From assembly GCF_008831285.2 (NCBI RefSeq), contig NC_045150.1, positions 11,947,868-12,011,867 of the forward strand: 64,000 nt of DNA, given 5' to 3'. This DNA is from Nymphaea colorata (Eukaryota; Streptophyta; Magnoliopsida; Nymphaeales; Nymphaeaceae). The position numbers and the translations under genes were made by a program. Below the pieces are notes generated by a model, which made no database searches, had not been told where the DNA came from, and saw nothing but the letters and a program-made list of their open reading frames with translations. Positions 1-64,000 of this stretch are shown here, one piece after another (within the stretch, counting starts at the first letter, position 1; the number at the start of each line of letters is the position of its first letter).

Positions 1-1160
1 CTTTGATTTAATATAATGTGCAGGAGAGACCTATACATATATTAGTAACAAGATATTAAGACGCCTGAACAGCTATTCGTAATGTCCAAATTGTCCTTGA
101 TTAATAAAAAAAGAGCAGAACTCTTTTGGGTAAAAATGGAAGTTACTTTTTAAAAAGACTAAAATACCCTGCACATCTTATATATATATATATAAGATAG
201 GTAATAGTTATTTAAGGGGTATTTGATTACTCTAGATTTAAATTTAGGGATCTAATGTGAACATGATGTGGCATGATTTTACTAATATGACAAAACATCC
301 ATGATAAAATTCCCGGTTCATAATCCTAGGCCAGACTTAAAATCTATACTTAAGATCTTTATTTTATTTTTTTATTGAGAAAAATTCTGATTTAAAATCG
401 AGGGGGTGGAGGACTTAAATCCATGGTTCTCAAATTCATCAAATTCAGGGCTACTGGATAAACAACTTCATTCCTTGATTTTTTTCAAATTAATGATTGA
501 AATGAAAACAAAGAAAAAAAAATGCAATGGGTGTTTTTGTCATCTAGCATCAGTTTACTTGTTTTTCTCTCAAATGCAAATCTCAAAAAGATAATGACTG
601 AAATTGCTCATGTAAGTATCTAACACCTATCAATCTCTTATGTTAGTTCAAATTATTCATAATAAGTTGCATGTTTCACATATTTCACAAAATGGGGTGT
701 GTACATGTGCGAGAGAGAGAGAGAAAGAGGGGGAAGAGAGAGAAATGGGGCGGGCGCCGCTCAGTGGGGGAGAAGGGGAGACTGCTGGAAGAGTTCATTC
801 TCTGGATTTGTGATGAAAGAGACATGAGTGTAGGGCCGAGCTCTGCTACCAAACTAGGATTCCAATAATTATAGACCAAATTAAGTTGTGCCAAGTAGAT
901 TGGGAAGCATTCATAAATGCCCAGCTCTTACGGTGCACAGTTTCTTGACAACCACATCCCTAGGGTTTCCTCATTGCAGGAGAATCAATGGTCATCCTTA
1001 TGAGCAAAACCAGTCCTAAAATCTGATCAGATTTTCAAGTCCCTTTTCTCTTCTGAAATTCACCAATAGTAAATGATAGTAGTCGATGCACCCATGCAGA
1101 TTGTTTTTGAATACTGACAATTACACATCTTGTTTGAGAGAAAACAACAGAAATCAGCAT
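1..1160. other. Flank downstream of DODA, no gene recognised
   Basis: AT-rich sequence with a short TA microsatellite near 180-194 and a purine-rich GA tract near 711-745. Short open frames on both strands around 670-894 are low-complexity translations of the GA/CT tract and show no domain. I see no exon here. Confidence 0.5.
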
Positions 1161-1166
1161 TTTATT
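1161..1166 (-). terminator. Candidate poly(A) signal for DODA
   Basis: The plus strand reads TTTATT, so the minus strand has AATAAA about 140 bases after the DODA stop codon. The spacing suits a plant near-upstream element, but these hexamers are common in AT-rich DNA. Confidence 0.35.
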
Positions 1167-1302
1167 GGCCCCAAGATTAAGAAACTGTCACACTTCAGAG
1201 ATTCTGAAGTACGGGTGTCAATTTATCAGCAAGATGCATTTCATGCAAGAAGAACAGAACCAAGCGAAGCCCTTCTGCACCCATTGGCACCCCACTTTTA
1301 GG

Positions 1303-1480
1303 TCACGTACGGGAGGTGAATCTGTAGGATGCATAAGACAGACTGCCATTAGTCCAGCTATGGTGCAGAAGTTCAGCTTCGGCTCCCTCACCAGCAGCAC
1401 CCATCGCCACATGCAGCGGGTAGAAATGGTCAGGCCACGGATGCGCCACCTTTGCATCCGGCGCCTTGTTCAGATAGTCG
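1303..1480 (-). CDS. DODA: DODA exon 3, distal part, separated from its first 15 bases by the copia element
   Basis: The exon opens at 6297 after a TAG acceptor with codons for Y-E-D-V and most of an Asn codon (6297-6283). It resumes beyond the element at 1480 with [11 protein letters not shown] and runs to TGA at 1303-1305. Rejoined across the single target-site copy, the frame matches the family C-terminus exactly. This part holds the [11 protein letters not shown] segment and the LLHHSW segment. Because the element brought its own start codon in frame (1515), a short LTR-initiated peptide of this exon is possible. Confidence 0.88.
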
Positions 1481-1485
1481 TTAAC
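1481..1485. repeat. Target site duplication TTAAC, left copy (right copy 6283-6287)
   Basis: TTAAC occurs directly before the TG of the left LTR and again directly after the CA of the right LTR. Removing the element and one copy restores the DODA reading frame, which proves the insertion point. Confidence 0.95.
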
Positions 1486-1838
1486 TGAAGGAAGTCTTTC
1501 TAACTCCCACACCAAACAACACTACAAAAGGGCACGTTAAAATAAAACTTGAAAAGACCTCAACACTTTCATTCTTTTTCCACTCTTGGATTACACGCAT
1601 GGAACTAGTATTTATAGAACAAAAGAAAAAACTGCCCACTAATGCCACTTGCCAAAAAGCAGCTCCATTTTGTGGACACATAACCACTAATTCCTATTTT
1701 TATGGCTAAAGAAAAGAATCTAAAAAAAACCACAACATGTTTACACGATCTCCACTTCCACCTATTGCTCACACGTTCACATTAACTAACATTTCTCTCC
1801 ACTTCCACATATTGCTCACACGTTCACATTAACTAACA
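1486..1838 (-). repeat. 3' LTR of the DODA copia element
   Basis: 353 bp from TG to CA. The inner end holds two copies of a 47 bp unit, each ending in a TTCACATTAACTAACA-like segment. Near its outer edge an ATG at 1515 opens a frame of ten LTR codons that runs without a stop into DODA exon 3. Confidence 0.95.
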
Positions 1839-1851
1839 TTTCTCTCCCTTA
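1839..1851 (-). other. Polypurine tract of the DODA copia element
   Basis: Next to the 3' LTR the minus strand reads AAGGGAGAGAAA, the expected primer site for plus-strand synthesis. Confidence 0.8.
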
Positions 1852-4749
1852 ATGTGAAAAATCTTGTACTCCAATCGCTTCTCGAAAATTGAAAAACTTT
1901 GATGGTGGTAGTGCTTTTGTAAAACCATCCGCAACTTGCTCTTTTGTGAAACATTGCTTGAACTCAATTTCTTCTTTCTCAATCACGTCTCTAATAAAGT
2001 GATAACGTAACTCTATATGTTTAGTCCTTCCGTGAAATGATGGATTTTTTGCCATGGAAATAGTAGATTTGTTATCACAGTATAACTGAGTTGGATTCTC
2101 TTGCTTCAATTGAAGATCTTCTAAAATACGTCTCATCCATATTGCTTGACATGCAGCAGCAATATACTCAGCTTCCGAAGATGATAAGGCTGTTGAACTT
2201 TGTTTCTTTGAGCACCACGACACAGCACTTGAACCAAATCCAAATACAAAACCACTTGTACTTTTTCGATCATCAACAGAACCTGCCCAATCACTATCAG
2301 TATATCCAAGTAAACCAAAGTTAGTCACAGGTTTATAAAAAATTCCATAGTTGAGTGTAGATTGAATATAACGAAGAATTCTTTTTGCTGCACCAAGATG
2401 TTGCACTGAAGGATCTTGCATGAACCTTGATATCAAACTCACTGAAAACACAATGTCAGGTCTGGTATGTGTCAAGTACATCAATGCACCGACCATGCTT
2501 CTGAAATATTTTTCATTTACTTTTGCCATTCCATCATCTGCATTCAGCTTTTCGTTGGTGTTCATGGGAGTTGCACAACCATTACAATTCATCATTTTAA
2601 ACTTTTTCAGAGTATCTAATGCATATTTTCCTTGCGATATAAAGATTCCTTCATCACTTTGTACTACTTGAAGACCAAGAAAGTAATGCAACAATCCCAA
2701 ATCAGACATTTCAAACTCCCTCATCATACAATTTTTAAATTCTGCAATAAGGCTAGAAGAATTGCCAGTATAGATAATGTCATCCACATAAACACTTACA
2801 ATAAGTAAATGATTTTCACTCACTTTGACATAAAGAGTTGGCTCACTATCACTTCTTTGAAAGCCATTTTGATGAAGAAATTTATCAAGACGACTATACC
2901 AAGCACGAGGAGTTTGTTTAAGTCCGTATAATGCCTTTTTGAGTTTATAAACCTTGTCTTCTTTTCCTTTAATTTTAAATCCAGGTGGTTGGTCAACATA
3001 CACTTCTTCATTCAAATAGCCATTTATGAAAGCAGACTTGACATCAAACTGAAAAACTTTCCATTTAAATTGAGCAGCAATAGAAAGAACCATTCTTACT
3101 GTCTCAAATCTTGCAACAGGTGAAAACGTCTCAGTAAAATCAATTCCATATACTTGCACAAAACCTCTAGCAACCAGCCTTGCTTTATATTTTTTCACGT
3201 TACCTTTAGCATCATACTTCACCTTATAGACCCATTTTACTCCAATTGGTTCCTTCCCCGACGGCAACTTAGAGAGCTCCCATGTGTCATTCTTTTCTAT
3301 GGTTTGTATTTCCTCTTTCATAGCATTCATCCAATTTTTGTCTACACATGCTTCATCAAAAATTGAAGGTTCTATAACAGCAAAAGTGAATGCACACTTA
3401 TAAATGTCATTTAAGGATCGTACCTTTCTTGGAGGAGTTTCTTCAGAAATGGATTCAATACCTTCATTGATCGTCTCCTTCAAGGCTTCATCTTTCTCCT
3501 TTGGTTCTTCGTCAATATGACTTATATTCACTTCTTCCCCGTCAACTTGGAGTTTCATGGTTTCATTTTTAATCCAATCCCAGCAAGCTTTTTCATCAAA
3601 TATAATGTTTCTTCTTATAATCATCTTCTTAGTGATAGGATTATAAAGACGATAACCCTTAGTTTCACTACTATAACCAATGAAAATGCATTTTTCACTC
3701 TTCTTATCCAACTTGCTTCTTTCACTAGGATCAATTAATGCATATGCAACACATCCAAAGACTTTTAACATACTTACATTTGGTTTGCGATTCCACCATG
3801 CTTTGAATGGAGTTTTGTTTCTGACTGTCTTTGTTGGAGAAATGTTGAGAAGATATACAGCCGTATGGATTGCTTCAGCCCAAAATTCACTTGGTAATTG
3901 TTTTTCATTTAACATGCTGCGTGCCATTTCCACCACTGTCCGATTTTTCCTTTCGGCCACACCATTTTGTTGTGGGGTCTTCCTTACTGTAAACTGTCTA
4001 CGAATGCCATGATTTTTACAAAATAAACCAAATTCGTCAGACAAAAATTCTCCCCCTCTATCCGTACGTAGTATATTTATTACATTTCCACTTTCTTTTT
4101 CTGCAAACACTTTAAACTCTTTACATTTATCCATTGCATCAGATTTGTGACTGAGAAAATATACCCAACTCATTCTAGTGTAATCATCAATAAATAGCAA
4201 AAAATACTTGCTACCATTTAATGAAGAAGTTTTCATTGGACCGTATATGTCAGCATGAACTAATTGAAGCGGTATTTTAGCTCTCCATGATTTTCCAACT
4301 TGAAATGGTAATTTATGTTGTTTACCATAAATACACCCTTCACATACATCATCATGACAATCAATAGATGGTAGTCCATATACCATACCTTTTTGATGTA
4401 AGAGCTTCAATCCATTAAAATGAAGATGTCCATATCTCACGTGCCATAGCTTGGAATCATCAATTTTTGTCATAAAAGCATTTGTCTCAAGAGAAAACAT
4501 TTTATTTCGAACCATATTTACTTTCGCAAGAACTACACCACTTTTGTTTTTAATTTCACAAGCATCATTTTCAAATAAAAGTGTGTACCCTTTTTGAACC
4601 AACTGCCCAATACTAAGCAAATTTTGAGCCAACTCGGGAACGTAATACACATCATTAATAAATTTTTCCATACCTGTTTCTGATTTGATGATAGCAGTTC
4701 CTTTGCCCTTCACACTTATTCTATTATTGTCTCCAAGCCACACATCCAA
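1849..4749 (-). CDS. Copia Pol: integrase, reverse transcriptase, RNase H
   Basis: 966 codons that follow directly, in frame, after the TAG at 4750-4752. In order: the GAG-pre-integrase zinc region (KLWHVRYGHL to CEGCIYGKQH), the integrase core with its first Asp in HADIYGP, second in RTDRGGEF and Glu in NGVAERKN, the reverse transcriptase with WVYKVKYDAKG, KARLVARGF and the catalytic YVDDI box, and RNase H with YTDSDWAG, SSSEAEYIA, YCDNKS and RTKHIELRYHFIRD. All catalytic boxes look intact. The listed first codon is TTG, so it is not a real start. The protein would be made only by readthrough of the TAG or from an undamaged sister copy. Confidence 0.93.
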   Translation of the reverse strand: MDVWLGDNNRISVKGKGTAIIKSETGMEKFINDVYYVPELAQNLLSIGQLVQKGYTLLFENDACEIKNKSGVVLAKVNMVRNKMFSLETNAFMTKIDDSKLWHVRYGHLHFNGLKLLHQKGMVYGLPSIDCHDDVCEGCIYGKQHKLPFQVGKSWRAKIPLQLVHADIYGPMKTSSLNGSKYFLLFIDDYTRMSWVYFLSHKSDAMDKCKEFKVFAEKESGNVINILRTDRGGEFLSDEFGLFCKNHGIRRQFTVRKTPQQNGVAERKNRTVVEMARSMLNEKQLPSEFWAEAIHTAVYLLNISPTKTVRNKTPFKAWWNRKPNVSMLKVFGCVAYALIDPSERSKLDKKSEKCIFIGYSSETKGYRLYNPITKKMIIRRNIIFDEKACWDWIKNETMKLQVDGEEVNISHIDEEPKEKDEALKETINEGIESISEETPPRKVRSLNDIYKCAFTFAVIEPSIFDEACVDKNWMNAMKEEIQTIEKNDTWELSKLPSGKEPIGVKWVYKVKYDAKGNVKKYKARLVARGFVQVYGIDFTETFSPVARFETVRMVLSIAAQFKWKVFQFDVKSAFINGYLNEEVYVDQPPGFKIKGKEDKVYKLKKALYGLKQTPRAWYSRLDKFLHQNGFQRSDSEPTLYVKVSENHLLIVSVYVDDIIYTGNSSSLIAEFKNCMMREFEMSDLGLLHYFLGLQVVQSDEGIFISQGKYALDTLKKFKMMNCNGCATPMNTNEKLNADDGMAKVNEKYFRSMVGALMYLTHTRPDIVFSVSLISRFMQDPSVQHLGAAKRILRYIQSTLNYGIFYKPVTNFGLLGYTDSDWAGSVDDRKSTSGFVFGFGSSAVSWCSKKQSSTALSSSEAEYIAAACQAIWMRRILEDLQLKQENPTQLYCDNKSTISMAKNPSFHGRTKHIELRYHFIRDVIEKEEIEFKQCFTKEQVADGFTKALPPSKFFNFREAIGVQDFSH

Positions 4750-5958
4750 CTATATAGTCTCATCAATGTCTTTGAAAAAACTCTTATTACCAGTTATATG
4801 ATTACTGCAGTCGCTATCTACAAACCAAACTTCACTCTTGCAACTGTTAGCATCCATAGTTGTAAGAAATAAATTCTCATTTTCTTCTACAAAACTAGCT
4901 TGTTGTTTTGCCTTTTCAAAACATTTAACTTCTATATGACCAAACTTCTTGCAAAAGTTACATTGTTTTCCTCTAAAGTACTGATTTTGATTACCTTTTC
5001 CTGTTGTGTCATGGGTTTTATGAAAATTTCCATGGAATCTTCCACGTCCTCTACCATAACCACGAGTGACTCCTCTATAGCCTCCTCGTCCTTGACTCCT
5101 TCCTTCATTTCTTTGATCATAGCTTCCATTCTTCTCTTTTGAAAACTCTATCTTTGTTTGGAAAACTTGCTCTATTCCTTTTTCTGTTGACCTGTTCATA
5201 CGTTGCTCATGTGCTAAAAGAGACCCCATTGGTTCATCAATAGAATAAATAGACAAATCTTTGGATTCTTCTATTGCAGTGACAACATGATCAAATTTAG
5301 AAGGAAGACTTCTTAACACCTTTTCAACCACCTTTTGCTCGGTTATGGCTTCACCGAAACTCTTCATTTGATTTACAATAGTAGAGAGTGTAGAAAAATA
5401 ATTTTGAACGGACTCACCAGTTTTCATGCAAAATGTTTCAAACTCTCTCCTTAAGATTTGGAGCTTAACTGTAGTAATCTTCTTATCTCCATGAAATTTT
5501 TGTTTGAGGAATAGCCACGCTTCACTTGACTTCTCTGCACCAGCAATAGTTGGGAAGACAGTCTCTGATACAGCCTGCTGCAATACTGAGAGTGCCTTTG
5601 CATCTTTCTTCCGAAATTCCTTAACATCAATTTTCTCTATTGACTTTCCTGCTGCCTTTGATACTTCAGTTTCTGCATAACCATTTTCAACTAACTCCCA
5701 AAGATCTTGTGAAATGAAGTAAGTCTTCATTTTGATACTCCAAAACTCATAGTTCTCACCATTAAAAATAGGCACTAAGGATTGGGATAAATTGAGAGTA
5801 TTTGAATTAGCCACACCAGCTTTCAAAAAATAACTCTTACCAATAGCACGCGATTTGGAGTTCCTTGCTTCTGCAATGCTCCAAGATACTTGAGATGCCC
5901 ACGCAACCTGGCGCTCTGATACCAAGATTGAAGGAAGTCTTTTTAACTCCCACACCAA
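4750..5958 (-). CDS. Copia Gag plus start of protease
   Basis: About 402 codons. A DUF4219/UBN2-type Gag region starts at PIFNGENYEFWSIKMKTYF. It is followed by an RG-rich stretch (GRGGYRGVTRGYGRGRGRF) and one zinc knuckle CX2CX4HX4C (CNFCKKFGHIEVKC, near residue 333). The protease active site appears as VDSDCSNHITG where the family has DSG. The frame ends at TAG about 18 codons later. The only ATG upstream of the conserved Gag region lies inside the 5' LTR (5958), so translation may start in the LTR and cross the primer site. A lost or non-AUG start is the alternative. Confidence 0.85.
   Translation of the reverse strand: MVWELKRLPSILVSERQVAWASQVSWSIAEARNSKSRAIGKSYFLKAGVANSNTLNLSQSLVPIFNGENYEFWSIKMKTYFISQDLWELVENGYAETEVSKAAGKSIEKIDVKEFRKKDAKALSVLQQAVSETVFPTIAGAEKSSEAWLFLKQKFHGDKKITTVKLQILRREFETFCMKTGESVQNYFSTLSTIVNQMKSFGEAITEQKVVEKVLRSLPSKFDHVVTAIEESKDLSIYSIDEPMGSLLAHEQRMNRSTEKGIEQVFQTKIEFSKEKNGSYDQRNEGRSQGRGGYRGVTRGYGRGRGRFHGNFHKTHDTTGKGNQNQYFRGKQCNFCKKFGHIEVKCFEKAKQQASFVEENENLFLTTMDANSCKSEVWFVDSDCSNHITGNKSFFKDIDETI
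5909..5924 (-). other. Primer binding site (initiator Met tRNA type)
   Basis: The minus strand reads TGGTATCAGAGCGCC four bases inside the 5' LTR. TGGTATCAGAGC is the usual copia complement to the 3' end of initiator tRNA-Met. Confidence 0.92.
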
Positions 5959-6282
5959 ACAACACTACAAAAGGGCACGTTAAAATAAAACTTGAAAAGA
6001 CCTCAACACTTTCATTCTTTTTCCACTCTTGGATTACACGCATGGAACTAGTATTTATAGAACAAAAGAAAAAACTACCCACTAATGCCACTTGCCAAAA
6101 AGCAGCTCCATTTTGTGGACACATAACCACTAATTCCTATTTTTATGGCTAAAGAAAAGAAACTAAAAAAAAACCACAACATGTTTACACGATCTCCACT
6201 TCCACCTATTGCTCACACGTTCACATTAACTAACATTTCTCTCCACTTCCACATATTGCTCACACGTTCACATTAACTAACA
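5929..6282 (-). repeat. 5' LTR of the DODA copia element
   Basis: 354 bp, matching the other LTR except for three substitutions and a one-base difference in an A run. It is followed by TTAAC (6283-6287), the second target-site copy. Confidence 0.95.
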
Positions 6283-6297
6283 TTAACATCTTCATAC

Positions 6298-7736
6298 CTA
6301 TGCATAAGAATTATTCAGGAAAAACAATCAACAGAATCAGATTTTCTTCAAGTATAACAATCTTCTAAACTTGTTTTTGGTGCATCAATATGAATGACGG
6401 AGTTCAGATCAAGTGAAAACAGCGGCAACATTGTCAGCATAAAAATAACCACACAAAGAAGCTGTGGTTTCGACAGCACAACACATTTCTGTTAAGTTCT
6501 CCATGTTTGTATAAGCCAAGCTCGACTGAAGCCTATCAAAAGCTTTTAGCCTATAAACAAGAAGTCCCACACTCTAAGTCTATAAGGTTAGTACAACATA
6601 AATCGCATATGAGGAGTTGGTTCAGACTTGTGGCTTCCAAAAGCATTGTTATCAAAGAATGATTGCGATGGGCCGCATATATTCACAAGGATCATAAACT
6701 CAGATTTGAGAAGCGTAGGCTCCACACAGGCTTAAGAACTAATTAGTCCCCAAGAGTACAAACCAAACTCAGGAGTGCCCTACACAAGTTGTTATCAAAG
6801 GAAACGAGAATCCAGAATCTTCTAAATTGTATTCCAAGAAGACCTGTCGTCTCTACATTAAGTTGGTCTCATCAAACATGCTAAACAAGAACAGTGAAAA
6901 GATTCAAAAAATAATGCTATCTATGCGACTATGATTGTCATCTAGAGGCCGAAAGAGCTTATTTGATTTCCAATCAAGTTCCAGGAGCAGAACTCTGGTT
7001 GACATGCCACAAGACATAGCAGGTCTATGTCTGCACAGAGGAAACAGATGCATTGCATTTTCATGTGGAGTGCATTTCGAAGTTTCGAAATGCATTCCGC
7101 CAGCTGCATTTTGTGCATTGATTGACCGGCATTTGGAACCACTTACAAACACCACTGCATGCGGACTACCATCTTATTGGAACCCCGTGTTCCACAGAAT
7201 CAAACAAGCTCAAACTGTTGATATAGTTGGTCAGGCCTTGGCTTTGACACGGACAAACACATTCCATACCCATGAGCATTGTTATTGTTAGAAAACATGT
7301 ATAATATCTGGATCCAAATGACATGTGGATCTGCATCCAGATCCAGATATCATATTGGGTCTTTTCTAGTTAACCCTTCAACATCTCTCTTTTGCTTCTA
7401 CCGTGTGATTCATCCTTCAAAATCTGACAGTTATTTCCAAAAACTGTGTACCTCTGGCTGTTAGAGGACCTGTAGGGTTTTCTGAATGCTAATCCGAGGA
7501 ACAAGAACTGTGTATTCCTATGCCTTCTAGAAAAAAAAATAAAAAATAAAAAAGACTAATGATCATCTATCATCTAAATAAGACGTTGAAATTTCAAATT
7601 TTCTCATTGAATATATAAAAGAGAGCGATAAAATGGAAATGCGTAACAAAATTTGGAGACAACAAGTCTCTTAAATACAACAAGAATAAACCGAAAAAAA
7701 ATATATAACAATAAAACGAGGGTTGAAGAGAGAGAC
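6298..7736 (-). other. DODA: DODA intron 2
   Basis: A GT-AG intron of 1,439 bases. Short open frames at 6904-7291 show no family resemblance. A purine-rich A run near 7530-7550 is the only simple repeat. I see no nested gene or transposon. Confidence 0.7.
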
Positions 7737-8107
7737 CTTCCGTTAAGGAGACTGTCCTTCAGCCATGTATCAAAATCAATGGCCCACTTGGGTGGAGGTG
7801 TACCACCAGGACCTAGGGTCCTCAGGTTGTGGGTGGCACTTCCTGACGCCATGATCAATACACCTTCCTCCCTCAGCGGGCTCAACGCCTTGCCCATGTT
7901 GTAGTGATACTGCCCATCCTTATGAAGCTGAACGGAGAGTTGGCATACGGGTATATCGGCATCCGGGTACATCAGCATCAGCGGCACCCATGCACCATGA
8001 TCCAGTCCCCTGCTCCTCTCCTCTTCCACTTTCTTGAAACCTGCACCCTCAAGCAGCTCCTTCACTCGCATCGCCAGCTCTGGTGCGCCCGGTGCAGGGT
8101 ACTTCAG
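7737..8107 (-). CDS. DODA: DODA exon 2
   Basis: Encodes [15 protein letters not shown] through [11 protein letters not shown] and carries two conserved histidine motifs of the family, DHGAW and SATHNLR. The acceptor is CAG|CTGAAG at 8108/8107 and the donor AAG|GTCTCT at 7737/7736. An in-frame ATG a few codons upstream (MADLAFEQ) lies in intron 1 and is not the start. The exon ends in phase 2, so its last two bases join the first base of exon 3 to make an arginine codon. Confidence 0.9.
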
Positions 8108-8787
8108 CTGCTCAAAGGCAAGATCAGCCATAATCAGACTGGTTTTAGCAACAGCTCTTACTATTTTCAGTCATGAAACCAACAGGGGACACAATAACAT
8201 CATGGATATTTCAAAAGTAATAACATTTATGAACTAAGATGATGCTGCTTGGAGTTCTGTGCAAGAGACTTCAAAGACCATTGCAAACGCCCTCAGCAGT
8301 TTCTTGTCAATTCTGTGGGCTGATGTGGGTAACTGCCCACAGCATCTGCAATCTGGCTCCGCCGCATTATTGCCTAACTATCCTTGTGGATTTTCACCAG
8401 AAATGACATGGGAGTTCTGAAATTAGATACCAACTTTCGTTTGTGTTCGGTTCCAGCTTTATTGCAGGAGCACGGGAGCTCCCTCTTCTCTGGCTCTCAT
8501 ATCTCTGCTTCCTAGCCTTGTTTTCGGCTTGTCTGAAGACTTACTCAAAGAAATATCCTTCATGGTGTTTATGGCCGGCATGCTACCGTATGTTAAATAG
8601 GAAAAAAATGTTTGTCCGAAATGACTTGGAACTCTTCTGCTCCAGTACGATCGTGTTCAAGAAAAATTAACGGGTACCCAACAGCGGGATCGTGTGAACA
8701 TCCCAAAACCATTCACTAGGTGATCAGATAGAGAGCAGTATGGAACACCAAAGCATCCAGAAGGAGATCAGAGAAAGAGAAGGGCAC

Positions 8788-9018
8788 CTGGTACATGGGC
8801 TTGCGGAAGCCGTAGAAATCGTAGATGGTAGGATTGGCGGTGGAGATGACGTTGACGCAGGGCTCGGCTGTCTCCCAATGGCCGGAGATGACCAGAATGG
8901 CTTTGGGTCTCTCCCCGGGCATCACCTTCTCCCTCCATGACTGCAGAAACTTCCTCGCCGGAACCCCGTCGTCAATCGACATCGTAGGCGACCCGTGCGA
9001 TATGTAGAACGTGTCCAT
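8788..9018 (-). CDS. DODA: DODA exon 1 (residues 1-77)
   Basis: Begins at ATG 9018 and encodes MDTFYISHGSP onward, including the SGHWE segment, and ends at MYQ. The donor is CAG|GTGCCC at 8788/8787. The reading frame runs on into the intron, but the family sequence continues [10 protein letters not shown], which starts at 8107. The 231 bases make exactly 77 codons. The start is the only sensible one, since the family begins with this motif. Confidence 0.9.
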
Positions 9019-9035
9019 CTCTCTCTCTCTCTCTG
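9019..9035. repeat. CT microsatellite in the DODA leader
   Basis: About eight CT units directly upstream of the DODA start codon (GA on the coding strand). Such tracts are common in plant 5' leaders. Confidence 0.7.
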
Positions 9036-10200
9036 TGGCGATGGCGGACGCAAATTCGAAAGAACAGAAAGCGAGAAAGCGAGGGGACTGAACTGCAGAA
9101 GAGGGGCAACAAATTTACGCGTTCATATTATTTAACTGTAACATTGGTGGTCGGGCTAGTTGGCACGTTTGGTTTCCATGTGTCTACGTCGGGGTCGTAG
9201 CATCCGGAGGGTTGTTTGGATTGGATTTAAACAATGGGCATTTAATTGAATTCGGATTTAAATAAACATCCAATTAGATTTGGATTCAAATTAGACTTTT
9301 TTTTTTAAATAAAAATTATATATTGAACGCCCCCATGTTATGGACAGCTAATCCAAGTGTACCTTGAAGATGCTTCAATTTTCGGTTAGATTCATGTAAC
9401 AAACTGCCAAATGACCTTTAAAAAAACTTAACCGTGCTCAGTTCATTCATTAGGGAGTTTAATCACTAACTGGCCCGGCCTCGTCCAGCCCCCTTGATGA
9501 TTGTTTATTTGATAATGTAACATTATCGCTATTTTTATTTTTAAAAATTTTTAACATGGTTCAAAATAAAAGATAAAGGAACCGGGTCAAGTCTTGGATC
9601 TCCAGTTTAGACTTTAAACACCAAGCATAACGGGTCCATCATAATGTCAAGCCTGGGCTCAAGCCCAGTAATGCACAGCCTAAATGGCATGCATCTAACA
9701 AGTTATAGGAAAGACATGGGTGTTGGGTTTTAGATACCCAAGGAAGTCTCTTCTTCTTTTCTTCCTTAGGGTCTCGAGTTGCTTCGAGTCAATTTTTGAA
9801 AACCAACATCCCCTCTCTCTCTCTCTCTCTCTCTCTCTAGATATATATATATATATATATACCGTATTTTCATAGTTTATTTTTTCTTTTTAGGGTGAGT
9901 GGTCACCCGTAGTGATAGTGACCTGAGTTTACAAAACTCATACTGCCTCTCAAGTGGCAGCCCAATGCACTAATTTGAATAACACATGGGGGATTCAGGA
10001 GAACGACGTGTCGGTTTTTAAACACTTCTTAAAATCTCTAATAAAATCTTCATTTCTACTATTTTTAACTTTTTGCTGAATTACAACCGATTGAACGAAA
10101 TTGGATCCGGACCAATTTGACAATCTTTTGCAACACCGCTCATTCTGTTTTGGATCCGGACCCATGTATAGAAACGGTATGGTACACTTGTAACATAAAG
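9036..10200. other. Intergenic, with a compound CT/AT microsatellite at 9811-9860
   Basis: AT-rich DNA between DODA and the next features. The one clear structure is a run of CT units that passes directly into a run of AT units at 9811-9860. No exon recognised. Confidence 0.55.
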
Positions 10201-10510
10201 CAAAACCGGGAACCTGGTTCAACGAACCGGTTCTGTGCAAAACTTGACCCGTCTCGGTTTGATACATCTGTGACTCGGTTCCTCTGAACCAACCGGGTCC
10301 GGGTCCACGGGTCGTGGTCTACGGATCATCTGCTCTTGGATCCAGAATGCTGGCTGACGGGTCTGGATCTGTGGCTCCTGGATCTGGATCCGAATGTCCC
10401 TGAACTGAACGGGTCTGGATCGGGTTGACTGGGTCCGGTGGCAGATCTCAGGTCCATGCCTCTGCATCAACACTGGTCTGACTCGGACCGGGCCTGGTGT
10501 TGACCGCCTG
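10201..10510. repeat. Degenerate GGTCTGGATCC-like array
   Basis: About 300 bases rich in overlapping variants of GGATCC, GGTCTGGATC and GGGTCCGGGTCC, more GC-rich than the flanks. The same word family occurs in the LTR palindrome of the copia at 31228. It may be a decayed LTR or the subterminal repeat of a DNA transposon. Ends were not found. Confidence 0.4.
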
Positions 10511-12643
10511 GACCCAAGCTATTTTCTTTACTGGACTTATTTAAACAGATCTGAATCGGGTGAGGCGTCCAGTGAGCTCAACCTGTTGTCATCCCTTTTT
10601 AACGTGTCCTACTTGAAATACAGCTGATCTAATCTAATTATCGAATTCACCTTGAACAGAAAAGGCAATGGCCTTGTATAATAATCTCCATGCAGGAATA
10701 ACTTAATATTGCTCAAATATTTAAGCTCTGATTTATAAATATTAGTAAAAGAACATGGTTCAACCGTTCGATTTTGAACAAAATACCTGCTATGGAGGAA
10801 CACGAAAAATTTACAAAAGATTGCCGCAAAAGAGCTAATAACAAATCACCGCCTGTCATTTCAAGAAGATCAAATGAGTCGTCAAAACTTTTTCTGCTAT
10901 TTCTCAAGCAACTGCTTCTCAAACAGAGAATATTTAAATAAGAACATGAATGGCGGCATCTTGTAGAATTAAACACATTTGAAGCTTTCAAGTTTGTTGT
11001 TACCGGTTAAATTCAATAGCCATGCACCCGATTGGCTAAGATCAAGTGTAGCAGCTGCACCCGAATCTAAACCTTGGACATCAAAATATGCCACCACTGA
11101 AAAAGTGTACAAGCTGTTGCACAAGGGACCAAGAAATTGTAAGTTTGCTATCTTTTCTCCCTTTGTCATCATTTTTAGATTTTTTACGTCTAGTGTATTA
11201 GAATGTAAGAAGTTCATGTCATCTCATATATTCGTTGTCAGGATGGTTTTAAGCAGATTCATGCGAAGCAAATATAAAAGACTCTCGATTCTGTTCTGCT
11301 CGAGTATCTTAAGCCAAGCTTATGCTGGTTTCACACATTGCAAAGGAAATCCGAAGGGGCAACACAAATGGTATAGCGGAAGAGAGCATAATATATGTGG
11401 AGAAAATGGATAACTTGACACAATCTGATAAAGGTCTACCCAACAAATGGCTATAACCTCTTCACAACAAATTAATAAAATACCTTAACACCCCATGTCA
11501 AAAAGAAGAATGACCACATTAATGTATACCACTTGGATGAAAGTTCCACAAAAGAATCACTACAAGCCGCACAAAAAGGCCACTTACAGCACTCCCTCAA
11601 AAATCAAGGCTGCAAGACTGAACGCCTGAGAAGAAAGAAAACAAGAAGAAAAAGGATTAACATCAAACAAATAAACGGCCTAGTTTCAGCAAAATACAAC
11701 AACTAAAAGCTTTTCTCCTGATCTACACACTGAATTCAACTAAAAACAACAGAAGGGACAAATGGAAAAGCCATAATTTAGATTATATAACTGAATTGAC
11801 AAGGACCACCAGACAAGCAGAAACCACAAAGTTACAAACAAATTGCTGCCGCTGCATCTGCAATGATTCAGACAAGAACTGGCCCTAGTACCAGTTCAAT
11901 CAGAATTATGGCCAAGCATGGAATCTCAGTGATATGCAACTTCCATGTCACAAGAAGAATTCAGCCTCACTGTTTGCAAAGTTCAGGTAAGAATCTAGCT
12001 TTGATCATCAAGGAACAAGGATATATCTGGCATTGTTATTGCCATACCAAAAAAGAGAAAAAGTTCAGCACCAGCAGACTAAATTCCTTCTAAAAATGAA
12101 GTGTAACACAAAAGTCAGATGGAAGGTTTGATGTGGTAACATGGCATGCTTATCAGAAAATTATCATCCTATACAACATTATCAACTACAAAAGAAAGGA
12201 AGACCATATTGATACCATAGTTTCTTGACCACGAAGAATAACAACTACTATAGCAAGTGGTGTGGAGAAGTTTATCCACATTCCATCCTTGCAAAAAAAA
12301 AGTCACACATACTAGGCAATGCTACACAAATTGCTTATGCATGCTGAGCTACGGGAGCCCAGAAAAAAAAGGAAACCGCCAAGCAAAAAAGCATCACATA
12401 CTCTTGTGCATATGCAAAACCAACAGCAAATACTCCTGTGCATAAGAGAGGGGGGGTGCATGTGTTCCCATTTAAGATGTCAGAGAAAAACATATTGTAT
12501 AGGTGATGTGAAATTTCAACAAGAAAATTAGCAGTAACAACACAAAGAAACTGGTCCAAAATAAGTTACCCAATCCATGAAAGCTGAAATATAAATACCT
12601 ACCAGTGAAAGAAATTCCATGTGAATGAAAAATCCGAACCACA
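10511..12643. other. Intergenic or NMD3 3' region, no gene recognised
   Basis: AT-rich. An open frame of 144 codons at 10979-11413 has no motif I recognise. Part of the right side may be NMD3 3' untranslated sequence. No transposon ends seen. Confidence 0.45.
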
Positions 12644-14188
12644 TCACTCACTCATCATAACATAATCTTCTTCTTCTTCATCACTTAATACAAGATCAGC
12701 AAGCAGCTCCTCCAACGGTACAGAAGGAACATCTTCTCCATCAGCCATAGATGTCATCTCAGAAGGTTGATATTCTTTGTTTCTGTACAGTGATACATTG
12801 AACCTCATTTCTGGATCTTCCTCCAAATCCTCCAAGAACTTTTCATACTCCATATTTCTCTTATCAATATCTGTCCTGCCCTTGGAAGGATTGTCCACCT
12901 CCATGTCCAAATTTTTAAGTTTCCAAGGACGAACTTTTCCGCGTCTTTTCTGGCGCTTCTCTTCATAGCTCTTCTTCACTAGAACAGCATCTGGAAGACT
13001 AAATCCTTTGTACTTGTCCAGTCCAAGATCATTATTGTTTGCTCCATATAGATCGTAACCAAGTGCATAATCCCCAGGAGCTAGAAGGTGACCAAGGTGT
13101 GTTCTGACATTGAAAATCAAATCATTTTTCCCAAAATCTGACACACGGGCAATTTGCGCATCTGCTAATACATACTTTGCGCCATTAGGAATCGTCCCCA
13201 CATTTGTGGGTTCTATGTCTAGAATCACATATTCAACAAGCTGCCTGCTTGACAATAAGGGTTTAAAAGCAATCCTCCAATACTGGTTCGCATCTAAATA
13301 AGCATGCCTTAAGGTGAATGGATCGAGTAGCATTAAGCTATTGCTGACCTTCATGCACAGGACAAGTGGTCCCAAATTCCCCAGGCCAACAGCAACTTTT
13401 GGGGGAAGGCAGATCAAATCCTCTCTGCAAATTGGACTAATTTCAACAGAAAATGTGTACTTATAGTTATAATTATTGCTCTTTGTATCATGTGAAACCA
13501 GCTGTTTGTCATGCCGACTCCTAATTGGAACTACACTGCCTACAAATTCCACAAATTTTACTGCATGGCTCCTGTTACCAAAGAAGAAGTCAATACCCTC
13601 ATTCATTTGCTTAATTTTTATAGCACGAACGGCTGCATCATGCTTAAGAATTACCTGCTCCAGAAAATAAAAGGTCCTTCTGTGAGCTACATGCTGTCTC
13701 AGTTGCACGGATGCAACCCATTGGTCAGGATTAGCTTGAACTCTAGAGCACGATTCACATAGATGTTCCTGCTGAACATACTCAACAATGTATTCCTGTT
13801 CCAATATTGTGTTATGGTAAACCTCTTTCTTCACTCTCAATTTCACTTTGATTCTCTTAGAGTGTGGCTCAGTCCAAATAAATTCTGCATGTGACAGATG
13901 AACCTTGTTCAAATTCTTGAGCCTCTTAATGCAAAATGTAAGAAGCTCTTTAGATTCCAACTGAGCTTTGATCCACGTTTTGGGTGGCTGCAGATAAGAA
14001 TTACACTCTGGGCAATGGTAGATTATTACATGCTTCTGTAAACCTTCAGTAATGTCAACTTGTGAGCGCAAGCATTTTACACACATATTTGCATTATTTG
14101 GAGTTATGGGAACACCACACATGCAACAAAGAACAGTGCCAACCGTTTGCTGCAACTGGAACATGCCTACAGTTGCTTCAGCAGCCAT
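12644..14188 (-). CDS. NMD3: 60S ribosomal export protein NMD3
   Basis: One uninterrupted frame of 514 residues, close to the usual plant length. NMD3 binds the joining face of nascent 60S subunits and links them to the exportin CRM1/XPO1 for passage through the nuclear pore. It is released late in the cytoplasm. Seen here: the N-terminal zinc-binding cysteines CCMC (21-24), CVKC (36-39) and CPEC (59-62), with CESC further on near residue 140; the conserved SHAEFIWTEPHSKRIKVKL and FYFLEQVILKHDA regions; and a basic stretch KRQKRRGKVRPWK followed by an acidic, hydrophobic tail (VPLEELLADLVLSDEEEED) of the kind that carries nuclear localisation and export signals. The start at 14188 is preceded by a 3' splice site in the leader. 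No damage was seen, so the gene is probably active. Confidence 0.97.
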   Translation of the reverse strand: MAAEATVGMFQLQQTVGTVLCCMCGVPITPNNANMCVKCLRSQVDITEGLQKHVIIYHCPECNSYLQPPKTWIKAQLESKELLTFCIKRLKNLNKVHLSHAEFIWTEPHSKRIKVKLRVKKEVYHNTILEQEYIVEYVQQEHLCESCSRVQANPDQWVASVQLRQHVAHRRTFYFLEQVILKHDAAVRAIKIKQMNEGIDFFFGNRSHAVKFVEFVGSVVPIRSRHDKQLVSHDTKSNNYNYKYTFSVEISPICREDLICLPPKVAVGLGNLGPLVLCMKVSNSLMLLDPFTLRHAYLDANQYWRIAFKPLLSSRQLVEYVILDIEPTNVGTIPNGAKYVLADAQIARVSDFGKNDLIFNVRTHLGHLLAPGDYALGYDLYGANNNDLGLDKYKGFSLPDAVLVKKSYEEKRQKRRGKVRPWKLKNLDMEVDNPSKGRTDIDKRNMEYEKFLEDLEEDPEMRFNVSLYRNKEYQPSEMTSMADGEDVPSVPLEELLADLVLSDEEEEDYVMMSE

Positions 14189-14212
14189 TTATGATGAGTT
14201 TGAAGGCCACTT

Positions 14213-14513
14213 CTAAGAAAATGGTGCCTGTAAAACAGATGGAGTCCGCAGTCATAAGCATTTGCTATCAACCAAATCTCATCCACCTCATCAGTACAGT
14301 ATAGTTCAAAGCAAATCACATTACTAAGACCTGAAACTAGACGGAGAAGAGCCAAATGGAAGGCCCAAAATCCGGGTTCATATCCGACGCCAATCCAACT
14401 TATGCTAGAAAAAATAAATAAAATCCTATAATCCACCTACTATCTGCTGCGCCACATGGAGAGAAGATGATAAACGGCGATTGGGAAAAGGGCGAAAAAG
14501 AGGACGCCCTTAC
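14213..14513 (-). other. NMD3: Probable intron in the NMD3 5' leader
   Basis: A strong donor TCAAG|GTAAGG (14514/14513) and an acceptor TTTTCTTAG|AAG (14213/14212) bracket 301 bases just upstream of the start codon. Leader introns are common in plant housekeeping genes. RNA evidence is needed to confirm it. Confidence 0.6.
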
Positions 14514-14670
14514 CTTGACGAGAAGCTGCTGCTGGGCAGCAATGGAAGCTACGGTTGGGCTGCAAATGATAAATGGCAATGGGAAAAGGGCAAGAAAGAG
14601 GAGTAGGACTGCGGTCAGGGAAAAGGCAAACAGGAAACAGCGAGAGAGAGAGAAGCAGCCGGCGCCTGAC

Positions 14671-14893
14671 CTCGACACAGATGCGGAAGAGTCGCTGCTG
14701 CGGAGAGCTGTCGTTCCTGCTGCGGAAAGGAGAAGAGGAAGCTGAGGAGCTGCTGTGAAGAGTCGGCCGTTCCAACCCTCGAAGAGAAAAACCCTAGTGG
14801 AAGAAACCCTAGTAGAAGGGTCTCCAAGGAGGAGAGAGAGAATCTAAACGCGAAAATACAAAAACAAATTTTTATGAAAAATTACAAACGGCC
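14671..14893 (-). repeat. NMD3 leader/promoter segment, also found at 22157-22353
   Basis: From the CTCGACA..GATG..GAAGAGTCGCTGCTGCGGA segment through GGTCTCCAA.GAGGAGAGAGAG to ATGAAAAATTACAAACGGCC, this region recurs at 22157-22353 in the same orientation with small gaps. It covers the likely transcription start of NMD3. Confidence 0.85.
14789..14811. promoter_or_regulatory. Two telo-box motifs upstream of NMD3
   Basis: AAACCCTA occurs at 14789-14796 and again at 14804-14811. Telo boxes are known in plants as promoter elements enriched in ribosomal protein and ribosome-assembly genes, which fits NMD3. The copy at 22.2 kb has only one, weaker version. Confidence 0.6.
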
Positions 14894-14984
14894 TCGCCCA
14901 AAGTATTCATGGCATTGGCGGGGGGAAACAAAGTGACACGCTCATGGAATTTCTGAAAAGACAGAGTCGTTTGATTAGTAAAGT

Positions 14985-15765
14985 AAAAAAAAGTTCATTT
15001 CTTAAATCTAAATTCCATCTGATTTCTTAATGGATGACAAACTTTTTTCTATATCTTTTTTTTTTTTTAACGGTTTGATCGGATATCTCATCCAAATCAG
15101 ATATAGTACTATTATGCCAGTAAAAATGTAACAAATAAAACTTTCATTGCCAGATTATATAATTCTCGAATGTGCAAAATTTGTTAATTGGATTGACGAG
15201 AATGATTTCTCGTATTCCATTTCTTCGTAGACAACGGGGAAAAATTAATTTATACTTGAAACATACAATGGCCAAAAAATTAGCACCAGCAATTCCCACG
15301 GTGCAAATAACCAACCTCTCTATTTCTCTCTCGATCACAGCTCTGACCTCGATTCCTTGTTGGCATAATCAACAGAACTGGAGTTGGTCTTGCCGGATTC
15401 TTCAGTGGGTGGTGCCAAAGGCTCAAATTCTTCACCGGAAACTTTGCCAGTGAATCTTCTTGCCTCTTCGTCAAGCTCTGGCCACTCGGAGACTATTCTT
15501 CGAGCACCCTGAGCGTGAATAAAAAGAGACGAGTTCAGGACACACAAGGAGAATAAATATTCAGATACAAAATCACGTTATCTGAATCACCTGAACTTTC
15601 GGCTCCTTGGTCATTGGATTATTGCACAGATCGATAGTCTTAGCCTTCGATTTTGTAGCATTCCGCACCAAGATTCACACCATAGCCATTCTTGGGGTAA
15701 AGAGAAAATGGGGACCGTATGTTGCGCATAGTTAGGAGGGTCCTGCATATTCATAACAGGAGGCG
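14985..15765 (-). repeat. Duplicated segment carrying the UGGT 3' end (partner 26195-27000)
   Basis: The sequence from TTCATTTCTTAAATCTAAA through the UGGT 3' flank, last exon, intron and penultimate exon is near-identical to 26195-27000 in the same orientation. The similarity fades just past the penultimate exon. Confidence 0.92.
15335..15742 (-). pseudogene. UGGT 3'-end pseudogene (last two exons only)
   Basis: Two exon copies: 15742-15591, matching UGGT exon 16, and 15508-15335, matching exon 17. The second translates cleanly from [22 protein letters not shown] to the end SRSEL and stop. The first copy is 152 bases where the intact exon has 153: a base is lost where the real gene reads CGNATK, so the frame breaks after WCESWCG. 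No further UGGT exons follow to the right, where TFIIIA begins. It is therefore a truncated, frameshifted relic of a duplication and not part of a working gene. The exon 17 copy still keeps an open frame and intact splice signals. Confidence 0.9.
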
Positions 15766-16700
15766 ATGAGATGATGAACAATATACTATCATGTTAAAGA
15801 ACTTTATTCAGCTGACAAGGTTGCAGAAGGAAACATTTTTATCATGTTCAAACTTTTTGTTTAGCCATTAGCGGATGGAGATGACGTGATTGTGCATTTG
15901 GTGAAACTCAAATGCCATATGCCATCAGCCCATCACTGTTGTGCCTGTAGGAGAGGGGGCAAAGAAACTGGTTATTAATATGGTGAACTCAACGAATAGA
16001 AAATGAAAGAGATGTTCTTTTAATTTTTATATTACCGATTAGCTATCAGAATTTCAGTTATTTTGTCTTAGACTTCTTATTTGATCAAGAGACTACAGAT
16101 ATGATCTCTTATGTCCATTTAGCAACGAGAACACAGCCCTGTTGTGTTTTGAAATATGTGGTTGTGATGCTTTAGCATATTGGTAGTGCCATGTCTCAAA
16201 TCTGTTCGTTGGAGAAAGAGCCAAATAAATTTATAAGATGCCCCTCATGACCATGTCCTTCATTTATTTTACAAGATTCTATAACACAAGAAGAGACGTA
16301 AAGAATTGAGACAAAACCATTTATTTTACAAGATTCTATAACACAAGAAGAGACGTACAGAATATGAGACAAAACCATTATCCAAACTAAACTATTTACA
16401 AGTAACAATCCGTGTACGAAACACCATTCGGATTGATAGGTTAAAGATACAAGAACACACAATTCAGTGGGGTCTCAAACGACAGAAATTCCCAACTTCT
16501 GAACTCCTTGTTTTGCGCCTGATGCATCCTACTATTAATGAACTATTTTAACAGAAGAGATTTGTCTTCCCTGCGTGCTTTGAGTCTGACCAAGATTCAC
16601 AGGACACTCGGGCCATATGCAGCTCCTTCTACCGCCAATTCGTGGTAATGTCCAGAAAAATGTGGGGGGTTTGTCCAATATTTACAATAGTAAATTGTGA
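15766..16700. other. Intergenic, with a 57 bp tandem repeat at 16263-16377
   Basis: Two copies of TTTATTTTACAAGATTC...GACAAAACCA lie head to tail from 16263 and from 16320. Each contains TTTATT, which is AATAAA on the minus strand and could serve as a poly(A) signal for TFIIIA. Nothing else is recognised. Confidence 0.6.
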
Positions 16701-16709
16701 GGGCAAATG

Positions 16710-19700
16710 TCAATCTTCTTCGTCGGCAAGTAACCACCTCAGATAGTTGTTTCCGTCATCCAGCACGGAGACCGAATCCCCAGAAACAACTCTCTTTCTC
16801 AACAAAGCCTCTGCCGTCACTACCTTCCTCTTCCTACCACCTCTCGCTTTTGAGAGATAATGTTCATCAGCCTCGACAAAATCTTCCTGCGGAGATCATA
16901 CCAACTGGTTATGAATTTTATTTTAACCTGGAAAAGTTGTAGAATGGATTATTTTTCCCAGAAAAAGGGCAGACAACCTAGCAATGAACTTATGCGTTAC
17001 CCCACAGGTACTCTCCGAGAAAAAAGCAACCACAAAAAAAAAAAAACTTTTTTTACTTAGCTAGGTGCACTTTTTGAATACTAGGCAGATGTTTAAAAAA
17101 AGTTCATGTAGAAGAAAATTGCGCAGATGAGATGAGGGTCATTTTTCCATACAAAGTTTGGCTTCTATACAGGGCATATAAAATGCAAAAGAACAAATCA
17201 GAAGTCACCAATCATCGTCATAATTCATAACAATGACAAAGAAACCTGCAAACACACTTACATGTGTACAAGTACGAAAGTGGATTTTCTCATGCCCCTC
17301 CCTTACATGCTTGTAGGCGAATCTTGCCCCACAGCCGCTAACTCTGCAGGCAAAAGCTTGCTGTTGAAGGTGCACAGCTCTGATGTGTTGCATCAGGTTT
17401 GACTTCTGAACAATAGCAACAGAAGAAAAGTCCAAGACATGAGAACCTTAGACTAATCAAGAAGAGAAGACAATGTAACCACACCTAACGTGGAGGGAAG
17501 GTCAAAGTTAACAAACAACTGAAACTTAGTACTCAAATTTTAAGCAAAAAACCTTAAAACAAGTGTGCTTGCACAAGAAAAAGGGAAATCTGAGGATAGC
17601 TACTAATTTGGAAGTGCAAAAGAAAATTATCATCATCTGTTCTCCAGACAAAGTATACAAAAAGAAGTAAAAAAGGGAAGAGGCAATAGTACATTCGAAA
17701 AAGTGTGCTGACAATTTCCTTCAGTGCATTTGATCTTGTTGGCAGCCCCATCTGAGGAACTATGAGTACGCATGTGGCGCTTGATGTTTTTCTTCAGCTG
17801 TTTTGAACCACAGACTTCACAAGAAATGTATCGATGAGAGAACAGTATGTGTTCTTTGAGACATTTACTGCTAGAGAAGAATTTTCCGCAACCAGGTTCA
17901 CTGCAGATCACCTCCACTGAATCCAATTTAACTACATTGGCAATAATTAACACATAATGATCAATACCAGACAGTCAAGGTGAAGCAGATGAACAACTGT
18001 CAGAAACAAAAGCCCAAAGAAGCTGTGTCTATCAGACTACGATATCCACATTCCCTATTCTCGCTCCTCAGCCCACAGACACAAACATATAGCTCATTGT
18101 GCTGACAGGAAGGTACAGACTTGATCTCATGCTGCAGTTACACTCATGAACAATAAGATTCCTCAGCCCATAAGAACAGGCAAAAATAGGAAATGCATAT
18201 CAATAACACTTACCATGTGAATCTGCATGTTTCCTTAACTTAGAAGCATACTTGAACACCTTCCCACAACCAAATTCAGAGCAAACGTGTAGTTCTTTTT
18301 TCTGTTCCAATGGGGTGTCATCACCGTGTAGCTCTTCCACGTGCCGCTTCATGTTAGCTTGCACATTGAACTTTTCACCGCAGTTCTCTACAGGGCACAC
18401 AAAGATTTTCCCTTCATGAGTCAAAAGATGTCGAGTCAAGTGGTCCTTCCTTCTGTAGCAACAGTGACATCCATCTATGGGGCATGCAAATGGGCGCTGG
18501 AAAAAGACATACAAAAGTCTGTTACCGTTACAGCCACAATACAACTAAAAAATGCATATACATGGTGATCTATAGATAAAACTAGGAACTCCAAAGCCAA
18601 CCAGCACAAAATCAAGCACAGGATAAATCAAGTTCCTTTAGTCACAGACATCTCATAGCTGCACAAACAACCCAAGCAGTTGCCATCTCTTCCTGGTGAT
18701 GACAAAGACTTGTTAGTTAATTAGAGAAAAAAATGGTATTGCAGAACAACAATGTCCATCATGTATCGCACTTAATAATGCAAAACAATTATTATTATGT
18801 GCAATCAAATCCAATCCTGTCCTTCCACTCAAATGTAATAGCACTTCCATTTAAACAAATAGAATTGCATAGCGCAGCAAGCAGATGCATGAAACGATAA
18901 ATTATGATCAACAAACCTTAAGTGGCAGCGTGAAAGAGGCGGGAATCAATACACGGCTTGATGGAGCTTCTCAGGAGGTCCCCCACCCTGGTACTGGTCC
19001 ATTCAAGGCATAACTCACCACCTCCTCGCATTTTGGAGTTCTTTATGTGGGATCCAATGCTTCACACTGGCGGCAACCTTTTACACATTACCAATTTATT
19101 CTTGCTAAAACAAGTTAATGGTAATGCAATGCTATCCTGAAATAGATAAACAGAAACTGTGTCAACCTATAACACGCTTATCTCTTGGCCTTTTCACCGT
19201 TTCTTCGGGAAGATTATTTAATCTTCTCATAAATGATAAACAGTTCAGTCTCAAGCACACACTCACTGCACATATGCTCCGTCACCTAGATGTAGACAAA
19301 TAACAAAGAATTTCCTTCTTCCAAAATGATGCTTCCAAATCAGACATCTTCTTAAATATGCAATAACACATCTAACAACATGGAAATTGTGACTCTGAGA
19401 GATATTTTGCTTCCACCCCCAAGAATTACACTTTTAAGGGCTGGTAATAACTACATATGAAAAATTTTCTATTTGTTAACTTCTCCATAAAATCTCCTAA
19501 ATTCCTAATTAAGTCTTCTTGCTCAAATGAACTCAGAAAGAAAACATTATAAAATGGCTTACCTCTAGAGAATGGCTCTGCATATGCTGTTTGAGATAAG
19601 CAGGCTTGCTAAAACTTTTGCCACATTCACTGCAAGTGCAAGTTGTTTGTAACCGTCTTTTCTCTTCATCACTAACTTTTTTCTGAGCCATTTTGTCCTA

Positions 19701-20819
19701 CAAATTAAGCCAACAAAATTCAATACCGAAGACATCACTGTGATATAACTAAGTTACGTAGCCTGTTGTTTGAAGGATTAAAATTCATGTTTCCTCTCCA
19801 CCTTATACCAAAGAAACAAAACCCGGCTTTCAAAATATTCCATTAGTGCCCATGTTATCAAGTCATTAGAATAACTATATTTCACCATCAAATTCAACAA
19901 CCGTATGATTATTCTAAATTAATATTTTGCTGCAGTTCTTTTCTTGATTTCCAAAAGAGGAAGATGGCTGAGACAAACTGAAATAAGGAATCAGCATGAA
20001 AACACAATTTTTGCTGATCTTTTTATTGACCTCTAAAATGGATAGAAAGCTAAATTCTTAATAGACTGAAAAGCTCAGAACAAGATAGGTAGACACGCTG
20101 AAGTTAAGCAGAATATGTTCTCAGGTGGTTTTTCAACATCTCAAAGCACTTTGGACGTTCCATATTGCATGCAAATTTTCATTCTTGACAAGAGCAGGGA
20201 TCTAAACAGTTAGGAATTTAAATAGATTAAATTATCACTAGTACCGGCACTTAATTTAAAGTATGTGTTACAAGCATCAATTTTGATTTACACGGCAACA
20301 TAAACCACAGCTTTTGCAAGTATGCCGCATATTTCGCTCTCCATTTCCTTAGTTGGAACAAAATTGTTTTCTCTTGACAAGAACCACTTCAAGCAAGGAT
20401 AATATGGAATTGGCAAGAAACCGACCTCCCAACTCAACTCACTCCACATGCATGCTTGCACCCACACAAAGGAAACAAACAGATATATCTCAAACATATA
20501 CACAAGATATGGAACATGCCCTCAAAAAAGCGAATGTGATGATTACCTTGTGATGAGAGAGGATGTGTGCAGCGATAAGTGCCTTCTTTGACCTACAAAT
20601 GCCGCAGAACTCGCAGTAATAGCGCCTGATATCCCTAACCACTTTATTCTTCCCGCTTCCGCCTCTTTTCTGCTCCTTCTCCTCCTCATCCGCCTCATCA
20701 TCATCATCATCATCAACTTCCTCTTCTTCTTCTTCTTCTTCTTCTTCTTCTTCTTCTTCTTCTTCTCTTTCACGCTTCATTTCGTTGTCCCTTTCAGCTA
20801 CGCTTTCCTTGGAAACCAT
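16710..20819 (-). CDS. TFIIIA: Transcription factor IIIA (TFIIIA), six coding exons, nine C2H2 fingers
   Basis: Exons: 20819-20547, 19697-19563, 18496-18214, 17931-17693, 17405-17262, 16886-16710, in total 1,251 bases or 416 residues, all with GT-AG introns and agreeing phases. TFIIIA binds the internal control region of 5S rRNA genes to recruit RNA polymerase III and also binds 5S rRNA itself. An acidic Glu/Asp run (about residues 17-50) precedes finger 1 (YYCEFCGICRSKKALIAAH). Finger 2 is in exon 2 (CSECGKSFSKPAYLKQHMQSH), 3-5 in exon 3, 6-7 and most of 8 in exon 4, and the rest of 8 plus 9 (CGARFAYKHVREGH) in exon 5. The C-terminal exon (RGGRKRKVVTAEALLRKRV) matches the plant family's basic tail. 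Intron 2 contains a 5S-rRNA-mimic exon that would switch the gene off when included. No lesion was seen. Confidence 0.95.
18917..19104 (-). promoter_or_regulatory. P5SM: 5S rRNA mimic, alternative poison exon in TFIIIA intron 2
   Basis: On the minus strand GGATCCCACATAAAGAACTCC and then AGTACCAGGGTGGGGGACCT lie in the same order as the 5S rRNA segments GGATCCCATCAGAACTCC and AGTACTAGGATGGGTGACCT. CAGTGTGAA (19069-19061) can pair with TTCACGCTG (18934-18926) to close the structure. An acceptor TTTTAG|CAAGAATAA (19105/19104) and a donor AAG|GTTTGT (18917/18916) would make a 188 nt exon. After TFIIIA exon 2 (phase 0) the third codon of this exon is TAA, and 188 is not a multiple of 3. Plant TFIIIA genes are known to carry such an exon, to which ribosomal protein L5 binds to control splicing. 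The acceptor choice is mine and could be off by a few sites. Confidence 0.88.
20716..20767. repeat. CTT/CAT trinucleotide repeat coding the TFIIIA acidic tract
   Basis: About 13 CTT units flanked by CAT units. On the coding strand they read GAA (Glu) and GAT (Asp). The run length sets the length of the acidic N-terminus and should vary between individuals. Confidence 0.85.
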
Positions 20820-22156
20820 CAAGCCACCTCAGGTTGGAGATTTAAGGAACCATGGAAGGGCAGCACGAACGCAAAACGGAAGAGCGAACGACAAAGGGAG
20901 AATCCTTGATTTTAATCCCTCACATTTTTGGTATCTTATGGGTCGTATTTTGTTGCTGCAACAAAACAAAAGCACGTATAACTAAGCATGAAAATGTCCA
21001 ACTTGACATATGTTTTCTCGTCTCAAACATCCAACTTGACATGTGTTTTCTCTTGTCTCAAACACATATCCAGAGCTATGTCACATAGGTGCGGGGTGGG
21101 GTGCAGGTGTGGGTGCCGGTGCGGCACATCTCATTAAGTGTGGCGGTGCGGCGAGGGTATTTATTATTATTATTATTATTATTATTAATTTATTATTATA
21201 ATATATGCATATATAATATATGACAAAAAATTGTCTATAAACCACAAAATTATCAAATAATAAAATCAAAATTGCAATTTGCAAATCATGATATCATTAT
21301 CAATAATCAATTCAACAAGAAATATACTCTAGTTTTGAGATCACAGTTGCACAAATTTAGTTCAACTTTAAGAATAGGTAGTCTGCATAGTTCCCTTTCA
21401 ATCATAAATGGACAAATGCACATGCGCTTGAATAACACAACTTGATTCACGGTCAAACAAACACACGTACACATTATCTGTCTAAGCAATAACAAAAGTG
21501 GTTTATCTGTCGTCCAAATCATATTGTCTAAGCAAGGATCGTCTTCGAGCGAGAAATATCTTAGTAGTTATTTTACCTAACCATGGTAAGCTTCGGGTGT
21601 AGTTACTGAAACTCAAAATTGTCGCCTTTCACGCTCTCTCGCTTCTGTCCCTCTGTTCTGTGTCGCCTTTCATCGCCCTCTTTCATGAGAGCATAAGGCT
21701 CGAATACTTGCCTTCTCTGCCATTCTGCACGTAGTTTTTGGAAAAGAAAAATGTATAAAAGAACACACCCTCCACTGCCATGGGGTGAACGCCGGAAGTG
21801 CGATACATATATATATACTGACGATAACGAGGCTAATGTGCGTACACAGGAAACACAAAAACAGAGCGCCACTCTAACTACCTTCCTTCCTTAAAGCTAT
21901 GTGAAAAATAAAAGGCTAATGGTCTGTAGATTGTCACCTGATTCTAGAGAGAGAGAAGCGGACGAAGAGAGAGCAGACGCCGCCGGTGGAGGAGAGAGAG
22001 CAGCGGCCGCCGGTGGAGGTAGAAGACGGAGAGAGTGCAGCGGACGCCGGAAGGGAGAGGATGCCGCCAGTGGAGGACAGAGAGAAACGGACGGAGAGAC
22101 AGCGGACGGAGACGAATATCGTGCCCTAAATCGATCTTTCCAGGGACCAAAATGAC
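20820..22156. other. TFIIIA upstream region and intergenic
   Basis: Holds a CTATGTCACATAGGTGCGGG segment at 21076 that looks like the end of an hAT-like element (compare 45546 and 30168), an ATT microsatellite at about 21158-21187, and a purine-rich GGAGAG stretch at 21945-22100. No right end for the element was found and no exon is recognised. Confidence 0.45.
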
Positions 22157-22353
22157 CACCTCGACAGAGATGTGGAAGAGTCGCTGCTGCGGAGGGGAGA
22201 AGAGGAGGCTGAGGAGCGGCTGTGAAGAGTCGGCTGTTTCAACCCTCAAGAGACAACCCTAGTAGAAGTAGAAGGGTCTCCAACGAGGAGAGAGAGTTAA
22301 ACGCGAAAATACAAAAAACAACATCAAACTCATTTTTTATGAAAAATTACAAA
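22157..22353 (-). repeat. Stray copy of the NMD3 leader/promoter segment
   Basis: Matches 14671-14893 in the same orientation over its length, with a few short gaps. No NMD3 coding sequence lies beside it (to its left), so it is an orphan control region. Confidence 0.85.
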
Positions 22354-22590
22354 CGGCCCCTCCCTGCATTACATAAAAATTCGCAAAAATAGTAGGAAAG
22401 TTTTAGACTTTGTTTGAATACACCCCTTTTATGGTTTTTGTCAAAAACTTGGTTTTGTAAAACCAATTTTTGTTTTTTAGTGTTAGGGTAACATAACAAA
22501 AAACATGTTTTAGAAGACTTCCGTTGAAGGGTAGCTGACAAACAGTTATCCTAAATCACAAGGCTAATGGAAACTATCCAGTACTAGTGG

Positions 22591-22591
<1 letters not shown>

Positions 22592-22642
<51 letters not shown>
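22592..22642. repeat. AT microsatellite
   Basis: About 25 uninterrupted AT units. Confidence 0.95.
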
Positions 22643-22644
<2 letters not shown>

Positions 22645-22917
22645 TCAGTTGTTCTCCTCCAATTTAGAGGCATTATTCACTTTTGTTAGTGTCACGAAGT
22701 TTTTTTCCCTTGTTGATCTATGGGCAGGTTGTTTCCATGTCAAAATATATGTCCGCAGTTTGTATTATTATAATTTCCATCAACCCTCTATTGTAAGCCA
22801 AACAGGCATCCTGAAACTTAAAACTAGAGAACTTCGCTTTGCGATTGAACTCAACTCGTTTGATAAATGAGTTAAACGTTGAAGCAACTCTGCCTGTTCT
22901 CTATCATTGCGGTTGCC

Positions 22918-23233
22918 TCAAAATCATCGAATCTACTTTTTAATGTTTTTTGTGGAGACAACAGCTTTTGTTTGAAAGTCGATCTTGGGAGAATGACTAA
23001 GAACATTATGCCCTGTCCTGTAAAGATAAACTGTTAAATATATAAATGTCGGAAGTTTTTACTACGTGGACTCCTGCCAAACAACCTCATCAATTTCTTA
23101 ACGAATTTTTATGATCAAACCGCCCTGCTGCACCAGCACAGCGAAACAAATCTGCAAAAGGGAGAAACCTTCAATAGTAAAGAAGAACATGCAGTAGATA
23201 TAGAGAGAGAGACCAATATGGAGAGTCAAAGAG
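22918..23233. repeat. Direct repeat, copy 1 (copy 2 at 23401-23720)
   Basis: From TCAAAATCATCGAATCT to GAGAGTCAAAGAG, about 316 bases that recur 483 bases further on with scattered substitutions and small indels. Each copy includes a TGTGGAGACAACAGCTTTTG segment and a GAGAGAGAGACC run. Confidence 0.9.
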
Positions 23234-23400
23234 GTAAGTTGTGTCTTCCTTTCTGTAATTTGGGTGTTCATTTAAATGGGTTTTGTCTTTGCTCTTTGAG
23301 ACTTTGACCCAATTGTGGTTGCAAGGACAATTCTTTGGCCAGTCTGGACTGGACACAAACACGCCAGCGCGTTGGAACGAGGGTGGCCGACGGCACGAGT

Positions 23401-23720
23401 TCAAAATCATCGAATCTGCTTTTAATGTTTCCTGTGGAGACAACAGCTTTTGTTTGAAAGTCGATCTCGGGAAAATGAAAACAATTAAGAACATTGTAAC
23501 CTGCCATGTAAAGATAAACTGTTAAATACATAAATGTCGCAAGTTTTTATTACGTGGACCCCTGCCACCAACCTCATCAATTTCTGAACGATTTTTTATG
23601 ATCGGCCGCCCTGCTGCGCCGGCAACAGCGAAACAAATCTGCAAAAGAGAGAAGCCTTCAATAGTAAAGAAGAACATGCAGTAGATATAGAGAGAGAGAC
23701 CAATATAGAGAGTCAAGGAG
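23401..23720. repeat. Direct repeat, copy 2
   Basis: Partner of 22918-23233. The 167 bases between the two copies are not repeated. No coding frame is shared by both copies, so this looks like a local tandem duplication of non-coding DNA. Confidence 0.9.
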
Positions 23721-23916
23721 AGAAACGCAGTGGGCAGCCGGCACTTTCCAGCGTGCAGAAATGAAGTCGGCAAAACCTGGATGAAAGATGGGAGAGCTCG
23801 CGTGAAGGGTACATTCAAAATTCGAGAAGCAGTTCGTGATGAAAATAGCAAATAATCAACAATATTTAGTGTCAACAGATGGATTTGGAATGAGATGGGA
23901 AATGAAATAGCCTCAC

Positions 23917-24113
23917 CTGCCAGAGGAAGAAGAAACAGTTGCTCTCCTACCCTGATCAAAACCGCCCTTGAGATCTTCGATCGAGTTTAAATGGCCGCCT
24001 GAAGGAAAATCCTGAGATGGTGAGAGAGACGACACCGCAGATGTCAACGAGAGAACGGGGGACGCATTGCAGAAGACGACGCTGGGTGAAGTTTTAGCTG
24101 TAAGTGATAACAA
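23917..24113 (-). other. Possible first exon of an unrecognised gene
   Basis: An ATG at 24113 opens 65 codons (MLSLTAKTSPSVVFCNASP and on), rich in Ser and Thr with few acidic residues at the start, a composition seen in plastid transit peptides. It ends at a good donor CAG|GTGAGG at 23917/23916. No convincing downstream exon was found, so this may be chance. I do not recognise the protein. Confidence 0.2.
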
Positions 24114-24162
24114 ATTATAGAGCTAGCTCGCACCCTGGCCTGTGGTCAGCAGATCACCAGCA

Positions 24163-24175
24163 ACACACACACACA

Positions 24176-24216
<41 letters not shown>
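24163..24216. repeat. Compound CA/GA microsatellite
   Basis: A short ACAC run followed by about 17 GA units. Confidence 0.9.
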
Positions 24217-24218
<2 letters not shown>

Positions 24219-26194
24219 AGAATGCCTGCGCAGCAGGAGAGTGAGATGGTGTGAGAGACGACACAAGGAGATCTACGTGTTCTTCATGATTTTCTGTCCG
24301 GTGTTCGGTGGTGTCACAATTTTCTAAGAACGCTGTGTCCTTGAAACAGTTGTAACTCAATCCAAACACCCTCTTAATGTTTGAATCTAGCAAACAAGAG
24401 AAGAGACCCAAAAACAGAAAAGAAAAAATTGTTTGCATCTGCTAATAAGTATTCAAGCTAACGCGCTTCACCATGTTTTGGGTGACGACCGATGGCTTTC
24501 GGTAGCTCATCCGTTTCTTGTTGTCCTCTTTTACGTCATTCCTGCTTCAGAGAGAGTATTGAATGGGATTATCTTCCGTCTGATCAAAAGAAAATTTGGC
24601 TTCCACAAAACACACATCAGCCTTTCTTGTTTCATCTGGTTTTCATCTTATTCGATGTCGCAGCCTCCCATCCACTCTGACGGGGATGGCCGCTATCGCT
24701 TTTAGTGCGAAATTTCTGATCCTCTCACAAGATCAGATGCCTTCCCCATCGGTCCTAAGATCCGCGGTTTTCAGGCTTATCACGGATTTCAATTCCACGG
24801 ATCTCATATTTGTTGTTGAGCAAATCTGAGGTAGGATTTGAGATCTGAGGGAGAGAGGATAGATAATTCCCCACATTGCCTTTTCGCATCTTCGACTGCA
24901 AAATATACCTTCTCAAGAGGATAAAAAAAGGAATCAATTTAACCTCCCAATGGTCAACGTGGTAAGAAAGCTTGCATAATAAATAACATGTCAAAAGTAC
25001 AAATACTTAACAACGAGAACATAAAGATTGCATTGTTTTTCTCAAACTCACACATGTCCTACCCTTTAGATCAAAGTTGTACACATCAGTTTTTTTTTTT
25101 ATCTCATATGAACAATACATACCAACCTTGTTAATGCTGCTCAAAATATTCAGGTGAGGGAGAGGAAATCCCACCACGTGAGTGAGAGCTGAAGTTCCCT
25201 CCCTTCGTGGACTCTATCACCATTCATAAGGTCACAAGAAAGGTGGTAAAAAATAAGCATAACGTTTGAGAACTGCCACCGTTCAAATGTGTATCGTTCC
25301 ACCTATTTTGTTGACTGCTTTAAGCTCAATAATTAGGGCCCTTCGCAATTAATTAAATTGAGAATTTCTAGTATAAAACGTTGCTAACATTTTATTCATT
25401 GGAAAGAAAGGTTGCATCTTGATTGTAAATCATATACTATGGATCCAAGAAGTTGCGCAAGTTAGAACAAGCTGCGATGACAACATATGAAAGGGTCGGG
25501 CTACTTTGGGCTATCACATGGTGGAGGGGAGGGGGGAGGAGGAGAGAGAGGCGAATTAGGGAGAACCATGATATCAAAGCAGAACAAACGGTAGAGGTAG
25601 TCCTTATAGTTTCCCCAGTGACGAACTCCAACATGTAAATACAATGTCCTTGAATTATATATACCAAAGGCAATATCAATACTTCGTACACCAATTATGA
25701 GTCGTTTGATTAACTTGATTTCAAAAACTACAATATGTATAAACAACTACTTTAAAAATTTTCGGGCACTAGCTTTCGTTCTCCTGTTTGAATTTTTCAG
25801 GTACTGCTTCTGCGTCAATGTTTAATTTTTTCTTCTGCAAAGTTTACCAACTAAAAATCTAGGTACAATTTTTGTTTCTTTTAAAGTGAATAACTTTTAA
25901 CTTTAATTGCTTAGCAAAAAGCTAACCAAGGCAAAAGTATTACCAAGTTTCTTGGCGGTAGGCAAAACGGAGTCACGCAAAAACTATTTTGCTTTCAACT
26001 AAACTAAAGGCGAAAATTATGTGGATTATTACAAGCAGTTCTGATTTTAAAAAATACCACACTCAAACTACGTTTTAAAAGCATATCCGCAACTATCTCT
26101 TTAATAAAATAAATTGACATACGGCATCTAATCAATCAAAAATCAAATTGAACAAATGATTAGTAATGTAAAACACATAATTTTCATTTCTTAT
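24217..26194. other. Intergenic, nothing recognised
   Basis: AT-rich DNA between the repeats and the UGGT 3' end. Several open frames of 60-107 codons exist on both strands, none with a motif or codon pattern I trust. Confidence 0.5.
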
Positions 26195-27000
26195 ATCAAT
26201 TTTCACTTCTTAAATCTAAATCCAATCTGATTTCTTAATCGGATGTCAAACCTTTTTCTCCATCCTATATTTTTTTTTAACTTGGTCGGATATCTCATCC
26301 AAATCGGATATACTAGCATCCCTACACATGAAGAGTCTACTATTATGCCAGTAAAAATGTAACAAATAAGCGCAAATAAAACTTCCATTACCAGATTATA
26401 TAATTCTCGAATGTACAAAATTTGTTAATTGGAGACGAGAATGATTTCTCGTATCCCATTTCTCCGTAGACAACGGGAAAAAATTAATTTATACTTGAAA
26501 CATACAATGACCAAAAAATTAGCACCAGCATTTCCCACGGTGCAAATAACCAACCTCTCTCTACTTTCTGTCGATCACAACTCTGACCTCGATTCCTCGT
26601 CTGCATCATCAACAGAACTGGAGTCGGTCTTGCCGGATACTTCAGTGGGTGGTGCCAAAGGCTCAAACTCTTCACCAAAAACTTTGGCGGTGAATCTTCG
26701 TGCCTCTGCGTCAAGTTCTGGCCACTCGGAGACTATTCTTCGAGCACCCTGATCGTGAACAAAAAGAGACCAGTTCAGGCCACAGAAGGAGAATGACATC
26801 AGATACAGAATCATATTATCTGAATCACCTGAAGTTTTGGCTCCTTGGTCATTGGATTATTGCACAGATCGATGGTTTTAGCCTTCGATTTTGTAGCGTT
26901 CCCACACCAAGATTCACACCATAGCCATTCTTGAGGTAAAGAGAAAATGGGGACCGTGTGTTGCGCATAGTTAGGAAGGTCCTGCATTCACAACAGAATG
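26195..27000 (-). repeat. UGGT 3' end and flank, source copy of the duplicated segment
   Basis: Partner of 14985-15765. Both copies carry about 340-380 bases of 3' flank, exon 17, the short intron and exon 16. This copy has the intact exons. Confidence 0.92.
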
Positions 27001-29498
27001 TAAATCTTGAGTATCACCATGCACACTGTGAACCAACAGTTGACAATTATTCCATCAGAGTTAATGTGATCAGGCAGCAGTCAGCTGTAAAATCCTCAGA
27101 TAAATCTCAGTTCTAATTGAGCAGCCTAAAATTGAGGATATGGTTCCAGGCTTCCAGCATATCTCACCTTCCACATCAAACTAAATTAACGTGAAGAAGT
27201 TTAGTGTTTTCTAGTCTGTTCTTGCAATATCTACATTTCTTCTCATGGTCGAAAACTGTTTCCATTTCTCCTCCTTGAGAAGTACTTCCTTCAGTCTTCA
27301 ACAATATTCATGAGAATAAATGGTGGTTGATATTCAATCCTGTTAGTCAAGTTGCTAAGACCTTTACCTACATTATAATTATATAATATAATAGATGCCC
27401 ATGAAGCATAATGGTGGTACTGGAGCTTTGGCAGATATAACCTTGCTCATCCATGGTGAAAGATAGAAGGATGAAGAATAGCAAGCTCCAAAAGAGGGAA
27501 GAATTCTCTTAACATATTATGCCTATCCTCAAGGAGCATTAGCCACCAACACTTCATTTACGAGTCAAGGAATTAAGAGATCAATAACCGAGTTTTGGAA
27601 ACACATAAATGACCGAGGAAGAGTAAATGGCTTCACAAATGCTAAAAGATACACAAAAGATGGTTCAACAAGAAGTCTTGAGGCTTAACGGAAGCACTTC
27701 AAGGTAGTGTAATAATGACACGAAAAGTTACCAATTTTAATGATGAAATGCATGAAATAGAAAGGAATTAAAAGAAGGATGCAAGATCCATGAGGAGATA
27801 AACAACAGCTAGGTCCTTTACCAAAAAGAACAAAACAAAATCTAATTACAAGAGAAAATACAGAAAAAGTAACAAAGGAAAAACACAGATGCATACGCAT
27901 TCATGCACAACACAAACACACATGCAAGCATGCATGCACACGTGTGTGCCAATGGATACACCAGGTCCATATTCCTTGTCATACTATGTTATGTCTCAAT
28001 GACAAGTAGGATAGTGAAACATTTCTGCCCAATCTGAGCCTTTAATAGAATGTCTCTTAATGCTATTATGTGCATGCATACATACACACAGGTCCATAGT
28101 GCTTTGGCTAAACGCCATCTAATGTCCAATAAAAGGTACGATTATGACATTTTTGACCAAGCTGAATGTATAGCAGATATCTTTCTTAGCGCATTTTTAA
28201 CCAATAAACATATCTTACATCAAACTAGGTTTTCGAAAGGTTTGAGTTCCTCAAACAAGATTTTTGTGTGATCCCAGTAACTGATTTTTCACCTTTTATA
28301 AAAATATATCAGTATAAAAAAATAACTTAATGTCTTTTACCAAATAAGACATGGATTTTAAATAGCTGTAATGAAGACATAGCTTGATTAATAAAACGTG
28401 AGTAGGTGACCACAAATATTACCTTACACCATAGATAACAAATATGAACTAAAAAAACTTTCTGACAATGAAGACAGATGAGACCAGATAAAAGTTATAT
28501 CGGATTTCAAGACTTACTTGATCCAGGTTCGAGAGACTGTTTGGATCCTTACTGAGAGTCTCATAGAATACTCTTAAATTGTCTCCAGCAGCAGTCTGAC
28601 GGAATCTTACCAAATCAACAACATACAATGCACTGCAAAAAGGTTACCATGTCCATATGTGAATAAGAAGAGAGGCACGATCTCCCTGGATAAGATTAAA
28701 GCACTATAGCCATCTTGACATCATACAAAGTAAAATGAAAACAAGAAAACATGCCTTATATGATATGGCCTGCCTTGTAGGTGATCCTTCCAGAAACCCT
28801 TTCAAAAGTAAAAAAAAAAAGATTAGATGTCACTGCTTTCAATAACTTTGGCATCAACCACTTTGTCAAATGCCAACGGTGATTGCAAAAATAATGATCA
28901 AGTAGGGAAGTAACCTGTCTCCAAAATCGATAACCATCCATTTCCTTATTGTTATCACAAAAAGGTGTGTAAGCAAGAGGTCGACCTTTTATATCCATAT
29001 CATACAGTTCACCCATATCCGCTCTCACAACCTGATCTGCATCAACAAAAATCACCTGCAAAGCAAATAAAGGCGGTCCACAGTGATGCAGGTTTTATAC
29101 CCAAAAAGGGACAGAAACCACCATAATGATTATGTGAAGTGCAACTAGCACCTTTTCTAGAGAAAGTGGAAAAATCACATCAAGGAATAAAATTTTGTAC
29201 GCCCAGATGATTCGTTGTTTCTCTGTCTGTTTATGCAGCCAGGTAGGCCATTTATAGGTAATAAGCTCATAATCAAACCCATACTCCTGTGCCATATGCG
29301 GTATGAAATCCTGTAAAAGAAAAACTAAGTACACATGTATCATCACAGTCAAGGGAGACATGGAAACACCAAACCAAAATAATGGTGAAACAAACCTTAA
29401 ACTGCGGCGACAGATAGTTCTTTATGAACCAAAACTTCACTGGCCGATGGGTGTTCTTAAGGACACTAAGGATCATAATCTTAAGAAAACGCTCATAC
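26575..29498 (-). CDS. UGGT: UGGT exon block 3: catalytic GT24 domain and C-terminus (seven exons)
   Basis: Exons T to Z in my reading: [15 protein letters not shown] (29498-29396), [21 protein letters not shown] (29310-29152), [19 protein letters not shown] with the DAD motif (29055-28915), a 44 nt exon [14 protein letters not shown] (28798-28755), [20 protein letters not shown] (28632-28518), [21 protein letters not shown] (26981-26829) and [17 protein letters not shown] to SRSEL (26748-26575). All introns are GT-AG except the one after the 44 nt exon, which starts with GC (28754-28753). This block carries all the donor-binding and catalytic residues of the enzyme. Confidence 0.94.
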
Positions 29499-32400
29499 CT
29501 ACAATTAGACAGGAAAAGAGCTGGTTGTAGAGGATTCTAAATTATCAAAAAACAGAAAAATGCAAAACTCATACTCAGATGAATACACACACACACACAC
29601 ACACACACACATCCTGTGTGTCTACAAGAAGCAGATCCACACTTTTTGTGTCATTCAACATCACCATACCAACAGTTACAGTTGACACAGCAAGAAGTGG
29701 ATGTTTAACAAAGCCAATAAATTTGTGTCCCCGAGGAATCTTTGCCACCTCACCATCATACACATCTTAGCCACTTCATAGTCAACGAAGGACTTAACAC
29801 ACTACATAGCCAAATAAACACGCTATAAAATTATCAGATGTTTCACTTGAATGTTTCCAGTAAACCATGTCATTCCAAATTTTATTGGGAAGTCAGTTGT
29901 ATAACTTTGTCTATCCCTTCTAAAACTGGGTGATCCAGACCCATGTCCAGCTAAGAGTTGTGGAGTACTGGATCCACATCCTTCTGAATATTTTATTAAA
30001 AAACCATACTAGGGTTTGATAAAAAAAGATATAAACTAAACCAGGACCAGTCGAAGTAAGATCATCTTTTACTTTTATGATTTCCAAAGTAAAATTGAGA
30101 ATCTTAATCAAAACTCACGCCAGGTATCACATAAAACTTCTTTAGACCCTACTGCATACTCCACAAGCTAAGTCACATGGGTACGTGTAAGGTTTAGGTA
30201 CGGGTACGGAGATATGGGTATGGATACGGCAACCTTAGAGAATATGGGTATGGGGGTATGGCAGGACATATAGATGTATATATGCAAAATACATAGAAAA
30301 ATAGAAATGAAAGCAACATTTAATAAACAAGTGATTTAAATAAAAACATGACATGTTAATGAACAACAATTCTAAAAACAGAATGAAAACTAAGTTGGAA
30401 AAAATTAAATCACATAAAATTAAGCAGTTTGGATTGGTTTCAATCTCAAAAGCACCCGACATGTCCTTAATTTTATTTCACGTCCTTCCTTCAGAATTGA
30501 TTGAGAATGTGGGTTAGGTTCGTCTGGAGGTGCAGCATGTCAGAAGCTAGGGATCTAATCGTTGCTGCTTGGGATGTAACTGTGATTAGAAACCCTAGGT
30601 CATGGTCGTCCCCTTCAATTGATGGTCGGTTATGAAGAGTGGTAGTCAGCCTAACTGCAGTTCAGCAAAATGAGAGGCTCAAGAAGACACCATAGGTTCA
30701 AGAAGACATTGTGGACATCGTTGTTTCTGACCCAATGTTGAGTTGAAGTTGTGTTGGTCTGATCAAACATCTTGGAGCCGTTCGAAGTCATGATGAACTG
30801 ATCAGACGTCCCTTGAAGTCGTGTTGACCTGATCAAATGTCTTTTGAAGCCTGTTATCGAAGATAGATGATAAAGGTGAAGGTCAATGACATCTTTTGAA
30901 GCCTGTTATCGATGGTAGATGATAAATCATAAATGTGAAGTCAGTTTGATTTTAACAGATCTTATGTCGCCGGTGTCTCTACTCCTTAGCTTAGCTATTG
31001 TCGCGGAAGTGAATAGAACCAAACAGGCATCCAGTCGCTACTCTCATTCTGAGTAAATATTCAGTTTCTTCTCGGCAAAAATAAATTCAGTTTCTGATCC
31101 GTTTTGACAGATCTTCGAGAAGGTAACAGATTCGACAAGTCTGGTGTTTGGAGTGGTGTCGAAATAGTGTAATTTTTACATCTGCTGTTCATTTTTGCCT
31201 CTTCTTTTTGTTTGTTTTGTTGCTTCTTGTTAACATATCATGTATAGGGAACCGGGTCTGGATCCAGACCCGGTCCCATGGGCACGGGTACCGAGAGTGG
31301 CTCGGTACCCTAGGCGGGTTTCCCTCTTATTTAATCCCACTTATGGTGTAATTGTTGATTAAGTGGAATAACATTTTCTCTCTCCTAGGGTTGCGGTTGT
31401 GCCCCTAGGTTAGAGCTTCTCCATGGTTTTTCACCTCTCTTTGAGGTTTTCCACGTATATTGTGTGTTCCTTCTCTTTCTCTCCATCTTGGTGTGTGTTT
31501 CTACATGGTATCAGAGCCAACGCGTGAGAGATCGTTGGTGTGATAGTCGTGTTTCCGCCGTTTTTTTGCCGCTGCTGTTTCCGCCGTTTTTTCTGCCGCT
31601 GCTGTGCCGTCGCCCTTTGCTGCGCCGCCGCCGTCCAGCGCTGCCAGCTGCGCCGCCACCGTTCAGCGCTGCCAGCTGCACCGCCACCGTCCTGCGCGGT
31701 TGTTCTCTGCTGCGCTGCCACCCTCCAGCGCCGTCGCAGTCCAGCGTCGTCGCCCACTTCAGCGCCGCCGCCGTCCAGCGCCACCGCTGCCCACCGCCGT
31801 CGCTCTCTTCAGCACAGCGCCGCTGCCTCTTGTTTGTCGTCAGTGGTGCTGGGTATTCTTTCTCCTTGGTGATTGTGATGGCCGAAGAGATGTCCCTCAA
31901 GATCGATGATGCCCTAGACTCGGGCAGCAATACCAAGAGCGAGATCTTGCCTGTTCAAGTCACCTCCATCCAGCTGAACAAGGATAACTATCTCTCTTGG
32001 TCGGCTGCCCTAGAAATTGGGATAACCAGTCGTGGCCGCCTGTCCTACATTACTGGGGAGAAGCCTGCACCTTCAAAGACCGATCCGCGATGGGCTACTT
32101 GGGCGTTGGAAGATAGTCAGGTTAAAGTATGGATTATTAGTTCTGTTTCTGCAGATATTCAGCCTTTGATCTTGCGTAAATCGACTGCCTACGACATGTG
32201 GACTGTGCTTGCACGGATGTATGGCCGTAAGAAGAGAGTATTGCGTACGTACCAAATCAAACGGAGCATATACTCTCTTAAACAGGGTGACTTGTCTGTA
32301 GCCGCTTTCTTTGCAGCCCTAAAGACTAAGTGGGAGGAACTTGACTACCATGTGAATGATGACTGGCACTATGGGTCTGATCATGCATTGTACTGGGACA

Positions 32401-35400
32401 AAGAATGGATGGATCGGACGTTTATTTTCCTTGGAGGCTTACGCGATGAATTTGAATCCATTAGGAGCCAAATTCTCAATTGTGACGAGGTCCCCGGAAT
32501 TGAAGAGGTGTATGCCCGTGTGGAATCTGAGGAACAGCGTCGCCAGGTGATGCATATTGACACCAGTCAGGGGAGTTCTCCTTCAGCCTTTGTTAGTCGT
32601 GCTTCTGGGATTGGACAGCGTCCTGTTCGGCGGTGTAGCCATTGCAACAAATAAGGACATTCTGTTGATTTTTATTGGGATCTTCATCCTGAGAGGCGGC
32701 TTGTCCGGGGTCATCCTCCTTCTAGCCGCCGGAGTCCTTCTGTGCCTGAGCCTAGTCAGAGTAGTCCTTCAAATGTTGCCAAATCTAAGCTTTCCACCAA
32801 TCAAATCAAAGAACTGCAAGCGTATATCAACCGGCTGTCTACTACTCAGGAGGATACTTCCACGTCTGAGGGGGCTAAGTTAGCCCAAGCTCTCGTGGCC
32901 ACTAGTGACCAAGGTAATTCCTCACATGGTGATTGGATTGTTGACAGTGGCGCTACGCATCATATGACAGGGGACCCTAAGATGTTCCAAGAATACAAAT
33001 TGTCTTCGGGGCAGCAACATGTATCTATGGCTGATGGTTCTTCTATCTCTGTGGCTGGAAAAGGGAGTTTGTCCTTGTTAAATAAATACTGTCTTCATAA
33101 TGCTCTTCATGTTCCCAATATTCCTGTGAATTTGTTATCTGTCAGCAGTATTACTAAAGAACTCAACTGTAATCTGATCTTTTCTGCTGATCGGTGTTTT
33201 CTGCAGGACTTGGTGACGGGGCAGAAGATTGGGATTGGTTCGGCTATTGATGGACTCTACAGACTGCCTGTGCAGGTTGCGTCCGCTCTTATTTCAGCCA
33301 CTAGTGGACAGTTGTCAGGCATGGAAGACAGATCTACTATTATGCGATGGCACGAGCGGCTTGGTCATCTTCCGTTTCCTTTGATTAAGAAGTTGTTTCC
33401 TAGTTTGTTTCATTCTGTTTCCATGGACTCCTTCACCTGTGAAGTGTGTCAGTTGGCTAAACATGTTAGGGCCTCGTACCCTATTTCATTCAATAAAACC
33501 ACTCGTCCATTTGCTTTGGTTCACTCTGATGTTTGGGGTCATTCGGGAGTACCCACTTGTCGTGGTTTTCATTACTTTATGACCCTTATTGATGATTACT
33601 CCCGTTGTACGTTCGTGTATCTGTTGAAAGAACGTAGTGAAGTTCCCGTTATTGTCAAAAATTTTGTGGCTTTTGTTGAGACTCAGTTTCAGACGTCTAT
33701 CCAAGCTTTTCGCACTGATAATGCTAGAGAGTATGTCTCTCAATCCCTAGATGATTTCTTGAAGAGCAAGGGTATTGTTCATGAAACGTCATGTAGTTAC
33801 ACACCTCCCCAAAATGGCGTGGCTGAACGAAAGAATCGCCATTTGCTTGAGGTTACCCGGGCTCTTCTGTTCCATCGATAGGTTCCCAAGCGCTACTGGG
33901 GTGATGCGCTTCTCACTAGTGCCCACCTTATCAACCGTATGCCTACCCGTGTGTTGCAGGGCCATTCCCCGTACTCTATGCTTTGGCCTACTCAGAATCC
34001 CTGGCCTCTTACTCCTCGGGTGTTCGGGTGTGTTTGTTTCGTTCATGACCATAGTCCCACCCTCAAGAAACTTGATCCTCGGTCTGTCAAGGCTGTCTTC
34101 CTGGGGTATTCCTCCACTCAGAAGGGATACAAATGTGTTGATCCTACCACCTCTAAAGTCTATGTTTCCCGGGACGTCACCTTCCATGAACATGAGGCAT
34201 ACTTTCATGTGAATCCTCTTCAGGGGGAGTATCTAGGGCACAATAGTGAAGAGTATTCCTCAAATCAGTTGATTCAGTTTACGGATTTCTTGGATTACAA
34301 GGCCAGTGACAGTGTGGCAGACACAGTCAGAGATGATAGAGACCGTCACATGGACGAGGGTCTTGTTGATAATCAGCCTACAGCCCGTGATCATTTGTTT
34401 GGCCAGGTGTACAGAAGGAAGAAGACAGATGTGATTGAAAATGTTGATGTAACCAATCCCAATCCTGTGAGTTCCCCGAATGACCCAAGTCTAATCAATG
34501 AAGAGCTTCCTATAGCCCTGCGCAAGGGCACCAGGTCTTGCACTTCTCGTCCTATTCAGAGATTTGTCTCTTATGCGAAATTGAGTAAGAATTACAAATG
34601 CTTTATAACATTCTTGTCTAAGTCTGTTATTCCCAGGTGTGTGGAAGATGCTAGAGAGGATCCTAAATGGCTACAGGCCATGACAGAGGAGATGAATGCC
34701 TTGGCAAAGAATGACACTTGGGAAGTTGTGGATATTCCCAAAGGGACTCATTTAGTTGGTTCAAAGTGGGTGTTCAATGTGAAGTACAAACCAGATGGTA
34801 CTGTGGAAAGGTATAAGGCTCGGCTAGTTGCAAAGGGGTTCAGCCAGAAATATGGTATTGATTATCTTGAAACCTTTGCCCCTGTTGCCAAACTGAAAAC
34901 TGTGAGGGTCATATTAGCACTTGCCGTGGAAAAGGGGTGGAGCATGGATCAACTTGATGTTAAGAACGCATTCTTGAATGGCCATCTAGAAGAAGAGGTC
35001 TGTATGAGTATGCCTCCTGGATATGTTCAAAGCGAAAAATGCTGTCATCTCAAGAAAGCCTTGTATGGATTAAAGCAGTCTCCTAGAGCATGGTTTGAAA
35101 GACTGAGGATAGTGATGAAGACAAATGGATACAAACAGGGAAATGGTGATCACACCCTATTCATTAAGCAGAGAGATGGCCTGGTGAGTCTTCTTCTTGT
35201 GTATGTTGATGATATGATAGTCACAGGTGACGATGAAGAAGAGAAAAAGAAGATGAAGGAGAGGTTAGCTGCTGAATTTGATCTTAAAGATTTGGGTAAA
35301 CTAAGGTACTTTCTGGGGATAGAGATTGCTCAGTCAGAGACAGGGCTGGTTATGAGCCAAAGGAAATACACTCTGGATCTTCTAAAGGAGACAGGCAAAC

Positions 35401-36535
35401 TTGGATGCAGACCCTTTCTAACTCCAATGGAGTCTGGTACAAAGATAAGCATCAAAACTGGCAACATCTTAGATGAGGAAGGAAAAGGGCGGTATCAGAG
35501 GCTGGTTGGTAAGCTCATCTATCTTACTCTTACTCGCCCTGATATTACTTATGCTGTGAATGTGTTGAGTCAGTTTATGCATGCTCCTACTGATTGTCAC
35601 TGGAAGAGTGCAGAAAGAGTGTTGGGGTACCTAAAGAATGACCCAGGAAAAGGATTACTCTATACTCAGCAAGACCGACTTAATATTGAAGGATACTCTG
35701 ACGCAGATTGGGCAGGATGTACTGATACTAGGAGGTCTACCACAGGGTACTGCATCTTTCTGGGGGGTAACCTGGTTGTATGGAGAAGTAAAAGGCAAGA
35801 AGTTTGCTCTAGATCCAGTGCTGAGGCTGAATACAGGGCTGTGGCTATGGGAGTTACAGAAATGTTATGGTTAAAGATTCTCCTAGCAGATATTGGTGTT
35901 GAAACAGAAGAGAAGATGAGGATGTACTGCGACAACAAGTCTGCAATTAACCTTGCGAATAATCCCGTTCTGCATGACAAAACTAAACATGTGGAGATTG
36001 ATCGCCACTTCATACGAGAACGCATAGATTCAAAGGAGTTGATCCTACCTTATATGAAGTCTGAAGATCAAATTGCAGATGTTCTAACCAAAGCCTTATG
36101 TACATCTCAATTCGAGAAAAATGTAAGCAAGTTTGGCATGTTTGACATGTATGCCAAGCTTGAGGGGGAGTGTTAACATATCATGTATAGGGAACCGGGT
36201 CTGGATCCAGACCCGGTCCCATGGGCACGGGTACCGAGAGTGGCTCGGTACCCTAGGCGGGTTTCCCTCTTATTTAATCCCACTTATGGTGTAATTGTTG
36301 ATTAAGTGGAATAACATTTTCTCTCTCCTAGGGTTGCGGTTGTGCCCCTAGGTTAGAGCTTCTCCGTGGTTTTTCACCTCTCTTTGAGGTTTTCCACGTA
36401 TATTGTGTGTTCCTTCTCTTTCTCTCCATCTTGGTGTGTGTTTCTACACTTCTTTTCCAGCCAACGATTTCTAAGTCCTTCCATTGTGCAATCCACACAA
36501 CTGCCATGTCCTCTTTTTCCACTTTCTATTTTACC

Positions 36536-36578
<43 letters not shown>

Positions 36579-39500
36579 GGCCAGCTGCATCCACATACCC
36601 ATGATTTTGAATTTGGTCCGCACTCGTACCCATGTGACATAGTATACACACATATTTTTGTGTTTCCTGTGGCTGAAGATAAGAACCATGGGATGAATTT
36701 TGAGGTTGATGTTTCAGCCGACTATAAAGCTTTTACAAACCTTTTTCATACGGGTCTTCAATGAAGCTAGATGATTGCAATTATGAAAGGAGGTCTCATA
36801 CATTCATGATGTCAGTGGTGGGACATCGTAAGGATCATATTATATTTGAAAAGGAGCCAATTAAAAAAGTTGGTAAATATGCCACATGAAAAGAAGATAA
36901 TAGTATAATTATGGTTTGGATTATGAACAGCAACCAACCACATATTGCAGATGGACTATACTATTGTACCACTGCGAAACATATGTGGGAGTTTCTTTGT
37001 GAAACATAATCTCATGAGAAGAATGCCAGTAGGATTTTGCAGGTGAACAGGAGATTTTTCAGCTGCAAGAAGAGGAGCAAAGTCTTGCACAGTATTTTGC
37101 CTCGGTCAAGTCAACTTATGAAAGACTGCACTCCACTCGGCCTTCATGAAAGACCTGTCAGAAAACTCATCAAGAACGTGGTCAGGTTCTTATCAGGGCT
37201 ATCTCTAGATTATGCAGTGGCTAAGGTGCAGATGCTTACAAGTAATGAGATTCCTGCTCTACGGATGCATACAATTAGCTTAGCCATCTTGCAGTCACTC
37301 TACCTCAAACACACAATGATTCTACTTCATCAGCTTTAGTGGCCATGGGAGGTCATGGTCGTGGTTCTACCTTCGCCAACCATGGTAGAGGCCGAGGCAA
37401 AGCCACAGGAAGCCATGGAAGACTTCTATGCACATATTGTGGCAAGTGCTGGAAGAAGCATGAGTGTCTATCCTCTGTCGCTGCCCTAAATAAAATAATA
37501 GTTCAAGCAGCATCTCTCACATTGGAGTCTATTCCCACACCTTCCTCCACAGACACTGTGGCACTTAGTGTTAGTCGAGCCGAGTATGAATAGTGTCTAG
37601 CCCAAAGATCTGCGCCTGCGGCATCAACTACGGTTACTGATACAGCTTGTTCTAAAGGTACTTTGATGGAACATAAAGGTAATGTAAGGATTGTGGATTG
37701 TTGAGCATCTCGACACTTTTGTGGCCAGTCATGTAGTTTTTCTTCTCTTCTTTCCTCTCCTATGTCATGATATGTTAGATTAGCTGATAATAGGTTGTCA
37801 CTATCTTGGGGCAAGAGGATGCGTAACTCACTCCTCAATTACATATTCAGCAGGTGCTTCAGACCCCAGAGTTCCCAAAGAATCTTTTATCTGTGAGCCA
37901 CCTTATGAAGGAATTAAACTATAAATATAATATTTTTTACCCTGGTTGTTATATTTTTCAGGACTTATCGACTGGAAAGACGATTGGTGGAGGCTATGAG
38001 AAAGGGGAGTTTATTACCTTTCACAACCCGTTGGAGCTGAAGCATTATCAATGGAATCGAATGCTTGTCCTCTTCTATGGCACCTCAGACTTGGCCATCC
38101 ATGCCTCGCAAAACTTTGTCACCTTGTTCTAATATTCCGTTCACTACTACGTTTCCGTGTGAAGCATGTCAGCTTGGAAAGGACAATCATAGTTTGTTTC
38201 CTTCAAGTCAAAGTCCATCTAGTCAATGTCCATTTGATCTTATTCATGTTGGTGTGTGGGAACTAAAGGTGGGTTCCTAGTCTATCATAGTTTAAGTATT
38301 ATCTTGTTCTTGTTGATGATTTTTTTGGGTGTCATGAACCTACTTGTTGAAAGAAAGGTCAGAAGTCATTTGTATTCTCAAATCGTTTATTCTTAAAATG
38401 AAAATTCAATTTGATTTTATTGCTAAATGCATTGGCACTGCCGCACTGACAATGCACTTGAATTCAAATCCTCTCAATTGGTACAATTTTATAAGGAATA
38501 TGCCATTTGTCCCCATACTTCCCAGCAGAATCGGTTGGCAGAAAGGAAACACCGGCATCTACTTGATGTGGCCCGTATACTTATGATTCAAAGTCATGTA
38601 CCATCATACCTCTGAGGAGAATTAGGAGAAGCTATTCTTACAGCTTGCTTCTTAATTAATTGTATATCTGCTTCTTCTATTGAGAATCAAATTCCTATTC
38701 AGCTTCTTTATCTAGGGTGCACCTTATTTCATCACTCTCCCAAAGTTTTTGGCATACATGCTTTGTACATAAATTGGGACCCTATACAGATAATTTGGGG
38801 TTAAAGCAGTCAAGTGTGTATTTGTGAGATACTCCAGAAATCTGACAAGGTACAAATGTTTTGATCTTGTTTTGTGAAGGGACTATGTCAATATGGATAT
38901 CACATTCTTTGAGTCTCAATCTTACTTCTCCCATCATTTATCCTTTGAGAATACTAAGAGGTTTAGTTCATCCTCTCTTCCTATTCTTCATATTCCATTA
39001 GAGTCGGTTCCATGTGCCCTTTGTCTATTCATGTGCAGTGACCCCCTCGATTTCTTGATCCTCCACAAGATTACACTCGGCGACAACACCCTTCTCATGA
39101 CCCCATCTGTTTCTTCTCAAGAGGTAAGTTTCCCTAATGAATTTAATAAGGCAAATGATGATCTTGGCAGATCTAAAGGTTTTCTTGTGGAAGAAGATGA
39201 CTTCCCCATGGCTACGTGAAAAGGGAAGAGACAATGAACTTTGCATCTTATTTTCCACTTTGTGTCTACTAATAATCTTGGAAAACATATGCAGAACTCT
39301 ATTACTGCCATGTCAATTATATCGATCCCAATAAATGATCAGCAACCTCTTTATGATCCCATGTAGTGATAGGCAATGCAAGAAGAAATTGATACAATGC
39401 TTTCTCGAAGGACCTGGGATCTAGTTGATCCACCTCCTGGGAGTGATATTGTTGATTCCAAGTAGGTATTCACAATAAAATATAACTATGATAGTTCAAT

Positions 39501-42500
39501 GGAATGTACAAAGCTCAATTGGAGGCAAAATGATACACAGACATATGGGGTAGATTTCTTTGAGACATTTTCTCCCATTGTCAGATTAGGTACTATTAGG
39601 GCTTATCATTCCAATCGTAGTTCATTATGGATGGATTGTGTCTTAGCTTGACGTTAAAAATGTTTTTTTGTATGAAGATCTGTCTGAGATAATATATATG
39701 AAGCAACCCCAAGATTCAAACGATAAGGGGAGTGGAAAAGCCCACAAATTGAAGAGAGTTAAACATGACTTAAAACAGAGTCCACGAGCTTAGTTCCATA
39801 AATTTTTTGATATTATGTCTAAGTACTGGTTCCAGGGATGGATCACCCTTAGACCATTCACTGTTTTTAAAGAAGAATTCCAAAGGGATTGTTATTATGG
39901 TGGTTTATGTGGATAACATCATTTTGACATATGACAATGACCACAAAATTCTAAACACTAAATTGCACCTGCAAAAGCATTTTGTGACTAAAGATTTTGG
40001 ACCTCTTAAATACTCCATGGAGATTGAAAGTGACCAAAAACAAGGAAGGTGGGGCCCTCTCATAGAGAAAGTACATTCTTGATTTATTGCAAAAAAAACA
40101 GAATGTTAGGTGCTAAACCTGCCTTTATAGTTTATTCCAATGAATCCCAAACTATATCTTCATGATGAGCAATCAGAATTTTGTAGATTGCAGATCCTTG
40201 GTTGGAAAACTTTTGCATGTGACTATGACCAAACCTGACATTTCTCTAGTTCCAGCTATTGGCAAATTGAGTCAGTTTGTGGATAATCTTAAGAAAGTGC
40301 ACTAGGATGCAGCAAAGATGGTTCTAAAATATCTCAAATCCTCTCCTAGCAAAGGATTATTATTTCAAAGGGAACATCTTTGGATGTGGAGGCTTATATG
40401 GATGCAAGCTATGCTCGGTCTATAGATTAGCAAAACACCAACATTGGCTTCTATGTTTTTGTGGGAGGTAATTGATAGCATGGAGAAGTTAAAAGCAAGC
40501 TGTAATAACTAGATCTAGTGCTAAGTCAGAATATAGAGCTATAGTTCAGACGGCTGCTGAGATGACATTGATAAAATATATGCTCATCAGTTTGGGGGTT
40601 TCAGTTGATATGCCCATGAACATGAGATGTGATAACAACAAAGCTGCCACTTATATTGTCAATAATCATGTTTTCCATGGAAGAACCAAACATATAGAGG
40701 TTGCTTGTTGATACATTCAAGATATGGTGCAAGCAAGAGCTATATCTACAATTCATGTGTCTTCAAAGGATAAAGTAGCAGATGTATTTACAAAACCTCT
40801 TCCTCTTACTGAGTTCACTAGATGGTGTAACAAGCTAAGCAGAATTGACATCTATGCTCCAGCTTAAGGGGGAGTGTTAGTTATAGTTCTTCTATATTGT
40901 GAGTCCTATCTTAATAAATAGTTTACGTTGGTGGGTGTTAATTGTTATTTTTATTCCTTCTTCATTCTTTTGGGTCAATGTGTGGACTTACAATGTCCTT
41001 TTTTTTTTCTATTATCCCCCTAATCCTATTTTATCATAGGACTAGGGTTAATGAAGATAATTCAATCTTTTCTCTCAACTCTACTCGCAACATATTAACA
41101 AGGGTCCAGAAACAAACCAACAGTATATACAAGATGTGATACAAGGATCACATGAATCTGACCTGGTTAATAGTTAATACACAACAAAAGGACATCTTCA
41201 GTGATTTTTACATTGAGAAAACTATGGAGCCTAATTAATCAAACCAAATACTATTCTTGGATTTCTATCGCAAAGTTTTAAATGAAAGTTAATTCCTTGG
41301 GAAAAAATCTTGGGAACTAAAAAAATAAAAAATTATTAAATATCATGAAAATTTGAGTTTTTTAATTTTCCTACCAAAAACATTCATCAAAATAAAAAAT
41401 AATTAAAATATGGCAAGGAATCAAAAAGTTTGAAGACCTTTTTCTTGAAAAAACATAAAAATGTGAAGAACGATATTTTCATGATCTTATCACTGGCATT
41501 TTTTTCTTTCAAAATATCATGATTTTTCCCATTTTCCCATTTTTTGTATTTTTGTATTTTTGCTTTTTTTTTTCAAAACCAGGGATGTTTGTCACAAGAA
41601 CCAGAATTCAAGTAGGATCCAAGTCTAGCATGAAATCTTGATAAATTAAATCCAGCTAGTAATCAGAGTATCAGACCCTACAGGTCTAACTTCCACTTTC
41701 CTTATCACCAAACCAGATCCTGTCAAATTGAATACAAGATGGGCAACAACATTTTGATAAGCATAAATGGGTCCATGAAGAGAGAGAGAGGCATCCAAGA
41801 AGCCTCTATGGCTGTATGTATGCAAGTATATGCCTGCGACCAAAGCCAGAGAGATATATGGACCTATGTATGCATCCACAAGTCTATGACCCACACATGT
41901 TAAAATATAGAATACACCAGAATGAGCAAAGGAACTATACATGCAAGAAGAAGAAGGGTATGCATTATTAAAAAAGTCACACTTACAAATGACCAGAGGC
42001 AATAGAAAATATATTGATTGTGACTCCACGCCTTCCAAATTTTTCATGTGCCTGAAAACCAAAACACAAACAAACAAGGAGGTGCCTTATTTCTTTAGGA
42101 AGCTTCCAAGCACACAAAGGTGTGCGGTCAGTGGTGGTACTTGAGGTAATACCATACTACAAACCTACCGCTACTACTACTACTACAACAAATTTTGAGC
42201 AGGTCATTAACACCATGTCAAGAGGACAACCTCAGATAAATTTTGGTCCATTTTAGAGGTCAATAAAGTTGTCTCCGTTCATTTTCTTCTAAATCATGAA
42301 TAAAAACTCAAAATTCTAAATTAAGTCAGAACAGTCCAAATTTATAGCAACATGGAGCAAATATGGAATTACTGATTTCATTACCATACTGATGTATTAA
42401 ATTGGTGCAGGGCTATTAAACTGAAGGCACAACAAACTTTAATTTTATCATCATTTTCAAAATTATTTATTCTACAACTGTTTGAGACATTAAATCATTT

Positions 42501-45500
42501 GTTCATCCATTAGCTTTCCCTGATTCCAGATTCAATTCAAATAATTTTCCGTTTGCAGATTCAAAAATAGAAAAGTATAGCCAATACTAAATAGGGATAA
42601 CCACATTGCCTTTTCAGTGGGAAACCATGTTCAACTTGAAAATACTAATCCTCGTATTTACTGTTTCTTTCACAACTTCAGCTGTTTTGATCGATCAAAC
42701 ATTGATTAACTAAAAAAAAACGGAACCACATCATTTGTTGAATATAATACACCAATCTTGGGCTTTCCTGAACTTCATGCAACTTCGCATGTACATTATA
42801 TTCCACTTTCTCAAACCAGGTTTAAACACTCAAGAAGATCTGCAATCAAAAAATCCATGTTGCAGCAAAACTACAAGTCTCTTTTGAGGAAAAATTCCAT
42901 CAGCATCTCCAGCCATTTTTAGATGCTATCGCAGAAATGCAGAAAAAGACCTTTTGGTCAAAGACAGAACTATAAAATTAATACATCATGTCAGAAGAAA
43001 ATATATAGTAGACTAGACCATCTTGGAAATTTGGGCGGTCCTGAAATAAAACAGAGTATGCCTAAGATATGGTACTGCAGAAAAGGTTTGATTGTGAAAG
43101 TTGGAGCACATAACCATGCCACATGTGGTGGTAATGTTCCACCACTTTTGAAAGGCATTGGGTACTCATTATCCAATTCACCAGTTACTCCTGCCGAGTT
43201 TCATACTTATTTTGCATACATCTATGATCTTTTCTGTTACTTGCACTCCTATCATTCTATCTTTGCTTTCCTCGTATAGTAGGATTGACTGGTTACACCA
43301 AGTGATATGAACATGCTTTCCATTTCTCGTAAGACTGGTTTTGTTGGCAATGTTAAGCAAACACTTCCTTCCCTTCCAAGGGATTTTACTCCCACAGAAA
43401 GTGAAAGGTGAAAAAAAGGCCAAAAAGACACTCACTTACAATGTTGAAACTTGAAACACATCATACATAAGGTTAATGAATGTAACAAGAAATTTAAATA
43501 GGAGCTAACCTGGAAATAACTTTCAGATCAAATGAATACTGCTACTCAAAAAAAAAAAAAGATCTAATGGATTTCAGGGTCAAGAGGCTAGCCACGAATG
43601 GACAATATGACAGTTTAAGGTCCAGCCACTTTCTAGCTTTAAACTTGTTAGCAGTCAGTCACTTTCTAGAGGAGCAATGGTCACTTTCAGGAGAATCACT
43701 GATATACAACATTGTTTGTCACTTGGTTTGGCCTCTGTTCCAGATTCGCAATAAAGCTAAAAATATTAACCCCAATACAAGCTTCACTACAAAACTGAAC
43801 ACGATATTGTCCATCAGTAATAGGAAAAACCATAAAAGAAGACTTCCTTCAAGACAAACACATCAACTGATAATAAGTTATTGTACTACATTATAGAAGC
43901 ATCAGAGGTTACCCCAGAAGGTACATGTCTCTTCTTGGATTGCTCACCCCCTCCAATTAAGCCTGATGCCCACTTCAGTATATTTGCATTCCAACCACTG
44001 ATACCATCCTGCCAGAAATAAGACCATTATTTATGCACATAATCATTATAATACAAGGAACTGATCATTTGCATTATGCCCTAATGGATTAACTTACTTC
44101 CTTCCTTTTCTCCGCATGTTCATCAGTAGCTGCAGTTAATAATTGCTCATGTTCCTTACCCTTCCTCTTCATTACTTCCAGGTACACCAACTTTCCTCTT
44201 AGATCATATATCACAATCTGCTTACCACTTTGTCGATTTCCACTTTCACTTTCAGGCATCATGTAAAGATCTGCACTTCTACCTGGAGCAAGCTGGAGAT
44301 TCCAAACCCCAGGAGAAACTTTCAGTTGCCAGTAACCCAAGTTAGCCATCACAAGGGTGTCAACCAAGTGTGGTGAAGCCTTTGTTCCAAGAATAAATTG
44401 AAGGCCTCGGGGAGGATCATGGTCCTTCTCAGAGCAATGGCCTACAAAATGAAATCCATTAGAGAAGTCCAAATGAAAAAATTTGTAAGGATTGGGACTA
44501 AATCTTCAGGAAAAAGGAAAAAAAAGGTTGATTCAAAAAAGTCCCTAACATGAAACAAAAAAGTACCAGTCAAAAGAAGTGCTTCAAGCTCAAAAACAGC
44601 TTGCAATGTCCGAACATCTCCAAGGTTTTCAAGCAATATGTTGTCCAAGTCATGGCTGTAAAACATAACCGATACATTGATCCAAAACTGTTCAACTGAG
44701 AAAAGCACATGGATTTATGGCCTAAAATATCATATGAAAGCAATAAAAAGAGTTTCAGATTATAAATGCAACATACACTGCAATGACTGGCTCAATGAGC
44801 CATGGATCAGGGACATCAAGATTCATAGTAAGAGTTTTGGACAATGGCATATTTGGGAAAAAAGCCCTTGGTCCAGTTATTGAGAAGTCAAGAGAACTGA
44901 AGTCGTCCTGCAAGCCCATAAGTTATAAGATAGATTAACATTAATTGCAGAAATACAGAGTCCTCATGGATGTGTGAATGTCTGCAACATTGATTCCAGA
45001 AATGCAGCATGTATCAGTGTCCACAGACTCAGAGACACACATGAGCAAGCGAATGAGAGAGATAGAGAGAGAGAGAGGTACCATAGACGGCACCACATAT
45101 CTGTAGTAATTCTTCAGAGGAAGGTTGACCAGAGAACTCTGTTGAAAACCAATCAGAAAAGAACAAGGTAACGTTCTGAAGTTGGCCATAAGTCCAAAAA
45201 GAAGAAAAGTAGAAATAACAGGTAAACTATGCTCATAAGCTTAAATTTATCAAGGAGGTAGTCAAGAATAACTGACAAAATTGCACTAAAACCATTCCAG
45301 TTTATATCAGGTTACTGGCTTAAATCCCATCCATAATGTCAGCAGTGGTAACTAGGTTCATGTTGGGCCTAGATAGGAAACCCAAATTGTCAAATTGTGG
45401 GGCCATATTAGGAATGATATAACCAATAGTGGACACACAGCAACATATAGTGTGTCATGACTTATGACACATATCATGTTTGTAGGCAAAAATGATAAAA

Positions 45501-48500
45501 AAAAACATCCGTCAAACCAGATTCTTCAATGCACTCTCGTATTTGCTATGCCACATGGGTGTGGCTACAGTGTGGCATGGGTAACAAAGTGCAGAGATAT
45601 GGGGGTACAGTGAGAGGGGTGTGTGTGTGTGTGCATGTATAAAATAGTCCAAAAAAAGTCAAAACTAAAGCAAAAATGAGAGGAAAATATAGAAGCTAGG
45701 CAGAGGGAAATAAAACAAAAGGGAAAAGTCAAATTAATGCAAAAAAATTGAAAATACAAATTTTTAAGTTTTAAAATACAGCTGCACCCAACCATACCCA
45801 TGCACCAATGCTGTCATACCCACATACCAACACAAGCATTTGGGCCATTCACATGTACTCATATGACATAGTGTATTTGTGTATACTACAAAGTTAGCCC
45901 ATCCTCCTAAGGGCTCTGCTCAGGTAGCCACTCCTACTGTGGACAGCTCTTCTTGCTCAGTACCAGAGACAACTATAGTTAGCATTGACAGATCTGAGTA
46001 TGAGCAGTTCTGCTTCCACAACTTTGATCGATCGAGCTCTCTCTGTGGGTACATCCACACCTGCTTTAGGTATTTCTTGGATTATGGACTCAGGTGCATC
46101 GAGATATTTCTGCAGTAGACCTGGTTTTTTCACCTCTTTGCATAGATTCTCTCAGACAGGTCATGTCAAAATTGCAGATGGTAGAATGTCTCCTGTATTG
46201 GGTTATGGGGACGTGAAGTTTTCTCAGTCCATGACCATTCTACATGTCTTATATGCTCCTGAGTTTCCATCCCATGTGTTATCTGTTAAACAATTGATTG
46301 CTGATTTACATTGTCGAGTTATTTTTGACCCTAGTTCATGGTCATTTCAAGACTAACAAACTGGAAAGACGATTGGTGGCGGCTATAACATCCTATCGGA
46401 TCCTATGGGGTTTGTTGCTACCTCTTCTACCATCCTCTCAATGGCATCTCAGGCTCGAGCATCCTTCAAGATCCAAGCTCTGTTACATCCTACCTTATCT
46501 TTCAGTCCCAAAGTCATTTTAATGTGAGGCCTGTCAACTTGGCAAGCATACTCGTAGTAGTTCTCCTTCGAGCCTTAGTCCATCGTGTCAACGGCTATGT
46601 TTTCCTTAGAGATCAGAATCACAGATTTTTTTTTCTTCATTTCTTGTTTCTGCAATTGTGATATTGTGCCGACAAGCACATCTTCTCTCTTGACAAGGAA
46701 ATAATTTCCAAGTATCACCAATATTTGTCACAATCATTACATGAGAAACCATCAAAACTGACATAACTAGTGATGCGTATAAAACAAGAAAATGCATGAT
46801 CGCACATGGCAAACAAATAATTATTAAATGACATGCAACATGTAAGATGAATGATTCTTACCACAGGATTAAGTACAATTCTCATGCTAGGATGCACAAG
46901 GTTCCGTAACACACGAAGCAGAGGCGCAAGCTTCTGGCCCGCAGAGCTCAAGGGATCAATAACAGCGTCAATATGGATGGTGGAATTTTCATTGTTTAGT
47001 ATAACAGCACTGTCCATAAAAGACAAGGAAGATGACTGAAAGGTACTAACACGGTGAATTTGAGAGCTATTATAAATTGAACAACAATAAGCAAAATTTA
47101 GAGTAAAATAATTGCAAATAAAAAAGAAAGTATAAGAATTAAGAACACCAAAACCACGCCAACAGCAAATGAGTTTGTGCCACCAGTGTAAACAGCTAGA
47201 TGGAACTATTTTAGTGGACAATAAATTCCTTCATTCTATTATCTCTTGAGCCAGCATATTAGGTTCAACAATAAGACAAAAAAATTTATTAAGACAAACT
47301 TCGCACTGCTATACAAGTGGTTTATCTTACTCTACATATGACGATACAGAGCATAAGTATGGCATAATGTGGATATGATTTGCAGGATATGACAATGTAT
47401 TTCGTAGGAACGCTCCAGTAGTATACGTGTGTGTGCTGTATGTGTATATATACAGCCGATTGTTTATGCAATTTAGTTGGAACTCTTAGCTGGAATTTAG
47501 TCGGAACTCACAATTTGAGCTGTTTTAACTGAACTGAAGACAAATGTGTGTGCAGCACGACTGCTAAACTACATAATGACTATTTATTTGCCTTTGCTGA
47601 CAGAAAAATCTCTTTTTATCCTACAAAGTTTAATGTGCTTTTCGCCATGATTTGTAGATCATAAAAAAAAAAACACACACACATTGATACAACCGATATT
47701 GCAGCAATTCAAATTCCCATCTCTACTAAACCAACCCTTGAGAGTTGAGAGAATTTGAAGGGTCATATTTTTTAGGAGGCCTCCACAGCTTTAATTCAAC
47801 AGAGAGGAAGGAATAGAGAGGTGTAAATAAAAGAACATCAAGCCACTAATCAAGTGTCCCCTGATCCCATCAAATTATATTTCTTCCATTACACGCATGT
47901 AGGATACAATACAAGAAGTCATAAGTCAGGCATATGAATCTAGATTCTCGGCTGAACACAGATCCAAATACATCTTATCACCCTCCATCAAATTCCGCAT
48001 GGTCTTGAACCATGTACAACCTGTTTTTTAAGAAAAAGATCGATGCTTCAGCAACTGGCTTTCCATTAAAATGCAATGAGGCTTTATCTATTTGCATTCA
48101 ACCTTTTATCTGATTAAACATTATGCTTAGTATGACTGTCATTTACAGTATTAAAAATAAGGTTAATAGCAACCTGATTATCATACAACGAAAGAGATGA
48201 ACAAATTCCATCTCCTAGATCAGCCAACAGGAACCTAACCAATGTAGCTTCAGCTTTCGGTGCTAAATTCTGCAACAGTCCTTTGTTTCTTGCTATTCAA
48301 CCATACCAGATTTTTCTTTTAATGTATGCCAGATCTAGATACAAAATCTTCTTTCATCTGGACTTTCAACCTTAAGCTTAAGACATGTACTCAACCTTGT
48401 TCTTTATCAAGCCTTAGAGTAGGGTCTAGGTGTTAGAATGTATGTATTCCTATATATATATATATATATCTAATATGCATGTACATTACATATATTAGTG

Positions 48501-51500
48501 TGCTAATATATGTCTTACATATATAGATATGTGTATATTTTAGGGTACCTAGGTCATTCTTGTAATTTTCCATTTTCTTTTATGTATTTTTCTATTTCTT
48601 TTACACCTTTTCTTTTATTTAAGAGGGGAACTAGCTGTTGGGCCTCTTTCCAATGGCTAGAATTCTAGCCGTTGGAAATGGCCCAACAGCCATTTCCCCT
48701 CCTCCTCTCTTCTTCCCTTGTATTATAAATAAGGGACTGTTGTCCTCTTTTAGGTTATGGCTTGTTAAGCCACATCTTGTAGTATTTGCCTTGTTTGGCT
48801 GAAGATCAATATATATTTTCTTTATCCTCTTGTTAGAGGACTCTTGTGTATTGCCTTGTTGAGTTAGTGGGAGATTCAAGAGTGATATTCTTGAAGTATT
48901 TGCCTAATTTGGGCCTGATTTACACTAGGAGGATGAAAGGATTGAGACTACGACCCCAAGGAGGTAGACTGGCATGGCTTACATAGGAAACATGAACAGA
49001 AGTGCATATGTGCACGCATAAGACATTAGAATTTAGAACACATGTGCATGCTTGCACATACAAATGAATGCTTACTTGTGCCAACACGTAAATGTCCACT
49101 AGTCTACCATGCATGTTCAACAGCTATTGTAGCTATAAGAATCAGGTGGTTCGCAAGGGACTAGAGAATAGAACAAGATTCCTTTTTCTTATGATACCTG
49201 CAGGAAGCATAATAGTATTTTAGCAGCTTGACAGATGCCAATTGTGTATAGAAGATTAGAGCAGCCACCCCTCGAAAAATGAGAAACTTTTCCCAAAATG
49301 ACCACATTTATTCTATGCCCAGCCATTGGAGTACAGCATCATAATTACTTTGCACAAGTTCATGTACCCATATGAGACAAGGATGTGACTCACAACTGTC
49401 ATGAACTAACCCTAAAACCTAGCTGCTAGATTAATGCAGCAAGAAGCTTGCCATGCAAATAATGAACAAAAACAAAGCCTGGAGAAACAGCACACCTCAC
49501 AACAAAGAGAAATTAAAGCTACTGCTTGGTTTCTTTTCTTAAGCATGAAAAATCTTTTACATTAACCAGAACATTTAGGACAATATATGATAATCAAGCT
49601 TTAATAGGAAACTAGTAGATGACGCATGACTTGAACATGAAAATCATGCTTTATAGAAAACTAGTAAATTAAGCATGTGTTAAACAGGATAGACATAGCT
49701 AACTTTCAATTACAGTTTATTTAAGACCTGACAAAACTAATACAAAGAGTTGCGCATAAAACAACAGGTGTGAACTTTCGGTTGTACCTGTATTTTGCAT
49801 TTAAAACTTCAAACCGCAGTCTCTCAGAACTTCTTTTACGGGTGGCCATTGATGAAGATACAAACATAATAGCATCACTGAAAAATTTGCTGTACATGGC
49901 AGTAAATAATATCATTATTGACGTCACTGGCATCTGAATTGCAATAAGACTTCTTAAATCCAGGGGCTTAAAATGATTAAAAAGGTATAGAATGGAGAAT
50001 ACTAATAAAATTGCAAATTTACCTGCAATGTACATAATGCCATGAAAATTAATTCATTTAAAAAAAAATCCATCAACCACTTTTTTCATGGCTAACAGAA
50101 TACAATCCCATCAAAGAAACCAGCAGTCATACTAAGCTGTTTCTCAACCAAAAGCTTAGCGCCTAAAATGGAGACTTGTTTTGTGATCACAAGATAATGA
50201 GTATTATAGTTGTGCTCCAATATCTTACTTTCTCTCATCTTAAGATTGCCCCTTTAGTCAATCCAGTACAACAGTGTAAGCATGAGCCACGAGCTATGTA
50301 TATGGATGGAGTAAAAGAATACTAAGATATACTAAGATATCTGAAGACTAGAATTAGAGATAAAATCCTATGCCAGAAAATTTGGAAGGATAAAAGCATG
50401 CACGAAATAAATGTTTATAATAATGCAGATAAGTAGGAGAACATGATAAAAGGAGATTTTTTTCAGAATATTGCATTTTCCTTGAAAAAAGAATTAATAC
50501 CATAGAGCAGTAAAAAACAAAAGGCCATGGGACAAGCCATCACAGAAGCCGAATATCGATTATTGATAGCCACATAGACTGAAGCAAAATGGACCAATTC
50601 GTTATATGAGTTGAAGAACAAATTTCAAAAGCCATTTTTATTGGTGACATAACCAAACAGCCATCCGGATATATTTTTAAACCTATTTATGGCAACCACA
50701 TAAAATTATGGGATGGACCTGCATTCAACAGGCAAGAAGGTGAAAGACAAAAACATTGAATGGTGGGTTCTCAAGAAGATATTGTGAATTATGATAATAT
50801 CACACTTCTCTCATGAAAAATTGTAATTGGAAATATCTTTAAAATATCATAATAAATTCCTTTTTTTAACTTTCCTGATATTATCACAATATTTTGAAAA
50901 TATTGTTGGTATTTGTGACACGAGTCTTAACACTCAGACTCTCAGCATATAGCTAAGGCCTAAGGCTATTCAATGAGTCGGACTAACTCGGGCACCACTT
51001 GAATGAACTTGATAACTTGACGATCATGAAAAGGCATTTTGATATTGAAATAGATCAACAAAAACTGTTATGACCATTTTGGATATACAATCACATGTCT
51101 TGATGCAATCGTAATCCAAGAGCTATACAAGCTGTAGACACTATTTCAAAGATATTAATGTTATGTGAATCTCATCTATTGAATCTTCTAAAGACTTAAC
51201 ACAAGTGCTGTTTGTATTATTTCATATTGTACGATATGTTACAACATGTAATGCAATTTATTGGTTAGAACCCTTGCTACGACCTGAAACTAGTTTCGGG
51301 GGTGTAAATGTCTATGGAATTGCACTGTGCAATATGGTACAAATAGGTTGCATCATCTGATGTGTTCGTGGTAGAAAAAATTGGGGAATGTGCCTCTTCT
51401 TGTCAATTTTGGGTTTCAAAAACCCTTCAAACTCGTCCAACACAACATTAAGGGTTGTGTGTGAGGAAAGACCTGTGTGCTTGGTGAAAAAATCACATTG

Positions 51501-54500
51501 CAAGCTGAACTCATGCATGGAAGACAGCTATTGTGCTGTAAGTAGAGGACTTTTCCACCATCAAGGATTTAAACTTTGTGCCCATCACTTTTTTTTTTTT
51601 GGAGAGGGGGGGGGGGGGGGGGGGGGGGGCGGGCGGGGGATGGTGTAGGAGGGTGGGGGGGGGAGTAGATAAAGAAACCATTACACATTTTTTGATATAT
51701 CTTTCACTTAGATTTGACGATGCTGGAAGATATGATGATTTTGCATTGCAATCTTGTTAGGTAGACGTGTTTTAAAAAAAATACATACTCTTTTTGAAAT
51801 TGACGTCTGCATGGTGGATTCTTCACATATAAGTTGCATCTGATTACACTTGATCTGCCTGTTGAGCAGTTCAACTAACAAAGGACAAAGGTTGAAGTCA
51901 ACTATCCTAATCCACCTTTATTTACTAGATTCTTCCTGACTTTGAAAATCAACATGGTACACTAGACAATCCAATAGTGGCTGGTTGTGAAGATGAAGAT
52001 GTTATACCAGTATCAATAATTGCACCAGTAGCATTAAGCATGACAACCACATAAAAAAAGAAGGACTTTGTGAAGCAGAAGAACCTAGTGGAGTAGCGGA
52101 ACCTAGTGCAAGCACCTTTTCATTAGGAAGTTGCATTTTAATTGCAAACACAAAATTTTACACTTAGACTCATACTAAGGGCTTTAAATGGATGTATCTT
52201 GTTTGTAACTTACTATTTATTCAACTTATTTATGCAATTTAGTTTTTCTTAACAGTTCTTCCAACATTTTTTGATATCCCAAAATTTTCATGATTTTTTT
52301 ATACCATAAAAAAAAACCGACTCTATATTTTCAGTTATAGTACATATCAAGCTTACGGCCACCTAATAGAATAATAGATACAAGTTCCATTTCAGACATG
52401 CACTAAAGTTCACAATCATAGGACAAAACGTTTTTCTGCTACACCAAAATTTATCCCATCGAATGCTCAAAAGAAGGAAAGCTCCTCCCTTCAGTCCACT
52501 CAAGGTGCATACCATATCATTCTTCTGTGCCTTAATCCAGAAAAGAAATTCTCTGGTACATAACCATGAACACTAAGCAGGATACTATTAGTCGGAAGGT
52601 TCCAGAATATCTCAGAACAGAACAGTACGGCATTTTCAAAGTATTGCAGACATAAAGGCTATTTTATCAATATTTTCCTAAGTCAGCTGGAAACATGCCA
52701 TACAGTAATTTCTCTTGCTTTTTTGGCATCCTCTTTTGAGTTCTGTGTGTGGGAACACTCTTAAGACTAGAATATAGCAGTATGTGATCCGGCGGTCCAG
52801 GTGTCTGAATATGATGGGTGTGAGGAAATCAGATATAGATGTAAACCTATATCTCCAAATCCAAATATCAGAAGTTTCACTTAATAAGAACAGCATATAG
52901 ATACAAATCTATGCCTTCAATCAGCCAATACACAGAAATACTCAAGATGAAGAGAGAAGAATAAATGAATAATCAATTAAACGCAACAAATTGCCCTCAA
53001 GGAGCAACAATATACAAAAGGATTGCGTTACAACATATAAAGGAAGAGCTAGAAATCGAGCCATTGGATAGTCCACCGACTGGTTCAGCAGAAAAAAAAA
53101 ATCAGAAAATAAAAATACAAAAAGAAGGGATACAGAAAAAGAAAAAAAATACACAAAAAAGAAGAAAATACAATTAAAAAGAATACAAAGTATGATCACA
53201 ATTTTAACAATGGGCACACAGAACAGTTAAAGATCAAATTCTTTTTTTTTTTTTGGTAGCAAATTTTCCTTCTTTGACTTTGAACACAAATATCAGAAGT
53301 TTCACTTAATCAGAACAAGATGTAGATACAAATCTATGTCTTCAACAGCCAATACACAGAAATACTCAAGATGAAGCCAGAAGAATAATCAATTAAACGC
53401 AGCAAATTGCTCTCGAGGAGCAAGAATATACAAAAGGATTGAATTACAACGTATAAAGAAAGAGCTAGAAATGAAACCATTGGATAGTCCACCGAATGGT
53501 TCAGCTGAGACTTCAGCTGAAAAAAAATCAGAAAATAAAAATACAAAAAGAAGGGATACAGAAAAAAGAAAAAAAATACACAAAAAGGAAGAAAATACAA
53601 TAAAAAAGAAATACAAAGTATGACCACAATTTTAACAATGGGCACACAAAACAGTTAGAGATCAAAGTATGTCTCAAAAAACGTGTACGGGTATTAAACG
53701 GCGAGGAAAAAGACGGGGTATAATATGGCAAAGTTTTATATCTCGAGAATAAAACAGGAAAAGTTTGGCAAATTTTTAAAAAAATTTAAACATTTAATAC
53801 ATCTTAAAAATTGTAAAAAATGAAAATTAATAAAAAAACGGAAAAAAACGGGAAAAAACGGCAAAAACGTATAATACGGGTATTACACGCGTTTTATACG
53901 TGTTTTTTGTTTTTTGACGTTTTTTTAAAAAAGACGCGTTTTATTCCCCTTTTATACGGTAGAGGTGTTTTTGGCGTATAATACGCATTTTTAAAAAAAA
54001 AACGGCGTTTTTTGTGACAATGCGTTTGAACACAAATTTCCATTAATTGAATTATGTTTTATATCTTTCACCTCATGAGACAATGATCAGGGCTATGCAA
54101 TATATGGTTAGATTCAAATTTATCAAACCCTTAGTAAATTTGATATGACATTTGTTCAGGCACACTCAAGTTGCAAAATTTTGCATCACAATATCATGTT
54201 ATTGGACCATAAGATGTTTACATAAATGCTACCATCTTTCCACATCCTCATGTTGCCAATGTGTAAGAACCAATGTTGTAAAAAGCGTATCGTAAGCCGT
54301 ACCAGCTTTAAGATACGTTATATCGTGAAATATCGTAACGTATCGTAACCGCATCTTTTTTTTTAATAAATCAGAAAAAATAGGAAAAAATTTCGAAAAA
54401 ATCATAAAAAAAATAGTAAAAATCAAGAATAATATGTACTTCATAAAAAACATGTTCTACAGAATGACAGACTTATTATTGCTATAAAGTTACAGTTCAT

Positions 54501-55792
54501 CATTCGTAAACATCAAAATTCATAACAATATCAATCTAGAAAGCACAACAAGTCAACAATTACATAACGTATATCACAATTTCATAACCATAGATTCATA
54601 CGTTATAAGATCCATAAGTCTATGAGATACCACATCAAAAAGCAAGTTTGAAATGTTATATATTATAACACAAGATGATGATGAAATTGTGAAAATGTTC
54701 AATGTCAATACATATAAAATGAAAGCACTCTCGACTCTCATTCATAATCTTCATCATATTCATTCTTATCCTCATCTCCATCTTCTTCTTCATGATTTAA
54801 AACAACCTATTTCCTTCCAACAAGAATCAGCCACCCACGCACAAATCTATGGTTTAATCGATGATTTCACGGTGAAAATCGCTGATTTCATAGTAGAAAT
54901 CGATGATTTTCCTCCAAGACGGCACAATCACAAGGTTAGAAATGAAGAAGGGGCGAGTTTTTATGAAGAAAACTCGAAAAGGGGGGGGGGGGGGGGGGTT
55001 CGGGGCCCCCTTTTCTAAAATCAGCTCGTATTGTACGATACAGGGCGTATCGCACCGTATCATATGATACGGGGGCCTATATCATATGTATCGTATGATA
55101 CAAGTACGATACACTCCTGTTTACGATACAGGGAGTGTATCGTATCATATTTCCTAAACGATACGATACGTATCGTACGATATGGCACCGTATCGTGCGA
55201 TACGTACAACATTGGTAAGAACAGTTTATATATAGAGCATGCAGTGTCCATGGCAGAGATATAATACCAAATGCAACCCTAAGAAGCATCAAAACAAAAA
55301 CCTTATAGTGTACCGCTGATAACTAGAGCTGAAATAGCAGTTAAGTTCCAAATAAAATGCATAACATGAAGAATCCAGTAGCAGAGTTTACTATAGAATG
55401 CACTAAGAAGCCAATCAATCCAAAAGGTAGAAGATTTGAAAATTGGAGACCTTGTCAAGGAATCAGGATCAAAATCTTGCCATTCTGCTTCTTCAATTAT
55501 TGCTGCAATACTCTTTACCCTCTGTTCAGACTCCATCGATTCTAAAAGACTTAAATCATCACTTACCAAAGCGTCTCCATCATCACATAAAATTACCTAA
55601 AGAAAATATGCACAAGGTCAATAAAATACAAGAAATGAGATATGCAGTATTGCAAAAATCAATAAACATTCTAATGGCACAGAATGTCAGCCATGAATAG
55701 TTTAGCGTAACAAAGGAACTCACCCTTCCGTTGGTGATTACACCATTCGTGCCAAAAGAACTGCCCACTTGTCTATATAGGAAATTTGCCAC
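26575..55792 (-). CDS. UGGT: UDP-glucose:glycoprotein glucosyltransferase (UGGT), C-terminal 711 codons in 17 exons; 5' part not found
   Basis: UGGT is the ER folding sensor. It adds glucose to high-mannose glycans of misfolded glycoproteins so that calnexin and calreticulin bind them again. Exons found (minus): 55792-55724, 55596-55451, 49889-49788, 47009-46862, 45138-45082, 44907-44777, 44655-44567, 44441-44098, 44008-43913, 42051-41987, 29498-29396, 29310-29152, 29055-28915, 28798-28755, 28632-28518, 26981-26829, 26748-26575. They sum to 2,136 bases, a multiple of three, with every phase matching and no stop. The GT24 catalytic part starts near [17 protein letters not shown] and has the metal-binding DAD in [10 protein letters not shown]. 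The C-terminus is RSEL, a KDEL-like ER retrieval signal. Plant UGGT is about 1,600 residues, so roughly the first 900 lie upstream, beyond 64000 or unrecognised. The introns hold many transposons, but no exon is broken. Confidence 0.95.
29585..29612. repeat. CA microsatellite in a UGGT intron
   Basis: About 14 AC units. Confidence 0.9.
30168..30300. mobile_element. Possible left end of an hAT-like element
   Basis: CTAAGTCACATGGGTACG is followed by a run of GGTACGGGTACGG / GGGTATGG words, like the ends at 45546 and 21076. No matching right end with a shared 8 bp flank was found. The right-end-like sequence at 36580-36642 has different flanks. Confidence 0.35.
31228..31505 (+). repeat. 5' LTR of the intronic copia, with a perfect palindrome
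   Basis: TG to CA, 278 bp. It contains a perfect 24 bp palindrome at 31251-31274 centred on GGATCC (half site ACCGGGTCTGGA) and, just after, arms GGGTACCGAG and CTCGGTACCC around a five-base loop. Confidence 0.95.
31506..31518 (+). other. Primer binding site
   Basis: TGGTATCAGAGCC abuts the 5' LTR. Confidence 0.93.
31519..31877 (+). repeat. GC-rich imperfect repeat in the copia leader
   Basis: The leader between the primer site and gag is built of variants of GCCGCCGCCGTCCAGCGCTGCC-like words of 15-21 bases. It stays open in several frames on both strands, giving Ala/Pro/Arg-rich translations that are not real proteins. Confidence 0.7.
31878..32654 (+). CDS. Copia Gag, ending at a premature TAA
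   Basis: 258 codons from ATGGCCGAAGAG. The UBN2-type Gag region is clear ([45 protein letters not shown]). The frame stops inside the zinc knuckle: CSHCNK, then TAA, then GHSVDFYW, where the last cysteine of CX2CX4HX4C is also replaced by Tyr. Gag would thus lack its nucleic-acid-binding knuckle. An open frame upstream of the ATG reads through the GC-rich leader and is not part of Gag. Confidence 0.9.
   Translation: MAEEMSLKIDDALDSGSNTKSEILPVQVTSIQLNKDNYLSWSAALEIGITSRGRLSYITGEKPAPSKTDPRWATWALEDSQVKVWIISSVSADIQPLILRKSTAYDMWTVLARMYGRKKRVLRTYQIKRSIYSLKQGDLSVAAFFAALKTKWEELDYHVNDDWHYGSDHALYWDKEWMDRTFIFLGGLRDEFESIRSQILNCDEVPGIEEVYARVESEEQRRQVMHIDTSQGSSPSAFVSRASGIGQRPVRRCSHCNK
32655..36176 (+). pseudogene. 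Copia Pol with one in-frame stop
   Basis: Same frame as Gag. Protease [17 protein letters not shown]-pre-integrase [10 protein letters not shown] to CEVCQLAKH; integrase [15 protein letters not shown] and NGVAERKN; then TAG at 33879-33881; then [18 protein letters not shown], reverse transcriptase [21 protein letters not shown] with catalytic YVDDM, and RNase [29 protein letters not shown] and [13 protein letters not shown]. Apart from the stops all catalytic motifs are intact. With near-identical LTRs, the stops are either very recent or were present in a copy moved in trans. Confidence 0.93.
36158..36170 (+). other. Polypurine tract of the intronic copia
   Basis: GCTTGAGGGGGAG abuts the 3' LTR. 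Confidence 0.85.
36171..36448 (+). repeat. 3' LTR of the intronic copia
   Basis: 278 bp; I find a single difference from the 5' LTR (G for A in the CTCC.TGG segment). It is followed by CTTCT, the target duplication. Confidence 0.96.
36539..36642. mobile_element. AT microsatellite and possible right end of an hAT-like element
   Basis: About 18 AT units (36539-36575) are followed by CAGCTGCATCCACATACCCATG and an end reading GTACCCATGTGACATAG at 36642. This resembles the right end of the complete small element at 45546-45871. Its left end is not identified. Confidence 0.4.
36650..41092 (+). mobile_element. Decayed Ty1/copia element lacking its 5' LTR
   Basis: Broken copia domains in order on the plus strand: a Gag-like segment ([16 protein letters not shown], about 36770), a remnant protease (about 37690), [14 protein letters not shown] (37970-38020), [27 protein letters not shown], reverse transcriptase with VVYVDN at 39900 (the box normally reads YVDD), RNase H remnants to 40800, a purine tract AAGGGGGAG and a 3' LTR. 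Many stops and frameshifts show that it is old. It is of the same lineage as the fragments at 45.9 and 58.9 kb. The 5' end fades near 36650 beside an hAT-like end. Confidence 0.85.
40875..41092 (+). repeat. 3' LTR of the decayed copia
   Basis: 218 bp from TGTTAGTTATAG to CTCGCAACA, directly after the purine tract. No 5' partner was found to date it. Confidence 0.7.
41093..41986 (-). other. Distal part of the 12.5 kb UGGT intron
   Basis: AT-rich sequence with runs of T and A between the decayed copia and the exon at 41987. Nothing recognised. Confidence 0.6.
41987..44907 (-). CDS. UGGT: UGGT exon block 2 (five exons)
   Basis: [21 protein letters not shown] to EPVIA (44907-44777), [21 protein letters not shown] (44655-44567), the largest exon [21 protein letters not shown] to EKRKE (44441-44098), [21 protein letters not shown] to VPSG (44008-43913), and [22 protein letters not shown] (42051-41987), which begins the catalytic domain. 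The next exon downstream is 12.5 kb away at 29498. The exon ending GGG|GTAACC at 43913 has a weak donor, so a slightly different end there is possible. Confidence 0.92.
45082..55792 (-). CDS. UGGT: UGGT exon block 1 (five exons, folding-sensor region)
   Basis: [22 protein letters not shown] (55792-55724), [20 protein letters not shown] to DPDSLT (55596-55451), [21 protein letters not shown] (49889-49788), [21 protein letters not shown] to RIVLNPV (47009-46862) and [19 protein letters not shown] (45138-45082). These match the region before the catalytic domain that belongs to the substrate-sensing part of UGGT. Upstream of 55792 I could not recognise the next exon in the 8 kb left in the window. 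Confidence 0.93.
45546..45871. mobile_element. 326 bp hAT-like non-autonomous element
   Basis: The ends CTATGCCACATGGGTGTGG and GTACTCATATGACATAG are imperfect inverted repeats. The flanks CGTATTTG (45538-45545) and TGTATTTG (45872-45879) match at seven of eight bases, as expected for an old 8 bp hAT target duplication. It lies in the UGGT intron between the exons at 47009-46862 and 45138-45082. It has no coding capacity. Confidence 0.7.
45886..46610 (+). mobile_element. Copia fragment: protease and GAG-pre-integrase region
   Basis: Reads [21 protein letters not shown] (protease triad DSG), [41 protein letters not shown], a stop, then [10 protein letters not shown] before the frame is lost. 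Closely similar to 60240-60560 of the copia at 58.9 kb. There are no LTRs, so it is a stray internal fragment in a UGGT intron. Confidence 0.85.
48431..48924. repeat. Solo LTR with perfect 5 bp target duplication
   Basis: 494 bp from TGTTAGAATG to TGATTTACA, flanked on both sides by CTAGG (48426-48430, 48925-48929). Inside are a TATA-like TATAAATAAGG at 48724, a T-rich region and a strong hairpin at 48624-48700. No internal coding region remains, so it arose by recombination between two LTRs. The family is not identified. Confidence 0.88.
48624..48700. other. Inverted repeat with 37-base arms inside the solo LTR
   Basis: The arms AGGGGAACTAGCTGTTGGGCC and so on pair with GGCCCAACAGCCATTTCCCCT around the central palindrome GGCTAGAATTCTAGCC, with about three mismatches and a one-base bulge. 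It could form a cruciform in DNA or a long stem in RNA. Confidence 0.88.
49890..52861 (-). other. UGGT intron, 5' part, with a poly-G tract
   Basis: AT-rich intron sequence. The only striking feature is the G run at 51601-51665. No ORF or transposon end recognised. Confidence 0.55.
51601..51665 (+). repeat. Long G tract, G-quadruplex candidate
   Basis: A T run followed by about 27 consecutive G, then G-rich words and another run of nine or ten G. It is on the strand opposite to UGGT transcription, so the UGGT pre-mRNA would have poly-C here. Read length in such a tract is uncertain. Confidence 0.8.
52862..53238. repeat. Direct repeat, copy 1 (copy 2 at 53287-53666)
   Basis: From CAAATATCAGAAGTTTCAC to ACAGTTAAAGATCAAA. 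Repeats with a period of about 425 bases. A TTTGAACACAAAT spacer follows copy 1 and recurs after the element that follows copy 2. It may be part of an LTR, but no ends were found. Confidence 0.88.
53287..53666. repeat. Direct repeat, copy 2
   Basis: Partner of 52862-53238, differing by scattered substitutions and small indels, including an insertion near the polyA-rich middle. A terminal-inverted-repeat element begins at its right edge. Confidence 0.88.
53670..54019. mobile_element. 350 bp element with inverted ends TGTCTCAAAAAACG / CGTTTTTTGTGACA
   Basis: The outer 14 bases match as inverted repeats at 13 positions, and the interior is full of ACGGG, ATACGGGTATTACACG and CGTTTTATACG words forming smaller inverted repeats. 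It interrupts the spacer of the 425 bp tandem repeat (TTTGAACACAAAT resumes directly after). A clear target duplication was not found, so the exact ends are uncertain. Confidence 0.6.
54271..55214. mobile_element. 944 bp non-autonomous hAT element with perfect 8 bp target duplication
   Basis: The ends CAATGTTGTA and TACAACATTG are perfect 10 bp inverted repeats, flanked by GTAAGAAC on both sides (54263-54270 and 55215-55222). Subterminal DNA is packed with GTATCG/CGATAC words, especially at 55025-55205. A run of about 18 G followed by TTCGGGGCCCCC lies near 54980. Read from the right, its end parallels that of the BED-transposase hAT at 63.2 kb, down to the GTATCG block followed by an AAGGGG..CCCCTTTT segment, so it is a likely deletion derivative of that family. 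Confidence 0.92.
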
Positions 55793-58700
55793 CTGCAACA
55801 GATGCAGAATTTCAACTCAAAGAGTGCCCTTTACAGATATGCTCTATGATTAGAAAGTTTTTTTTTACAAGCGAGGGAGTTAATGACTAAACTTTGGTCA
55901 GCATATATACGTAAAACCACAGTCAAAAAAATATATCTTTCTTGAATTTATCAGCAAGGTTTTTCTTCGGTACTAATTGGAAAGTTTGTTTCCCCAAAAA
56001 TCTTGGGAGTCCAAAAAATAATAAAACATAAAAAATAATAGAGAAAATTATGTATAAGCTTTTTACTAATTTTACTACAAAAAACAATGACAAAATAAAA
56101 ATAATTATTAAAATGTTAATATAAACCCAAAAAGTCCAAATATAACAAAATGATTTTATGGAAAGCAATGTAAAAATATCACAACATTCAATATTTTATT
56201 TTGCAATATTTTCAAAACATCAGCATAATTTTTTCTTCAGTTCATTTGTTTTTGCCTTTGGTGTTTTTATCACAATATTTTGAAAATATGGCCAATAGTT
56301 GTGACTGTGCATAACGTAGCACCCAATAGAAAACCATTATGATGCTCAAGTGCCACATAACTAATAGAACAAAATTTGGCTTCAGATAAGACCCCATCAA
56401 AAATAAATGATGTCAGACTAACCAACGGTTATGGAACAGTTACAGCGGATAAAATTTAGCTGCAGAAATAGCAATATAACACATTACACATGTGAATATT
56501 ATTTGCATGTACATTGACTGACTGAACCTTAAGCTCTTGGATTGCAGGATGGCAAGTGGAAATAAGAACCCTAGCTCACTTATGCTGCAGTCCAAGCATA
56601 TACAATGTAGCCTCCTTTTCTTATGTGCAGCTGGGGATGGAGTGGTTTCTCAAGAATGCAATTTCATGTTTCAGTCCATGACTGGAGGCCAAGGTTTCAA
56701 TTGGGTTGCTTTCTTATCCTGGAAATAAGGGATCTTATCCCATCAATTGATATTATGTGCAGAGAGGCTGATCCAACTCTTAGGCTGTCACATTCACATA
56801 CTGCAGTCTTCAAGGTTTATCTTGGCCTTGATCTGGAAAAATGCCATATATGAGCTTAGGGATGATTCCAGATTGGCAGCCATCAATCCACCCCTATGCA
56901 AACTTGCAATAGGAAAAACTGTATTCCACACGTAGCCTGGGTTCTAGCAAACTTGGTGATTGTGATGCAGAAAAACTAACAGTACTAAGCATTAAGCCAC
57001 GTGTCTCAAGCCATTTGCATGTGCATATACAGGTTCAATAAAAACTCTGGTGTGTCCAAAATGCAGATACCCTAGTTCAGACATCTTTTCAGTACAGGGA
57101 AGCTGAAGCAGTTGCACTAACTGATTTCTTCAACGCTTGTTATACTTTTGAATATGTATGGCAATATAACCACATCTTCTCAGATCCTTGAAACCTGACG
57201 TCCTTTGTGTCAGGCCTGTTGTCCTTTAAAACTTTATTTTATTTCATAAAATTCTGAAATTTTGAATTGTATTAAAATTGTACATACATAGATACATACA
57301 TATACCCTTGCTGCACCCACACCCATGCTACTTATGCTTCCTCATAAGCTCACATTGCTAGTGGGATATTTAATGCTCCCGAAAGTGACTGAAAGACAAG
57401 CAATATCATGCTTCTCTCACACTTCCATTGTGATTCCCACACTTCTCATGCTCAAATCATCCACTGCCTCACGTTCAAACCCCTTACCGCATCCCTTGTG
57501 ATCCTCTCACAATTCTCTTACTTAAATTTTTCACCCTTATTGCACCAACAATCCTTTTTCTGGAAATGAAGGGTCCCCCCCCTCTGGAAAGTTGGAAACA
57601 CAACAGAATCGGCTTTCTAATGTTCTTTGAGATTCTCTTGCACTTCCCAACTCAAAATTTAAGGTTTTTTTTCATGTTTTTCAAATGTTTCTTGTGTGCT
57701 TTGCTTTATGTTCCCTGTCCGCTTATCTTGCATCTTCTCTAAACAGGTAACCATGTCTCAAGTCTTAAAATTTGATATGTTCTTAAAAAATCATTATAAA
57801 CCTTATCATTGAGTATAAAAAAATTATTAACAGTATTTCCAAACAATTTTATTCCTCGAACTTGATGAACGTAGTTGGCAAATATGACAAAATACAATAT
57901 ATAACTCTAGTTATTATTGTGTGCACTAAGAACTCAAGATAAATGCAGTTTTTTAGCTGATAAATATATTACACAGTTCATTACTATTCATGCTTTAATT
58001 TCTGAAGAATAAAAATGCTTACAATTTTTTATTAGTGGAAGAGAACATAGCCATATACTCCCTTTCAATTTTTGTTCAATTCTCTACTCCCAATTCAGTT
58101 ACCAGTTTGTTTCCGTAGTTTCTGTTTACTAAGTCCTTTGAGTTCTCTTGCATCTTGCTTCCACCATATCACTTCTCACTTGTGTTTCCTAGTTTCGCAA
58201 CTTTGCTCATCACAGCTGACCAATTTCACCAACCGAGTAAGCTGAGTTGAGAATTATGGGGAATGGTAAACATTGGATAGAGCAATAGTATGGAATGAGA
58301 CTTCCTGACCTGACAAATAGTATGGTGAGTCCCCTCTCCAATGATTATCTTCCCCCTACCAAAATAAGAAACAGGTCGAAGAATCTTACCTCCATCACCG
58401 GTCACATGCGCAGCAATCCTGAACAACACACCACTTTCCATAATCATTCAGTTCCACTTTCAGGTTCAGCTCAACCAAGGGAGAAATGAGAAGCTCTTAG
58501 TATCTGATGTATCCTTCTTGTTGTTGTTTCCTTTATCTCATTAACCTGCAGGCCTTTTCCCTTATTTTGTAAATTGAACCAGCAATTTGTCTTCACGTCC
58601 TCTCTTGTTGCAAATGAAACACGTGGGAGCATGTCTTTGTCCAGCAGTGAATGGATGGTGTACTAGGAGTGGGCAAAAGTCCTTGTCCACAACCCTGTCC

Positions 58701-58879
58701 TCTCCTACCTGCATTTAGGGGTGGGGGTTGGGCCGTCCCTGCCCAATTCGAAGTTGGGCCTGGGTTGGCCTGGGTCCCATTTTTGCAGCCCGGGCCTAGG
58801 CCTAGCGTCCACTCTTACCTGCGTTGTTGTAGCCCTGTCCTCTCCCATAGGACATAGTAGTAGCTAACACTTTATGTGC
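55793..58879 (-). other. Upstream of the last recognised UGGT exon: presumed intron
   Basis: 3.1 kb of AT-rich DNA. A short hAT-like or LTR-like GGGCCTGGGTTGGCCTGGG region lies at 58690-58820. I looked for further UGGT exons and found none I trust, so this may be intron or lie beyond a lost 5' part. Confidence 0.45.
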
Positions 58880-61800
58880 TGTTGAATTAGAAGGGTTTAT
58901 GTTTCTAGGTGGTTCTTTGCAATATTTAATAGTTAGGAGGTCTCTTTAAACATTCCTCTATTTTTGGTTGATGTAATTTGTAAATACTTTTTCTACCCTA
59001 ATCTCTTTATTATGGAGATTAGGGTTAGTGAATAGATTAACGTTTCTCTCTCTAAAGCTACCGCTGTAACATGGTATCAGAGCAGGCGATCTCCACCCTT
59101 CTTCCCCAGCGGCTGTCGTGATTTTCCGACGACCCCTTCTCCTCTTTCTCTCCCATCTCTTTCCACGTCTTCTCTTCCTCTAGCCTTCCTTTCTCTCTTC
59201 TCTCTGATGATCGAAAGATAATGAAGCAGCGTGGGAGGGGAACCTAATCACATGTGAGAGGTATGTGTGATTAGGTCCCCAACGTGGATGTAGTGGAGCG
59301 TAAGCAACTGCGAGGGAGTTGTAATGGAAAGTTATAAGTCACATCTAGCTTCATGGATGAATAACAGCACATGGACTCCATTATTATTCAGATCTAGGCT
59401 CGTGGAGAAGTAGCTGCATGTGGATTCTTGTTCAGATCTGTGCTCGTGGAAGAACTGCATGTGGACCATATTCTTATCATATTTTTTGCTTACTGTGAAA
59501 AGTGGCTGCAAGTGGAATAGCTGCACGTTGGGTATATTTTTTTTCCAGATTGAATGAATGTTTTATAATCTGGTGGACTGTTTTGAACAGCAAGTTCATA
59601 TATTTTTGTTCACTTATTGATTGTTGTGATTGGTGGACTGATTTACTGAACAGCAAGTTAATATATTTTAGTTCACTTATTGATTATTGTGATTGGTGGA
59701 CTAAACTTTTTTAAGGACTGCTTTTAGTACGAATATATATCTGCTGCCTAAGTTTTCTCAAGATTGATTGTTGCGCGTTATACTCTTGATTTGATCATAC
59801 TGCAACCAGATTAAGATCACATTGTCAAGTCATGTACTATGGCCACTGAAGACAAGACAGAGATGGAGTATGAGCATAAGAACACAGGCAATCTCTTTTC
59901 TTATGGCTCTACTATAAAGTTAGATGGATCTATTTGTGGGAAAATAGAGCATTTAGAAGACAGATGTTGGGATAAACATGGTCATCCTTCCGCTATACCC
60001 CTAGGAAGAGGTGTTGCATCGAAGCAAGGCAAAAATTCATTACAGTCTCCTATTGGATCTGTTCAGGCAGCTTCATCAGTAGTAGAGGGGTCTTTATCTT
60101 CTTCCAATCCTGAGACTGTGACTGTGAATATCAACTAGTCAGAGTATGAGGAGCTCTTAGCACACAGATCTACTCAACCATCAGCCTCTAGAGCTATGAT
60201 AGACAATGTTATATCTGTTGATACTACTCCACATGATACAGGTACTACTTGGATTAATGATTCAGGAGCATCGATACACTTTTGTAGTAGACCTTCTATG
60301 TTTACCGTGCTACGCACATTACCTCAGACACGTCATGTGAGACTTGCAGATGGTAGATGGTCTCCTATTATGGGTTATGGAGATATTAAGATTTCTCAGT
60401 CTATGACAATTCCTAATGTGTTATAGGCTCTTAAGTTTCCCACTAATCTCTTATCAGTTAGACAATTGATTAATGATTTACATTGTCGTGTTACATTTGA
60501 CTCTGATGTATGTTCATTTCAGGACTTGCAAACTGGGAAGACGATTGGTGGATGCTATGAGAAAGGGGACATCTACTTCCTGTTTGATTCTATGGGTATT
60601 GCAGCCGTCTCGACTTCTTCATTGTCCTCCTCCTTCGAGTGGCATCCAAGACTTGGTCATCCATCTGTCTCCAAACCCCGTCACCTACTTCCCCATCTAT
60701 CCATACCAGAGTCGTTCCAGTGTGAAGCTTGTCAACTTGGCAAGCACACCCATAGCAGTTATTCATCGAGTCTTAGTCTGTCTAGTTGTGGATTATTTGA
60801 TCTTCTTCATGTTGATGTGTGGGGTCTTAGCAGAGTTGCTAGTAGGTCTAGATTTCATTATTTCCTTGTCATTGTTGATGGTTATTCTCGAGTCGCTTGG
60901 GTTTTCCTTTTGAAAAAAAGGTCTGAAGTCATATGTACCTCAAGAACCTTATTATTGAAATAAAGATCCAGTTTGGTATACTTGTTAAAAGCATTCGCAC
61001 TGATAACGCTCTTGAGTTCAAGGTATCTACCTTAATGAAATTTTACTCTGATAATGACATTTCTCCTCAGTTTACTTGTCCCCATACCTCCCAGCAAAAT
61101 GGAGTAGCTGGGCGAAAACATCGCCAACTTTTGAATGTGGCACACTCCCTAATGCTTCGTACTAATCTACCTACATATTTTTGGGGAGATGTCATCCTCA
61201 CTCCTTGTTACTTGACCAACCGTTTACCCTCATCCTCCATTGACAACAAGGTTTCCATTAAACTTATGCACCCACAACGACCCTTGTTTCCAGTAGCTCC
61301 CAAAGTATTTAGTTGCACATGCTTCGTTCACATACTTGGACCCACACGTGATAAATTGGGTGTCCAAGCCATTAAGTGTATCTTTATTGACTACTCCAGG
61401 AATCATAAAGGTTACAAATGCTTTGACTCATTGACTCAAAAAGAGTATATCAGTACGGATGTCACATTCTTTGAGTCTCAGCCTTATTATAGTTCCTCAC
61501 CTACGTCTACTGAGATGTCACCGTCATTTGACCCACTACATATTCCTCCTATTCCTTTGGAGTCATTCCCTTACAAGTCTCCTTTTGGGGATTCTCCTGT
61601 TGTAGTGTCCAAGTTTCGTGATTCTCCGCTGGTCTACACACATCGACAGGACCCTTCTCATGATCCTTCCTCAACTGCTTCTCAGGAGATAAGTATATAT
61701 GAAGTGAATATACCTAGTCCATCTGATCCCTGTTAGGACTTCCTTATTGTTGTTCGCAAAGGTAAGCAACAATGTACTCTACATCATATATCTCATTTTG

Positions 61801-63185
61801 TTTCTACTGACGGAGTTGGTAAAAGTATGCAACAGTTTATTCAAGCTCTAGCTGCCCATGCAGTTCCTACTTGTCACCAACAGGCCTTATTAGATACCCA
61901 ATGGAAACAGGCTATGCAAGATAAGATGGATGAATTAGTTCAGCGAAGCACTTGAGAACTTGTTGATCCTCCTCCTGATTGTGACATTGTTGGCTCCAAG
62001 TGAGTATTCACAATGAAATATAATTCTGATGGTTCTATGGAAATATACAAAACTCGATTGGTTGCTAAGGGCTACACGCAGACTTACGGGATTGATTTCT
62101 TTGAGACTTTCTCTCCTGTTGCTCGGTTGGGAACCATTCATCTTATCATCTTTGTGGTTGTACACCATGACTGGCACATGTATCAGCTTGATGTCAAAAA
62201 TGCATTTTTGTATGGTGATCTCGATGAGACTGTCTATATGCAACAATCACCAGGGTTTGAACGATAGGGGGAGTATAGAAAAGTGTGCAAACTGAAGGAA
62301 GCTATTTATGGACTCAAGCAGAGTCCTCGTGCGTGGTTTCACAAGTTCTCTGAGGTAGTCTCAAAATGTGGCTTTGCGAGATCCCCTCTTGATCATTCTC
62401 TGTTTATCAAGAAGAATTCCAGGGGTATGACCGTGCTAGTGGTTTATGTTGATGATATTATCCTGAGAGGTGACTCTGATCAAGAAATTTCTGATACACA
62501 GTTGTTTCTTCAAAAACACTTTGTGACTAAAGATCTTGGTCAACACGATATTTCATGGGAATAGAAGTTGCTCGCAACAGGGAATGTGTAGTTCTTTCTC
62601 AACGGAAGTATGTTCTTGATTTATTGCAGGACACTAGGATGCTAGGAGCTAAACCGGACAATCTACCTATGAATCCAAGCATACATCTTCATGATGACCA
62701 ATCAAAATTAGTGGATTCTCGATCATACAGATCTCTTATTGGAAAGCTCCTCTATGTTACTGTGATCAAACCAGACATTAGCTTTGCAATTGAGAAACTA
62801 AGTCAATTTATGGAAAGACTCAGGAAAGTTCATTGAGATGTTGTTTTAATGGTGGTCAAATATCTGAATCGTCTCTTGGCAAAAGACTTTTGTTCACTAA
62901 AGGCAAGACCCTGGAAGTGGAACTCTATAGTGATGCTGACTATGCTGGCTCAGTCGAAGACAGAAAATCTACCACAGGATTTTGTGTATTTGTGGGAGGC
63001 AACCTCATATCTTGGAGAAGCAAAAAGCAAGGTGTGGTGTCAAGATCTAGTGCAGAATCCGAATACAGAGCTATGGCTCAAACTGCTGCTGAAATGACTT
63101 GGGCTAAATCCATGTTGTCTAGCCTAAGTGTGTGGATTCCACTTCCCATGAAGATGTATTGTGACAATCAAGCAGTCACATACAT
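58880..63185 (+). mobile_element. Degenerate Ty1/copia element, right end broken by an hAT insertion
   Basis: A 5' LTR (58880-59071, TGTTGAATTAG to GCTGTAACA), primer site TGGTATCAGAGCAGG at 59072, a leader with tandem repeats (59570-59703), a gag remnant (59839-60138), then pol with several stops and frameshifts: [77 protein letters not shown], reverse transcriptase TRLVAKGYTQTYGIDFFETFS with VVYVDDI, RNase H YSDADYAGSVEDRKSTTGF, SSAESEYRA and YCDNQAVTYI. The sequence leaves copia at 63185. Its 3' LTR is outside the window, so it cannot be dated. Confidence 0.9.
59839..60138 (+). pseudogene. Copia gag with an internal deletion
   Basis: 99 codons: a start like MATEDKTEMEYEHKNTGN runs within about 35 residues into what looks like the end of a zinc knuckle (CWDKHGHPS) and a linker. 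The roughly 200-residue UBN2 core seen in the other copia elements here is absent. The element could not make particles by itself. Confidence 0.6.
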
Positions 63186-63198
63186 CAATGTTATCTAG
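60196..63198 (+). pseudogene. Copia pol, broken frames
   Basis: Protease to RNase H spread over several frames: 60196-60426, 60466-60963, 60933-61736 (frameshift at the integrase core), 62013-62267, 62283-62564, 62555-62836 and 62833-63198. Stops fall at 60424-60426, 61734-61736, 61953-61955, 62265-62267 and elsewhere. The reverse transcriptase catalytic YVDDI is kept. Copia sequence ends near YCDNQAVTYI, where the hAT begins. Confidence 0.85.
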
Positions 63199-63219
63199 TC
63201 ACATACATCAATGTTATCT
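63174..63219. repeat. 23 bp perfect tandem repeat at the copia/hAT junction
   Basis: AGTCACATACATCAATGTTA plus TCT occurs at 63174-63196 and again at 63197-63219. Each copy holds ACATACAT (a candidate 8 bp target site) followed by CAATGTTATCT (the candidate hAT terminus). Confidence 0.93.
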
Positions 63220-64000
63220 GTATCGTACGGTACGGACGTGTATCGTACGATACGTATCGTCTGTATCAACATAAACGATACGATACGAGTTACACGCACG
63301 ATACGCGTGCGTATCGCACGCGTATCGCCCGTATCGCACGATACGGGCACCGTATCGTACGATACGGGCGATACACCCCCATATCGTACGATACCGGGTT
63401 AAAATGAAAAAGGGGCATGACAGCCCCTTTTTTGCGTCTTCTTTTTAAAACCTACGCTCCTCTCTCTCTCTTCTATTGTTTCTAAACACTGCAAGAGACG
63501 TGGGAGGGAGACATTTTCTCCATTTGCATGAAGATTTGCCGGTGAAGTCGCTTTATTTCTTGTTGTGGGGAGTCTCGGGACGGTGGGAAGCTTGGAAAAA
63601 GAGGGTTTTTTGGTTTCTAACACCAAGAAGGTAAGAAATAACTCATTTTTGTCGTTGAATCATTCATTTCTCTTATTTCTTGCATTTATTTGTATGTTTT
63701 TACTTGTTTTGTGAAGATATAATGTCGGATCCTGCATGGCAGTGGTGTACAAGGGTGAATCCTAAAGATAGGTTAAGAGTTAAGTGCAATTATTGTAAGC
63801 AAATCATATCAGGAGGGATCTCTCGCTTTAAAAACCATATAGCTGGTACACACAGCGATGTGGCTGCTTGCAATGGCTCCCAAGAGAACCCATTGCCAGC
63901 GTATGTAAAGCACCAGTGTATGGAGCTTCTTAATGCAGTGAAAGCAAATAGGATTGAAAAAGAAATGCAAGATGCAGAGGAAGGATATGGGGACCCACAT
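63209..64000 (+). mobile_element. 5' end of a transposase-bearing hAT element
   Basis: Starts with CAATGTTATCTGTATCG and continues to 63400 with about fifteen GTATCG or CGATAC words, several joined as the palindrome GTATCGTACGATAC. An AAAGGGGC..GCCCCTTTT hairpin follows at 63408-63431. A leader with a probable intron (GTAAGAA at about 63630 to GTGAAG at 63716) precedes the transposase start. The terminus might instead be at 63186 because of the 23 bp repeat. The right half is outside the window. Confidence 0.85.
63722..64000 (+). CDS. hAT transposase, N-terminal BED zinc finger (runs off the window)
   Basis: ATG at 63722 opens 93 codons to the window edge with no stop. MSDPAWQWCTRVNPKDRLRV leads into a BED finger: CNYCKQIISGGISRFKNHIAGTH gives CX2C with HX4H. 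An Asn/Glu-rich linker follows (VKANRIEKEMQDAEEGYGDPH). BED fingers bind the subterminal repeats of hAT elements, and here those repeats are the GTATCG palindromes just upstream. The catalytic RNase H-like core and the dimerisation domain would lie to the right. Whether the gene is intact cannot be seen. Confidence 0.88.
   Translation, partial: MSDPAWQWCTRVNPKDRLRVKCNYCKQIISGGISRFKNHIAGTHSDVAACNGSQENPLPAYVKHQCMELLNAVKANRIEKEMQDAEEGYGDPH

Follow-up and report, generated by a model that had tools for sequence, protein, structure and literature searches.

Does the second intron of the TFIIIA gene in Nymphaea colorata carry the 5S rRNA-mimicking poison exon (P5SM) that ties TFIIIA splicing to ribosomal protein L5 in other plants? 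The locus that raises this question lies in a stretch of 64,000 nucleotides of genomic DNA, hereafter the window. The plant P5SM/TFIIIA suicide exon was reportedly described by Hammond et al. 2009, Fu et al. 2009 and Barbazuk 2010. According to excerpts of publications on this system, in plant TFIIIA the third exon contains a mimic of 5S rRNA; inclusion of this exon introduces a stop after the first two zinc fingers, and L5 binding leads to exon skipping and full-length TFIIIA (PMC5568362, PMC5972288, PMC6164485, PMC4538838, PMC8617911, PMC12857756).

Organization of the TFIIIA gene

The TFIIIA gene spans positions 16710–20819 on the minus strand of the window. Splicing of the predicted exons yields six coding exons with GT–AG at all borders and a 416-residue product that ends at a natural stop codon.

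20547..20819, minus strand: TFIIIA coding exon 1, finger 1 (splice model)
19563..19697, minus strand: TFIIIA exon 2, finger 2 (splice model)
18214..18496, minus strand: TFIIIA exon, fingers 3–5 (splice model and finger pattern)
17693..17931, minus strand: TFIIIA exon, fingers 6 and 7 and the start of finger 8 (splice model and finger pattern)
17262..17405, minus strand: TFIIIA exon, rest of finger 8 and finger 9 (splice model and finger pattern)
16710..16886, minus strand: TFIIIA last coding exon with the natural stop (splice model)

A pattern search identified nine C2H2 fingers in the protein (ten lines were listed, with finger 2 matched from two starts), and the protein matches the Pfam family zf-C2H2 with an E-value of 1.1e-24. 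Among the best 60 of 124 matched PDB sequences, the top entry is the designed finger protein 2i13 (E 3.3e-24), and frog TFIIIA (1tf6, E 6.3e-20) and another TFIIIA (8ffz, E 2.5e-13) are also present. Because the top PDB match is a designed finger protein, the TFIIIA name rests more on the nine fingers and the gene layout than on the PDB ranking. Relatives sought by DNA patterns gave no match in viral or prokaryote contigs, a result with no bearing on rarity. A pattern search with a 157-residue TFIIIA stretch gave 35 matches in prokaryote contigs and one in viral contigs, none of which was confirmed as a relative. Exon 1 (20547–20819, minus strand) encodes 16 glutamates followed by 6 aspartates from a TTC/TCA microsatellite.

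An uninterrupted 514-residue NMD3 frame (12644–14188, minus strand; Pfam NMD3 E 1.5e-76, PDB NMD3 E 3.7e-137) follows downstream of TFIIIA at a distance of ∼2.5 kb, on the same strand. NMD3 is the 60S ribosome export adapter, and two genes for large-subunit biogenesis are thus adjoining. Elsewhere in the window, long open frames at 1849–5964 (minus strand) and 31389–36176 (plus strand) resemble copia-type retrotransposon proteins, judged by motifs. Two frames within 7604–9114 (minus strand) match parts of a LigB-type ring-opening dioxygenase (Pfam LigB). Frames at 28756–29094 and 44089–44505, ∼15 kb apart on the minus strand, match Glyco_transf_24 and UDP-g_GGTase, respectively, and perhaps belong to one UDP-glucose:glycoprotein glucosyltransferase gene with a copia-like element in between.

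A predicted cassette exon with an immediate stop codon

Intron 2 of the TFIIIA gene is 1066 nt long, starts with GTAAGC after the finger 2 exon and ends with TTTTTCCAG before the finger 3 exon. A predicted cassette exon resides within this intron.

18917..19104, minus strand: predicted P5SM poison exon, 188 nt, with TAA as the third codon (splice borders, frame and 5S model match)
19096..19098, minus strand: in-frame stop TAA upon inclusion (splice borders and frame)

The borders of the exon read ...TTGTTTTAG/CAAGAATAA upstream and ...ACTTAAG/GTTTGT downstream (slashes mark the borders), with AG directly before the exon and GT directly after it. Because exon 2 is complete at a codon border (phase 0), inclusion is read as CAA GAA TAA and TAA becomes the third codon of the included exon. 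The inclusion frame closes after 138 residues, and the exon, at 188 nt, also changes the frame of what follows. Use of a possible inner acceptor, which would start the exon at 19077, leads to a stop as well. An earlier note on this DNA had proposed the segment as an exon with TAA as its third codon, located between the finger 2 and finger 3 exons; from the sequence, the borders agree to the base, the reading from exon 2 yields this stop, and the gene model and the finger mapping place the exon at this site.

The donor of the poison exon, GTTTGT, differs from the usual GTAAGT, and this unusual form fits regulated use without proving that the site is used. A consensus-like donor, GTGAGT, is also found inside the mimic at 19018–19013 (minus strand), where it is mostly paired in the predicted fold; this pairing might hide it.

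Similarity to 5S rRNA

The plant 5S rRNA reference consisted of two sequences, which we take to be an Arabidopsis and a cereal form. Over stretches between nt 25 and 110, this reference is matched by four published oligonucleotides (three in the excerpt of PMC7274563 and one in that of PMC8704621). Two blocks in the exon resemble this reference.

19035..19055, minus strand: 5S-like block 1 (helix III/loop C), GGATCCCA...GAACTCC, with a loop 3 nt longer than in 5S (alignment and fold)
18967..18995, minus strand: 5S-like block 2 (loop E/helix IV), 25 of 29 bases identical to 5S nt 74–102 (alignment and model match at 18961–19002)

Both blocks lie on the minus strand in the 5S order, with block 1 upstream of block 2. 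The block 2 region scores 38; the highest score in 60 dinucleotide-shuffled versions of the window is 26, and the rest of the window reaches 22. Block 1 alone is weak: it scores 24, where the shuffles average 23.0 and reach 28, and its weight comes from its place and order. The exon resembles plant 5S beyond chance, with block 2 alone individually significant. Outside the blocks, the similarity is not above chance, as 3921, 978 and 705 of 5000 permutations were at least as good for the stretches to the left of, between and to the right of the blocks, respectively. Collinearity with 5S over the full length, which a loose alignment and MAFFT had suggested, was rejected on these three permutation results.

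A covariance model of plant 5S, built from only these two sequences, gave a single match in the whole 64 kb up to an E-value of 10. This match, at 18961–19002 on the minus strand, has a score of 18.6 bits and a rough E-value of 0.0049, and the 5S pairs 72–104 and 78–98 are broken in it. With the filters off in intron 2, block 1 (19030–19056) is the second-best of nine matches listed (4.6 bits, E 0.83). The Rfam 5S model RF00001 ranks first in a narrow scan of 18850–19180 up to E 10, where it matches block 2 over model positions 67–109 of 120 only, with 18.2 bits (E 0.27). This score is below the cut-off of 38 bits that a 5S rRNA gene would reach over the whole molecule, and RF00001 is absent from two larger Rfam scans (16000–23000 up to E 1 and the whole window at gathering scores). 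A P5SM family, which may be absent from Rfam 15, gave no match in Rfam 15 scans of 16000–23000 (E 1), the whole window (gathering scores), 19000–19130 (E 5) and 18850–19180 (E 10). Six other Rfam matches in 16000–23000 and 18850–19180 (mir-1277, MIR828, TeloSII_ncR30, SNORA28, MEG3_2 and Yar_1) are all far below their cut-offs and were discarded.

Predicted fold of the exon RNA

The whole exon is predicted to fold with a free energy of −59.8 kcal/mol (z −2.71), and 3 of 200 shuffles are as stable or more stable. In this single-sequence prediction, the minimum-energy structure adopts a 5S-like secondary structure, a three-way junction that is closed by pairing between the two ends of the element.

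19060..19069, minus strand: closing stem, predicted 5' strand (fold; 291 of 5000 shuffles as long)
18926..18935, minus strand: closing stem, predicted 3' strand (fold)

The closing stem pairs 19069–19060 with 18935–18926 over 9–10 bp. One arm (19060–19028) resembles helices II and III, with a loop that exceeds that of 5S by 3 nt, and the long arm ends in a hairpin resembling helix V, loop E and helix IV. AGUA and GAA, which we take to be the loop E letters, are kept in the long arm. Between 5S and the exon RNA, base changes preserve pairing at the closing pair of helix III (C-G to U-A) and at two pairs of helix IV (U-G to C-G and A-U to G-U). The helix V-like stem is equalled in 1236 of 5000 shuffles. 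A competing pairing of AGGAGGU with ACCUCCU against the helix IV-like stem was rejected, as its ensemble probability is 0.0.

Two further points of the earlier note concern the 5S blocks and the ends of the element. Two 5S blocks are present in intron 2 in the right order, as it had stated, and block 2 is significant, but block 1 is not significant individually. The complementary ends that it had described as able to close the fold can pair over up to 10 bp, but 291 of 5000 shuffles reach a stem of this length, and closure of the fold by these ends is suggestive only.

A predicted hairpin at the 3' splice site

The 3' splice site of the cassette exon is embedded in a predicted hairpin.

19085..19127, minus strand: predicted two-tier hairpin around the 3' splice site, AG at 19106–19105 (4 of 1000 shuffles as stable or more stable)

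The hairpin, which was spotted post hoc and in one sequence, has a predicted free energy of −13.5 kcal/mol. When a fixed stretch was folded at each acceptor, none of 300 shuffles was as stable at this site, compared with 72 to 131 of 300 at the five other acceptors of the gene. Among 1639 sampled minus-strand stretches of 47 nt with a G+C content of up to 0.32, nine are at least as stable. With 60-nt flanks, the outer stem has pair probabilities of 0.63–0.72, compared with 0.28 for a competing exonic hairpin (19092–19087 with 19077–19072). The splice-site hairpin is missing from the single best structure with 60-nt flanks and present in that with 80-nt flanks. Excerpts of the literature on TFIIIA, splice-site hairpins and exon skipping in plants, PMC12857756 included, contain no mention of it.

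The seven-finger reading frame

According to a review, the inclusion mRNA contains a seven-finger frame further downstream, and there is disagreement over whether seven-finger TFIIIA, the form used by potato spindle tuber viroid, is translated from this mRNA or arises by proteolysis (PMC6164485, section 4 of the excerpt). No AUG-started seven-finger frame is found in the predicted Nymphaea inclusion mRNA with the donor at 18917. Its first in-frame AUG falls within finger 4, and a product started there would have five fingers and 232 residues. Across the acceptors 19104 and 19077 and every GT from 18700 to the exon start, 15 combinations of AUG and splice sites would restore the seven-finger frame, none of them with the donor at 18917.

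These observations can be joined into a reading that we consider unlikely, in which the switch would have an additional RNA gate and would lead to another protein product. Inclusion would be set by the splice-site hairpin against the exonic hairpin together with the 5S mimic, and no AUG-started seven-finger TFIIIA would arise with the predicted donor, so that TFIIIA-7ZF would have to come from cleavage, from use of a different donor or from a start at a non-AUG codon.

Discussion

The segment 18917–19104 is very probably a P5SM poison exon that acts in TFIIIA as an L5-controlled switch. Its splicing in this plant, its binding by L5, the skipping that would follow and what becomes of the inclusion mRNA are inferred from the published system. 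The features testable on sequence agree with the published plant arrangement, and we file it as P5SM. The earlier note had recognized this arrangement, and the nine fingers, the intron, the ordered blocks, the three-way fold, the cassette splice sites and the early stop bear it out. Precedent for the matching position, stop and L5 control is found in excerpts of PMC5568362, PMC5972288, PMC4538838, PMC4374538 and PMC6164485.

In the proposed switch, inclusion of the exon would place a stop three codons in, after fingers 1 and 2, and full TFIIIA would not be made. The exon RNA would fold like 5S rRNA and be bound by L5 that is free of 5S rRNA. L5 binding would cause the exon to be skipped and the full nine-finger TFIIIA to be produced, which would raise 5S rRNA synthesis until L5 is titrated again.

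The Nymphaea exon shares with the plant P5SM/TFIIIA suicide exon the host gene, the position after the first two fingers, the 5S-like sequence and predicted fold, and the early stop. It differs in that the predicted donor leaves no seven-finger frame that begins with an AUG, and in the predicted stable hairpin at its 3' splice site, either of which other plants may share. With 5S rRNA (RF00001), it shares the ordered loop E/helix IV and helix III blocks and the three-way junction, whereas a different outer stem takes the place of helix I, loop C is 3 nt longer, and the helix II/III and helix V arms are separated by extra bases. The engineered HyP5SM splicing cassette follows the same principle, with default inclusion of a premature stop and skipping when L5 is supplied, but is a synthetic cassette designed to respond to rice L5 (excerpt of PMC4538838).

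An inherited P5SM whose regulation was lost in this lineage is improbable. Such decay could account for the unusual donor, the lack of 5S similarity outside the two blocks and the 3-nt extension of loop C, which together with helix II forms the L5 contact on 5S according to the excerpt of a review (PMC6164485). However, the loop E letters, the splice sites, the stop and the predicted fold are retained, and the TFIIIA reading frame is intact.

Still less probable is that TFIIIA rather than L5 reads the element by binding its own gene or pre-mRNA. Block 2 retains 16 of the 18 bases at 5S nt 80–97, a stretch that we take to be the promoter's C box in the 5S gene. The remainder of the internal promoter would be expected between the blocks, and there 5S similarity is not above chance. 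TFIIIA does bind 5S RNA (excerpt of PMC6164485), but splicing control is assigned to L5 in the excerpts of PMC5972288, PMC6164485 and PMC4538838. Insertion of a 5S rRNA pseudogene or a 5S-derived repeat into the intron, with no regulatory role, would explain the genuine 5S similarity, but is hardly credible given that the similarity is limited to the core, another complementary pair replaces the outer helix, the exon borders are usable, the stop is immediate, and the position in the gene matches that of the known element (excerpt of PMC6164485).

The feedback device linking L5 to 5S rRNA synthesis is already known, and the exon would add one more genome to it. This genome would contribute one more natural variant, in which loop C is longer than in 5S, the outer stem has been replaced, a hairpin is predicted at the 3' splice site, and the predicted donor leaves no seven-finger frame with an AUG at its start. 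The lack of this frame bears on the dispute between translation and proteolysis as the origin of seven-finger TFIIIA (PMC6164485, section 4 of the excerpt). Read from raw sequence, the Nymphaea colorata genome very probably carries the known feedback device between L5 and 5S rRNA.
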